DNA from: Hyaloperonospora brassicae | Lineage: Eukaryota > Oomycota > Peronosporomycetes > Peronosporales > Peronosporaceae | Assembly (NCBI GenBank): GCA_947650285.1 | Contig: CANTFL010001332.1 | Coordinates: 806,001-870,000 of the forward strand | Direction: 5' to 3' | Length of the DNA stretch: 64,000 bases | In this document: one piece after another, positions 1 through 64,000 of the stretch | Layout: the number at the start of each line of letters is the position of its first letter | Position numbering within the stretch: the first letter of the stretch is position 1 | Notes under the pieces: model-generated | Seen by the model: the letters and a program-made list of their open reading frames with translations, nothing else | The model's database searches: none | Told to the model about the DNA's origin: nothing | Made by a program: the position numbers and the translations under genes

Positions 1-1049
1 ATTTCTGACAAAGGCATATACATCATTTCGTTCATAATATTTTGCCCAGAGTACTGATGTTCAGCATTATAACGTTTCTCGTTTTGATTCATTTTGCGAG
101 CTATAAGGTAAAACGGTCAGTTTACCGCAGTAAAGGAGAAACTCTTGCAAGTGCGCTTAATTACCGAAAATACCTGTATTAGGCTCAACATCATTTGCCA
201 CTGGCGAAATGGTGATCATCATGATCGCTTAGTCAGCGAGTACGTCATTTCTACGGAAGCTACACCCAAAAAAGGATTGTAGTTATATTACAGGTTTATC
301 CAATAAATTTGCACTGACCTAGATTCTTCTATTATCGTGATCGGCGGATATATGGCATATATGCTCGAACGATTGCATGAATCTTGCCGACATGGAGTCG
401 CTAAATCACCAATCCGTGTTTCGCTTATAGAATGTCTAGGGACGAATGCATCGTAGAAATAGCTCGCAGCTAAATTGCACACCGTTTTTAAATGTGATAT
501 TATATATCTTATAGGTCTAACAGATTCGTTAAAATTATTTATGAACTAACTCGCTACTCCTAGAGTATTTGCTTAAGGGGTGAAATTGATGGGGACGGGA
601 TGTTCCGTTCATGCAGAAGGATCAGATCGAAGTTACTTATCAGAGGCATGGACAAAAAGACTGTTTTTTTGACATTTTGTCGAGGATGACGTCTTACATC
701 GATAGCGGTTTATGTAAAGATATAGGCACAGTATGTAATAATTAAATGCGTGCACTATTCGCCAGCATACTCGGATAATTACCACAACGATGTTAGAAAC
801 GATGGGGGTGGTTTGCCTCAAGATTTTACATTCAAGTTGTCCATCCTTTCAGTTGTCATTGAGGTAGTGAATACGACTTGATTACTTACTCTTTTTAAGC
901 CCAGTTTTTGATTCTCGATCTCCTGTCTGTCGTATTTTTCTTTTGCAAATTACAAGACCTAATTAAATATGCATTTTCTTATTTTAAATAAAATTGTATA
1001 GAAAACATTTACTTGTATACCTAGTGCGCAAAAGTTATATTTAAATAGG
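1..1049. other. AT-rich flank left of the giant palindrome
   Basis: No reading frame here exceeds about 65 codons and none resembles a known protein. The sequence stops matching the far arm of the inverted repeat at about 1050, so this is unique flank. A short purine run near 573-580 followed by a GC-rich patch looks faintly like a polypurine tract plus LTR start, but the match does not continue. I assign nothing. Confidence 0.5.
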
Positions 1050-4000
1050 TATGAGTATCTTCACAGATATTTTTTCGTCTACTAATGATTTCCAGAAAAT
1101 TCGGAAGTGTTCCTTAAAGCTGATACCGACAAAGTATTGGCTGCGTACATATCCTCTTAGATGAGTGCGTCGATCTTTTTAACCTTGTCACGACGTAGAT
1201 CTATCCTGTGACGTTTTATTTCAATCGTTACGAACCACAGTATCTCCAAATTGGAATTTCGAGACTCTCTCAGATCAAGCTTTAAAGCGACTACACTTGT
1301 TCTGTCACTTATTGTGACTTGCAATGTTTCATTGTTGTCACGATAACAAATTTACTCAGAGAACAGGATAGTTTTTCACTCGTATAATTTGCTTGAAGGA
1401 TTTCTTATGTGAGCACATCGTGACGCATTACCTTAACGTCTTTGTGATGTGACAGAGTTACCGCAGCCAGTCACATTATGATAGACTCTTCCGTAGACCC
1501 AGACTTTCCTTGGTGTCGCTTCTGAAAAATGATATCTTTTTTTAATTAATGCTCTTTTTTTCAGAATGCCTCGATGGCCCGGCCATATAAAATTATACGT
1601 GTGCTGAACATTAGTCCATGCGAATGATATCACATCAACTAGTAGCTTGCCGAAGTGTAGCGGTTGGCTAAAGTGGGGTCTTGTGTGTTATATCTCTATG
1701 TTGCACCACATAAGAGACCACCGTATCAGTCATAAAGCATTGTAAGGCTTATAAACGCTCCATATATGGTATCGGTTTAGATATGCGCTACCAGCTGGTC
1801 CATGCCTCCTACTGTTTGGGCTATTGAAGGTCAATGATGACATCGAATTTATCATCAGAATCTAGGAAAGTATTATCATAATGTAGCGTTGATCACTAAG
1901 CATATATTAAAGCATGGATGATTATATATCTGCTTTTACTGATAAACATGCTGTAGGGCGCAATGATGTCCTCCCTTGAAGGGTCTCGCGCTCAACAAGA
2001 GTAGACTAAGGTCCTCCAGCGATCGGCGTCGAAATACATTGCTTGACGTGTAACAGTTAGTTAGGGCTCAACGTGGCATGCCTTTGGTCAATATTATCTG
2101 CAAGACGGTGAGTGACATTTTTCACCAGGGGCAGCAACACATTGATTCGGTACGTTAAGATTTACCTTCGTCAAGAAGCCTACAGAGTCTTGACGTCGTT
2201 ATATCAGCAAGGTGATCCACTCTGCTGCCTTCGACCAGGTTTGATAGATCCGCTACATTATTGTGACATAGCATCAGCTTCGGAATCGCTTCTTGGCCCC
2301 GTATTGGTCGACGGAAGTTTGCTGCGTAATACTGCTGGCAGCATTCGATTCGTGCAATACGTATGTAGGCGTAGTACCCTGTTATTTGACTGATTGAATG
2401 CACAAAATCTCTTACATATAGGAGTGACAATTTCTCTATTCGTCACGTAGAATTGATCCAGTTGTTTCGAAATCCGCCCACTTGTAGCATCGGGGGACGA
2501 TAGGACCTAAATTCGATGCTAGGCTGTTCCAGAATAAATACATTTTGTTCCACCACTCAGAATGCTTATTCTTCCGTATCTATTACTTAATGGAACAAGT
2601 AAGTATTTAAGAAGATAGACTATATACATTAAATAAACCTTGTCATCAACTCGTATTCATGAATCGTATTGGCTGTAAGGTGGCGAATGGTCTGAATGTG
2701 AGCGTGCACGCCACGATTAAGACACCTGAGGATCAAGAGCTCGAACTATAAATTAATTCGGCTTGCGTCGACTAAAACGTTGGTCCGAGATAGGGCCAAG
2801 AATTCCTCTTATTACTCAATCGTGAATGGTTCGTGAAGCTTAAGCCTTAAGACCTAAGGTATATTGCTATGCTCAGTCGATTTTGATAAAGCATACGAAG
2901 CAACTATATATATCGAGGATGCAAAGATCATTATGGTGGCATTCAAATTGATATGGAATCCAATTTGATTATCTTCCTAGTAACCGGAGATACATTTTCG
3001 TAAGTTTTCAAAAATACGTCTTTATTTGGGATCTTAAGTTCTCTTTGATGGCTTTCAAATCGATATGACATCTCAAAAGAGGTTATTTCTGGTAATCGAA
3101 GATATTTTTTTACTACGCTTTCAGGTCAACGCGCGTGCGTTGACCCGCTGGGTGCAGTCTAACATTACTGCTGTCTCAACAATTCAAAGTGTTGGATACC
3201 CTATTCACTTAAAAGCTCTGACTGTGGAGCACCTTAATGGTAAAGAAAGGTTACCTTATAACTCTACGCGTCAAATTTATGCTTGAAGAACTTGGTATTG
3301 CGGCATGTACTTATCGCCTTTCATAGCAAACCGGATGGCCCATTCGATGTCAATCAAACGCGCGAATACTTTACGCTTGGCATGAAAGCGATCCTATTTT
3401 CTTCGTGTTGGATGAAAAGTCCGTAGTCGTTGGACAGACCACAAAATACTGCCATTTAAACGGGGCACTCTGCGCTTGTAACCGCACAGAACAAGCCGCC
3501 TACACTGAAACAGTGACGGAACGTGCCTCGCAACCCTACGTTTACGGCATGTGCAGAGGAAGGCTTATCTTCTATACGGACGCATACATAGAAAGGTAAG
3601 AGCATAACTGTGTTCAATGCAGTCGAATCTCCTATAGCAAATTTTGATCTAGTCAAATGGATCAACTGCAACTCCAAATTATTATTTCGTTGAGCGCCAA
3701 TTGTTGCGTGTCTAGCAGCGATAAATGGCTAAATTACTTGATATGATGGACTGCACTAAACAGTACAATTTTACGCGGCGTAGTCCTTCAGATCACCCCG
3801 GTGTGGGCTACGAGTGCAGTGACACTGTTATAATTTCTTAGAGGATCCTCACCCCGTATTCCACTGTGGGAATTTGAGGCCAGTAGGGCTTTCATCCGAC
3901 CCAAAGTAATACATACCTAAGGTGCGGGTTGGTAGGGCGGTCACCAATTGGCTGTTTGCTCATCTAATATGTTTGTCTATCTCCGGCGCCTGCAACCGTA

Positions 4001-4367
4001 CCCGCCCCCGTGGGTATCGATCCAGGTACTCCCCCCGGTCCCAGATTCAGTGGCACTAACCAGTAAGTAGAGAGGTGTCGATATTACCCAATGAATTTTA
4101 TATTCCTATAATATTAGGCTTCCGAGGTACATATTGGAGAATATAATTTTTAAGACGATATTCTCATTGACCCAATTTTAGTTTGAGCTACACGAAACGG
4201 ACTAATCTCATCAACCACCGACTACAAGTCCTGCTGATTTTAATTTGTTTAATGAATTAGCGAGCTTTGGCATGGTCACATCTGCAGCATCTGTCCCGTC
4301 TCGAGCGCTTTCACACGCTTGTTGATTAATATGCTCGTAGCTTTCCGAAATCAGTGAAGGCTTCCAC
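1050..4367. other. Outer arm region with no identifiable gene (left copy)
   Basis: This stretch lies between the palindrome edge and Gypsy-A. Several short frames exist (2112-2393 on +, 2155-2430 on -, 3405-3599 on +), and the 3405-3599 frame reads smoothly upstream to about 3350. None is recognisable and none is long enough to trust. Two imperfect copies of a unit of roughly 110 bp lie at about 2936-3000 and 3050-3115. A hairpin (ggtcaacg paired with cgttgacc) lies at about 3123-3143. These could be remnants of an older mobile element. Confidence 0.4.
4363..4367. repeat. Target-site duplication of Gypsy-A, left side (left arm)
   Basis: TCCAC sits directly before the element start, and TCTAC follows the 3' LTR at 12023-12027. 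Four of five bases agree, as expected for an old 5-bp Ty3/gypsy target duplication with one mutation. Confidence 0.6.
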
Positions 4368-4891
4368 TGAACTGGGTACACGTCGGCTAATAGTCGGCAA
4401 TAGGTGTGGTGCACACAAGAGATGGGGTCCCCTGTCAAGTGATATTGGAACACAGTAAGTGTATCAATTGTTGAAGACTGATTTCTGTCAACCATTGATT
4501 GCGAGATCTTTTAAAAGATTTTATTTATGACAGGTTAATTACGCTGTTCTAAGGTGTTCTTTTAGGTTAAAAAAAGGAATAAAGTTCAGCTCACCTTTTG
4601 ATCCGTAAGAGACACGTTCTCTACGGGGCGTCTTGATCGTAAGGACTAAGCAACGCCTGTGAAAGTAGCTTGTCCTTGAGCACTCTGTGCTGTAATTCAT
4701 TTGAATAGTTTGGTCCCCTTTGGAACAGAGAACGTAAGCTCTCTGAGCTTGTTGACTCTTTGAGTCGGATTCTTTGAACCAAACCTTAGCTCTCGGAGCG
4801 TTTGACTCTTTGAGTCAGGGTTTTAGAACCAAAGTTGCTCATTGAGCATTAAATCTTCCTCTGACTTAAGAAGCTGTGTAGCTTCGATACA
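4368..4891 (+). repeat. 5' LTR of Gypsy-A (left copy)
   Basis: This 524-bp LTR starts TGAACTGGG, apparently eroded from the TGTAACGGGG seen in the 3' LTR, and ends GATACA. It matches 11546-12022 closely over the central part. It is longer than the 3' LTR because a unit of about 50 bp containing GACTCTTTGAGTC is present twice (about 4740-4830). The shared TGTAAC start relates it to the Gypsy-B LTR. Confidence 0.9.
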
Positions 4892-4892
4892 C

Positions 4893-4902
4893 TTGGCAGC
4901 AC
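4893..4902 (+). promoter_or_regulatory. Putative primer-binding site of Gypsy-A
   Basis: TTGGCAGCAC begins one base after the 5' LTR. It is close to TGGTAGCACT at the same place in Gypsy-B. TGGTAGC is complementary to the 3' end of some initiator-methionine tRNAs (the Ty1 primer site starts the same way). The primer assignment is an inference, since no tRNA from this genome is visible. Confidence 0.45.
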
Positions 4903-4948
4903 TTGTATCAATTTACCCCTGATTCGTTACGACTGACCCGCTGTGAGG

Positions 4949-5922
4949 ATGGAGCAATTCACACACCTCAGCGAGGCCCAAAAGGTTGCGCTGGATAATC
5001 TGACCGCGGCCGTAGGCCCAAAATATGTTGAGTTTCTTGCTGCGCAAGGTCCCGAAGTGCTAAAAGCGCGTGTCTAGACCTTGATGCAGTATGAAATAGT
5101 ATTTTGGGCATATGCAAAATCAAGTAGCGTCAGATATGACAACACGCTACGTGGCGATGCCAGAAAAAGAGGCTAAGCCTCGTCACCTTAGGGTGGACGT
5201 CAAACATTTCCCCGAAAAGGAGGGTAAAAACCTCACTCTCTGGATCCGTGAGATTGAGATAGCCATGAGATCTGGCTTAATATCAATCGAGCATCAGCGA
5301 GTATCGCTGGCCATTTCAAAGTTCAATGGAAGAGCTAGAGAGTGGGCTCTGACGTGTGGCACGTCGGTAGACTTGGCGTTTTCCACATGGCATTCGATCA
5401 AGTTAGACCTATTGCGAGTTTTCTCGCTGCCTAACAGGCCTCTTGCGTGCGCTCACACTTTTTTCCACCCGTCAGGGTTAGAACGAGCTAATGGACTATG
5501 CCCATGCGTTGAGAACTCTAACGGCTGCTATGCAGTCCGACCTTCTCCCTGAGACAGTCTGTGTGACTGTCTTCATGGAAGGTCTTCGCACTGGCGTTGC
5601 CAGGGCCGAGGTCTTCCGAGTCCATCCCTCGACCTTTGAAGAGGATGTGAGCATCGCTCAGAATGCTCAGAATAACTTTAAATCAGCAAGACTTGGTTGG
5701 AATGGGTACAACCCAAGCTATGCGAGGGCAACCTCAGCAAATAGATCAGCTTAATGGAAGCCTGAACCGACAAATCTTAGCCATGCTGAAGATGAAGGTG
5801 AAGCGGAGCTTCCGTTTGCAGAGAAACAACAGGAAGTGAGACGCTGTTATATATGCGGAAGCACTAAACACTTGCTTCCCTATTGTCCTTTGCGTAATCA
5901 ACAACCGACTCATTTTGGTTGA
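4949..5922 (+). pseudogene. gag: Gypsy-A gag (broken, left copy)
   Basis: Gag is the capsid/nucleocapsid protein that packages the element RNA in cytoplasmic particles. The first ATG at 4949 opens a frame (MEQFTHLSEAQ...) that hits a stop at about 5075. Capsid-like sequence continues at 5112-5470 (for example LWIREIEIAM and GRAREWALTC) and, after a frameshift near 5470, at 5491-5753. The end encodes a zinc knuckle at 5845-5886 reading CYICGSTKHLLPYC, which fits CX2CX4HX4C. The frame ends at 5922. At least one stop and two or three frame changes separate the parts, so no full-length Gag is possible. Confidence 0.8.
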
Positions 5923-6128
5923 AACCGCAGCCCCGACCAGGAACCTGGAATGGCATGGGGAAACGTCGACACTCAGTAGGTGCGGGGCGCCCTACTGGGG
6001 TAGAACTGAGTTCTGTCACTTCTCTTCGAGGTAGAGTGAAACAGGGCTTAGCCCCACTGAGCTCTGTGCACGCCAGCACAGATAGTGGATACAGGCCAGG
6101 CTTGTTTGTCACCAGGGCGAAAATTTAA

Positions 6129-6830
6129 GGCTTTGAGAAGCATTGGTCGATCTTAATCGACCCCGGAGCATCATGCAAGTATGCTCGACGTAGTTCCCTC
6201 AAGGGAAGTCATAGGTATGCTGAAGCGATCAAAGCGCATGAAGGTGATTCGATCACCGTTCGTTTAGCGACTGGTAGTCGCGTCACGGTGCCTAAAGTTC
6301 CGTTGAACTTGGGTGTGAAGTTTTTGGGCTTTGATAGCATTGAACGCTGTCTTGTCCTCGAGTTAGATTCTGGATATGATCTCATCCTAGGTATGGCTTG
6401 GCTTGAACGCCATGAGCCATGGATTAATTGGAGGTCCAAGACCTTAGGCGCCACGCGCAATGTTCCTAGCGAAGCTTTGGAGAGTGATGAAACTACCTTT
6501 AATAGGCGAGAAAAGCACTGTTGGCGCGAGCCATTGACGGAAGATGTCAATATGCTGGACATTGCTATGTCCGAGCTAATTAACTCCAATATCAATGACA
6601 TTAAAATCAAGCGGAGCTCTTTTACCGTATGTGAAGAGAGCTATACTCCGTTAAGTGATACTAGTTGTGATAATCAGTCACTGCATGCTGCAGGCATGGT
6701 TGGCCTAGGGCCGAGACATCAAGAATGTAATTTCTTTGATGTGAAAGGGGTGGCACGTGAAACTCCACCAAGTGAGAGCGGCCGAGATGGCACCTCGCTG
6801 AATGTCGGTAATGACATTGTTGGCGAGTAA
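6129..6830 (+). pseudogene. Gypsy-A aspartic protease segment (left copy)
   Basis: Retroelement proteases cleave Gag-Pol in the particle. The open frame here carries the active-site motif as DPGAS at 6159-6173, where DSGA or DCGA is usual. About 80 codons later comes the flap-end motif DLILGMAWL. The frame is open from 6129 to 6830, then a poorly conserved linker follows. It is separated from gag by stops and a frame change. The right-arm copy differs by a residue or two (E to D after the WLERH stretch). Confidence 0.8.
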
Positions 6831-7253
6831 CCAGAGTTTTCAGGGCTAGGCCTGGATGCTGTACGTAAAGTGGTACGTGTAAATCCACTGGGTGAAGTGT
6901 TCGAGTTACGTTACTTTTCACCGGATATAGTTTAAGACATGAGATCTCGTATAGAGCGTGCTCAGATAAATAGCAACCACGGGGACCCTACTGTCCCGAC
7001 CTCTAGGAGGCGTAAGGTTTCTTTGAGGAACCAATTCCAGCATCGGGTGGCAACTGTTAAGCGCCCACGTCATAAACTTCACATAGTAAAATAGTAATAA
7101 TACACTATACACACTTGTTAATGGAGTAACTGGTCATGTTGATGGTAACATACGTCTCGCAACGCTTCCGTCCATGGACGCTCTCTTCGAACTAGATGAA
7201 ATTTCTGATGGCGACTTTAGCATAGCCTTGCAGGCCGGAAGTTATCCGATTCA

Positions 7254-8780
7254 GTGGTCATCCGACCCGACGTAAGATTGAACTCATCCTCTTTATTGGA
7301 CGAGTCCGTCCTCAAGGACACAAAGGAGGCATTTGATGCCCGTAGTGGATCCGCGATCCTTAAGGATTCTCTTGATACGTTTTATCCTTTGGTAAATGAA
7401 TTCCAAGACGTGGTGTGTCACGACCCGCCGTCTGTCTTACCTCCTGATAGAGTGTGCGTCACGAAATTGACCTAGTTCCTAGAACTAAATACTGCGTAAC
7501 ACGGCAGTGGCCTTTGCCAAAGGAGCAGTATGACCTCATAGACGACTTCTTTTGTGCAAAGCTCGCGGCAGGCATGGTTTGTGGGAGCAAATCTCCCCAT
7601 TCCACACCGACCTTCTGTGTCAAAACGCCTAATGGGAAGTGGTGCATTGTTCATGCTTACAATAAGCTTAATGCGGCCACCATCCCGGCTCAGACACCAA
7701 TTTCGAGGAAGGATGTTCTTCAGAACAATATGGTGGGATGTACAATGTACAGTACACTCGACTTAGTTGATGGTTATTACCAGCTGCTCATGCTAGAGAG
7801 CGATGTTCCGCTGACAGCGGCCAGCACTCCGAGCAGTATCCTCTGGAAGTGGCTTGTTATGCCGCAAGGGTTATAAAATGACCGGATACATTCAGTCGTC
7901 TTGTGAAAGAATTGTTCAGACCTCACCGAGGATATGCACAGACGTACTTTGATGACATCTTTGTCCATAGTCGTGCAATGAACGGATGATCGGATGTGGA
8001 CAATCACATTGACCATTCAAGAGCGGTACTCGAGTGCACGCTAACGAACAAGTTGTACGTCAACGCGTCTAAGTGCATCTTTGGTGCAGAAGAGATTCCT
8101 TTTTTGGGGTGCTTTATTAGTAAGCGAGGCCTTAGAGCGGACCCCGCTACGGTAAAAGCCATATTTGATTGGCCGGTTCCAAAGAACCAAAAGGATTTAC
8201 GTAAGTGGCTTGTCCTTGTCAATTACTTGCACAAGTATTGTGCGAATTACGCAGATATGGCTCGGCCATTATCTAATCTCCTTAAAAAGGATGTGGAATG
8301 GTGCTGGACTAGCACCGAGCATACTGCTTTTCAAGCAGTAAAGAAGAGTCTCCTTCATGCCCCAATCTTGGCTTTGCCTGATCCTGATCGATCTTTCAGT
8401 GTCGTCTGTGACGCATCTGACTTTGCCATAGGCAGCGCCCTGTTACCGACAGATTCTGATGAACGGGAACGCGTCATCACGTTTGAGTCCCGACAGCTGA
8501 AAGCAGCTGAAAAGAACTATACAGATCATGACAAAGAGCTACTTGCAACGAAGTATGCTCTCGTCAAATGAAGAGTTCATCTGCTTGGCTCTAAGCCTTT
8601 TGTGGTCTACACCGATCACGCGTAATTGCGCACTGCGACCCAGTTGCCACACCTCTCTCAGCGAATGGCTCGTTGGCTTTCCTTCTCTACAGAATACAAC
8701 TTCAAGGTGGCGTACAAGCCGGGCAAGCAGAATGCTTTGGCTGATACGTTGTTCCGCGGCCTGACTATGAGCTTGCTCAT
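7254..8780 (+). pseudogene. pol: Gypsy-A reverse transcriptase / RNase H (broken, left copy)
   Basis: RT copies the element RNA into DNA and RNase H removes the RNA strand. Recognisable blocks in order are SPHSTPTFCV, STLDLVDGYYQLL, the catalytic YFDD at about 7949-7960, SNLLKKDVEW, and the RNase H start VVCDASDFAIG at about 8401-8433 followed by DKELLATKYAL. They lie in four different frames (7254-7475, 7454-7876, 7996-8571, 8528-8764) with stops near 7876 and 7987. A stop also replaces a residue of the TDHASL motif near 8620. Catalytic residues survive but the protein cannot be made. Confidence 0.9.
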
Positions 8781-8783
8781 GTA

Positions 8784-10279
8784 ATGACTCTGTCATCATC
8801 GGTCACTGACCTCATTCGTTCGACATATACCAAAGATGAACACTGTGTAGCGCTGCTGCGTGATTTAGGGAGCGAGGAGTTCAACGACTCAGACATTAAA
8901 TTGTCGGCACGTTTGAGTGCGAGGCTGCATCGATATTCTATCGACCAAGACCTGTTGTGCAATAGCACGGATGTAAGGGATACGCCTCGTATCGTTGTAC
9001 CTCATGATGAGGAGTTGAAGCATCTGATTCTCTATGAGGCACATGATACTGCGTTGAGTGGTCACCTCGGTAGTGAGAAGACCTACGGCTCAGTTAGTCA
9101 ATGCTATTGGTGGCCTAAACTCTACAAATGGGTAATCACATATGTTCGTATGTGTGAAACGTGTCAACGGGTGGAACCCTCAGCGCATGCGGCTGCACCG
9201 CTTGCTAGTCTACACATACCCTCTGGGTGTTGGGAGTCCATCAATATGGATTTCCTGTTCGGTTTGCCGAAAGATGCACAAGGCAATACGGGTATTGTGG
9301 TCTTTGTTAACCGTTGGAGCAGGATGGCTTACTTGATGGCTGTGCCAGATATCGAGGATGGTGAAGGTACAGCTACGCTGTTTATCGATCGAGTGTTTTG
9401 ACAACACGGTTTGCCTGTGGCAACTATCTCTGACCGAGACCCCCGCTTCACTGGGAAGTTTTGGAAACACACCTATAAGGTGCTCGGCACACGTTTGGAC
9501 ATGTCCACGGCGGATCATCCGCAGACCTTTGGTCAAACCGAGCGAGTCAATCGCGTTACCGGTGATATATTACGCAGTTTTTGCGTTAATATACCAAAAC
9601 GTTGGAGTTAGATGCTTCCTGTTGTTGAGTTTGCGTTCAACAACGCTGTTCACGCCTCTACAGGCTTTACCCCGTTCTACGTGAACGGTCTCACACACCC
9701 TTGCGTTCCGTAAACGCTACCACTACGTGGTTGAGGGCTTGTTGGAGGAGAGATGGCCAATCAGCTTGCTGATATCAGCCTTGCTATTGTTCACAAACAG
9801 GTAGGCGACTTTCTCGCAACGCGATTGAATGTGTTACGACACGTACGTGATGCACTGGCTGAGAGCCAAGACAAGTAGAAGGAACGAGCTGATGCTAGAG
9901 GCAGAGGTTGTATCAAACGTTTTGAGGTCTGAGACCAAGTTCTAATTAATGCGAAAAACCTACCTACAAATGCAGTGTCTGTCGTCTTCAAGACAGATTT
10001 CGTCCGCACTTCATCAGTCCATTCACGGTCGTCGCTCAGAAGGGACTTGCGTATATGTCCAACCTTTCGCGCAAACTGCGCACGCATCCGTTGTTCTACG
10101 TTGGCTTACTTAAGCCGTATCGGGAACCGTCCCATGTGAACTCGGAGGCACTTGATCCGCATAGGTTGGTCTTGCCGTCGGTTGCTGAATCCGTATCAGG
10201 AGGTCAAGCTGAGCCTCCATCAGGGCTTGGCGTAACTTTAACGCCTAAACACGAGCTTGACCCACCTCCAACACCTTAA
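8784..10279 (+). pseudogene. pol: Gypsy-A integrase (broken, left copy)
   Basis: Integrase inserts the cDNA into the chromosome. The first part (8784-9401) has the HHCC zinc domain (ending CETCQR) and the first catalytic Asp in NMDFLFGLP. After a stop at 9401 the frame resumes with SDRDPR (second Asp) and GQTERVNR (the Glu) at about 9430-9545. It breaks again near 9609 and 9712. The C-terminal module with LRTHPLFYVGLLKPY is readable at 10055-10279 and ends in a proline-rich linker. The D,D-35-E residues are all present but in different frames. Confidence 0.9.
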
Positions 10280-11439
10280 CAAGGGCTCGCATCGCGTCAA
10301 ACGCACTCTGGATCTGAACTAATGTCTCACGGATACCACTCAACTCGAGAAGCACCTTCTCACGCTCCTCCTTCGATATACCGACCACCCCCGACGCTGC
10401 TCTATTAGCAAGGGAACCGCCAGTTCCATGTGAAGCGACTCCTGAAACGACGTCGTCGTCAGGGTCAATACCAGTATCTGGTGAAGTGGCGAGGGTACCC
10501 GAAGTCGGAGAACGCGTGGGAGTTCAAGATACCCCTTCGACATGATTGCTCATACGCCGTGGATGTTTTTGAACATCGTGGCAAGGGTCGCCCTGCGACC
10601 GAGAACGCTCTTCACCAATAGTGGTGGGAGATAGCGGGTTTCTCCGAATCTTAGGGTCGGAACCCGCGGTTACCGGCGTAGCCAAAGCATCACGCGTACG
10701 TGTACGCAACTAGTCTCTGGCCTTAAGCTTGGCGTATTTGAACCGGAGCTTTCGTTCCAGACGAACGTCATCCACATCGGCGCTGGCCCGCAGCGAGGAA
10801 ACACTGATAAGATGCCGCTTGCGGTACATTCAACGGATGAACTGATTTTTCTCCTCCTCGGGCAGTTCGCCAGCGAACAACAAGATGGTCACGACCTGTA
10901 TCGGTCGAACCGAAACACCACGAGATAAGCTCTCAGGGTGCGCAAGGTACTGAACTTGCGTGGTCAAGAACGGCTCGAGATACCTCTCATGTAGAAACTT
11001 GCGGAACGCAATGTCTTCTGGATACGTAGTCTCTGGTGCAATTGCCCATGTTGCGAGGCTACGGCCTTCCGGTTGACGGAGATGTTGCTCCACGTCCGGT
11101 GTTGAAATCACGTAACCACTCTGGTTTTGAATAATGTCTGGGTATGCGCACGACGCCGAGCCCTCTCCTCTCGCTGAAGGATTAACTCCTGTTGCTCGTC
11201 GAGCGGGTTCGTGATGATGTTCTCATCTGCATCTGTTGTATGATGCTGCGCCACTGGCGCGGTCGTTTCACCACGTTTAACGAACGGATTCGGTGCTGTT
11301 AGAGGTCGAGCCTCAGATACAGCGGAGTGGGAGATATCCCGTCATCTCCAGGGGCACTGGTATCGCTACCATTGTCCACATCCTCATTAAAGTCGATATA
11401 GGGGATAAGATTCCGAGACTCGTTAGGTGGAGATGCCAT
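10110..11439 (-). pseudogene. Gypsy-A antisense ORF (left copy), unknown function
   Basis: On the minus strand an ATG at 11437-11439, about 106 bp inside the 3' LTR, opens a frame starting MASPPNESRN that is acidic and Ser/Thr-rich. After two frame changes it enters one frame that stays in register for 346 codons down to a TAA at about 10110, interrupted by only four stops. That part contains a compact, protein-like block (TPDVEQHLRQPEG, then FRKFLHERYLEPFL). It then has a basic segment and a predicted coiled-coil (SKEEREKVLLELSGIRETL). I do not recognise the family. Antisense ORFs in the same position are known in some plant Ty3/gypsy lineages (Tat/Ogre/Grande type). Any relationship is unproven. 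Confidence 0.6.
10418..10621 (+). pseudogene. Gypsy-A chromodomain (left copy)
   Basis: A short open frame reads RRRRQGQYQYLVKWRGYPK, the typical chromodomain core (YLVKWRGY), then SENAWE. Chromodomains at the end of integrase direct chromovirus insertion toward histone-marked chromatin. It lies in a separate frame from the integrase tail. The antisense reading frame of the element overlaps it completely. Confidence 0.8.
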
Positions 11440-11533
11440 GGTGTTTTGAGTTTGGCAACAGTGAGGTAAAGCTCACACACATCGACCTCTTCGAGGAAAG
11501 AATTCGATTGACGTTTCGTGGTGACGTCAGTCT

Positions 11534-11545
11534 GGTGGGGGAGGG
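11534..11545 (+). promoter_or_regulatory. Polypurine tract of Gypsy-A
   Basis: GGTGGGGGAGGG directly precedes the 3' LTR start TGTAAC. Ty3/gypsy elements use such a tract to prime plus-strand DNA. Position and composition fit. Confidence 0.75.
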
Positions 11546-12022
11546 TGTAACGGGGTTACACGTCGGCTGATAGTCGACAATAGGTGTGGTGCACACAAGA
11601 GATGGGGTCCCCTGTCAAGTGATATTGGAACACAGTAAGTGTATCAATTGTTGAAGACTGATGTCTATCAACCATTGATTGCGAGATCTTTTAAAAGATT
11701 TTATTTATGACAGGTTAATTACGCTGTTCTAAGGTGTTCTTTTAGGTTAAAAAAAGGAATAAAGTTCAGCTCACCTTTTGATCAGTAAGAGACACGTGCC
11801 CTACGGGGCGTCTTGATCGTAAGGACTAAGCAACGCCTGTGAAAGTAGCTTGTCCTTGAGCACTCTGTGCTGTAATTCATTTGAATCGTTTGGTCCCCTT
11901 TGGAACAGGGACCGTAAGCTCTTGAGCTTGTGTGACTCTCAGGAGTCGGGTTCGTAGAACCAAAGTTGCTCATTGAGCATTAAGTCTTCCTCTGACTTAA
12001 GGAGCCATGTAGATCCGCTACA
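11546..12022 (+). repeat. 3' LTR of Gypsy-A (left copy)
   Basis: This 477-bp LTR begins TGTAACGGGG and ends GCTACA. It is followed by TCTAC, the right-hand target duplication. It matches the 5' LTR over most of its length but has only one copy of the internal unit of about 50 bp. TG...CA ends are as expected for LTRs. Confidence 0.9.
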
Positions 12023-12260
12023 TCTACTTTGCTCGATCAGCGCAGCTCCAAGAAAGGATGTAGAACAGGTGCAATGTTTTTGCAAAGAAGTTGCGAAATA
12101 TCACGTTGCAGCTGTTAGCCGCATCCAGTGGCTCGACGATTTGAAGGAACGTGGTCATTCAAGTCAATTACTGAAGTACGCGTTGATGGAAGCTAATGGA
12201 GTAATTTTTGACAGTTTCGGGGATGCACTGCCTATTATAGCAAATGTAGAGAAAATATAA
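12023..12260 (+). CDS. Hypothetical open frame beside Gypsy-A (left copy)
   Basis: Outside the LTR this frame runs about 79 codons to a TAA at 12260 (for example FCKEVAKYHVAAVSRIQWL and LKYALMEANGVIFDSF). The composition looks protein-like and the mirror copy at 24797-25034 is identical. There is no ATG outside the LTR. Removing Gypsy-A extends the frame leftward only about 10 bp, to an in-frame stop. It could be an exon or a remnant. The opposite strand is also open here (see findings), so the coding strand is uncertain. Confidence 0.25.
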
Positions 12261-13622
12261 GACGTGCCAATCGGCCAAATTTTTGCTCTAATTGCCAGCG
12301 CTGTGATCCATCACACGCTCAGTATAATTAACTCTTCGTCTGTGCAGTGAGTCACACGGCTTGCACGCTCCCGTTGCAGCTCTATTGCAATCACATAGCG
12401 ATTCTCACTAAGGGATCTTTCCGTCGATGATATGTTACTCAATCTACGGCTACTCGTGGCAGCGGTGCGTACATCGACGTAATATCGATGTCACCTGCAC
12501 TGACATCACAAGGCGCTTAGTCCACAACCTTTATAAACCTCAAGTTCCTCGTGGAACGTAAATGTATATTCCTCGGGTAAGGATATAAAATGTTATGGTC
12601 TCAGTGACGCACTGTTGAGCTTCCTGACCTTGTCGGGACGAGGCGCTTGGGCCACCGGCGCAGATGGGACTTTATACACCAGCGGCGCCACCACTACGCT
12701 ATGAAGCTCTCGGCAAGCTATTGTCCAGGTCTCTGTGACTCAGGTGAGTAGAACCACCGACTCAACACGCTTCGTGCCTTTCAAGCCACTTACTTGGAAT
12801 GCAGCTGCCGCGCTGATGCACTTTGCCTGTCTTTCGAAGCAGAGAAAAGGCGTTGGAACACTGAGTGTGAAGCTTAACAAGACAGTTGTAGTCCCAACAC
12901 CTGCGGTCAAGGACTTTTCTTCGGCAGCGTTTCCATTATTGCCGCTTTTCGATATTTGATGAGATCGTAGTGGACCGCGGCAATTAAGGGATGTCGCTTG
13001 TTCTTATCGGTGCATTATGGCTATGAGATACTATTTCTAGCGAGTCGTCGCTGCACTTAGCTAAAGACAAACTGGATGAGTACTGCTCTTCGTCTATTGA
13101 CCATGTCAGTCACGCTATCACAAGATATTGCAACATGCATGACTGCAAGTGTTGCATGTCATTTGAAGCCTATCGGAAGCTACTCATCTAATGAACAACA
13201 CTTCGCTGCCGCAATCTAGTGCGCAGGTGAATTCTGTATACTAGTTAGTGACATTTCGTTGCAGCTAAACTTTTGTATATGAAGTCGTGGCGTTGTTTAT
13301 GTGAAGTGTCAAGATCTGCCTATCCTTTGCAACTACATCATACATGTACTACGGTAGATCAACGTGCTCCGAGAAACGAATATGTGTAGCTTCATGCACC
13401 TGCACTACGCATTGAGTGGCAATCGTCGCACCTACGCGCAGTACTGACGTCTGGCGCCCGAATGGGACCTCCCAGCCAGACGTTCCGGCACTCATTTGAT
13501 GATCCGCTCAGCAAACGTTTCTATTCTACCAACGGCAGGGGGTCAACACAAACGGAAGCTGATGTCTTCTTGGTGATTGACTTGACTGTTGTTTCAGTAT
13601 TTCATTCTTGATTTTGCATATC
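12261..13622. other. Unassigned arm sequence between Gypsy-A and Gypsy-B
   Basis: No recognisable gene. One 74-codon frame at 12735-12959 (+) starts at GTG, lacks an ATG and matches nothing I know. At 13447-13483 a 9-bp hairpin (acgtctggc / gccagacgt) encloses TGGCGCCCGA, which resembles a retroelement primer-binding site. The region might be the remains of another LTR element. The mirror copy is at 23435-24796. Confidence 0.4.
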
Positions 13623-13627
13623 AAGTT
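13623..13627. repeat. Target-site duplication AAGTT, left side of Gypsy-B
   Basis: AAGTT precedes the 5' LTR and recurs at 21618-21622 after the 3' LTR. The right arm has a single copy (AACTT at 23430-23434 on the opposite strand) in otherwise continuous sequence. Confidence 0.95.
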
Positions 13628-14020
13628 TGTAACGGGGCAGCCCGTTACATGGAAGTGTCACTTTAAAAGAAAGTGACAACAAAGAATATTAAGTGAATAT
13701 TCTTTGAACAATATCACCGATAATGGTGATATTGGTGAAGCGACCAAAGGGTCTGCTCATTGGTTGATATCTTGATGATATCAACCCACCAATCGCCGCA
13801 GGACGCGCGCAATGAGTGGTGACGAGACGTCACCATACACTCAGTTATATTAACATAATTAAGTCAGGTTAAACAAAGAGACAGTAGCAAAAGACTTAAT
13901 TATATTAATACAACAGTTTTACTTTTCCCTTATCCTACGCTTCCTCGTTTGCCTCGTGTACGTCTGTCGGGGCACTCAAAACCCTTGCGTTAAGTTCACG
14001 CAAGGGTGTGCCCCGTTACA
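13628..14020 (+). repeat. 5' LTR of Gypsy-B
   Basis: This 393-bp LTR starts TGTAACGGGG and ends CCCCGTTACA, so its own termini form an inverted repeat. It contains a run of hairpins: 13656-13664 with 13670-13678, 13681-13690 with 13696-13705, 13709-13718 with 13725-13734, and 13762-13771 with 13777-13786. Stems are 9-10 bp and loops 5-6 nt. No clear TATA box could be assigned. Confidence 0.95.
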
Positions 14021-14022
14021 CC

Positions 14023-14032
14023 TGGTAGCACT
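14023..14032 (+). promoter_or_regulatory. Putative primer-binding site of Gypsy-B
   Basis: TGGTAGCACT begins three bases after the 5' LTR. The first seven bases fit the 3' end of an initiator-methionine tRNA of the type that primes Ty1. Gypsy-A has a similar site in the same place. Confidence 0.55.
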
Positions 14033-14064
14033 TTGTAGTCCTTCCAAGGACCACAGCATCCAAC

Positions 14065-15219
14065 ATGAACATGTTGGATGATGAAGAGACCTTTCACGCC
14101 ACGCGTGAAGGGTTTACCCATTTGAGTGACATCGAATGGAGTGCGGTAGAACGAATGAGTTCTACCGTAGGCGAGTTCGCCATTAGCGCCATGTTGGAGT
14201 CTCTAGACAGAGACCAACAACATGCCGCTATAGCCAAGTTCATCCAAAGTGAACTTGTCGCCGAAAGGGAGAAAGTAGCCTTGCTTCACCAGCAAGGCTC
14301 TCAACAGGCCGAGCAGTTGAGAGAACTCGGTGCTCAACAGACAGAGCTGTTGAGACAGCAGCAATTCCATGCTGCTGTGGGCGGGACGGCACATGCGCGT
14401 CGTCCCGAGGTCATGAAGGTTGACATCTCCAAGTACAGTGGAGTCCCGGAGGACTCCCTGTTACTGTGGTTTGTCGAACTCGACAGAGCCTTAAGGGCTC
14501 GTCGCGTCGAAGATGAGCAAATGAAACTCACATTTGCTCAAACCCACTTGGCAGGACGTGCCAAAACTTGGTCCCTGGGACTCGAGAGTAGCGACCCAAA
14601 TGTGTTTAGGTCGCTAGATGACTTCAAGTCCCGGCTCAGACAAACGTTTGAGCCGCCACGAGCTGAGTTCAGGGCTCGTTCTGAGCTCCTGAAACTCAAG
14701 CAGGGTAAGCGTGATGTGCACGCTTACGCACAACATATACGACTCCTCGCGAGTAGTATAACTGCTAACCCAGTTCATGAACACACGTTGATTACGGTGT
14801 TCATGCAAGGGCTCGCAGAAGGGCCCGTCAGGAGCCACCTGTTCCGCCTTGAGCTGAATACGCTTGAAGAAGCGATATCAGCCGCGGAACAGGAAGACTT
14901 TAGCATGAGACAGGCTCATGCTAGCTCAAACTCTTACCGTCCACCGAGACGACAAGAGATCGGAGGTCCAGAACCAATGGACCTCTGCTATGTTGAGAGC
15001 GAGAGACCTCGCTCTTCAAACAACAAGCGATTGCAGAGGTGCAATCGCTGTCAGAAGTTAGGGCACTACGCATACGAGTGTAGTGCTCCACGCCCAGTAC
15101 CAAACAGTACTGAGCGAAATGGACGACCATTCGCCAAGAAGGGCAATGGGCGTGGGTCCAGCGCTGTTGCGAAGCCGCAACAGCGAGACGGACCATCAAA
15201 AAATGGTCGGGGTCAGTAG
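14065..15219 (+). CDS. gag: Gypsy-B Gag, intact
   Basis: This 384-residue Gag starts at an ATG 45 bp after the 5' LTR. Residues about 45-105 are Gln/Glu-rich and probably coiled-coil (LVAEREKVALLHQQG). Residues about 115-290 form the retrotransposon capsid region (for example HLAGRAKTW and EFRARSELLKLKQG). A single zinc knuckle lies at residues 326-339 (CNRCQKLGHYAYEC, CX2CX4HX4C), followed by a basic tail that should bind RNA. The frame ends at a TAG (15217-15219) that lies inside a hairpin, 13 nt after a -1 slippery heptamer, so a fraction of ribosomes should continue into the protease. This is the best-preserved gene in the window. Confidence 0.95.
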   Translation: MNMLDDEETFHATREGFTHLSDIEWSAVERMSSTVGEFAISAMLESLDRDQQHAAIAKFIQSELVAEREKVALLHQQGSQQAEQLRELGAQQTELLRQQQFHAAVGGTAHARRPEVMKVDISKYSGVPEDSLLLWFVELDRALRARRVEDEQMKLTFAQTHLAGRAKTWSLGLESSDPNVFRSLDDFKSRLRQTFEPPRAEFRARSELLKLKQGKRDVHAYAQHIRLLASSITANPVHEHTLITVFMQGLAEGPVRSHLFRLELNTLEEAISAAEQEDFSMRQAHASSNSYRPPRRQEIGGPEPMDLCYVESERPRSSNNKRLQRCNRCQKLGHYAYECSAPRPVPNSTERNGRPFAKKGNGRGSSAVAKPQQRDGPSKNGRGQ

Positions 15220-15237
15220 GGGCGGAGCGCCCTACTG
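15198..15237 (+). promoter_or_regulatory. Predicted -1 ribosomal frameshift signal at the gag-protease junction
   Basis: Heptamer A AAA AAT at 15198-15204 is in the gag frame (tca aaa aat). It is followed by a 9-nt spacer and a perfect 8-bp stem, CAGTAGGG (15214-15221) with CCCTACTG (15230-15237), enclosing an 8-nt loop. The protease frame is exactly -1 relative to gag and is open from 15204 onward. Layout matches known -1 signals of retroviruses and retroelements. Activity is inferred. Confidence 0.75.
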
Positions 15238-16184
15238 ATCCAGCAACCTCAAGAGAATTTGCAAATCTCTTGACGAAAGTTGCTCCAGATACACAATCAT
15301 TGTGTGTCTCTGCACCTGGTGATGACGTTTCGCTCATCACCTTGAAGTTGGAAGCGACAAATGATTTGTCGCTTCGTGCCCTAGTAGACTGTGGGGCGTC
15401 GAACAACTTTGTTCGTCGCCAGTCACTAGAGGGTCGTAGGCTCAAGTTCGTTGAGCGCGACATTCCCCTCACGAGGATGACGGTGCGCCTTGCAACAGGC
15501 GCATCGATTACCGTTGAGAAACGTGTAGTCGGAATCCACTACACGTTAGAGGGCGAACAGTACGATAATGACTTCATCGTACTAGATCTGGATGACAAAT
15601 TTGATGTCATCCTGGGATTACCTTGGCTCAGAAGGTACGAGCCAAGGGTGAGCTGGCAGCATCGATCCGTGAAGATGCCTGCCGCTTGTTCATCAGATGG
15701 CCATCTGATGAACATCTTGGAGCGTCCACAAGCGTGTGGATGTTCTGCGAGTGAGTGCGATGGCCTCACTTGCGGTACGGTCGTTAGCACGACTGCACAA
15801 GATCACAGTGTAGTTGATCACTACACTGTGGAGCAAGCTCCCGGCGGCTGTACAAAAGTACAGGCTGCGCCGAAGGTCCACCACTCGAATAAGTCGAGTG
15901 GACCGGGACATGGATGCATGCCTAGCGGGCAGCATCTTAGAAGAAAGAAACCTGTTGCCCCCAAGGGGCAACATGGAAATCCTAGGTCGACTGGAGAGTC
16001 GACCGTAGAGGATCGGTTCCTGACTGTGGTTGCACAGCCACAGTCAGAAGACGTCGAGGGAATAAGTCCCCACGTACTTGAGGAAGGAATTCCTCAAGAG
16101 TCACTTGCTGAAGGATTAGGCCTTCAGCAACCTGTGGAAAGAAGTCCCCAGGAAGTGAACCGAGACGTTGAACGTCTTGGTTGA
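15204..16184 (+). CDS. Gypsy-B aspartic protease, probably made by -1 frameshift from gag
   Basis: The frame has no ATG near its start and is open back to the slippery site, so I place its start at the frameshift point. The active site is ALVDCGASNNFVR (DCGA in place of DSGA, at about 15385-15425). The matching C-terminal motif is DVILGLPWL, about 70 codons later. The last 170 or so codons form a poorly conserved Ser/Gly/Gln-rich linker (hairpin-dense, for example a 26-bp perfect palindrome at 15688-15713). The stop at 16182-16184 overlaps the RT frame, which is open from 16159 in the +1 register. Confidence 0.85.
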   Translation, partial: WSGSVGAERPTDPATSREFANLLTKVAPDTQSLCVSAPGDDVSLITLKLEATNDLSLRALVDCGASNNFVRRQSLEGRRLKFVERDIPLTRMTVRLATGASITVEKRVVGIHYTLEGEQYDNDFIVLDLDDKFDVILGLPWLRRYEPRVSWQHRSVKMPAACSSDGHLMNILERPQACGCSASECDGLTCGTVVSTTAQDHSVVDHYTVEQAPGGCTKVQAAPKVHHSNKSSGPGHGCMPSGQHLRRKKPVAPKGQHGNPRSTGESTVEDRFLTVVAQPQSEDVEGISPHVLEEGIPQESLAEGLGLQQPVERSPQEVNRDVERLG

Positions 16185-18504
16185 TGACGGATCAAGCGTA
16201 GGCGCTTATACGCTTGATCTGATTGTGCCTCCGAAGTTAACTTCGGGGATAACTCAGTTGCCAACGCTAGAACCGAAACGGTTCTTGCGTGATCTGCGTA
16301 GTGGCAAAGTCAAGCAGATCTGCATACTCGTCAAAGAGGATGAGTATGTGGCCGATATTCGGTCGGCGACAGTATTTGCTGAGAACGAACGGGTTCTCAG
16401 CAGCTCATCGATGGACGAAAGTGTCCTCGATGAGAAGACTCGGATTGAGCGATACACGTCACAATCCTGGGAGTCACTTCAGGCAAATCCTTTGTATAAG
16501 GATTTGATCGAATTCAGGGATGTGTTCCCTGAATCCGTACCTTGCGAGTTGCCTAAGGACAAAGGCACTCGACACGAGATCGAGCTCAGAACGGGCTCGA
16601 AGTACTGTGTCATGAAGCAGTGGCCACTGCCTCGTGAACAAGTACTAGCGATCGACAAGTTCTTTGCCGATCGCTTAGCAGCGGGCCATGTGAGGGAATC
16701 AACATCCCCTTACAGCTCTCCGACCTTCTGTGTGCGAAAGGCCACAGGAGGATGGCGGATAGTGCACGCGTTCAACAAATTGAATGCTGCAACGGTACCG
16801 GCTCAGACGCCGATACCGAGGAAGGACGTAATCATAGATGGTATGTCAAAGAGTACCATCTTTTCGTCCATGGATCTGATGGATGGATTCTATCAGATCC
16901 TCATGCGTGAACGGGACATCCCGTACACGGCAGTGAGCACCCCCAGCGGGATGCTGTGGGAGTGGCTAGTGATGCCACAGGGGCTGAGTAATGCCCCTGC
17001 AACATTCAACAGATGTGTTACAAATCTGTTGAGACCGGTGCGAGACTTTGCACCGAGTTACTTCGACGATGTGTTCGTCCATAGCCGGGCTATGGACGGA
17101 AAGACGGACGTTGAAGTTCACAGAACTCACGTTCGTCAGGTTCTTCAACTTATGCGCAAGAATAAGTTGTATGCCAACCTCAAGAAGTGTATATTCGCGG
17201 CTAGCGAAATACCACTTCTTGGGTGCATCGTGGGTAAACACGGCGTACGCCCTGATCCCGAAAAGATCAAGGCGATCACCGACTGGCCAGTGCCAGTCGA
17301 TGTCAAGGGACTAAGGAAGTTCCTTGGACTAGCGGCGTACTTGCACAAGTACTCTCGCAACTACGCCGAAATGACGGTACATCTTTCTTGGTTACTCAAG
17401 AAAAATGTCAAGTGGTCATGGAACGCTGAGTGCCAACGTTCCTTTGAAGGTATCAAGCGGAGCTTGATGCAGTCGCCGATCTTGGCGATTGCAGATCAGG
17501 ACAGACCATTTCATGTGGTCTGTGACGCCAGCGATTTTGCGATCGGCTGTGCGTTAATGCAATTTGATGCAGATGGCGCGGAGCGCGTCATCTGTTATCA
17601 GTCGCGTCAGCTGCAAGCAGCTGAGCGCAATTATCCAGTGCATGACAAGGAACTCCTTGCCATGAAGTACGCACTGGCTAAGTTTCGCGTCTATCTCCTC
17701 GGAGATAGACCGTTTGTTGTCTATACGGACCATGCGTCACTACGCACGGCCGTAAACAGCCCACACCTCTCGCAAAGAATGGCGAGGTGGCTGTCTTTCT
17801 TCGCGGAGTACAACTTCTCCGTGGAGTATAAACCAGGACGACTCAATGTCGTCGCTGATGCGCTTTCGCGCCGGCCCGATTTCGAGCCGGACGCACAATC
17901 CAACAGTGAGGATAAGCCCACTGTTGCGACACTGACAGTCAGTGTTCCGTCGTCAAGCTTACTTGACGACGTACGAAAGGCATACGCAGAAGATAAGGAT
18001 CTTCTGCGATTAATGGATCATCTGGTGCATCCATCCAGTAAATCATTGAAGGATTTACCGGCTTTGTACCGATCCTCATCGGATCGGTACACAACGCGTA
18101 ACGGACTGTTATATTATACAGCCGTTGACGGCGACACGCCTCGTGTCGTCGTCCCCACTCATAATGATTTGCGATTACGCATCATGTATGAGTGTCACGA
18201 TGCCCCAACAGGTGGCCATCGTGGGAGAGAAAAGACTTACCTCACGGTAAGTCGTGACTTTTACTGGCCCCGCCAGTATCAGTTTGTACGCAAGTACATA
18301 CGTGCTTGCGAGGTTTGTCAACGGGTGAAGCCTAGTCCTTCATCCCGTGCACCATTACAGCCTCTACCGGTCCCGGCAGAGTGCTGGCAGTCCGTTTCAA
18401 TGGACTTCGTCTTCGGGTTTCCCGAAGACGCTCACAAGAATAATGGTATTCTTGTGTTCGTTGATCGGTTCAGCAAGATGGTCCATCTTGCTGCAGTGCC
18501 CTGA
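16159..18504 (+). CDS. pol: Gypsy-B reverse transcriptase / RNase H and start of integrase
   Basis: Counting residues from the TTG at 16168 (778 codons), the RT motifs are SPYSSPTFCV (about 180-189), FSSMDLMDGFYQ with the first Asp at 236, and YFDD at 298-301. RNase H residues are Asp453 (VVCDASDF), Glu495 (DKELLAMKY), Asp521 (YTDHASL) and Asp564 (VADALSRRP). The integrase zinc domain uses His667, His674, Cys704 and Cys707 (CEVCQR), and the first catalytic Asp is in SMDFVFGF (736). No natural ATG begins it, and it sits +1 to the protease, so either a second recoding event or an indel joins them. It ends at 18504, where one extra C in the codon after AAV throws integrase out of frame. Confidence 0.93.
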   Translation, partial: TETLNVLVDDGSSVGAYTLDLIVPPKLTSGITQLPTLEPKRFLRDLRSGKVKQICILVKEDEYVADIRSATVFAENERVLSSSSMDESVLDEKTRIERYTSQSWESLQANPLYKDLIEFRDVFPESVPCELPKDKGTRHEIELRTGSKYCVMKQWPLPREQVLAIDKFFADRLAAGHVRESTSPYSSPTFCVRKATGGWRIVHAFNKLNAATVPAQTPIPRKDVIIDGMSKSTIFSSMDLMDGFYQILMRERDIPYTAVSTPSGMLWEWLVMPQGLSNAPATFNRCVTNLLRPVRDFAPSYFDDVFVHSRAMDGKTDVEVHRTHVRQVLQLMRKNKLYANLKKCIFAASEIPLLGCIVGKHGVRPDPEKIKAITDWPVPVDVKGLRKFLGLAAYLHKYSRNYAEMTVHLSWLLKKNVKWSWNAECQRSFEGIKRSLMQSPILAIADQDRPFHVVCDASDFAIGCALMQFDADGAERVICYQSRQLQAAERNYPVHDKELLAMKYALAKFRVYLLGDRPFVVYTDHASLRTAVNSPHLSQRMARWLSFFAEYNFSVEYKPGRLNVVADALSRRPDFEPDAQSNSEDKPTVATLTVSVPSSSLLDDVRKAYAEDKDLLRLMDHLVHPSSKSLKDLPALYRSSSDRYTTRNGLLYYTAVDGDTPRVVVPTHNDLRLRIMYECHDAPTGGHRGREKTYLTVSRDFYWPRQYQFVRKYIRACEVCQRVKPSPSSRAPLQPLPVPAECWQSVSMDFVFGFPEDAHKNNGILVFVDRFSKMVHLAAVP

Positions 18505-19510
18505 GTCCATCACGGCACCCGGTTGTGCTCGTGTCTTTCTGGACACGGTCTTTAGACTCCACGGGTTACCCCGTGAACTCGTATCCGACCGTGACCCTCG
18601 GTTCACGGCGGAATTTTGGCAAACCGTGTTCCGTTCTCTCGGAACACGATTGAAGATGTCCACTTCTGACCATCCCGAAACAGATGGTCAGACGGAACGT
18701 GCGAACCGTGTCCTCGAAGAGATCCTTCGAGGATATGTCCACTCGTTTCCGAGTTGGAGCGAATTCCTACCCATGGTGGAATTCGCCATCAATAATTCGG
18801 TGCATGCTTCCACACAGCACACACCGTTTTACGTGAATGGCCTACGCCATCCACGTGTGCCCACCCTTCTAGAGTGTGACTCTTGGATAAGGGGAGGGAG
18901 GGACTCGCTCGAGCAAAAACCGTTTTGGCTCTTGCTCATCACGTGTCGACGCTAACGTCGTCACGTATGATGCCGATGTCGATCAAGTCGACATCGATGA
19001 AGAAGATCACCTCAGTAATAGCGGCGACGCTATTACTGACTCGGATGATGATGACGATGCTGGTATATTCAGCATCGTCAACGATTATGCCAGCGAGGAA
19101 AAAGACAACCTCGCTGAAGAAGAGAACAATCTCTTAGCAGTGCGCACGAAGCGCACTGAAATACAAAACAACGAGTCAGCAGAGAACTTCCTGCTGACTC
19201 GAGAAGCGGTAGTCCGTTTCGTTCAGGACTCCATCGCAAATGCGGTGGACCGCCAGAAACGGAACGCAGACAAGAATGGAAGAGCAAATGTTCTTTCATT
19301 TAAGGTTAACGACCTAGTACCACTGTTTACGGTAAACTTACCTGGACATGCAGTCACTAGTGTTGGGAGTAGTAAACTACTGCCGAAGTAAATTGGGCCA
19401 TTTCGAGTGTTGCATCGCAAGGGCAACGCATACACACTCGAATTGCCACGTAAGATGCGCACGCATCCTACATTTTACGTGGGGAGGCTCAGGCCGTACT
19501 GTCAGTACGA
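18505..19510 (+). pseudogene. pol: Gypsy-B integrase, remainder (broken)
   Basis: After the frameshift near 18500 the integrase core continues in another frame with SDRDPRFTAEFW (second Asp) and GQTERANRVLEEIL (catalytic Glu) up to about 18890. A second frame change leads into a strongly acidic segment (about 18950-19130, with runs of DDDDD), then the C-terminal module (about 19140-19500). A stop at 19389-19391 cuts that module within LLPK/IGPF. These lesions should abolish integration by this copy unless it is helped in trans. Confidence 0.9.
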
Positions 19511-21096
19511 GCCTTCTTCTTCCGATGAAGATATCCCCCACGTTCAAGAACATCCATCAAGTTCTTGCGTTCGCGCTCCAGACGATCCGTCTGGTCGCGC
19601 AGATATGATACCTCGGAGCTCAACCGAGTTATCTCCCCGCGAGCTGTCGCCAGCTCGCCGAATAAGGAGCGGACATCCCGCTCGACCTGAAGCTGCGCTG
19701 TGGCATAATCGGCGCTATCCCTCGCCCGATCAGCCTCGCGATCCTTGCGGTTCTTCCGCACGGTATCAGTCAAAGCGTAGCGCCGGTCGCGTTCGTGCTT
19801 CAAGTCATCGCGCAATTCATCGATTGCGCGATCCATCTCGTAAGGGTCGACATTGTGGACCTGGGGCTCTGGAGGAGGTCTTTCCTCCTCCACCACATCC
19901 TTTGGTGGATTTCTCACGGTGATCAACGCTTTCTAGTGGAGCGGATCTTGAATCACCGTGAAGATTCAGGATCAAGGACGAGCTACCTCGTCCAGTGGCG
20001 GGGGTATCCACCCTCTTGGAACAGCTGGGAGCCCCGCTCGCAGCTGTTGATGGACGTTGAAGGTCTCGTCCGCCAGTATGACGAGACTCACCCGATTGGT
20101 CCGAGGGACCATCGGTAAACACTCGCTTTTGGCGCTTGTAGACGGATTGCAAGTTTGCAATCGCGTCACGCATCTCAGCCGAGATATGTGCCCTTCCCCA
20201 GGGCGAACTCGAGGGAATACACATCCCTATGTGCACGCTGCGAGTTGTCAACACAACTCGCACAAGGGTCTCCCCAAGTGAGGCATGGAATGCCGGCCTC
20301 ACTTGATAAACAATGCAACCGGTACCTGGCACCGGTTGGCGTTCGCTTTTCGAACCTGAGGCGTATCGCCTCAAGCTTCTTAAGCCACCCTTCTCGTCCA
20401 AACTTCTTTACGTTTTGGACGAACGCGTTCCACACAGCCAAAAGCGAGGCCTTGTCACGCTTTTGGTTGCTGTTGTACCATCGATGTCTAAGAAAGATAT
20501 CGAGATAAAAATCTTCTCCAGCGCGAAAGTTGCTCTCGCTGGCAATCAAGCCGTGAAGCTCAGTCGCATCGAATAAGAATAATTTGATGGTGTTGGCTTG
20601 TCTCGTAAGACAAGCTATTGATGAGCCGTTCAGGCAAACGCCACAGCTTCAGCTCATCACGCTTCACAGTGGTACCCTTGTCGGTCCCACGGTTGTCAAT
20701 ATGACGATGGGTCGCACCATCGTCAAGTTGCTCGTGCGAAGAAGCACGAGCCGATTGCGGTGATGAGCAAACATATTCATCATTAGATTCTTCATCACTG
20801 CCGAACAGACTGTGTTGCAAATCACATGTCCGTTCGTTCGGCAGTGGTCTTGGCGAATACTGAGGCGTCGCCGGAGATTGAGACGCCTCTGATGCATTGC
20901 CCGAGTCAGACACGTCTGACTCGCCAGAATAGATGACCTCAATGTCAGGGTCATCATGCGCACGCGGTGCTGTACAGCGTGTACCTGCAGCACCTCTTGC
21001 TGCAGGCGAAGAACGAGGAGCAGACGACGGATCGTCTGCCGAAGAAGCTGGCACAGGCAAAGACTCTGTGTGCCTTGAGTCACCCCGCATAGACAT
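19489..21096 (-). pseudogene. Gypsy-B antisense ORF region, unknown function
   Basis: On the minus strand an ATG at 21096, about 130 bp inside the 3' LTR, opens a 178-codon frame (MSMRGDSRH...) that is acidic and Ser/Pro-rich. After a frame change near 20575 it continues as a compact block at 20175-20573 (FRAGEDFYLDIFLRHRW and LLAVWNAFVQNVKKFG). Further back, 19489-19926 encodes a strongly charged probable coiled-coil (ERDVRSLFGELATARGEI). Position, polarity and acidic-start, globular-middle, coiled-coil-end order match the antisense frame of Gypsy-A, although the sequences differ. The last part overlaps sense chromodomain and linker codons. Function unknown. Confidence 0.5.
19900..20118 (+). 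pseudogene. Gypsy-B chromodomain
   Basis: The frame reads DQRFLVERILNHRE, then TSYLVQWRGYPPSWNSWEP, a classic chromodomain, and ends at 20118. It belongs to the C-terminus of integrase but is in a different register from the preceding linker (stop of that frame at 19922), apparently because of a single extra T near 19911. The linker before it (about 19500-19900) is Pro/Ser/Arg-rich. The domain would target integration to modified histones. Confidence 0.85.
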
Positions 21097-21212
21097 GTTA
21101 GCTATGCGAGGTCAGGTTGAGTTATGAACGGAACTGACACAACAAGGGGTCCCTCTCTCAATGGCGCCCAACGAGTGGCCGCCATATTTTCTATAGTCAC
21201 ACAGTGACTATC

Positions 21213-21223
21213 AGTTAAGGGGG
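21213..21223 (+). promoter_or_regulatory. Polypurine tract of Gypsy-B
   Basis: AGTTAAGGGGG lies three bases before the 3' LTR. The purine run is short but in the expected position for plus-strand priming. Confidence 0.6.
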
Positions 21224-21226
21224 TAA

Positions 21227-21617
21227 TGTAACGGGGCAGCCCGTTACATGGAAGTGTCACTTTAAAAGAAAGTGACAACAAAAAATATTAAGTGAATATT
21301 CTTTGAACAATATTACCGATAATGGTGATATTGGTGAAGCGACCAAAGGGTCTGCTCATTGGTTGATATCTTGAAGATATCAACCCACCAATCGCCGCAG
21401 GACGCGCGCAATGAGTGGTCACGAAACGTCACTATACACTCAGTTATATTAACATAATTAAGTCAGGTTAAACAAAGAGACAGTAGCAAAAGACTTAATT
21501 ATATTAATAAAACAGTTTTACTTTTCCCTAATCTACGCTTCCTCGTTTGCCTCGTGTACGTCTGTCGGGGCACTCAAAACCTTGCGTTAAGTTCACGCAA
21601 GGGTGTGCCCCGTTACA
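21227..21617 (+). repeat. 3' LTR of Gypsy-B
   Basis: This 391-bp LTR has the same TGTAAC...GTTACA ends as the 5' copy. Differences by eye are about 8 substitutions and 2 single-base deletions, close to 2%. It is followed by the target duplication AAGTT at 21618-21622. Confidence 0.95.
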
Positions 21618-21622
21618 AAGTT

Positions 21623-22171
21623 GCTTGGTATCAAGAATGCAACTGAGAGCTGATTATGTAAATTGCAGCACCCTCTAGTGACTGTGCACACGGATTTGAC
21701 AGCGACGCCTGTCCTACATTCCAATAGCTCATTCATAGCTTACTGATAAGTCTAAACGGTAAATTACGATCATGGTAAGCGTACTTGGCACACCTAGCAT
21801 TACCCTGCGTCAGTCGATGCTCTGTTTATCCGGATGCATTTGATATCGTACAGCAAAGAGAAGTACTGCCACCATTTCGTCCAGATTGCGTACCGAACAC
21901 AGCAGCTGCAGTTGTATAGAGTCTACACGGCAGTCATACGTATGATTGACGCAGCATCTCATACATTGATGCTCCGAGCCACGGACGTGCCATTGGAGGT
22001 GATGCTGATTTAATCCGATGGACCTTGTTGTTTATTTGCGAAAGTCAATTGTAGCCTTCAAATTTGTCAAGTCTCAAAAATGTACTGGGACGTGTATAAT
22101 TCATAAAAGAAGGGAAACGTTGACCACCCCCTAGGTTTTCGTTCACCAGCCCCCACCCCTATATGTTACCG
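21623..22171. other. Innermost part of the left arm
   Basis: This is the continuation of the arm after Gypsy-B, pairing with 22881-23429. No gene is visible. Near the inner edge a C-rich patch (CCACCCCCTAGG and CAGCCCCCACCCC at about 22122-22160) marks where pairing ends. Confidence 0.5.
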
Positions 22172-22880
22172 ATCTATACTTGATATAAATCATCTGTTTG
22201 GTAAATTTGAGAAAAGAACACCGGTCTCAGCGATAATTTATAATCTCATATTCAAATGATAAAATACTTAATCTAAACAATTTATACATGATTATAAGTC
22301 GGTAATGTTTGGTAATTTATTATTCAGCTGCTTCATTTAACCAATCCATTACTCGGTGAAATGATATTTAAATACGAGCGATTCTGGAACAGGTTGGGCT
22401 TGTAGCGATTATCCTGCATGGGTACTGTGACGAAGGCATCCAACAACACTATATCCGAAAGTAATTTCAAATTAGCCGCAGAGGTCTATCAAGAGGTAAA
22501 TCACTCGTCGTAATACCTTATATATTAACTAACCAGAACAACGTGTAATTTGATGATGGTAGAGGCTCCATGTGGGTTCTGACAAGGGCCATACTGATCT
22601 TTAATCGGTAACGTATTTCCGTATAGGCAGTCTGGATCCGCTAGGCACCACAATATAGGGCTTGCGCCAGCGTATCGTATGTAGTTACAGCAGGTGGTAG
22701 CAGAGCCATATGAGAACTACTGGCTGGTATTTGAGAGCTAAGATAAAATTTTCATCCGTTGAAAAAAAGTGTATGGGATAAAGGAAAAGTGACAATTATA
22801 GTGGTGGGGTTAGCTGCCAGTGTTAAGCAATATATGATAGTTTAAATGACCAATCAAACACATGGAAAGCTTACATATTA
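22172..22880. other. Unique spacer between the palindrome arms
   Basis: This 709-bp AT-rich segment is where the arms stop pairing. Flanking bases on the two sides (for example GATCTATACT at 22171-22180) no longer match. It contains no reading frame worth naming and no recognisable mobile element. It is the only part of the inverted repeat that is not duplicated. Confidence 0.75.
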
Positions 22881-23429
22881 CGGTAATATATAAGGGTGGG
22901 GGCTGGAGAACGAAAACCTAGGGGGTGGTCAACGTTTCCCTACTTTTATGAATTATATTCGTCCCAATACATTTTTGAGACTTGACATATTTGAAGGCTA
23001 CAATTGACTTTCGCAAATAAACAACAAGGTCCATCGGATTAAATCAGCATCGCCTCCAATGGCACGTCCGTGGCTCGGAGCATTAATGTATGAGATGCTG
23101 CGTCAATCATACGTATGACTGCCGTGTAGACTCTCTACAACTGCAGCTGCTGTGTTCGGTACGCAATCTGGACGAAATGGTGGCAGTACTTCTCTTTGCT
23201 GTACGATATCAAATGCATCCGGATAAACAGAGCATCGACTGACGCAGGGTAATGCTAGGTGTGCCAAGTACGCTTACCATGATCGTAATTTACCGTTTAG
23301 ACTTATCAGTAAGCTATGAATGAGCTATTGGAATGTAGGACAGGCGTCGCTGTCAAATCCGTGTGCACAGTCACTAGAGGGTGCTGCAATTTACATAATC
23401 AGCTCTCAGTTGCATTCTTGATGCCAAGC
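22881..23429. other. Innermost part of the right arm
   Basis: Mirror of 21623-22171 with a few base differences. One 71-codon frame (23316-23531, +) runs across the empty Gypsy-B site and is not recognisable. I do not call it a gene. Confidence 0.5.
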
Positions 23430-23434
23430 AACTT
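23430..23434. other. Empty Gypsy-B target site in the right arm
   Basis: A single AACTT sits in uninterrupted sequence where the left arm has AAGTT duplicated around Gypsy-B. It shows the pre-integration state and fixes the element boundaries to the base. Confidence 0.95.
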
Positions 23435-24796
23435 GATATGCAAAATCAAGAATGAAATACTGAAACAACAGTCAAGTCAATCACCAAGAAGACATCAGCT
23501 TCCGTTTGTGTTGACCCCCTGCCGTTGGTAGAATAGAAACGTTTGCTGAGCGGATCATCAAATGAGTGCCGGAACGTCTGGCTGGGAGGTCCCATTCGGG
23601 CGCCAGACGTCAGTACTGCGCGTAGGTGCGACGATTGCCACTCAATGCGTAGTGCAGGTGCATGAAGCTACACATATTCGTTTCTCGGAGCACGTTGATC
23701 TACCGTAGTACATGTATGATGTAGTTGCAAAGGATAGGCAGATCTTGACACTTCACATAAACAACGCCACGACTTCATATACAAAAGTTTAGCTGCAACG
23801 AAATGTCACTAACTAGTATACAGAATTCACCTGCGCACTAGATTGCGGCAGCGAAGTGTTGTTCATTAGATGAGTAGCTTCCGATAGGCTTCAAATGACA
23901 TGCAACACTTGCAGTCATGCATGTTGCAATATCTTGTGATAGCGTGACTGACATGGTCAATAGACGAAGAGCAGTACTCATCCAGTTTGTCTTTAGCTAA
24001 GTGCAGCGACGACTCGCTAGAAATAGTATCTCATAGCCATAATGCACCGATAAGAACAAGCGACATCCCTTAATTGCCGCGGTCCACTACGATCTCATCA
24101 AATATCGAAAAGCGGCAATAATGGAAACGCTGCCGAAGAAAAGTCCTTGACCGCAGGTGTTGGGACTACAACTGTCTTGTTAAGCTTCACACTCAGTGTT
24201 CCAACGCCTTTTCTCTGCTTCGAAAGACAGGCAAAGTGCATCAGCGCGGCAGCTGCATTCCAAGTAAGTGGCTTGAAAGGCACGAAGCGTGTTGAGTCGG
24301 TGGTTCTACTCACCTGAGTCACAGAGACCTGGACAATAGCTTGCCGAGAGCTTCATAGCGTAGTGGTGGCGCCGCTGGTGTATAAAGTCCCATCTGCGCC
24401 GGTGGCCCAAGCGCCTCGTCCCGACAAGGTCAGGAAGCTCAACAGTGCGTCACTGAGACCATAACATTTTATATCCTTACCCGAGGAATATACATTTACG
24501 TTCCACGAGGAACTTGAGGTTTATAAAGGTTGTGGACTAAGCGCCTTGTGATGTCAGTGCAGGTGACATCGATATTACGTCGATGTACGCACCGCTGCCA
24601 CGAGTAGCCGTAGATTGAGTAACATATCATCGACGGAAAGATCCCTTAGTGAGAATCGCTATGCGATTGCAATAGAGCTGCAACGGGAGCGTGCAAGCCG
24701 TGTGACTCACTGCACAGACGAAGAGTTAATTATACTGAGCGTGTGATGGATCACAGCGCTGGCAATTAGAGCAAAAATTTGGCCGATTGGCACGTC
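23435..24796. other. Unassigned arm sequence (right copy)
   Basis: Mirror of 12261-13622. It has the same 74-codon frame on the minus strand (24098-24322, no ATG) and the same hairpin around a primer-binding-site-like motif (23574-23610). No gene recognised. Confidence 0.4.
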
Positions 24797-25034
24797 TTAT
24801 ATTTTCTCTACATTTGCTATAATAGGCAGTGCATCCCCGAAACTGTCAAAAATTACTCCATTAGCTTCCATCAACGCGTACTTCAGTAATTGACTTGAAT
24901 GACCACGTTCCTTCAAATCGTCGAGCCACTGGATGCGGCTAACAGCTGCAACGTGATATTTCGCAACTTCTTTGCAAAAACATTGCACCTGTTCTACATC
25001 CTTTCTTGGAGCTGCGCTGATCGAGCAAAGTAGA
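24797..25034 (-). CDS. Hypothetical open frame beside Gypsy-A (right copy)
   Basis: Identical at the protein level to the frame at 12023-12260. The same reservations apply: no ATG outside the LTR, no recognised family, and the opposite strand is also open. Confidence 0.25.
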
Positions 25035-25511
25035 TGTAGCGGATCTACATGGCTCCTTAAGTCAGAGGAAGACTTAATGCTCAATGAGCAACTTTGGTTC
25101 TACGAACCCGACTCCTGAGAGTCACACAAGCTCAAGAGCTTACGGTCCCTGTTCCAAAGGGGACCAAACGATTCAAATGAATTACAGCACAGAGTGCTCA
25201 AGGACAAGCTACTTTCACAGGCGTTGCTTAGTCCTTACGATCAAGACGCCCCGTAGGGCACGTGTCTCTTACTGATCAAAAGGTGAGCTGAACTTTATTC
25301 CTTTTTTTAACCTAAAAGAACACCTTAGAACAGCGTAATTAACCTGTCATAAATAAAATCTTTTAAAAGATCTCGCAATCAATGGTTGATAGACATCAGT
25401 CTTCAACAATTGATACACTTACTGTGTTCCAATATCACTTGACAGGGGACCCCATCTCTTGTGTGCACCACACCTATTGTCGACTATCAGCCGACGTGTA
25501 ACCCCGTTACA
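25035..25511 (-). repeat. 3' LTR of Gypsy-A (right copy)
   Basis: Reverse complement of 11546-12022. It ends CCGTTACA at 25511 and is followed by the C-rich complement of the polypurine tract at 25512-25523. Confidence 0.9.
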
Positions 25512-25617
25512 CCCTCCCCCACCAGACTGACGTCACCACGAAACGTCAATCGAATTCTTTCCTCGAAGAGGTCGATGTGTGTGAGCTTTACCTCACTGTT
25601 GCCAAACTCAAAACACC

Positions 25618-26947
25618 ATGGCATCTCCACCTAACGAGTCTCGGAATCTTATCCCCTATATCGACTTTAATGAGGATGTGGACAATGGTAGCGATACCAG
25701 TGCCCCTGGAGATGACGGGATATCTCCCACTCCGCTGTATCTGAGGCTCGACCTCTAACAGCACCGAATCCGTTCGTTAAACGTGGTGAAACGACCGCGC
25801 CAGTGGCGCAGCATCATACAACAGATGCAGATGAGAACATCATCACGAACCCGCTCGACGAGCAACAGGAGTTAATCCTTCAGCGAGAGGAGAGGGCTCG
25901 GCGTCGTGCGCATACCCAGACATTATTCAAAACCAGAGTGGTTACGTGATTTCAACACCGGACGTGGAGCAACATCTCCGTCAACCGGAAGGCCGTAGCC
26001 TCGCAACATGGGCAATTGCACCAGAGACTACGTATCCAGAAGACATTGCGTTCCGCAAGTTTCTACATGAGAGGTATCTCGAGCCGTTCTTGACCACGCA
26101 AGTTCAGTACCTTGCGCACCCTGAGAGCTTATCTCGTGGTGTTTCGGTTCGACCGATACAGGTCGTGACCATCTTGTTGTTCGCTGGCGAACTGCCCGAG
26201 GAGGAGAAAAATCAGTTCATCCGTTGAATGTACCGCAAGCGGCATCTTATCAGTGTTTCCTCGCTGCGGGCCAGCGCCGATGTGGATGACGTTCGTCTGG
26301 AACGAAAGCTCCGGTTCAAATACGCCAAGCTTAAGGCCAGAGACTAGTTGCGTACACGTACGCGTGATGCTTTGGCTACGCCGGTAACCGCGGGTTCCGA
26401 CCCTAAGATTCGGAGAAACCCGCTATCTCCCACCACTATTGGTGAAGAGCGTTCTCGGTCGCAGGGCGACCCTTGCCACGATGTTCAAAAACATCCACGG
26501 CGTATGAGCAATCATGTCGAAGGGGTATCTTGAACTCCCACGCGTTCTCCGACTTCGGGTACCCTCGCCACTTCACCAGATACTGGTATTGACCCTGACG
26601 ACGACGTCGTTTCAGGAGTCGCTTCACATGGAACTGGCGGTTCCCTTGCTAATAGAGCAGCGTCGGGGGTGGTCGGTATATCGAAGGAGGAGCGTGAGAA
26701 GGTGCTTCTCGAGTTGAGTGGTATCCGTGAGACATTAGTTCAGATCCAGAGTGCGTTTGACGCGATGCGAGCCCTTGTTAAGGTGTTGGAGGTGGGTCAA
26801 GCTCGTGTTTAGGCGTTAAAGTTACGCCAAGCCCTGATGGAGGCTCAGCTTGACCTCCTGATACGGATTCAGCAACCGACGGCAAGACCAACCTATGCGG
26901 ATCAAGTGCCTCCGAGTTCACATGGGACGGTTCCCGATACGGCTTAA
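25618..26947 (+). pseudogene. Gypsy-A antisense ORF (right copy)
   Basis: Because the element is reversed here, this frame reads on the plus strand. The ATG at 25618 starts MASPPNESRN. The frame moves once near 25735 and again near 25910. From 25910 to the TAA at 26945-26947 it is one continuous register of 346 codons with internal stops only at about 26225 (TGA), 26345 (TAG), 26531 (TGA) and 26810 (TAG). Random sequence would show about one stop per 21 codons, so this stretch was once coding. It overlaps the chromodomain on the other strand (26436-26639). Family not recognised. Confidence 0.6.
26436..26639 (-). pseudogene. Gypsy-A chromodomain (right copy)
   Basis: Mirror of 10418-10621 with the same YQYLVKWRGYP core, entirely overlapped by the antisense frame on the plus strand. 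Confidence 0.8.
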
Positions 26948-28273
26948 GTAAGCCAACGTAGAACAACGGATGCGTGCGCAGTTTGCGCGAAAGGTTGGAC
27001 ATATACGCAAGTCCCTTCTGAGCGACGACCGTGAATGGACTGATGAAGTGCGGACGAAATCTGTCTTGAAGACGACAGACACTGCATTTGTAGGTAGGTT
27101 TTTCGCATTAATTAGAACTTGGTCTCAGACCTCAAAACGTTTGATACAACCTCTGCCTCTAGCATCAGCTCGTTCCTTCTACTTGTCTTGGCTCTCAGCC
27201 AGTGCATCACGTACGTGTCGTAACACATTCAATCGCGTTGCGAGAAAGTCGCCTACCTGTTTGTGAACAATAGCAAGGCTGATATCAGCAAGCTGATTGG
27301 CCATCTCTCCTCCAACAAGCCCTCAACCACGTAGTGGTAGCGTTTACGGAACGCAAGGGTGTGTGAGACCGTTCACGTAGAACGGGGTAAAGCCTGTAGA
27401 GGCGTGAACAGCGTTGTTGAACGCAAACTCAACAACAGGAAGCATCTAACTCCAACGTTTTGGTATATTAACGCAAAAACTGCGTAATATATCACCGGTA
27501 ACGCGATTGACTCGCTCGGTTTGACCAAAGGTCTGCGGATGATCCGCCGTGGACATGTCCAAACGTGTGCCGAGCACCTTATAGGTGTGTTTCCAAAACT
27601 TCCCAGTGAAGCGGGGGTCTCGGTCAGAGATAGTTGCCACAGGCAAACCGTGTTGTCAAAACACTCGATCGATAAACAGCGTAGCTGTACCTTCACCATC
27701 CTCGATATCTGGCACAGCCATCAAGTAAGCCATCCTGCTCCAACGGTTAACAAAGACCACAATACCCGTATTGCCTTGTGCATCTTTCGGCAAACCGAAC
27801 AGGAAATCCATATTGATGGACTCCCAACACCCAGAGGGTATGGGTAGACTAGCAAGCGGTGCAGCCGCATGCGCTGAGGGTTCCACCCGTTGACACGTTT
27901 CACACATACGAACATATGTGATTACCCATTTGTAGAGTGTAGGCCACCAATAGCATTGACTAACTGAGCCGTAGGTCTTCTCACTACCGAGGTGACCACT
28001 CAACGCAGTATCATGTGCCTCATAGAGAATCAGATGCTTCAACTCCTCATCATGAGGTACAACGATGCGAGGGGTATACCTTACATCCGTGCTATTGCAC
28101 AACAGGTCTTGGTCGATAGAATATCGATGTAGCCTCGCACTCAAACGTGCCGACAATTTAATGTCTGAGTCGTTGAACTCCTCGCTCCCTAAATCACGCA
28201 GCAGCGCTACACAGTGTTCATCTTTGGTATATGTCGAACGAATGAGGTCAGTGACCGATGATGACAGAGTCAT
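26778..28273 (-). pseudogene. pol: Gypsy-A integrase (right copy)
   Basis: Mirror of 8784-10279 with the same breaks. Several residues differ from the left arm (for example WWPTLYK in place of WWPKLYK, and LPIPSG in place of LHIPSG). This is one of the more diverged patches between arms. Confidence 0.9.
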
Positions 28274-28276
28274 TAC

Positions 28277-29803
28277 ATGAGCAAGCTCACAGTCAGGCCG
28301 CGGAACAACGTATCAGCCAAAGAATTCTGCTTGCCCGGCTTGTACGCCACCTTGAAGTTATATTCTGCAGAGAAGGAAAGCCAACGAGCCATTCGCTGAG
28401 AGAGGTGTGGCGACTGGGTCGCAGTGCGTAATTACGCGTGATCGGTGTAGACCACAAAAGGCTTAGAGCCAAGCAGATGAACTCTTCATTTGACGAGAGC
28501 ATACTTCGTTGCAAGTAGCTCTTTGTCATGATCTGTATAGTTCTTTTCAGCTGCTTTCAGCTGTCGGGACTCAAACGTGATGACGCGTTCCCGTTCATCA
28601 GAATCTGTCGGTAACAGGGCGCTGCCTATGGCAAAGTCAGATGCGTCACAGACGACACTGAAAGATCGATCAGGATCAGGCAAAGCCAAGATTGGGGCAT
28701 GAAGGAGACTCTTCTTTACTGCTTGAAAAGCAGTATGCTCGGTGCTAGTCCAGCACCATTCCACATCCTTTTTAAGGAGATTAGATAATGGCCGAGCCAT
28801 ATCTGCGTAATTCGCACAATACTTGTGCAAGTAATTGACAAGGACAAGCCACTTACGTAAATCCTTTTGGTTCTTTGGAACCGGCCAATCAAATATGGCT
28901 TTTACCGTAGCGGGGTCCGCTCTAAGGCCTCGCTTACTAATAAAGCACCCCAAAAAAGGAATCTCTTCTGCACCAAAGATGCACTTAGACGCGTTGACGT
29001 ACAACTTGTTCGTTAGCGTGCACTCGAGTACCGCTCTTGAATGGTCAATGTGATTGTCCACATCCGATCATCCGTTCATTGCACGACTATGGACAAAGAT
29101 GTCATCAAAGTACGTCTGTGCATATCCTCGGTGAGGTCTGAACAATTCTTTCACAAGACGACTGAATGTATCCGGTCATTTTATAACCCTTGCGGCATAA
29201 CAAGCCACTTCCAGAGGATACTGCTCGGAGTGCTGGCCGCTGTCAGCGGAACATCGCTCTCTAGCATGAGCAGCTGGTAATAACCATCAACTAAGTCGAG
29301 TGTACTGTACATTGTACATCCCACCATATTGTTCTGAAGAACATCCTTCCTCGAAATTGGTGTCTGAGCCGGGATGGTGGCCGCATTAAGCTTATTGTAA
29401 GCATGAACAATGCACCACTTCCCATTAGGCGTTTTGACACAGAAGGTCGGTGTGGAATGGGGAGATTTGCTCCCACAAACCATGCCTGCCGCGAGCTTTG
29501 CACAAAAGAAGTCGTCTATGAGGTCATACTGCTCCTTTGGCAAAGGCCACTGCCGTGTTACGCAGTATTTAGTTCTAGGAACTAGGTCAATTTCGTGACG
29601 CACACTCTATCAGGAGGTAAGACAGACGGCGGGTCGTGACACACCACGTCTTGGAATTCATTTACCAAAGGATAAAACGTATCAAGAGAATCCTTAAGGA
29701 TCGCGGATCCACTACGGGCATCAAATGCCTCCTTTGTGTCCTTGAGGACGGACTCGTCCAATAAAGAGGATGAGTTCAATCTTACGTCGGGTCGGATGAC
29801 CAC
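28277..29803 (-). pseudogene. pol: Gypsy-A reverse transcriptase / RNase H (right copy)
   Basis: Mirror of 7254-8780. The 191-residue RNase H segment and the 140-residue RT segment are identical to the left arm. A small cluster of differences lies at 28293-28529. Confidence 0.9.
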
Positions 29804-30226
29804 TGAATCGGATAACTTCCGGCCTGCAAGGCTATACTAAAGTCGCCATCAGAAATTTCATCTAGTTCGAAGAGAGCGTCCATGGACGGAAGCGTTGCGA
29901 GACGTATGTTACCATCAACATGACCAGTTACTCCATTAACAAGTGTGTATAGTGTATTATTACTATTTTACTATGTGAAGTTTATGACGTGGGCGCTTAA
30001 CAGTTGCCACCCGATGCTGGAATTGGTTCCTCAAAGAAACCTTACGCCTCCTAGAGGTCGGGACAGTAGGGTCCCCGTGGTTGCTATTTATCTGAGCACG
30101 CTCTATACGAGATCTCATGTCTTAAACTATATCCGGTGAAAAGTAACGTAACTCGAACACTTCACCCAGTGGATTTACACGTACCACTTTACGTACAGCA
30201 TCCAGGCCTAGCCCTGAAAACTCTGG

Positions 30227-30928
30227 TTACTCGCCAACAATGTCATTACCGACATTCAGCGAGGTGCCATCTCGGCCGCTCTCACTTGGTGGAGTTTCAC
30301 GTGCCACCCCTTTCACATCAAAGAAATTACATTCTTGATGTCTCGGCCCTAGGCCAACCATGCCTGCAGCATGCAGTGACTGATTATCACAACTAGTATC
30401 ACTTAACGGAGTATAGCTCTCTTCACATACGGTAAAAGAGCTCCGCTTGATTTTAATGTCATTGATATTGGAGTTAATTAGCTCGGACATAGCAATGTCC
30501 AGCATATTGACATCTTCCGTCAATGGCTCGCGCCAACAGTGCTTTTCTCGCCTATTAAAGGTAGTTTCATCACTCTCCAAAGCTTCGCTAGGAACATTGC
30601 GCGTGGCGCCTAAGGTCTTGGACCTCCAATTAATCCATGGATCATGGCGTTCAAGCCAAGCCATACCTAGGATGAGATCATATCCAGAATCCAACTCGAG
30701 GACAAGACAGCGTTCAATGCTATCAAAGCCCAAAAACTTCACACCCAAGTTCAACGGAACTTTAGGCACCGTGACGCGAATACCAGTCGCTAAACGAACG
30801 GTGATCGAATCACCTTCATGCGCTTTGATCGCTTCAGCATATCTATGACTTCCCTTGAGGGAACTACGTCGAGCATACTTGCATGATGCTCCGGGGTCGA
30901 TTAAGATCGACCAATGCTTCTCAAAGCC
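30227..30928 (-). pseudogene. Gypsy-A protease segment (right copy)
   Basis: Mirror of 6129-6830 with the DPGAS active-site motif and DLILGMAWL. There is one E to D difference in the 180-residue segment and a base change near 30930 that alters the upstream frame's last codon. Confidence 0.8.
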
Positions 30929-31134
30929 TTAAATATTCGCCCTGGTGACAAACAAGCCTGGCCTGTATCCACTATCTGTGCTGGCGTGCACAGAGCTCAG
31001 TGGGGCTAAGCCCTGCTTCACTCTACCTCGAAGAGAAGTGACAGAACTCAGTTCTACCCCAGTAGGGCGCCCCGCACCTACTGAGTGTCGACGTTTCCCC
31101 ATGCCATTCCAGGTTCCTGGTCGGGGCTGCGGTT

Positions 31135-32108
31135 TCAACCAAAATGAGTCGGTTGTTGATTACGCAAAGGACAATAGGGAAGCAAGTGTTTAGTGCTTCC
31201 GCATATATAACAGCGTCTCACTTCCTGTTGTTTCTCTGCAAACGGAAGCTCCGCTTCACCTTCATCTTCAGCATGGCTAAGATTTGTCGGTTCAGGCTTC
31301 CATTAAGCTGATCTATTTGCTGAGGTTGCCCTCGCATAGCTTGGGTTGTACCCATTCCAACCAAGTCTTGCTGATTTAAAGTTATTCTGAGCATTCTGAG
31401 CGATGCTCACATCCTCTTCAAAGGTCGAGGGATGGACTCGGAAGACCTCGGCCCTGGCAACGCCAGTGCGAAGACCTTCCATGAAGACAGTCACACAGAC
31501 TGTCTCAGGGAGAAGGTCGGACTGCATAGCAGCCGTTAGAGTTCTCAACGCATGGGCATAGTCCGTTAGCTCGTTCTAACCCTGACGGGTGGAAAAAAGT
31601 GTGAGCGCACGCAAGAGGCCTGTTAGGCAGCGAGAAAACTCGCAATAGGTCTAACTTGATCGAATGCCATGTGGAAAACGCCAAGTCTACCGACGTGCCA
31701 CACGTCAGAGCCCACTCTCTAGCTCTTCCATTGAACTTTGAAATGGCCAGCGATACTCGCTGATGCTCGATTGATATTAAGCCAGATCTCATGGCTATCT
31801 CAATCTCACGGATCCAGAGAGTGAGGTTTTTACCCTCCTTTTCGGGGAAATGTTTGACGTCCACCCTAAGGTGACGAGGCTTAGCCTCTTTTTCTGGAAT
31901 CGCCACGTAGCGTGTTGTCATATCTGACGCTACTTGATTTTGCATAAGCCCAAAATGCTATTTCATACTGCATCAAGGTCTAGACACGCGCTTTTAGCAC
32001 TTCGGGACCTTGCGCAGCAAGAAACTCAACATATTTTGGGCCTACGGCCGCGGTCAGATTATCCAGCGCAACCTTTTGGGCCTCGCTGAGGTGTGTGAAT
32101 TGCTCCAT
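31135..32108 (-). pseudogene. gag: Gypsy-A gag (right copy)
   Basis: Mirror of 4949-5922, including the CX2CX4HX4C knuckle and the same stops and frame changes. It differs by a few residues (M to I in the VAMPEKE stretch). Confidence 0.8.
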
Positions 32109-32165
32109 CCTCACAGCGGGTCAGTCGTAACGAATCAGGGGTAAATTGATACAAGTGCTACCAAG

Positions 32166-32690
32166 TGTATCGAAGCTACACAGCTTCTTAAGTCAGAGGA
32201 AGATTTAATGCTCAATGAGCAACTTTGGTTCTAAAACCCTGACTCAAAGAGTCAAACGCTCCGAGAGCTAAGGTTTGGTTCAAAGAATCCGACTCAAAGA
32301 GTCAACAAGCTCAGAGAGCTTACGTTCTCTGTTCCAAAGGGGACCAAACGATTCAAATGAATTACAGCACAGAGTGCTCAAGGACAAGCTACTTTCACAG
32401 GCGTTGCTTAGTCCTTACGATCAAGACGCCCCGTAGAGAACGTGTCTCTTACGGATCAAAAGGTGAGCTGAACTTTATTCCTTTTTTTAACCTAAAAGAA
32501 CACCTTAGAACAGCGTAATTAACCTGTCATAAATAAAATCTTTTAAAAGATCTCGCAATCAATGGTTGACAGAAATCAGTCTTCAACAATTGATACACTT
32601 ACTGTGTTCCAATATCACTTGACAGGGGACCCCATCTCTTGTGTGCAACACACCTATTGCCGACTATTAGCCGACGTGTACCCAGTTTCA
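32166..32690 (-). repeat. 5' LTR of Gypsy-A (right copy)
   Basis: Mirror of 4368-4891, 525 bp, with the same internal duplication of about 50 bp. It is bordered at 32161-32165 by CCAAG, the complement of the start of the primer-binding region. Confidence 0.9.
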
Positions 32691-32695
32691 GTGGA

Positions 32696-35600
32696 AGCCT
32701 TCACTGATTTCGGAAAGCTACGAGCATATTGATCAACAAGCGTGTGAAAGCGCTCGAGACGGGACAGATGCTGCAGATGTGACCATGCCAAAGCTCGCTA
32801 ATTCATTAAGCAAATTAAAATCAGCAGGACTTGTAGTCGGTGGTTGATGAGATTAGTCCGTTTCGTGTAGCTCAAACTAAAATTGGGTCAATGAGAATAT
32901 CGTCTTAAAAATTATATTCTCCAATATGTACCTCGGAAGCCTAATATTATAGGAATATAAAATTCATTGGGTAATATCGACACCTCTCTACTTACTGGTT
33001 AGTGCCACTGAATCTGGGACCGGGGGGAGTACCTGGATCGATACCCACGGGGGCGGGTACGGTTGCAGGCGCCGGAGATAGACAAACATATTAGACGAGC
33101 AAACAGCCAATTGGTGACCGCCCTACCAACCCGCACCTTAGGTATGTATTACTTTGGGTCGGATGAAAGCCCTACTGGCCTCAAATTCCCACAGTGGAAT
33201 ACGGGGTGAGGATCCTCTAAGAAATTATAACAGTGTCACTGCACTCGTAGCCCACACCGGGGTGATCTGAAGGACTACGCCGCGTAAAATTGTACTGTTT
33301 AGTGCAGTCCATCATATCAAGTAATTTAGCCATTTATCGCTGCTAGACACGCAACAATTGGCGCTCAACGAAATAATAATTTGGAGTTGCAGTTGATCCA
33401 TTTGACTAGATCAAAATGTGCTATAGGAGATTCGACTGCATTGAACACAGTTATGCTCTTACCTTTCTATGTATGCGTCCGTATAGAAGATAAGCCTTCC
33501 TCTGCACATGCCGTAAACGTAGGGTTGCGGGGCACGTTCCGTCACTGTTTCAGTGTAGGCGGCTTGTTCTGTGCGGTTACAAGCGCAGAGTGCCCCGTTT
33601 AAATGGCAGTATTTTGTGGTCTGTCCAACGACTACGGACTTTTCATCCAACACGAAGAAAATAGGATCGCTTTCATGCCAAGCGTAAAGTATTCGCGCGT
33701 TTGAGTGACATCGAATGGGCCATCCGGTTTGCTATGAAAGGCGATAAGTACATGCCGCAATACCAAGTTCTTCAAGCATAAATTTGACGCGTAGAGTTAT
33801 AAGGTAACCTTTCTTTACCATTAAGGTGCTCCACAGTCAGAGCTTTTAAGTGAATAGGGTATCCAACACTTTGAATTGTTGAGACAGCAGTAATGTTAGA
33901 CAGCACCCAGCGGGTCAACGCACGCGCGTTGACCTGAAAGCGTAGTAAAAAAATATCTTCGATTACCAGAAATAATCTCTTTTGAGATGTCATATCGATT
34001 TGAAAGCCATCAAAGAGAACTTAAGATCCCAAATAAAGACGTATTTTTGAAAACTTAAGAAAATGTATCTCCGGTTACTAGGAAGATAATCAAATTGGAT
34101 TCCATATCAATTTGAATGCCACCATAATGATCTTTGCATCCTCGATATATATAGTTGCTTCGTATGCTTTATCAAAATCGACTGAGCATAGCAATATACC
34201 TTAGGTCTTAAGGCTTAAGCTTCACGAACCATTCACGATTGAGTAATAAGAGGAATTCTTGGCCCTATCTCGGACCAACGTTTTAGTCGACGCAAGCCGA
34301 ATTAATTTATAGTTCGAGCTCTTGATCCTCAGGTGTCTTAATCGTGGCGTGCACGCTCACATTCAGACCATTCGCCACCTTACAGCCAATACGATTCATG
34401 AATACGAGTTGATGACAAGGTTTATTTAATGTATATAGTCTATCATCTTAAATACTTACTTGTTCCATTAAGTAATAGATACGGAAGAATAAGCATTCTG
34501 AGTGGTGGAACAAAATGTATTTATTCTGGAACAGCCTAGCATCGAATTTAGGTCCTATCGTCCCCCGATGCTACAAGTGGGCGGATTTCGAAACAACTGG
34601 ATCAATTCTACGTGACGAATAGAGAAATTGTCACTCCTATATGTAAGAGATTTTGTGCATTCAATCAGTCAAATAACAGGGTACTACGCCTACATACGTA
34701 TTGCACGAATCGAATGCTGCCAGCAGTATTACGCAGCAAACTTCCGTCGACCAATACGGGGCCAAGAAGCGATTCCGAAGCTGATGCTATGTCACAATAA
34801 TGTAGCGGATCTATCAAACCTGGTCGAAGGCAGCAGAGTGGATCACCTTGCTGATATAACGACGTCAAGACTCTGTAGGCTTCTTGACGAAGGTAAATCT
34901 TAACGTACCGAATCAATGTGTTGCTGCCCCTGGTGAAAAATGTCACTCACCGTCTTGCAGATAATATTGACCAAAGGCATGCCACGTTGAGCCCTAACTA
35001 ACTGTTACACGTCAAGCAATGTATTTCGACGCCGATCGCTGGAGGACCTTAGTCTACTCTTGTTGAGCGCGAGACCCTTCAAGGGAGGACATCATTGCGC
35101 CCTACAGCATGTTTATCAGTAAAAGCAGATATATAATCATCCATGCTTTAATATACGCTTAGTGATCAACGCTACATTATGATAATACTTTCCTAGATTC
35201 TGATGATAAATTCGATGTCATCATTGACCTTCAATAGCCCAAACAGTAGGAGGCATGGACCAGCTGGTAGCGCATATCTAAACCGATACCATATATGGAG
35301 CGTTTATAAGCCTTACAATGCTTTATGACTGATACGGTGGTCTCTGATGTGGTGCAACATAGAGATTCAACACACAAGACCCCACTTTAGCCAACCGCTA
35401 CACTTCGGCAAGCTACTAGTTGATGTGATAACATTCGCATGGACTAATGTTCAGCACACGTATAATTTTATATGGCCGGGCCATCGAGGCATTCTGAAAA
35501 AAAGAGCATTAATTAAAAAAAGATATCATTTTTCAGAAGCGACACCAAGGAAAGTCTGGGTCTACGGAAGAGTCTATCATAATGTGACTGGCTGCGGTAA

Positions 35601-36008
35601 CTCTGTCACATCACAAAGACGTTAAGGTAATGCGTCACGATGTGCTCACATAAGAAATCCTTCAAGCAAATTATACGAGTGAAAAACTATCCTGTTCTCT
35701 GAGTAAATTTGTTATCGTGACAACAATGAAACATTGCAAGTCACAATAAGTGACAGAATAAGTGTAGTCACTTTAAAGCTTGATCTGATAGAGTCTCGAA
35801 ATTCCAATTTGGAGATACTGTGGTTCGTAACGATTGAAATAAAACGTCACAGGATAGATCTACGTCGTGACAAGGTTAAAACGATCGACGCACTCGTCTA
35901 AGAGGATATGTACGCAGCCAATACTTTGTCGGCATCAGCTTTAAGGAACACTTCCAAATTTTCTGGGAATCATTAGTAGACGAAAAAATATCTGTGAAGA
36001 TACTCATA
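32696..36008. other. Outer arm region with no identifiable gene (right copy)
   Basis: Mirror of 1050-4362. Short frames correspond one to one with the left arm. Differences are scattered and slightly more frequent near the outer edge (for example around 35345-35440). No gene recognised. Confidence 0.4.
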
Positions 36009-36122
36009 TCATGCTTAGAATATCTCTTCATACTTAACCGTCTTGAGTAAGTAATTGATACACGTTATATTGAAAGGATGCATTTTTTATTGTAATTTAG
36101 CGGTATAATTTGCCCCAATCAT

Positions 36123-39100
36123 AGAGGCACTAGACATGAGATCGAGATCGAGCTCAACTCGTGCTTGAAGCAGTGAATCACGCAGACGTAGCTCTAGAAT
36201 CGTTAAAGAGTCCAAGCGATGACCACTTATAAGCTTATTGCTTAGTAGAGGGTGTGTGTAATAATATCGATCCATAAATCTCCGAACATGTGTGCGCGAG
36301 ATATCATTAGAGGCCGCCAGATATGCACGCATTCAACAAATTGAATGGTGCGCCGGTATCTGCACATACGGCGCTGCACATGTAGGACGTCATCTTATAT
36401 AATATGTTAATAATCACTGTATTTTGTCCAAGCCTCTGATATATAAATAAATTTGACCGATTCTCTGCATGACCATAAATTCCCGTACTTGCAATATAAA
36501 TCTTTTAGGGAAATATTCTAGGAGAGGCGAGTGATGACACATAGGATCTAAACGAATCTGACAAATTTTAACGATACATCACATGTTATTATAGGTCGGT
36601 GCGCGATGTTGCGCACCGAGCTACGTCGACGATGTATTCGTCTATTGACATCATTAAAGCGGAGATACGATTGCAGTGATCCAGCGTTTTCACGTCTGTA
36701 AGGGTCTCGCACTTAATCTTGAGCTGAAGAATTACTACCATTAGTCAAGATTATAGAAGATGCTAGCCTAAAAAACGTTTCAGGTTGTACCTGTATAAAA
36801 GTTCTAAATTGTTTGGGTAAGCTTCGGTAGCAATGGCGCACGCTCTATATAAGGTAGATACAATCACCAAATGGTCTGTGCAAATTGGTGTCGATTAAAT
36901 TCAATTCCTTCCTGAATTTAAGCGTACTTGCACTACTTTTTTTGACTGCGCCAAAATGACCGTTCTTACTGTATCTCCTTTATTAAATCTAAAAGATGAA
37001 TGATATAGGATGTAAAAATCAGCACCTTAGAAAAAGTCTCAATACCAGATTGATTTGTTGGTTTCGCTGGATTATTTTTTATTTCCATAACCGATAAAAA
37101 CATATAATGTGTGTCGCCAGGGATTCCACGATGGCTACGCCCTGATTCAGAACGACACAGATGGCGCAAAGCGCCTCGTAGAATTTCATTATTCGGGTTT
37201 GCTGCAAATCGGGAGATTCTAGGTAGGCAGTGCAGATCTAAAACGTTTTAAACATGGAGTACGCACTGACTTGCTGTCGCTTACATCTATCGAAGATATC
37301 GTTTATCGTTACTAAAAAATATGTGTTATGAAGCACGGGCGTCAAAAGCATCCGTCTCTCTCACACGTGAGAAGAACGCTCTTTTTGTTTACAATTACAT
37401 GTTTTTCTAGAAACATGGAATAGGATGGATGAACATCTTCGTTGATGCAATATTGCGCAATCATGTAATGAGTCGGCTACGCATCCCAACAGTGAGGATG
37501 AAATATCCTTTGAAACGCATGAACGTATTCACCCGTCGTGTAGTCTACCTGACGACGTGTAACACAAGTGAACGCAGTATGCCAGACTTGTTTGTTAAGT
37601 ATCCATACCTACCAATACATCCCAGCAAGATTTGTTTATATTACTAGAGGCATACTATTCTTCATTAAATCTACACTCAGCCCGCAACCAGATACTGTAC
37701 GATATATATTTTGTTATCGATAAAACAAGTGTCTTAAGACACTTATAATGATCATTTATAAATTTGACGAGGAGCAAATATGTGGTCATCTTGAACGTGA
37801 AAAGATTTTAATCACGGTCTTTTCCTATTCATTTTATTTTTAGTTCGTACGCAAGTGCATTGTTACTTACAAGTTTTTGACAACGGATGGCGCTTGCACC
37901 TTCATTTTGTGCACCATTACAGCCTGCACCGGATTCGGCAGAGCGCTTGTAGTCCGCATCGATGATTTTTGTATCGAATTTCTTAAACGCCAACAGCATT
38001 TTTCCTTAGCCTGTTGATCAGAAAAAAGGCGGCTATTCTTGTTTTTGTCTCGGGAGATGATTGCAGCCAGAATCAGTGCTAGTGTCTGAATCGATCTGAC
38101 TATTCTCTCCACGATATACCTTTTACCTTTGTTTCTGGTCGATACCTCTAATCACCTCGTCCTAATAAAATCAGCGTTTCGTTTTATTGAGACGCGGTAA
38201 GAGATGTCGATTTCCCGATCTTGGTAACAGAGTATTTTTACGGTACGTGCCATCGTATACTCGATGACAAATTACGACTACACATAAAATTTGAAGTAAA
38301 TATTTCATATGGCAAAACTTGCCATCTATAAATTAGTCTACGCATCATACATTCACTAATTTATGTCTTGATTGAGAATGAATATGATGTTAGTCAATAA
38401 GTATATAATCTAAATAGCCTGTATATGAGAGGCATAACGCGCCAACGATAATGTCACCTCACAGTCAATGGATACGGATGATTTGGAATCGTAGAAGAAA
38501 ACACAGAAAGATCGATACGTTTTTGACCCGAATAATGATGCAAACGAAGCAAATAACTATAGCATCCCACGCACCCATTAACGGCAAGTACTTTAACAAC
38601 ACAATTAATTGTGATAATTTCCACACTGCACACAATGCGCACTGGTATAAATAAAGGCAAATTTGAAGTATAAATTCTGCTGACAAACTCAACAAACATG
38701 CGTCAGTGTTGTCGAAGATTTCATCACGGAAGTGTTGAATACAAAAATTCGAAATGCAGACAACGATGAATCGACAAACACTCCTATATATATCGAGATA
38801 GTTATGGTCCTTTTTAAAAAATGAAGAGGAATACACCGTCTTCGTTTTCAGTCAAGATTACGATTAAAACTACTATTTCTGTCAGTGGTTGATTTTCGTA
38901 GACTTCGAAATTACACACGTACTATCAATTTTCATGAATAGGCGATGTAAAATCATAGTAATGATGAAAGATATTTTCACCATGAGGGGCACGATATCAT
39001 TCATTTTGAGATTTGTCAAGATAAATATGGTGAGGCCATGGGATCGAAACCTATGAATATGGATTACAAACAAGCGTTTCTATACAAAAAATAGGTAGGT

Positions 39101-39420
39101 CGCACTTTGTATCGTTTAAACCGGATAATTACTTATGATGGGCGACCTCGTCAAAACAGGATCACTTTCCGCAGCATACTTTACTTCAAATTATATTGCA
39201 ATTTCATCTCCATCATTTTGATTGATTCTAAAATCAACGATACTCTACATAAGTACATAATGTCTAACAGGCGAAGTATTAGATTAATATCCAAAGATAT
39301 GGATCTGATTTGTGAGTTGCGTCGCCGAGTCAACGCACATACAAAAGGGCTGTCACGAAGAGTCAGCACGCATCTCAAATTTTACGGTATGCATATTTGC
39401 TAATACTGTCAGCGCGATCT
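36123..39420 (+). mobile_element. Ancient relic of a Gypsy-B family element (RT to integrase C-terminus)
   Basis: No frame is open, but nucleotide blocks follow Gypsy-B in order and spacing. GCATTCAACAAATTGAATG at about 36330 matches 16769-16787. CTACGTCGACGATGTATTCG at about 36620 matches the YFDD codons. CCAACAGTGAGGATGA at about 37487 matches 17900, TTCGTACGCAAGTGCAT at about 37844 matches 18283, and GTGCACCATTACAGCCT at about 37909 matches 18347. CACACTGCACACAATGCGC at about 38621 matches 18810, and GTCAACGCACATACA near 39330 matches 19423. It begins mid-RT close to the palindrome edge. The expected 3' part and LTR were not found after 39420. Confidence 0.85.
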
Positions 39421-42400
39421 AGCTTTTTATGGTAAACAAATTCACCTTGCTCAATACACCTCAACATGTTCTCGTGCAGTCACAATTTTAATAATTAGTC
39501 TAGTCATCTAGAGAAGAGTCATTTACGTGAAGGGGGAAATTATTGAAATATATAAAGTCATATCGACGCGAAAAAACTATCAACACATTAATATTCATTA
39601 AGTCAAAAGAAAACTTGATTCTTATGTTTGCACGATTATTCGATAGATCGTTGCGTGTGTTTCTCCGCGTAATCTATAGAAGTTAGAAGAGTACTGCTCG
39701 TGACATAAATCTTCGCTTGTCTAAGCTATAAAAAATTGTTCTCACTAATATCATGATTTTTTAGAATCGTGGGACGCCTTATCGAGGCGATGAAGTAATC
39801 TATTCGTATGGTTCTTGCGCAAGCAAGAATTATTACCGTTGAATACTTATCGGACGTTTTGTTAAATGATGTGTATAATGCTTGAACCTTTCTTTAGGCA
39901 AAGTAAAATGTTAGAAAGATAAAAATTATAAAGATAGACTGCCTATTGTATGAATTTCGATAAAATTTTGTGATACCATGTCTACTCATGCGAGTCATAT
40001 ACAACTGATTCTTATGATCAGCAATGAGACTTCACTCACGCAATGGAAATTTGAGGAGGTCATACACAACATCATTATCAAAAAAAGTGTTTCAGGGCAC
40101 TAACCTTTATGCATTGCGTGAAGTATCCAGGTCGGGTAAGTCAGTAGAAGCATAATATGTATTTATTATCCGCAAAAAACATATTCGACCCTCCTACATT
40201 GTCGGGGAAGGGAAAAAACCTTTAACGGCTAGGTGGCAGTACTTATGCACGTAACTAATGGAAAGGGACGAAGGAAAAGTTGCACACTGTTTTAACAAGT
40301 AGATTTAAGCATCACTCATTCCCGGATACATTGCTTTCTCTGTTCACCTGAACAAATAAGGATCATCTTTCACTCACTATCATAAGTTAGATAATAGAAT
40401 CGGGCAATGCACAGCACATAAAACGGGATAAGTTCATTTTAAACGCTTTCGACCCACTCATACCATCACATTAAAATATTTAAAGTCGGTGGGGATGTTG
40501 CAGTTCATTCTATCGCACCTAACTACCTGCTAGAATTGGACATGTATTATTCACTACAACCTCTCGACAATTTCCATCCAAATCAGTTTTTTGGTTGAGA
40601 AAGATTCAGAATTGATTTAGGACGCACGCACTTAGACCTTCGATGAATCGTTTTACTTGCTAATAATGATATTCAGCCGCAGCGAGGTTTAGTCTGGACT
40701 GATTAGCGGTACCTGTATTGACTATCGGCTCTTTAAAGCTGTTATCGTTGTTCGATTTAAAATGCTACTTATATATATTCTAGGAAAATGAAAGCATTAC
40801 GTCTTCCTTTAGCTTCAAAATACAGCTCGAAGTTCCGTTAAAGTACACATATGCACGTCATTTGTATTGACGGGCGTACACGTCGAAAGCGTCATACGTA
40901 AGCATGCTAAATGTCCCACTAGTCTCCATGAGATCTTGTATCAGCTTTTTTGTGGTGTATATATAGATATTACAACGCTGGTATCCGACTTCCATATTTG
41001 CTGTGTGATCATCAGCAAGACACCAGGTAGGGACGAGTTCGTTTACGGGCGATCAAATACGCGAACGGGGACATTAAAGTCAAGGAATAAAAGCTGACAG
41101 CTTCCGAGGACCTAAAGCATTCATATAACATTTAAACCTCCCTATTAAGATGGCGAAGGCAAAATCTACAAGTTTAATAGCTGTCGGACACGCTAGGGAA
41201 GGTAGCATAAAACATTTGTGACTTGAATCGCGGACCTCCGACCAACAACGTAACTTGAACCTCAGCAGGCCTTTTCATCGAAATAATTGGTCTACACACC
41301 TCACTCACGTTGACGTACCACAACACCCTACACCTCAGCCACACCGAAACGAAAATTGTCTCACGCACCTTTACGAAGCTATCTGCTAATTTGATCCGTT
41401 CTTAATTATCATATGGCTAAACACTATAGTATTGTAAGCGCAATTATGTCCTCGGGATGTAAATGCTAAAGTATTTCCCAGATAAAGGTTCCGAAGTAAA
41501 TAACTCATTCGCCAACTCTTACTCTAATCTCTTGATGAATCTTATTGTATATTCACACCTCGTTACACGGATGTAAACACATTGATGCATACATAAATTT
41601 GATTCAGACGTGGAGTCGGACATCAGAAGACAGGCTTCGGTGCTTATAGAATCATTAAGCTTACCAAGATTGGCGTAGAGAGCGTTAATACTGTGCTCGC
41701 TTGCCAGGATTGGTATATATTAGCCCAGATTCATCAAATGTTAATTTATGGAAGTTTTTCGGCCGAAGCCATACGTTCACGATATCATCCGCTTTACAGG
41801 CGTTGCAAAGTCATTTTACTGACGACGAATAACAGTTTTGTAACGCGTATTTACGCCGTGGCGTAACAGGCAAATGACTTTTCTACACGATCAAATGGAG
41901 CCTTTTATTGCTCGTATTATTGTCAATTGCGATCTTAAGTCCTGAACCTCAAAGATTTCCTCACTTATAATCGACAGATTAATAGAAGACAAAAAAGGTG
42001 GACGAACCAAAGCTGGTGATCGACGAGAGATCACAATTTCGCCTTCCTTGTTTTGTATGTAATCAACTCACAGAACATAATTACATAATACCTGTGTAAA
42101 TATGTGGTGATAAGGACAATACCAAAATGGCACTCAATATTATAATGTAATATTAAAATTAAAAAGGTTAAAGCTCTAGACTCCAGTTCACCTGCAGTGA
42201 TTTTCATTGTATAAAATTAGACTTGATATAATAGGATTGTACAATAGCAAACGAATATACAAATTTGTTATGGCGTTCAACAATGTTGCTGCCAGTTGAA
42301 AATCATGATGCTTATTCCGCTCTTCCATTGGTAATTTGTACATAAGTGTTGCTGCCTTCGGTGTCACTTCGCACTGACCGGCAGGCAGATACTGTGCCTC

Positions 42401-44840
42401 TCGAACTGAAATGTCGAAGTACTTGGTAACGGTGAATCAATGTTTTCGTATGCTCGATGTCTTTTCCGATATATATATTTTAGTGTTTTCAAATTGCCTG
42501 TATCTTTAATCGATATATTATTAGGCCTTAGACCTCAGGTCTGACGAGACTATGTCATTACCACTAATATCGCACTTTATCATCAAAGATTTATAGGCTA
42601 ATCCGGACCGACCTCTCTAATTGGTATACGTCTCAGTGGTTATAAAAGGATCGGGTCACTGAATGTTGATTTTTTATCAAACTTGTGACGTCATCGTTCC
42701 CCAGCTTATCTAAACAGACGTGATCAGAGATTCCAGCATTCACTTTCAAATCAAATACAGCTTATATCGATGCTAATTAATTTTATTTACTTTCTATGTA
42801 CGTTGAAGGGACCGACCGCGACGAATTGTTTTCGTCACTAAGATGGCCAGATATCGATTGGGAATCGACAAGAGTGGCCTTGTACACCGTATTCAACGTG
42901 CATGATGAGTAAAATGCATGAATGAACTAAATGCATCTGAAACCCGAGTGGATTGTCACGCTGTGCAACGCTATAACACCTTGGTGATATTAAAACCAGA
43001 TTAGATGTCGTTATAGAGTGCAATCAATAGACTTGTAGTGACAAGAGTGGCGAATGTCTTAGATCCGAGGTACATGGTAGTGTCCGACGTTCTCTATCGC
43101 AGTAAAGTGGTCTAATACGTGTATCGCCAGGATAAAATGACGCGGGTACTCATCTGGCTTGCTCCGTAAGTGAAAATGCAGAATTTTAGATATTGAACGC
43201 ATATATATATGCTTCGGACGATATGTACGGCTTCGCGGCCCGTAAAGACGCATACAAATGGTTCACCCCTTGGGCGATGTATTATTATGCATAAACGTTT
43301 ATGAGCTGTATGGGAACGGCGAATTATTGCTAAATATTTTGAGATAATACAATGTCATTTTCTAAAGCTGCGGAGTGGCATCCACGACAATAAAGTACAT
43401 TACTATGCAACTGGGATGCTTGTAATCTGGCGAACGCTTGCTCCTTTTATTCTTCAGGACCATTTTGTGCTGATTCGAAGTTGCTTGTTTAATTTCTATT
43501 CTGCTCGCAGAAGCGTACCTTTTCTAGGTCACAAACCTCAAAATCTAGCTGAATACTCTGATAGTCGAACTCTATTCGAGATCTGTAGAAGATTATAAAT
43601 ACATGGCTTCATTAAATCGGCCTCGGAGGAGATCTATCGAAAGGATAAAAGTTGAGTCACCCTAAATGTAAAAATTGACCAAATCAGGGCATACATCTAT
43701 TTGCTATTTTAGAGATACTTTCTCCCCGACTTCCAATGGTTTAATACATAAAAGAAATACATATGAAAATTGAAAAGGGCATTATAACTTCGCGGATACG
43801 AGCCCGATTGTAGATTTAGCATCTTGATACTAGATTTTATACTTTATCAAATCGAACTTTGAGGTATTAAATTGTACAAGGTTTCCAAACGAATTAATAT
43901 CCATTAATTAGGTACACTCATCGATCTAGCTAATGTACAAAGAAATATGAAGGCGACTACATTGTAATTTATGAGCATGGTCTGATACCTTGCGTACGTA
44001 ATTAAATAGCTGCGAGCGCGCTAATATTTTATATAATCCTTCTTAATAAAAATTCTAGCGCCATTAAATTGGTTATGGCAAACAAATTTTATTGCGTGCT
44101 ATTTCGTCTACATGATTCCTTCTGATCGCTGAGACCCATATGAATAATAGGAAAATTGCCGCTGCTAATCTAGATCAGTGGACGCGTGAGCGCTTAGACA
44201 ACAAGTGGACGACGAATTTGTACTTTATTTTGTGGTAAAAGATATATTTTGTAGGCAAACGAGCTATTGTTTATATTTGTTTCAATACGTTAAGTTTAAG
44301 CTGGTATAGTTCATTAAGGAGTCATGAAGGTTGTCAAAATAAGTCAACCACCTGGTTATATTATTATACCCATATGTAACTGGTAGTCTACGATTTTCAA
44401 ATGAATTGCGCTTAAACTATTCAACCTGGCCGAGACTCAAGATCTACGATATTCCGAGTGCAAACATGTATTTGACGCGTCGGCGATAATGTGAAAGCAA
44501 TGGCATTCACGACTCTGTCGTATATTAGAGATTTTTAAACAGCGTTTTCTCATATTTAAACGCACTACAACTGTTATCACGTATAACAAATAAGGATTCT
44601 TGGGATAAGGTGATGCGGCTTGTGCATTAAAGGATGTTTCTTAACTTGCGTGTGTATGTGGGTTATACATTGTGCTAAGTTATTATTATTACTATAATTA
44701 TCAAGCAAACGGTCGACCGACAGCGCTGTAGCTCCACTAATAGACCTTGGCAGAGGTATACCAGTTGTATCGGGTTCTATAACCGGTATCAGCAAAAACC
44801 ATAACCTTTGGGTCCTGTTGTGACGGGGTCCAAATGCACG
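39421..44840. other. AT-rich stretch without identifiable genes
   Basis: Frames are short (under 80 codons) and none is recognisable. The first 1-2 kb should hold the 3' part of the preceding relic, but I could not align the antisense region or an LTR with confidence. Nothing else can be supported. Confidence 0.4.
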
Positions 44841-44849
44841 TTACTTCCC

Positions 44850-45590
44850 GACAGTGACGCCTTTCCATTTCTTGACGGTTGTTCAATCAAGTTCTTGCGG
44901 CACACTCAGAAAGAAAGGGAGCGCGACAACAACTAATGATCGGTCAGCTCAACGGATGGATAATTACCGAAGAGATGAAGAGAAATGCACAGCAAGCGAC
45001 ATTATGCTTGCATAAAAGATGAAAAACAACATACAATATACGATTCACTTTTGGCCATACTAATTAGGCAACAAGCGTCATCTAGTAAGCGCTCACGTCA
45101 AATTAGAATCTAAGAGGATGACACATGCTGTGCGACTAGTTCAACATATCTCTCGTACTTCTAAGTATTTTCTCAGTATATTTTAACGCGCCTGCTCATT
45201 CGCGCATAGAACATCGTATGACCTCTATGCAGCAATAATGTTCTGCTTCAATGTCAATAATACCCTTACATGAACGTGTTTTGTACTCGGGTATTTCTGA
45301 TGTGCCAATTAATTCTCATTTTACAATCTAACACTACTTTGCCTATACAAGAAGTTTACATAGATAAAGCTTAAGCAATTACGTTCTCTCGCCGACTACA
45401 TAAATTTATCGTCAAACAAAAAAATTCAAAGTCCCCACGACCCTTTATGGCCCAATCCGTCACCACAAAGCGGGACCCACCGAGCTCAACTATGACTTTT
45501 ACATCGACAACAGGATTAAACTAGTTTCAGCTTTGATGCGTATCATCAAACAAGGTATAGTGAAACCCAATCACCATTCTCATTTCTATA
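44850..45590 (+). mobile_element. Possible relic of another retroelement (protease and RT traces)
   Basis: At about 44870-44912 a translation reads FLDGCSIKFLRHTQ, similar in layout to LVDCGASNNFVRRQ of the Gypsy-B protease. At about 45541-45585 RIIKQGIVKPNHHSHFY resembles the part of RT near GIIRPSxSPxxSP. The two are 0.65 kb apart, closer than in Gypsy-B, so this would be a different or deleted element. Evidence is weak and limited to short motifs. Confidence 0.3.
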
Positions 45591-45599
45591 AGCCTTAAG

Positions 45600-48500
45600 G
45601 ACTATTTATTTAACTTTATTCTTTTTACAGAAGACAGGCTACGGAACTATTTTCCTCAATTTCAAATTGCTGCTTTTTTTGAAAAGGTGATGGCAAAACG
45701 ACCACAACAAAATTGGCTCACATATCAAACTTCGTTGTGAGGCCTCGTGCACTTTTAAACATGATTTAAGAGGGGCATGGACGCTAATGGATCTGACGAT
45801 ATCGATACGCCTCGACACTTCAAACTAGTGCGCGGTGTAGATATACATAATGTATTCGTTACGAGTATTTATGTACGATGTAAGATATACTACTACTGTT
45901 ATTTACAGTATCAATGCGCGTTATGTCGGCATATGAGGCGCATTAAGATAGAGGATTGAAAACATAGGGTAACATAAATAATTATTAATCTAAAGATTTT
46001 ATAGCTATTTCATTGCATATTATCACGAGTGTTTTGACCACTATCTTCTCATTACGGCATGTATCTTCATTAGTGCTACCTTACACGATATTCATACCAA
46101 ATAAGCATACTATGTTGAAACTAAAACTAGGGGTTCTCTGTGCGGCTCTGCTTCAGTTTGACCATCTTCAGATTACGTAAGCTCATTACGAGGTTGCATC
46201 GAAAACAAAGTCCCCGTATCTGTGTAACGAGGGTCGATTAAACACATACTCCCTTGTCTTAAAACTTTAAAAGGTTGGCTACGCGTTACATTTCACAATT
46301 TACTTGCTATTGAGCCTATATGAGTCGTGTTCCAAAACCACATAAAGTGTAAGGGAACCTAGATCCGCGCAACCGTATAGTACCCACCTCTTGCTGAAGA
46401 ATTTGATGACCGATCCGTATTTTTCGGAGGAAAGCATCAACTCCAACCGGTTACGAGCCTCTTTTCATCAAAATTGTAGTTTGTATGGGCTTATGCCTTA
46501 TAATCTTAGAGCAAATAGGTTTCAAAATCAAACAGTACAATTTCCGATATGTACGGGGGTTTGATTAAGTAGTACTTGAGTGAATGGGACAAATTGTTTT
46601 TGATTTTTTACTATAAAAAAATTCTGTATACTCTGCGTAGGCGATATTAATGGCTAACGCAGTTGCAATTTGCGTTAAATTTGTGTAAAATCTATAATTT
46701 TACTCAAGTATTCGTGCCTCAAGCTCGCTCTTCTTGAGAACTTCGAATGAGCAGAATAGGCTATTCCAGCGTATGCACATAATATTATATTATTATCGCA
46801 AGCTACAAAATATTACGGGTACAATATTTATTTGGGGTTGTTTTTTTCACAAGCGATGGGATTTCAGAATTTACGTCAATAAATATTTACAAAAAAATCG
46901 GTGTTTTACGATCATTTATGTAACTCATGGTACCCTAGTAAAATATCTCGGCTATACATTAGCCTGTCCTTCTTTAAGGCGCCAAAAACACACAAGAATG
47001 GTCTTTCTTCGAAGATCTGTACGGTTTGACCAATCACCTCGTCTCTTGACATCGTCTATTGAACTTTAAATGCAAGCCTTAGGCACTTGTACTAATCGCT
47101 GAATGGTGATGAGACCCCCTTCCAAGGTAGCATCATTATGCGAAATAAACTTTCATTCGAAGTGCCAGAAGCTGGTCGCATGTAAATAAGTAGATATATT
47201 TTTGACCTGCAAAGAGTACCCTTAATTATTAACTTTTCATTTTAACATCGGCAAATCATTTCTCGGTATATGAATGATAAGTTAGAGTGGTGAATGGAGA
47301 TCATATCTGCACAATTTAATTGGTTTATATATTTTTAGTACGACAGGATACTCGTTTGTTTCATCTCCGATATGCAAAGTAACGGGTATAGTCAAAGCTG
47401 CCTCAACACTATCAGTCGCAACGGCGGCGTTGGTCAAAATAAAATTTGCGGGTATGGTCTCACTATCGTATATAGAGTTAATAAGCGCCCTCACGTCTTA
47501 TATTTTTGAAATTAACCTCCTTTTTGGCTCCTTGGCTTCAGTTCCACGCATAAATGATGAAGTTTTTAATGTAGACTAAGCTGTACTAAAATTATAACTA
47601 TCATGGACATCTTCAGCTGCATCAAGCACCCGATCCATGTCACCCTTATCCATGCTCTCCTTACTTATTCATCAACAGAATTCGTGGAGGCATGTGTTAT
47701 CTAAGAGTTCAATACCCTGAGATATGGCATTTCATTTTCTTCCGTATTAAAAAAACACGGATATATGGTATGTCGTGTATGTATATATCATGCAAAAGAA
47801 AATGCAAAAGTTCAAGGGTGAAAGTCCGTGTGGCTTTGTAAGGTGAAGTTGCGAATCTAGAGTCTCGAAACGAGGAAGCATTCGAATGAGAAACAGATAA
47901 ATAAACTTGATTTCATTTATTAGTGATACATTACATATGATGTAGTCATCTGGGGGGCTACAGAAAGATCTGAAACATAGTATTTTGTATAAATGTTTAC
48001 AGCCGTAGGTTTGCTTTCCGTGACAGAAGGCTTTTGCAACGATATGTACCATGAGCTATGAACGATAACAAAGCGACTATATGAACATGTGCTCATGTTC
48101 TCCTATCGTCTGCGCGAGAATGTCTGCTTTTTAGTAATGTTAATTTGGAATGTCGAGGTTATAGATGTGTAGATGCGTCGCTACTTAAAGCTTTAGATGC
48201 CGTTGGCATGGGACGACGAGTTTGAAGCTGCAGGTCTTACATACGGTACATTTTATGAATGCTGCTTAATTTCTCTCTTTTCCAATAACTCCACAATCCT
48301 TTTTAACAAGTTTCGGAACCCAAAACCTTTTATTCCAGTTCTGGGATTATTCTTGTTCTCTCCATCCTCGAAAATGCCCTTTAGGAACGATATGATGTAG
48401 TATCGACTACCCTTTTCAATCTACGTTACTATAACCCACTTTTTACGTGTCGGCGTAAAAAAGCCGTTGTTTGTCTATATCCTTAGAAGGAGGATGCGGC

Positions 48501-51500
48501 ATATCGAAACCTCGCATAACTTTGATTTCTAGCACACGATGAATCCTATTCCAGTATCGGACCACACATTAAGCCTATAATAAGTACATACACGCTTTAA
48601 CAGCTCATCTTCGGTGATCGTTGTAATTGATAGTGGAATTAGTATAATTTAAAGCTTATAATGTCACATTGTAAAGTTGATTACTAAATATATTACGAAC
48701 GTTAGCCGCTGTATTGCATAATGTTACATACGAAATCTTGCTCACGATTTTCCTAATCGACCATAGCTTAAACATTAAATTTATAATACATTGAACAGAT
48801 ATGTCCTTATGCTGACACCACTTATATTCAAACAATGGCTTTTTCTAAAATCGACCGACGAGGGCTATCAGTGTGTCGATGTCTCTATATATATCGGCTG
48901 ACAAATTATTTTACTGACCTAAGGCACGTGGACGTTCTAATAATTAAATTGCACAAAAACGATAGCAAGGCATTTACTATAGTTTGTGCTCGGCGGGGTC
49001 TCAGTGGTGGCAAACTCAATCTAATGTCTCATCGCATAGAAGGTACACGTTTATATCATCTTTTACACGACTACTCGCTATCTGGACCGACAATATGTCT
49101 GTGTCGTTGAATCATACGATAGTCAAACACATGTCGAAAATGGGCAATTGGAGCTGTTGCGGATCATTCATAAGCCAAACTAAGAATGATATTGATGTCT
49201 TCCTATGACAATGCAATGGTACTGATTAAAATAGAAGATATTAAAGTATAATGACCTGTATTCGCGACCGTATGTCACACCGGAAGGACTTAAATCGGTA
49301 TAACAGTCCCAACTTATTGGGTGCAAAAAGTCTGAAGTATGAAAATGGTGTGTAAAAATTTGAATTTGGAATCAATATGAGCAGGTAACGCTTTGAAACA
49401 AATACCGGTAATACCGAGGACGGGTCGTTGTGATTGGATCCAGTGTAATATCGGTAAGCGATTAAGCACTTTTCCGAGATGATATCCCATGACGATTGGA
49501 AACAAATGTATCTTCACTTAGAAGTAAAATACTACATATAAACGACAAAAGTAGGTTAAGTTTCAGATGTTACGGATTTATACGATCACATGGATGTTTA
49601 ATTCGCGGTTGCGAAATGAGAGATAAAAAGGAGTAAAAACTATTACGAAAAAGAGTTTTAAAGTCACATTTAGGCATTAAATACCCCGACTGAAGATAAT
49701 TGTGAGCATTTGTCAACCCATCCATCCTTATCCTATACGAAGTTTACTGTGTTCACTCCAATTTAAATTTAAAGTCGATGCAAACAACATATACTATATA
49801 TCAAGATCATATCTGAGGTCAGTGTCATAAATTAACTGATAGCACACCAAGCATGGATATACGTAGCAATTACGATCAATATGCTTTTGAAAAACTTTAA
49901 GATATTATACTAAATATTCAGATCAAATATTTAGCGAAGGATTTTTAACTAACCTTATAAATCTGTCAAATTTTACGGAACTCGAAGATTTCAATTTCTT
50001 TAACGATATATAATAAATTATGATTTTGATTTTATCAAAGTACGCTATACAAAATAGTGAAAGTATAAACGTCTCAATAAGCGTATGAGCCACGACGGTC
50101 CATCGCGCTACCTAGGACGCTACTTTAATAAAACATATATCGTTTTTAAAGATTGTTTCTATAGATAAAAAGGTTTTGCCATTGGCTGGACATTATTTTG
50201 GTAATTAATTAAAATAATTTACTATCTTCACTTCACTTCACGACACGTGTACCCGTGCTTAGGGCAATATCGTTCTTGCACCTCGACGGCAGATATTTCA
50301 CGCGCCAATATTCTTATGCTTTTTGAATGATGTACTTAAAAACGCAAAGTTCATAGAAGACAAATACAGTGACTAGATGCAACAAGCAAGAGACGAATAT
50401 ACGGCCAAGATCGACCAGCTGACTCAGCAGAGACCGACCTGACATATTCCGGCTCGTTCAGGTGGTCCAAAATTAGTATTTAGTAAAATCAGGCATCGAA
50501 GCGACATCATTTGTAAAGAGACAGAGTGTGTGACCTAAAATTAAAATTGGCGTTCTTCGATCGCTATGCATTTCAATTACGTGCATCAATCAAACTTATC
50601 ACACTCCTGATATAATTTTTGGTCGGTTCATTCTTTGATCGTTAGAAATAGCTTTTTCAGCATAAATTCACGGCAAAAAGGTAAGCAGAACACATTTAGT
50701 GCTAACGTACTGGACTGCCTCTTTTTATCCGGCAAGTCTAAGCGTAGTGAATCCAGACCTTCAGTCAGCTATTTTAGATTAGCCACTTTCTAACAACGAC
50801 TTATTTAAATCGATAAAAATTAAAGAAGTTCCCTTCTTTTGAAGGTTTTCGGTACATTCAATGCAATAGAAAGCCGCCGAAGTCCATTTCGAGTCATTAA
50901 TAAATCATATTCAGATGTCTTTATCGACCTGTTTGCATATTCATTGCCGAGAGAGATTGTTTGCTTCACCGGTCATGTCAACATGCTTTCAAATTGAAAC
51001 AAAGAATTTCCCGAACAGATTTCAAAACCGTATTTGCACGAAAATCTATAAACAAAACTGTTTATATCAGTATCTCTCGACATCGCCACCAACAGACTTA
51101 GAAGTTCTTACATATGGACTGAACCGCGCTTATCATCGAGCCTCGACTAGTGAACACTATATCAGATCTCATGATATTCTGTATATCCCGATTATTGTGC
51201 TGATAAAGGAATACAATCAATGAAATAATTTTATTTTACTGATCGCGCTTACTATGAATCTCTGTTAATTTATAATTGTAACTAATACAGCACGGATGGT
51301 TTTTTGATAGTTAAGGTAATATTCGCCCAACTATCAATGCATTTATCGAGCTATACATAGGCGTAATATGAGCCTGGATTATCGCTGTCTTACCTAAATT
51401 CACATTCTTGTCAACTCGAAATTATCATATTGGTGTTACACCATTTGGTAAAGTACGTCTTACTAAGATGAGAGATATCTGGATATCTTCTGCAGTTATT

Positions 51501-54500
51501 AGTGTTTTTCTGCATGAAGCCCGGCGAAATCGATTTATTTGTTTCATCCCTTGATTATAAAGCGCAATTTTATTTCGCTCGCCTTGCGTTGCGCTCTTTC
51601 AAGGCGTCAATAAATTGTGAATTCCAATTATTCATAATTTTTAATCTTTAAAAAAGCAATCATCGGCCTGATAGTTACGCTGGATTTTACAATGCTTTAA
51701 AACAAAAGTTCACAGTATGTCACTCTCACAACATCAAGCGCACGACCGGTAGAAGACTTGTCAAGGCGTAAAAAGGCATTGACATCGGTTATCACAAAGA
51801 TTAAATGTATTTTAATTTTCCTCATCACATTTACATAGATATAAGATTCCTATAACAATTTCTAGTGAAAAGATAATCAAGAAAAATGTATTGGATAGCT
51901 TCTTTGCGATTTATATCCTTTTTAGGGGTGCAGCGATTGCTTAAAAAGGCTAGCGATCACGACACATATCAAGCTGAGGCACAAAACTTCTTTTTTTTCG
52001 TCTGATCCATAAATTCGGAAGAGGACTCTATAGCCCCTAACTTGCTAAAATACATAACATAATTCAGGAGTGCGATACATATTGTTGGTTAAGCTATTAA
52101 TGTAAGGATCATTATACAAACAAATAGAGGATCAAATAAGCGCGTTCATCAAGTCGATAAATAGAAAAATGATGAAGCGATTGAAAAGAACGAGCTGTAC
52201 AGTGCAAATCAACTTCGAGATTTCTAGCGCGGATGTATAGGGATCAAACTACTGATGCTTCCTTTCGTTTGTTGTAATCTATTGAACACCGTATCAAATA
52301 CATTCTGTTGTACAAAGTGATATATAAATTGAACGGGAACTCCCAATGTGCGCTTATGTAGCTGTCGTTCGTGAAAATGAGAATCATATAAATTATTCTT
52401 GTAGTTATATATACTTAATAACTTGAATACAAGAGCAAATATTTTGGCTTATAGTAATGCGCTCGTCGTAGACTTCATCGCAGCCATCGTTGGTAAGTAC
52501 TTCGACAACACACCTTCATTGCATGCGCTAAGAGTTACCCCAAACCATGGAAGTCACTTCCAGTTAAGTTGTTTTGTGCTCATTTACATACCAATATCAA
52601 TTCATACCGACGTCCTGGTAAATTGTGATTTACGAGAGTTCCTGTCATTGATAATTTATATTCATTTTTATCACAACATATATTTCTTAATTATAAATGT
52701 GCATAGCGCGGCCATGTCATTTGTTTTAATAAATGATGAAATGATTGAAATACTATCTACATAATCTTATGATGCAATGAAGTCAGATTAATTCCTACCT
52801 GCGCAGGCTTCGTTGGATGAAATCTATGCTGCGTGTGTTACGATTATCGCAGCCATGAAAGTGCGGATGCAAACCGCATTTGACTACTCACTTGTCGAAC
52901 GAGGGCTTCGTTACGACTGACACGTATACCGCTATTTAACCTGTCGTTCCTATCAAACTCCACACATTTAAAGCATCCGCTTACACGGCTTCTTGACCTG
53001 ATACAATGTGACATGTAGCACGCCTATATCATACTACAATGTTGCCCCTTTGTAGGTATTACAATCAGACACAGAATAACGTTCTAGTTCATAGTAGCAA
53101 CCTCTGTTGCGAGTATCACATCTGCAAACGAGACCCCTTGCATCACATTTGTCTACTAACGCGGCCTTGTGTAAAATGGATTGCACCGTCATTACCAATA
53201 GTAGTCTACTGGATCGCATCTGACAAATAACTTGAGCTTAATGCCACTCCTATTTATCGCTTAACTCAACAAGGATGCGCAAACTACGCCGTCCACAATA
53301 CCCCCGGACATTTGAACATTATTTCTCTTCCACGTCATACGCATTTTGTCGTTCTATTCTGATACAGACTGGATAAAGGGATGTCGAAAATCGTTAATAT
53401 GCTGAATTGAGACCTGCCGTCATTGATCGAGCACAAAATACACTGCCATACAAAAAATCAGTCACTTTTGTGCAGGAGCAAGGAGCTTCCATAAAATAAG
53501 GTATCGCTAGAAAGAAAGGAAATTATGATGAAAACCTTTAAATTATAGAATATCATGTCGAAGACTATACTGTGGCAAAGCGGTCACAAGAATATTACCT
53601 TAAGTCGAACTTGGTAGGGCATGGATCGTAAGCAGCAGCCAAGTCCAAAAAACTCTAGTTGTAGGATAAAAGAGCGGAGACAGGTGGATCAGGATTTTGT
53701 GCCCAAACTCAACAGATCGCAAGCTCATTAATGGCAAGGATAAGTAATATGATTTATATCAGGGCGTTTTTTTCGTTATCTGAAATACTTCTCAGTCGGG
53801 CATCGCAATCTAATAAGATGTCTCAATCCGTGGGCCATCTATGTATAAATCTGGTGTGAACCAGGACAATATTCAAAGAAGGTGTACTTGGTGCGGGCCA
53901 GATAGGTACAAGGGACAGTTTTTTTGGGAATGGGTACCTCTAGCCTTCAATTTTTCAGTAAACATAGGCATTCTGATCTGTTTTTTATTTATTCAATTTA
54001 AATTATATCAGGTCCATTTCGGTTTCCAGTACTCGTGTCGACTTCTCATCCGGTTTATATGACTGGTCACCATACGTCAGGAAACGTCACATACCATAAT
54101 TAAGAAATTTATCTATATATTATTGTAGGGATCTTGCATTTTTAAGCAAAAACCCAAATGCGAATGGATCTAGCAAAAAAGTAAAAGAAATGGGTGTTAA
54201 ATTGCGAGATAAATCATATGGTCAGAAGGCACGTACGTCGAGCACCACTGTTGGGTAAGCCAATCTAAATCACATCGGGGCAACTCATTTAGAGCCTCAC
54301 TCACAATATACGCAATCGTGCAAGGTTTTTCACGCGGAAGCCCCAATTTCATCCACGGTCAAGATCAGCTTTGACTTGAGTCTACCTAAAGAGAGTCAAC
54401 CCGCCTTGCACCACCGGTACAAGGTGAGCGAAGTTTACAGCACGGAATCGGAGTGCCCATTCCATTATACATTCTTCTGGCACCAGTGGAGATTTATATC

Positions 54501-57500
54501 GAACCATTAATTAATCTATCGTCGGTCCACCATAATGCTGACCTCAATTCCAGATAAATATGATTTAATGGCACATGAGGTATTGTTTAACGCGCCACAA
54601 GCCTATCAGTTGAATGCGATCTTGATCGAATATTAGGTCCTGTACTCGCGAATGGTTCGCCAATGAAAAACATTTATATACTCTAAACAAGGTGTGCCAA
54701 GTATGGCTTTGTTACGAAGCATCTACATCGTGGCAAAGATGGGTGAATATTACATGCTCGGCTACGATAAAAAAAGCTTAAATGTACTCAGCATCATGCT
54801 GATGTCAAAAATGATTACATATCGTTTAAAACGGAGGTAATTTATTTTGGTTATTCAGGTTTTAATGCCTACAGCAAAAGCGAAATTTGCAGTTGCTGTA
54901 ATGATCTCATTTTATTGTACCCGTAGTGTTGAGCGTGTTAAGGAAACTTAAGCAAAGCAGCATCTTGATAAAACTCTAGCGCATGCATGATCAAAGTAGA
55001 CGAATAGTACCATAGATCAGAGATGCCTTGTTAAGGATTTGTTGTAATAGAAGACTAAAATGTGCGTATACGATATTTATAATTTATGGTGCTGATGATA
55101 GACCTATACATTCCGGGTAGGGAGTGGATGAGGCATGAATTTCTTTAATTTCCTCGATTCGACTGATTGAAATACATGTTCGATAACTATGATGGGCTGT
55201 TATCTAAGGGGAATATCGCTGTCATGGTGGTGAATAGGATATCTGATGCTTGCGATTATTACTTTTGTAGCGAGAGTGTGAATCTACCGGACTGGTAAGC
55301 CAGAGATATCTTACTGTGGCAATAATTATGTCCAAATGCTGCAAAATAATACATCACGTGCACACATAATTCAAATCTCATTTTTTGTGATGTAAAAGAT
55401 AGTGTATGGCTACGCAAATTGCCAAAAACTGTCAAACGTGTTTTGTGTCAACACGGACGCATAAAAGTATGCTGCTAATTAATAGTAGGCTTTACTCTAT
55501 GGCCATGAAAGAGGCAAAAAGAACGTTTTGTCCAAACATGAGGGATCGTAAGAAATTCACAACCAAAGTCTCAAGCGCTGAACGTAGGTCAATACAACTA
55601 TTATCGCAATGACTACTTGCATAATGCTAATGAGATAGTCGTGTAGAACGTAATAATGGATGAGAAGAAGGAAATGTGCGATATTTACAGTGTTAACGAG
55701 CTGATCGATGCAAAATTGTGCCTAAGAATATCTGAAACTACAGTCAAGCTGGTCACCGCGCGCAAAATAGCAGAATAGAATAGTACAAAAGAAAAATCAA
55801 CTAAGTACAGGTATATAGCAATAAATTAAAGTATGTGGGCATCTGATGCAACTAGATAAGAATTAGAATATATGATTCCATAAAACTGGATAAAGCTGTT
55901 GCCAGTTCATATGTGTCTTTATTGACAAAGATAAGGCGCTTTCCAATAATATTTGTGTTTCAACAGCCGGATGAGAAGCAATCGCACATAATCAACACTG
56001 GCAGAGATCATTTGTATACATGGTTTTTTAATGTAAATACAGCGATTCAGATTTCGCGTTTAATGTGCGCATTGGTAGACATGCCATTAGGTGTCTTACG
56101 GGCGTCTAGAAAACCATAAGTGTATAACAGGACATTCAAATGAAGTAGATACTGCCCTCCATTACATATTGTGGCTTATCACAGAGCCATAAAGTTTAAG
56201 TTGTAATGGTGATTTACCGATCCGGCGCAAATCAAATCTGTCAAATAGTACTCCAAATAGGTCAATTTATACTGCGGAGGTAGAACTATATTTTTTTATT
56301 TTTTCAAAGCCGTCATGCGCGATTGTAAATACAGTCAGCACTATATTTTTATGGTATTGCTCGCCAGAATCTGGTTACAAATGGATGCTGTAGTTGCTAC
56401 CGTCTTGCAATTATACAATCTACACATGCGCATGTGCGCATGCATATATTCTGCGATGCTATACGCAGTCCATACACGATTATAGCGAGAGCGTATAGAA
56501 AAATGAGCTGACATCTTTCTCCTCCTTTTTAGTTGCACGTTAAGAGTGTAATAAATGGAGTTTTGAGATTCGCGTTTAACTAACAAGTTGGTATATACAA
56601 ATATTTTTTACGATTGACACGCAAATTGAACGTTAACGAAAGATTCGTTGCGTGTAGTACTAAACATGGTGCCCAGTATAAACTTTTTGCTGCCTTGTGT
56701 CACACCTCAAGGCATGAAAAGTGCATAGTTAGCATTTACAATCACGTGTATGTGTACTTAAACCCTACCCGGCATTTCGACGTGTCAAGTATTTATGTAC
56801 CCGCTAATAAAGAATCTGAAATATCGATACATCTTTTTGATGCAGGATTCTCGTTACGTTGGTGAAATTATCTGGGTACGATGTGGTTCCAAGAACATTA
56901 ATCGCTTTGTTTGAAGAGAAGCTTAAATAGGATTAAAGCAGACTTTAAGTATAAAGTACCAATCGCTTCATTTCAACACTGCTAAAAATTGTAAATAGTC
57001 AACCTATTATCGACCCATTTTCGCGCAATAAGCCAGTTAAAGATGTAGCAAACTTCTTGTCCAATTTACGTTGATAATGAAGAGGAAATGTTACAATTAA
57101 CCAGCGTTTCAAAATATTATTTTGGATCATAAAGTGTCTTTAATTGATGCTTACTAGAATTAACATGAAGTAATTTTCGGAACGCATATTCATTATTATT
57201 CCGAGTGAAATCACCAGATTACTTAATATAATTTTATAGTTGAATTACTGTCCAAGCCCGGACGCGATCAACAAGCTCAATCTAAAGATGTAATACACAA
57301 AAATGTTCCGACATACAGATTTAATTGGTGCAACGCTACTACCGGCTGTTGGTCCTGGTGCACCCATGCACTTTAAAATCGATACGTCTAAATAGGCGCG
57401 CACTCAGTTTCTTTCGGTTGCACTTGACCTATTGCATCTTTGCTATGTAACATGCTTGAACATGCAAAATCTATAGATGCAAAGTTGTTGATACGTATAA

Positions 57501-57700
57501 TGTGATCATTGTCTGGAAGCGCGAATCATAAACAGATTGGTACTATGGCCGTGGCTCAATCTACCGCTGTTTCGTTGATGCTTTTTTTGTAGGAGAGAGA
57601 GGCTAAAGGCCGTGAGTAAAGAATTTGATGAGGCAAATAGAATTGTCGTGTTCTGACATTGCAAAATAAAGAGCAAAGCTTTGATTACAGCTATAAATAA
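45600..57700. other. Long AT-rich stretch without identifiable genes
   Basis: I see no recognisable protein, LTR, terminal repeat or RNA gene. Two spots look faintly coding. One is about 50355-50440, which reads as a Gln/Lys-rich helix (EYTAKIDQLTQQRPT). The other is about 52801-52920, a GC-richer frame of about 40 codons ending in TGA (CVTIIAAMKVRMQTAFDYSL). Both are too short to call. The rest looks like eroded repeat or neutral intergenic DNA. Confidence 0.4.
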
Positions 57701-57861
57701 AGTTGTAGCTACGTGTAATGGTGGGCCCGTTACATGAAATCGTCTCGTACCCTATTTTGATCCATTACCGACAATTGCTTTCCTCGCAACACGAGGCGAT
57801 CATTAACGGATGACAATCATCGATGAATGGTACTACGATTTCAATTTGTAAAATAGGACTT

Positions 57862-58082
57862 TTATAGGTACACTACCACCCTTTGATACGTACACACACC
57901 CTGGAATAGAGGTCCCTCCTATAGTCCCGTAACCCTCCCTAACTAGGTACTGCACATATATACATAAAAATGCCATATGAATATTCTTTGCTTTGTACAC
58001 ACCTCTACGTGATACAGGTCTATTTTTTGTTAGTTCAAAGCCTTACGCATCAAATCCTCTCTCATTATCTCGCACACTTCCC
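57862..58082 (+). repeat. Left terminal inverted repeat
   Basis: Pairs with 59116-59336. It contains CCCGTAACCCTCCCTAAC and GCATCAAATCCTCTCTC, both found as exact complements in the right copy. Confidence 0.85.
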
Positions 58083-59115
58083 TACACTACCGTTTTATTC
58101 TATTTTTAAAGCGTTATAACATCGTCAACAAGGCCTGAGATACGAGCAGCAATTCAGCCGCACGGCTGCGTGAGCTTCCGCGGCGAGAAGTAAAGAGGCG
58201 CAGCATGCGACCTGCGCGTTGCTCTTTTCATTGTCGTACCCGCCATCTGTTCATTAGTGGTGCTGTACGAGTTCCTCTGTTTTATAAAGTACATTGCCTG
58301 CACGACCGCAGGAGATTGTTTTGTTGCTGAGCATAGCGGCAGGTGCGCACGGACGACAACGCAGCACCTGTCATATTTTTGTCGCAGCCACTCAAAGCTA
58401 ATCGGTAATCGTCAATGGACGTCGTACGACCGTTCTAATGGCCAATTATAGCGACTCCTCCGGGTCCAGGTGTACCATGTACGTATTGAGGTACTTTGTT
58501 CTGTATGACTACGACCTTTATATAATTATTGATGTCTTTTTGTGGATCGAAATGCGTCTTTTACCTGCTTAGGTGCTCGGAGTCGCTGCGGCCGATCTTT
58601 GATAGTGCATCAGAGCCGAGCACTCACAAGATTAGCATTTACAATCAGATTCATCCTGCAATAAACAGGCGCTCGTGCGCCGAAGTGTTTTGTGAGCACA
58701 TTAGAAAAGACAAATGTTACCGCGCACAACTTGTGTCGTCTCATATAAACGCTATTAATGCGACGTTTGTTCATTAAGAAAAGTGGTATATTTAATTGGG
58801 GGCGGCTTTTGGCTCACATGCTGCCTCTGATGTGTTTGTGAATAATCGAATGCGGTGTTAATTCCCACTGCTGCACGAAACAAGACGGAAATGCTGTCAT
58901 GGACGATCATTTCTGCCTGAAATTTGACTCTCACATATATTTTGTCCGCACTAGAGACGAGAAGATCATCGTGCATTGGGTATTTATCAAGAATCTAATC
59001 ACCACCATTTCAATTTATTTAGAGTCCACAAACCATTTGACGGTTCACGGTATGAATGACCAGCATTTGAATTATATATAAAAAGACGGAAATGGTATTA
59101 GTAGGGCTACCTATA

Positions 59116-59336
59116 GGGAAGTGTACGAGATAATGAGAGAGGATTTGATGCGTAAGGCTTTGTACTAACAAAAAATAGGCCTGTACTACGGAGGGGTGTG
59201 TACAAAGCAAAGAATATTCATATGGCGTTTTTATGTATATATATGCGGTACCTAGTTAGGGAGGGTTACGGGACAATAGGAGGGACCTCTATTTCAGGGT
59301 GTGTGTACGTATCAAAATTTGGGTGTGTACCTATAA
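59116..59336 (-). repeat. Right terminal inverted repeat
   Basis: Reverse complement of 57862-58082 with about 20 or fewer differences by eye. It ends GTGTACCTATAA. Confidence 0.85.
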
Positions 59337-59639
59337 ACCTTTTTGATCAAATGTAGCTGTATTGTTGTTATAGCTAGTCGTATATCCATTTTATGAATAA
59401 AAATTGAGCTATTGCTGCATACCGCGAAGGTATGTTTACTCGAAAGGGAGCTTTCCACGCTGTAGAGCTTTCTTTTCTCGTTCTACTCAGCACATGCGAC
59501 AGATCTTCCTCATTGTCCAGTATTTATGGCCTCATAATGAAACAACAAGGACGGGAGGTTCGGATGCTGCTGTAATGATGCTAAGGTAGTCTACCTATCC
59601 TGAAATAAGTAGGTATACCATCGAGCAACAATTTTTGCA

Positions 59640-60068
59640 TACCTTACAGCTAATAAAGGCGAGTCTGGACGCTTCTCTTCAGCTGCGGTTTCATCCTAAT
59701 GCTTCTTGTCCAGCGAAACTGTACTGCCCGTCATTCCACGCAGACTCTCGCCGCGCGCGACGTTGTCCTTGCTAAGATTATCAGCAGCAGAATCTGCAAT
59801 GACAGCCGTCAAAGTCGTGGGAGCAGCACTCTTCAAGATAATTAAGAAACACGCGATTGAGAATCATACCTTTAGGCGAATAAGCTTGACCGGATACGCG
59901 ATGGTATTGATACTTGTTGCGCTCGGAAAGTGGAGAAGGTACAGCGCGGTGGAAGGAGAAGGTAGAGTCGGTCGTTTTTTTGATAAGACACACTTATTGT
60001 GGAACGTAAAATCAAGGCTGACGAGACATTTGTACCTCCTTATATGCTGGTGTACACGGCACCACTGA
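59640..60068 (+). CDS. Unrecognised open frame, possible gene remnant
   Basis: From 59706 (a TTG, not an ATG) about 120 codons are open to 60068. The stretch is GC-richer than its surroundings and the translation has a plausible mix, with an Ala/Val-rich helix (SAMTAVKVVGAALFKIIKK) and YAMVLILVALGKWRRY. I see no start codon, signal peptide or family motif. It may be a fragment of a host gene or of a mobile element. The opposite strand also has a 70-codon frame. Confidence 0.2.
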
Positions 60069-61054
60069 CGGTATCGATCTTGTGATCGGTGCCCGAAGCA
60101 TTTAAACAGTGGACTTGTCGATTGTATACAATTTCTGTCGGAATGAGAAGCAACATCGATCTTCGACGGAGACTAATGCATATGGCACATTCTTCGGCCG
60201 ACCTCAATGCAACAGAAATCCTAAATTGGAGATAAGCTTCCGCTGACGATGTCACTGATCAATTTTTTCGTCATGCCTAGTTTGACGTGGTGATTAGTGG
60301 CGACATTATCCACTGAAGCAGATCCATTGCAGAAAATATTTAATAGGTGAGACAAGCCAGCTGTAGCACAGTGGAAAGTTGCTGTAGCTCTTGACGAGCC
60401 GTAAAAACCTTCCACTTTATAGTTGCATCTGGTTAAAACGCGAAGAAGAAGTATTTTATCGGATACATGACACAGTATGTAGCGCGTAAAAGATTTCTCC
60501 TCTCTCAGTCGTTGAAACATCGATGCTGCTATTTTTACATGAATTTATACGTTTAGGCAAAAGAATACTAAAGGCACGCACATTTCGTCGATGCTAACGT
60601 GCCTGCGTAGCAACTGCATAGGCCCGATTAGATCGCCACTAGTATCCAGAAAAAGCGGAAGGAGCTGGAAAATAGCTTGGACCACGTCCTCTTCCGCTAA
60701 ATACGGTGCAACATATGATAATCTACTGCAGCTTCGATGCAGCGGCCGAATGACATGCGTCCAGTCTTATATCTGTCCACAGCGTCCTCTCCTCCACAAT
60801 GTCGTATCGCAACGTCAGTGCCTACCTGAGTTAGACCAAACATGCACGGCTGTCATTCGCCGGTCTCCCAAGCAAGCTCATGCTTCGACTTTGATATATA
60901 ATACGGCAATTGCGCTGTTGTGTGGAAGCGTTAGAAAATCGACAAAGAACGACATCGGTAAGGCCAGATTTCGCCAACTGATTTTGTAATGAGGCACCGA
61001 CAAATACATACTGTTTTGCAAGTACGTAGTTCCTTTTTCATGACAACAGTTAGG
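60069..61054. other. Stretch without a supported gene
   Basis: A frame of 132 codons (60591-60989, +) and one of 99 codons (60221-60520, -) are open. Neither resembles a known protein and their residue mix (many Cys, Ser, Arg) looks like chance. GC is somewhat higher than in the AT-rich flank. Confidence 0.35.
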
Positions 61055-61416
61055 TCAGTGACGTTGTATGTATCACACAAATAGAGAGGAAGGTAATCGA
61101 CTTAGTTTAGGCTCTAGTCGAGGTAAAATCAAAACTGTAATTTAATATAAATCAAGTCCTATACCTCTTGTTCTTTGTTTGTCTTGACTTAATTACAATA
61201 ATATAACTAAACTGTATGATGACGTCTAGTCACCACTCATTTTGCGCGTCTAGACGCGAATAATAAGTTGATATTTTCACATCAACCAATTGGTGGACAT
61301 TTCGGTCATCCCAACATTATCATCATGCTCTGTGATATTGTTTAAAGAAATATTAATATTCTTTATTGTCATTTTAGCGTTGATGACAATATCATGTAAC
61401 GGGCTAGTGACAACTA
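61055..61416 (-). repeat. Decayed LTR of the Gypsy-B family, reverse orientation
   Basis: Blocks match the reverse complement of the Gypsy-B LTR in order. These are CTTGACTTAATTAC, then AATATAACT, then GACGTCTAGTCACCACTCATT, then CACATCAACCAATTGG, then TGTGATATTGTTTAAAGAA, then AATATTCTTTATTGTCA, then CATGTAACGGGCT near 61394-61407. No internal Gypsy-B sequence lies on either side, so this is probably a solo LTR or an isolated fragment. No target duplication could be identified. Confidence 0.85.
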
Positions 61417-64000
61417 ATGCGCAGTGCAATCAAGTCGCCCGAGCTCAATGATTGTTCTGATTACAAAAGCATCGGCATTCAATTTGCATGACCATGTGCG
61501 ATCTAGTCGATTGTTTTTGCAGCATTGATTGGATTGCGCGTGGCCATGTAGAGATGCATTCTTTTGTCGATGCTGCTATATGTGTCTTAAAAACTCGTCC
61601 AACTCGTACCTGAATGATAATTTAGAGAAAATCATCGTTGTCACTTTACGCTGCAAATTCCTGCCGTCGCCACTTTTGTGGTGGTTCGACGTGCGTCAAG
61701 ATCAGATCGTCGATGGTTTTAGCTCTTATACAAGACCAGGTAATAGTTGTAGATACCGATGGTCAGGGCGAAGATGCTGCCAGACGCTTTACAATCGATT
61801 AAAGAGACAAACTTTTGTTAGAAGTAAGGAACTATTCGTCACGATACAAACTAACACATAGATACCTATTGAGGAGATGCCTGGAAGCAAGAACTGGCGA
61901 CAATTAAGGTGGAATCGAGCAGGTTATCGCAGAGAATGTCGGTCGGGCATTAAGACAAAACAATTGACGAATAAACAGCGCTTTCGCCGAACGGAAGCAA
62001 AAATATGTTTATGATCACCAATTTAATATGATCATTGCAACCGAATTATATTCTTTCACTTTCTCAATAGAGCAACTTCATCTATGAAATATAAGAATAG
62101 CCAATTTTCTTTTACCAGTGCATAAAACATTGCAACTAGACCTTGTGCCGCTGCGTATCGGGGCCAGTGCTATAGTCAAACATAAATAACCAGCGGATTT
62201 TAAGCCACGATCGACACCTCGTGCAGAGGAGCTACTTGGATACATCAAAAAAGAACATAAAGATTCAAGTTGTGATCGAATACAAGGAAGCCTTGCTGAT
62301 ACGAAGAGATGACGCGCTTCCATATTTAGATATTGGACCAAAGCTATCTTAATTGATCACCTCGTTTGACGTATATTTCATGATCTGCAATATAACGATG
62401 ATGGCGTGGGAGTCTGACGTCAACATGCCTGAAAAAACCAGACGACTTGGTAGCATAAGTGCGGATTAGTTACCGCTTAATATATTTTGAATTTCTATTA
62501 GTCCAGGGCACATATAAAGACATTTAGACACCACAAATATTTACAATAGAGTGGACGTATATATTTTGCTCGATTACTGGCAATTATTGTACGTGCTGAT
62601 CTTGCGTTCCATGACACTCGCAACACCTTTGACCTTGAGGCCTGAATGCCACCCGATGCTCAGATAAATTATATAACTTACTATAATTGGAGTTATTTTG
62701 CGCTGGGAGTTGATTTATTTTGCAGAATATCCTAAAAGAGAGGCCGTTGCTAGTTGTACCCATACTTCATGCGTATTACTAGTACTTATGATGGCGATTT
62801 TATTATATATTAATTTAGTTTCGTGATCGGCACATGGAACATTATCGATTATTATAAGTATAGGTGGACGACCAAAAATAACGAAGATCTCATTCAGCGT
62901 ATGCAACACTCGTTTTAATCTACACTATCGTCTTGTGCACCTGTTTAAAAATTTTGGAGGCTTTCTTAGTTAACAAATAAAAGTGTGAGCGACTTGAGTA
63001 CTGTTCTTTGCTGAACTCGCAGTATTTGATAAGTTCATTTATGACAAAAATTACACATAAATATCCGATAAACACAAGTGTCTTCGGTTTCGTTCGCAAC
63101 GATCGCACTTCGAATCAGGCCTAATGACGATAACACAGATCGGAACGCGTAGACCATACGAATTCAATATTTCTATCGCGACGACCATACAGTAAAATTT
63201 TCGTTTTGATACATTTTGCGTTCTTCGTGCATACAACACTCGCAGATAGCTTCAAACGAAATGGTCTTGTTTTAAATACATGGACGTGTGTAAAGAATTT
63301 ATGCGTATATTGTCTACAAATTTTAAACGTAGCTGATATGAAATAGACACATTTCTGGTATTCTAAGTACGGACATTGACACCAGAGCACAAAACGCGAA
63401 TCGATGCGAGGTATAACTTATGATGTTCTCTTCGATATCATTTCACATTAACATACACTTTGTATACATTAAATATGAATAGAAGTATTTGCAATTGAAA
63501 CCTGATGTACTAAATTTCTCGCAAAGATTACATCACTAAAAATTGCATATAAATAAATGGGAATGTATTAATTACTTACCAAAATATGAAACAAATACAG
63601 AAATTATACCATAGAACGCAATTAAAAAAAGGTTGTTTACCATACGCAAAATCATACACCCTTATAAGATTGAAAACACTGTCTATCTCGGTAATATAGA
63701 TCTACTGCCACGTGGCAAACTGTTGACGTACCACTTCTTCTTCCGTTTGCTGGCAACACATCAGCACTTGAGATTTTGCGCCTGTCATGCGGAAAGCGAC
63801 GACGAGAAGCAGCAAACTAGCAGCTTTTATTAAAAAAAGGAGTTACAGAAACAAAAGCGACACCATTTAAGCTGTATTTGAGTACAATCGACATTGGAAC
63901 CGGCCGTATAGTGTTGTTTTAAGTAATGAGTGACGTTACAAAGCCGTGTGTGCCCACAAGATGACTTTTTGTTCGTGGTGTCGCTATTCTTTTCACAAAC
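61417..64000. other. AT-rich right end without identifiable genes
   Basis: Open frames reach only 110 codons (61529-61861, +) and have no recognisable content. About 62207-62310 reads smoothly on the plus strand (RAEELLGYIKKEHKDSSCD) and could be an eroded exon or transposon fragment, but it is too short to assign. Confidence 0.4.

Follow-up and report, generated by a model that had tools for sequence, protein, structure and literature searches.

Three described systems come close to the element reported here. Chromodomain elements of the Ty3/Gypsy group (Metaviridae) resemble it in their LTRs, gene order, chromodomain and 5-bp target duplication. SHAPE probing of Ty3 genomic RNA places about 20% of its sequence in a well-folded core (PMC11381356). 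Positive-strand RNA viruses with genome-scale ordered RNA structure (GORS) carry stem-loops throughout their genomes, coding regions included, with less diversity at paired sites; the portion of PMC7642675 drawn on here gives a mean folding excess of about 15% for the SARS-CoV-2 genome and 23.4% as the highest recorded mean for a viral genome. Quasi-palindrome template switching, described in yeast coding DNA (PMC8604942) and in RNA genes (PMC8794818), acts at perfect inverted repeats with short spacers, and inversion of the loop or spacer is a recognised footprint of it (PMC8604942); in the portions of these reports cited here it appears as single-site events.

The element, Gypsy-B (13628–21617, 7990 nt), lies in a window that is the whole 64,000-nt stretch of Hyaloperonospora brassicae DNA analysed. 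Unlike its Ty3/Gypsy relatives, untiled examples of which occur in the same window, it is tiled with Watson-Crick (WC) hairpins throughout. In contrast to GORS, it is a retroelement rather than an RNA virus, and its pairings covary exactly and are nearly strand-symmetric. Compared with reported template-switch mutation, it is an 8-kb element filled with hairpins, and its stems show reduced variation, which mutation alone does not predict. Literature searches for a retrotransposon tiled with such hairpins found none; a first-pass annotation of this DNA had likewise known of no such description for an LTR retrotransposon. The tiled element as a whole and its hairpins are given below without strand.

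Organization and relatives of Gypsy-B

Judged from sequence, Gypsy-B and its sister lineage are chromodomain Ty3/Gypsy LTR retrotransposons. The 391-bp 5' LTR of Gypsy-B (13628–14018, plus strand) starts with TGTAACGGGGCA, ends with TGCCCCGTTACA and is 97.4% identical to the 3' LTR (21227–21617, plus strand), and a 5-bp target duplication, AAGTT, flanks the element at either end. Pfam domains follow the Ty3/Gypsy order of gag, then protease-RT-RNase H-integrase, the integrase core match being below cut-off. On the plus strand we identified a gag frame of 384 aa (14065–15219; PF03732, PF19259), in which a zinc knuckle match (PF13917) falls under its Pfam cut-off; an aspartyl protease frame (15270–16184; PF08284); and a frame carrying reverse transcriptase (RT), RNase H and the integrase zinc domain (16168–18504; PF00078, PF17917, PF17921), which in the window copy stops at 18504. 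Integrase core sequence lies in a different frame (18347–18955, plus strand; PF00665, E 0.00027, under the curated cut-off), and the chromodomain in a separate frame of this copy (19795–20118, plus strand; PF00385, matched over 19795–20115 at E 9.5e-15). The pol of the window copy is broken.

Two open reading frames (ORFs) lie on the minus strand. The first, of 178 aa (20560–21096), is stop-free in 16 of the 20 further B copies and in three of six sister copies, has a modest third-position excess and matches a predicted protein in Hyaloperonospora brassicae at 78% identity. The second, of 145 aa (19489–19926), is stop-free in 17 of the 20 further copies and overlaps sense pol sequence; that it has a function is doubtful. 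The 3' part of Gypsy-B may thus possibly include coding sequence on the antisense strand.

Gag matches numbered 107 among the matches listed, and gag relatives in Peronospora matthiolae are 73% identical. Peptide-pattern scans of viral contigs (with pol and with a 13-sequence gag alignment) and of genome contigs (with the gag alignment) each run with a few short patterns, confirmed no relative. Two loci chosen on gag scores as possibly distant, L077 and L078, both proved to be B copies (95%). A non-autonomous sister lineage with hairpins but no genes was also rejected, as five sister gags differ from B most at third codon positions; all five are individually decayed.

Density and distribution of hairpins

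Perfect stems were defined as having at least 8 bp and a loop of 0–8 nt. There are 77 in Gypsy-B versus 14 in the other 56,010 nt of the window, with none in the flanks (12000–13627 and 21618–23618) and three in Gypsy-A (4–12 kb). Dinucleotide shuffles of Gypsy-B (n=100) contained a mean of 1.14 such stems and at most four, and under synonymous-codon shuffling (n=500) the observed and shuffled counts were 12 versus 0.34 in gag, 12 versus 0.29 in the protease frame and 19 versus 0.51 in pol. The mean RNA folding z, calculated on 150-nt pieces with 20 shuffles each, was −5.2 for the sense and −5.0 for the antisense strand of Gypsy-B, compared with −0.9 and −1.2 for Gypsy-A and −0.7 and −0.6 for the related B2. 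The first-pass annotation had proposed to weigh hairpin density and folding energy against shuffles, Gypsy-A and flanking DNA; the density lies far above the shuffled values, neither Gypsy-A nor the flanks approach it, and Gypsy-A, which that annotation had described as lacking the pattern at the same codons, is untiled. Because both the shuffles and the untiled neighbours differ from Gypsy-B, composition is excluded as the cause.

Stem lengths run from 8 to 12 bp, with one of 14 and a sharp drop above 11–12 bp, and the loop-size spectrum peaks at 4–5 nt and reaches background past about 13 nt. At the family level, where a hairpin was defined by at least nine WC pairs and at most two non-WC pairs, we counted about 139; stems and loops together, they occupy about 47% of Gypsy-B. 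A typical hairpin has about 9–12 bp and a loop of 3–8 nt; such hairpins occur in the LTRs, the genes and the non-coding 3' part, and more than one third of the coding bases lie inside stems. The element had been described as tiled end to end. The pattern is real and more marked than first described, with 77 stems spread through LTRs and coding regions, but coverage stays near 47%, centre-to-centre gaps between family-level hairpins reach 214 nt, and the RT core is sparse, with zero perfect stems of at least 8 bp in 16534–17076. Stems are barely richer in GC than the remainder (967 of 1845 stem sites versus 2636 of 5126), and an Rfam search for known structured RNAs gave just two miRNA-like matches, both sub-threshold.

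The array begins at the outermost edge of the 5' LTR with a 9-bp hairpin with a 4-nt loop (13628–13649), followed by three in succession within 13656–13734, of 9, 11 and 10 bp (13656–13678, 13680–13706 and 13709–13734); four consecutive LTR hairpins had indeed been reported. The longest stem is a perfect palindrome of 14 bp (15687–15714), and an 11-bp hairpin (17076–17098) directly follows the sparse RT-core stretch. Further downstream are a 10-bp hairpin at 18433–18456, one of 11 bp with a 1-nt loop at 18471–18493 and one of 11 bp with an 8-nt loop at 19172–19201. All nine stems itemized in the first-pass annotation are perfect where it placed them, but several run 1 bp longer on each arm; the hairpin at 18065–18091, for instance, has 11 bp, of which the inner 10 had been given, and that at 19012–19039 has 12.

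The other family members tell the same story: all 20 further copies examined are tiled, with 44–96 perfect stems each, as is a diverged sister lineage, and the flanks of one sister copy (C553) contain no perfect stems. The array is thus family-wide and ends at the element edges where tested, in the window element and the C553 sister copy. The related B2 and Gypsy-A in the same window are not hairpin-tiled. We considered B2 as a hidden tiled family and rejected it, since its six family-level stems (versus 3.6 in column-shuffled alignments) are far under B; a second rule gave a slight excess, five versus 1.7. Among double-changed cells at B stem positions, 203 of 386 are WC in seven related B2 copies and 18 of 45 in Gypsy-A, where our own rough estimate of the expectation is 37.5%. 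Given that the B2 fraction exceeds both this estimate and the Gypsy-A value, a weak ancestral start is possible.

Conservation of pairing

In a comparison of 1211 pairs, the sister lineage retains WC pairing at 1036, in 35 of them with both bases replaced to give a different WC pair; permutation (n=2000) gave a mean of 6.8 double changes and a maximum of 17. Individual hairpins illustrate the compensatory change for which the first-pass annotation had suggested looking. In a 9-bp gag hairpin (14901–14923), each of the five sister copies compared carries compensatory changes at two neighbouring pairs; a 12-bp hairpin with a 1-nt loop (15351–15375) shows such a change in the sister lineage, and an 11-bp hairpin (15804–15830) in two of the three relatives aligned there. 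Within the hairpin at 19012–19039, the compensatory pair 19015/19036 separates the window copy from all 20 other copies compared.

Variation within the family agrees with this picture. The ratio of shared to singleton variants is lower at stem sites than between hairpins (pooled odds ratio 0.49, chi2 30), and third-codon divergence from the sister is 0.17–0.25 in stems, 0.28–0.41 between hairpins and 0.41–0.43 in loops. The codon phase that leaves just one flexible pair in three is avoided (5 of 42 and 13 of 78). The array therefore coevolves in pairs, its stems are poor in variants common to several copies, and in coding parts the hairpins are built largely via synonymous sites, as had been proposed. 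An artefact of assembly, composition or chance is very improbable, and nothing was found in its favour: the same hairpins occur in copies on separate contigs and in the diverged sister, codon-phase bias and covariation are both present, and the shuffles and untiled neighbours exclude composition.

Relative to the sister, stem conservation is clear only at the third codon position and at the first position of pol codons. It does not reach significance in the LTR, the 3' non-coding part, the first two gag positions or pol position 2. At the first gag position, a smaller share of loop sites (5 of 31) than of stem sites (27 of 130) differs from the sister, and the shared-to-singleton ratio in the LTR is 0.36 in loops, below 0.47 in stems. 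Because the stems were selected on the very copies analysed, stem conservation is overestimated to some degree. Transversions (41 of 94) are depleted in stems no more strongly than transitions (117 of 332).

Strand symmetry

Folding excess is nearly the same on the two strands of Gypsy-B, at 45.5% sense and 44.8% antisense, and ranges from 24 to 69% across 22 fragments of 350 nt (mean 45.5%). The high genome-wide folding excess of GORS is therefore present, and at about 45% lies above the viral 23.4%, the shuffling routines being different. Two further GORS traits are absent: a structure specific to the sense RNA, recognizable by tolerance of G-U and stronger folding of the sense strand, and, as far as the cited portion of PMC7642675 describes it, poor conservation of pairings between relatives.

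Tolerance of G-U relative to A-C was compared in several ways. Non-WC pairs at the family level comprise 41 GU and 35 AC, shared stem variants 25 GU-type and 28 AC-type, one-sided changes in the sister 38 GU and 60 AC, and the strict stem set 14 GU versus 18 AC; per copy, GU and AC stand at 30.5 versus 30.1 in stems of at least 10 pairs and 19.7 versus 19.6 in those of at least 11. A lean towards GU appears among stems of at least nine pairs (40.2 per copy holding GU versus 33.0 holding AC), singleton states (79 versus 48, and 93 versus 71 in a second count), one-mismatch stems of the window copy (14 versus 10) and outer neighbour pairs (20 versus 14). Overall, G-U has at most a slight advantage over A-C, which indicates that the constraint acts much alike on both strands.

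These counts bear directly on the idea that, as in GORS viruses, selection acts only on the sense genomic RNA and serves its packaging, its stability or its concealment from recognition. Element-wide structure, a folding excess this extreme, the depletion of shared variants where bases pair, the use of synonymous sites and the weak GU lean in several counts all accord with it. However, that lean is small or absent in the longer stems, family pairs, strict set, shared variants and sister divergence, folding of the antisense strand is equally extreme, and Gypsy-B pairings are conserved with exact covariation, whereas those of coronavirus GORS are described as poorly conserved in the cited part of PMC7642675. 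With G-U retained barely if at all better than A-C, selection on sense RNA by itself is a poor fit; we disfavour it as the main explanation and judge it improbable. Of the RNA-structure selection that the first-pass annotation had offered as one cause, the pairing constraint is supported by covariation, shared-variant depletion and codon phase, but selection confined to sense RNA is poorly supported.

Maintenance of the array

The other cause on offer was quasi-palindrome correction. As a mutational drive, nascent cDNA would snap back at imperfect inverted repeats and copy its own arm by template switching in reverse transcription; hairpins would build up and stay perfect while being functionless, and protein selection would merely filter the permitted places. 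Two hairpin loops are exactly inverted, the 4-nt loop of a 10-bp hairpin (15162–15185) in the L078 copy and the 3-nt loop of a 10-bp integrase hairpin (18408–18430) in the C364 copy (loci L007 and L034). They represent 2 of 50 loop variants with at least three differences, versus 1 of 468 in the control, and we conclude that hairpin template switching occurs in Gypsy-B. The near indifference to G-U and A-C and the lack of GC enrichment also fit copying of complementarity as such, and loops of 4–5 nt suit intrastrand fold-back. On the other hand, neutral copying should, we reason, leave stems as variable as elsewhere, with compensated doubles, whereas shared variants in stems are reduced by roughly half and doubles are scarce (five doubly changed WC states are found in more than one copy). 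The arms are symmetric, with 59 versus 54 shared variants. Only 10 of 391 clusters of at least three changes have a reverse-complement partner of at least 6 nt (longest 8 nt), a count that has no shuffled control and to which single-base correction is invisible, and the inversions affect two hairpins among about 1600 hairpin-by-locus comparisons, in which some copies are counted in two overlapping loci. Template switching seems to happen too seldom to keep up the array alone, and we consider a purely mutational explanation unlikely, if well short of negligible. The interpretation in the first-pass annotation is thus partly supported.

Selection could instead act on DNA, where single-stranded cDNA might form hairpins, or the integrated copy cruciforms, that would affect integration, chromatin or cDNA protection. 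Near strand symmetry, the poor tolerance of every mismatch class and the extension of the tiling to the LTR ends would all be expected. Against this, we know of no requirement for such structure across an entire element, and arms of 8–12 bp are short for cruciform extrusion. Selection on DNA is a slim prospect.

The best explanation, held tentatively at somewhat under an even chance, is that selection favours Watson-Crick pairing of each strand with itself, with avoidance of duplexes as a proposed benefit. In its favour stand the density and family-wide spread of the stems, the paired divergence from the sister, the depletion of shared variants, the third-codon and codon-phase patterns, the near strand symmetry, the possible antisense coding in the 3' part and the sharp upper limit on stem length. 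Both strands would be kept self-folded because local folding would compete with pairing between sense and antisense RNA, or with cDNA mispairing, and so with the long duplexes on which small-RNA silencing would feed. At about one helical turn, the stems themselves fall short of the length that Dicer requires. Rare hairpin template switching may have provided perfect stems that selection then retained. Several observations weigh against selection for self-pairing of both strands: antisense ORFs are confined to the 3' part, and antisense RNA is presumed; the GC content of stems, hardly raised, gives no hint of selection for stability; even if both strands matter, a G-U pair should be less costly than any other mismatch; transversions are no more depleted in stems than transitions; and the avoidance of double-stranded RNA is a step that we infer. 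A fuller version, in which the array is a strand-symmetric hairpin armour, both strands self-folding so that long duplexes form poorly, silencing finds little substrate and the proteins are encoded around the constraint, is a doubtful proposal on present evidence.

Much of Gypsy-B serves two codes together, protein and hairpin. Selection for RNA folding and mutational upkeep of hairpins through template switching are usually confounded; the near equality of the two strands of Gypsy-B sets them apart, and its large copy number makes the question of selection versus mutation measurable. If the array blocks duplexes or silencing, it would represent a cis-acting escape of a transposon from small-RNA defence; were the armour proposal true, evasion of silencing would be written in the codons of the element, without a suppressor protein.

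Hairpin density in Gypsy-B

Judged by its genes, Gypsy-B (13628-21617) is an ordinary chromodomain Gypsy element. It carries gag, protease, RT, RNase H, integrase zinc domain and chromodomain sequences between 391-bp LTRs that are 97.4% mutually identical, with AAGTT flanking both ends, and its gag has relatives in Peronospora matthiolae (73% identical). The pol of the window copy is broken: the main frame stops at 18504, and integrase core sequence runs on in a different frame. The element sits in the spacer of a large inverted duplication (1-12022 and 25035-37000; position x pairs with about 37057 - x), both arms of which hold copies of the related element Gypsy-A (4374-11853 and 25135-32614) and old pieces of another relative, B2.

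The first-pass annotation described Gypsy-B as tiled with short perfect hairpins, and all nine stems that it listed proved perfect. Counting perfect stems (Watson-Crick throughout) of at least 8 bp with loops of 0-8 nt, we found 77 in the 7990 nt of Gypsy-B versus 14 in the other 56,010 nt of the window. Dinucleotide shuffles of the element (n=100) gave a mean of 1.14 and a maximum of 4. In synonymous-codon shuffles (n=500), gag, the protease frame and pol yielded 0.34, 0.29 and 0.51 stems, compared with 12, 12 and 19 observed. Under a relaxed rule (at least 9 Watson-Crick and at most 2 other pairs), the window copy contains 15.6 hairpins per kb versus 1.1 per kb in other window DNA; five mononucleotide shuffles gave 3.0 in total. 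Stems measure 8-12 bp, plus a single one of 14 bp, and loop lengths peak at 4-5 nt, the excess over background being gone near 13 nt. About 47% of the element lies within hairpins defined across B copies (family-level hairpins). The annotation knew of no such LTR retrotransposon, and searches of the open-access literature likewise brought up none with a comparable array; this array is a new property.

Tiling across related elements

We searched the host assembly (100.56 Mb, 898 contigs) and scored 40 B copies, including that in the window, with a 1-kb pol piece (92% to 100% identity). Twenty of the other 39, chiefly top-scoring and each retrieved as two pieces, were analyzed in detail; all 20 are tiled, with 44-96 perfect stems each, extending the observation to other family members as the annotation had proposed. 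All but about 5 of the 107 gag matches listed lack a stop and many score identically, suggesting that a large family expanded recently in a burst. A sister lineage, detected via its LTR and about 71-85% identical to B across most pieces, is also tiled (1.8-7.0 perfect stems per kb at twelve loci, flanks counted in); its copy C553 has zero perfect stems beyond the element borders. B2, about 65-74% identical to B across most alignable pieces, has 0-0.5 perfect stems per kb (seven loci), and its family-level stems in 4 kb number 6 versus 3.6 after column shuffling, or 5 versus 1.7 under a second rule. Gypsy-A, in which the annotation had seen no such hairpins at the same codons, lacks tiling by both stem count and folding. 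Because the B copies and the sister lineage are tiled whereas B2 and Gypsy-A are not, tiling is a property of the lineage, most simply one acquired or much strengthened after the split between B and B2. An LTR-like stretch at 61121-61405 (reverse strand), 73-76% identical to the B LTR, retains Watson-Crick pairing at 44 of 55 aligned LTR stem pairs, yet has zero perfect stems of at least 8 bp.

Maintenance of stem pairing

Among 1211 stem pairs comparable between B and the sister lineage, the middle part of which is represented by a single sister copy, 1001 are unchanged, 35 show double changes to another Watson-Crick pair and 16 show double changes without pairing; one-sided changes comprise 38 GU, 60 AC and 61 other. 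The compensatory changes that the annotation had suggested seeking are present; permutation (n=2000) gave a mean of 6.8 and a maximum of 17 double Watson-Crick changes.

We also compared variants shared by at least three B copies, assumed to have passed through retrotransposition, with singletons. Compared with singletons, shared variants are underrepresented in stems (pooled odds ratio 0.49, chi2 30, from rounded rates). Per site, stems hold fewer of them than either loops or between-hairpin sites in six of six strata, the latter difference not being significant at codon position 2 (p 0.20) or in the 'other' stratum (p 0.053); in the LTR, the shared/singleton ratio is lower in loops (0.36) than in stems (0.47). 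Third-codon divergence from the sister lineage is 0.17-0.25 in stems, 0.28-0.41 between hairpins and 0.41-0.43 in loops. Outside third positions, stem conservation is weak: stems do not differ significantly from between-hairpin sites in the LTR, 3' non-coding, 'other', gag position 1, gag position 2 and pol position 2 classes, and at gag position 1 loops diverge less (5/31) than stems (27/130). The codon phase that gives a flexible base to only one pair in three is avoided (5 of 42 perfect and 13 of 78 family-level hairpins), indicating that synonymous choice is in use, as the annotation had supposed. Across these counts, which draw on related copies aligned by local BLAST, with stems defined on the copies counted, stem pairing in Gypsy-B is maintained.

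Strand symmetry

In a sense RNA, a G-U pair is tolerable and an A-C mismatch is not. Family-level hairpins contain 1400 Watson-Crick pairs and 41 GU, 35 AC and 68 other pairs; the strict set (at most one non-Watson-Crick pair) has 14 GU and 18 AC. Shared stem variants are 25 GU-type and 28 AC-type (109 and 106 outside stems), and stems per copy holding GU versus AC number 30.5 versus 30.1 at 10 or more pairs and 19.7 versus 19.6 at 11 or more. A lean to GU is seen in singleton states in stems (79 versus 48 AC) and in stems of at least 9 pairs (40.2 versus 33.0 per copy). A second singleton count gave 93 versus 71 (256 versus 239 outside stems), one-mismatch stems in the window copy 14 versus 10, and neighbouring pairs 20 versus 14 (outer) and 14 versus 11 (inner), not significant. 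These counts leave room for a weak GU preference and are hard to reconcile with a strong one. Two-step compensatory changes in rRNA are reported to have affected G-U or U-G pairs in 78.5% of cases (PMC8794818). At some stems (e.g., 13816-13836 and 21415-21435), the next pair outward is a conserved G-T, where sense-RNA effects might show. Pair 14058/14079 is A-T in B; four of five sister copies have A-C there and, by eye, copy C95 has G-T, as though both intermediate types survived.

Folding excess over shuffled sequence is 45.5% (sense) and 44.8% (antisense) in Gypsy-B, versus the 9.5/12.1% of Gypsy-A, the annotation's intended comparison, and the 7.4/4.2% of B2. The highest viral genome mean that we found in PMC7642675, by another shuffling routine, is 23.4%, with one region above 50%. 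GC is hardly higher in stems (967/1845) than elsewhere (2636/5126). It is complementarity itself that has been preserved, to much the same degree on either strand. The nearest known system, the genome-scale ordered RNA structure of RNA viruses, differs in two marks, sense-strand specificity and, as in coronaviruses, poor conservation of pairings.

A 178-aa antisense ORF (20560-21096, reverse strand) stays open in 16 of the 20 B copies and in three of six sister copies. It has no Pfam domain, and differs at 45/178 third positions versus 31/178 and 32/178 at the others. Its 35 protein matches (one Hyaloperonospora brassicae protein, 78% identical, and 34 from ENA) are all predicted and may be conserved element DNA read from the opposite strand; for this reason, antisense RNA from Gypsy-B is rated only plausible.

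Template switching and proposed selection

The annotation offered two causes, template switching and selection for RNA structure. Switching does occur: the loops of hairpins 15162-15185 (locus L078) and 18408-18430 (copy C364) are exactly inverted, the footprint of DNA synthesis switching arms, at 2 of 50 loop variants with at least three differences versus 1 of 468 controls. As sole maintainer of the array, however, it is not favoured. These are two hairpins among about 1600 hairpin-by-locus comparisons (some copies double-counted via overlapping loci), the arms show no asymmetry (59 versus 54 variants), only 10 of 391 clustered changes have a reverse-complement partner (a count without shuffled control), and by our reasoning neutral copying would not halve stem variation. 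These points favour selection for self-pairing, which would keep perfect stems supplied by template switching. Near symmetry of the strands implies that the selected molecule would be both RNA strands, or DNA. Folding of Gypsy-B might prevent long sense-antisense duplexes and hence silencing, a role that we regard as rather unlikely.
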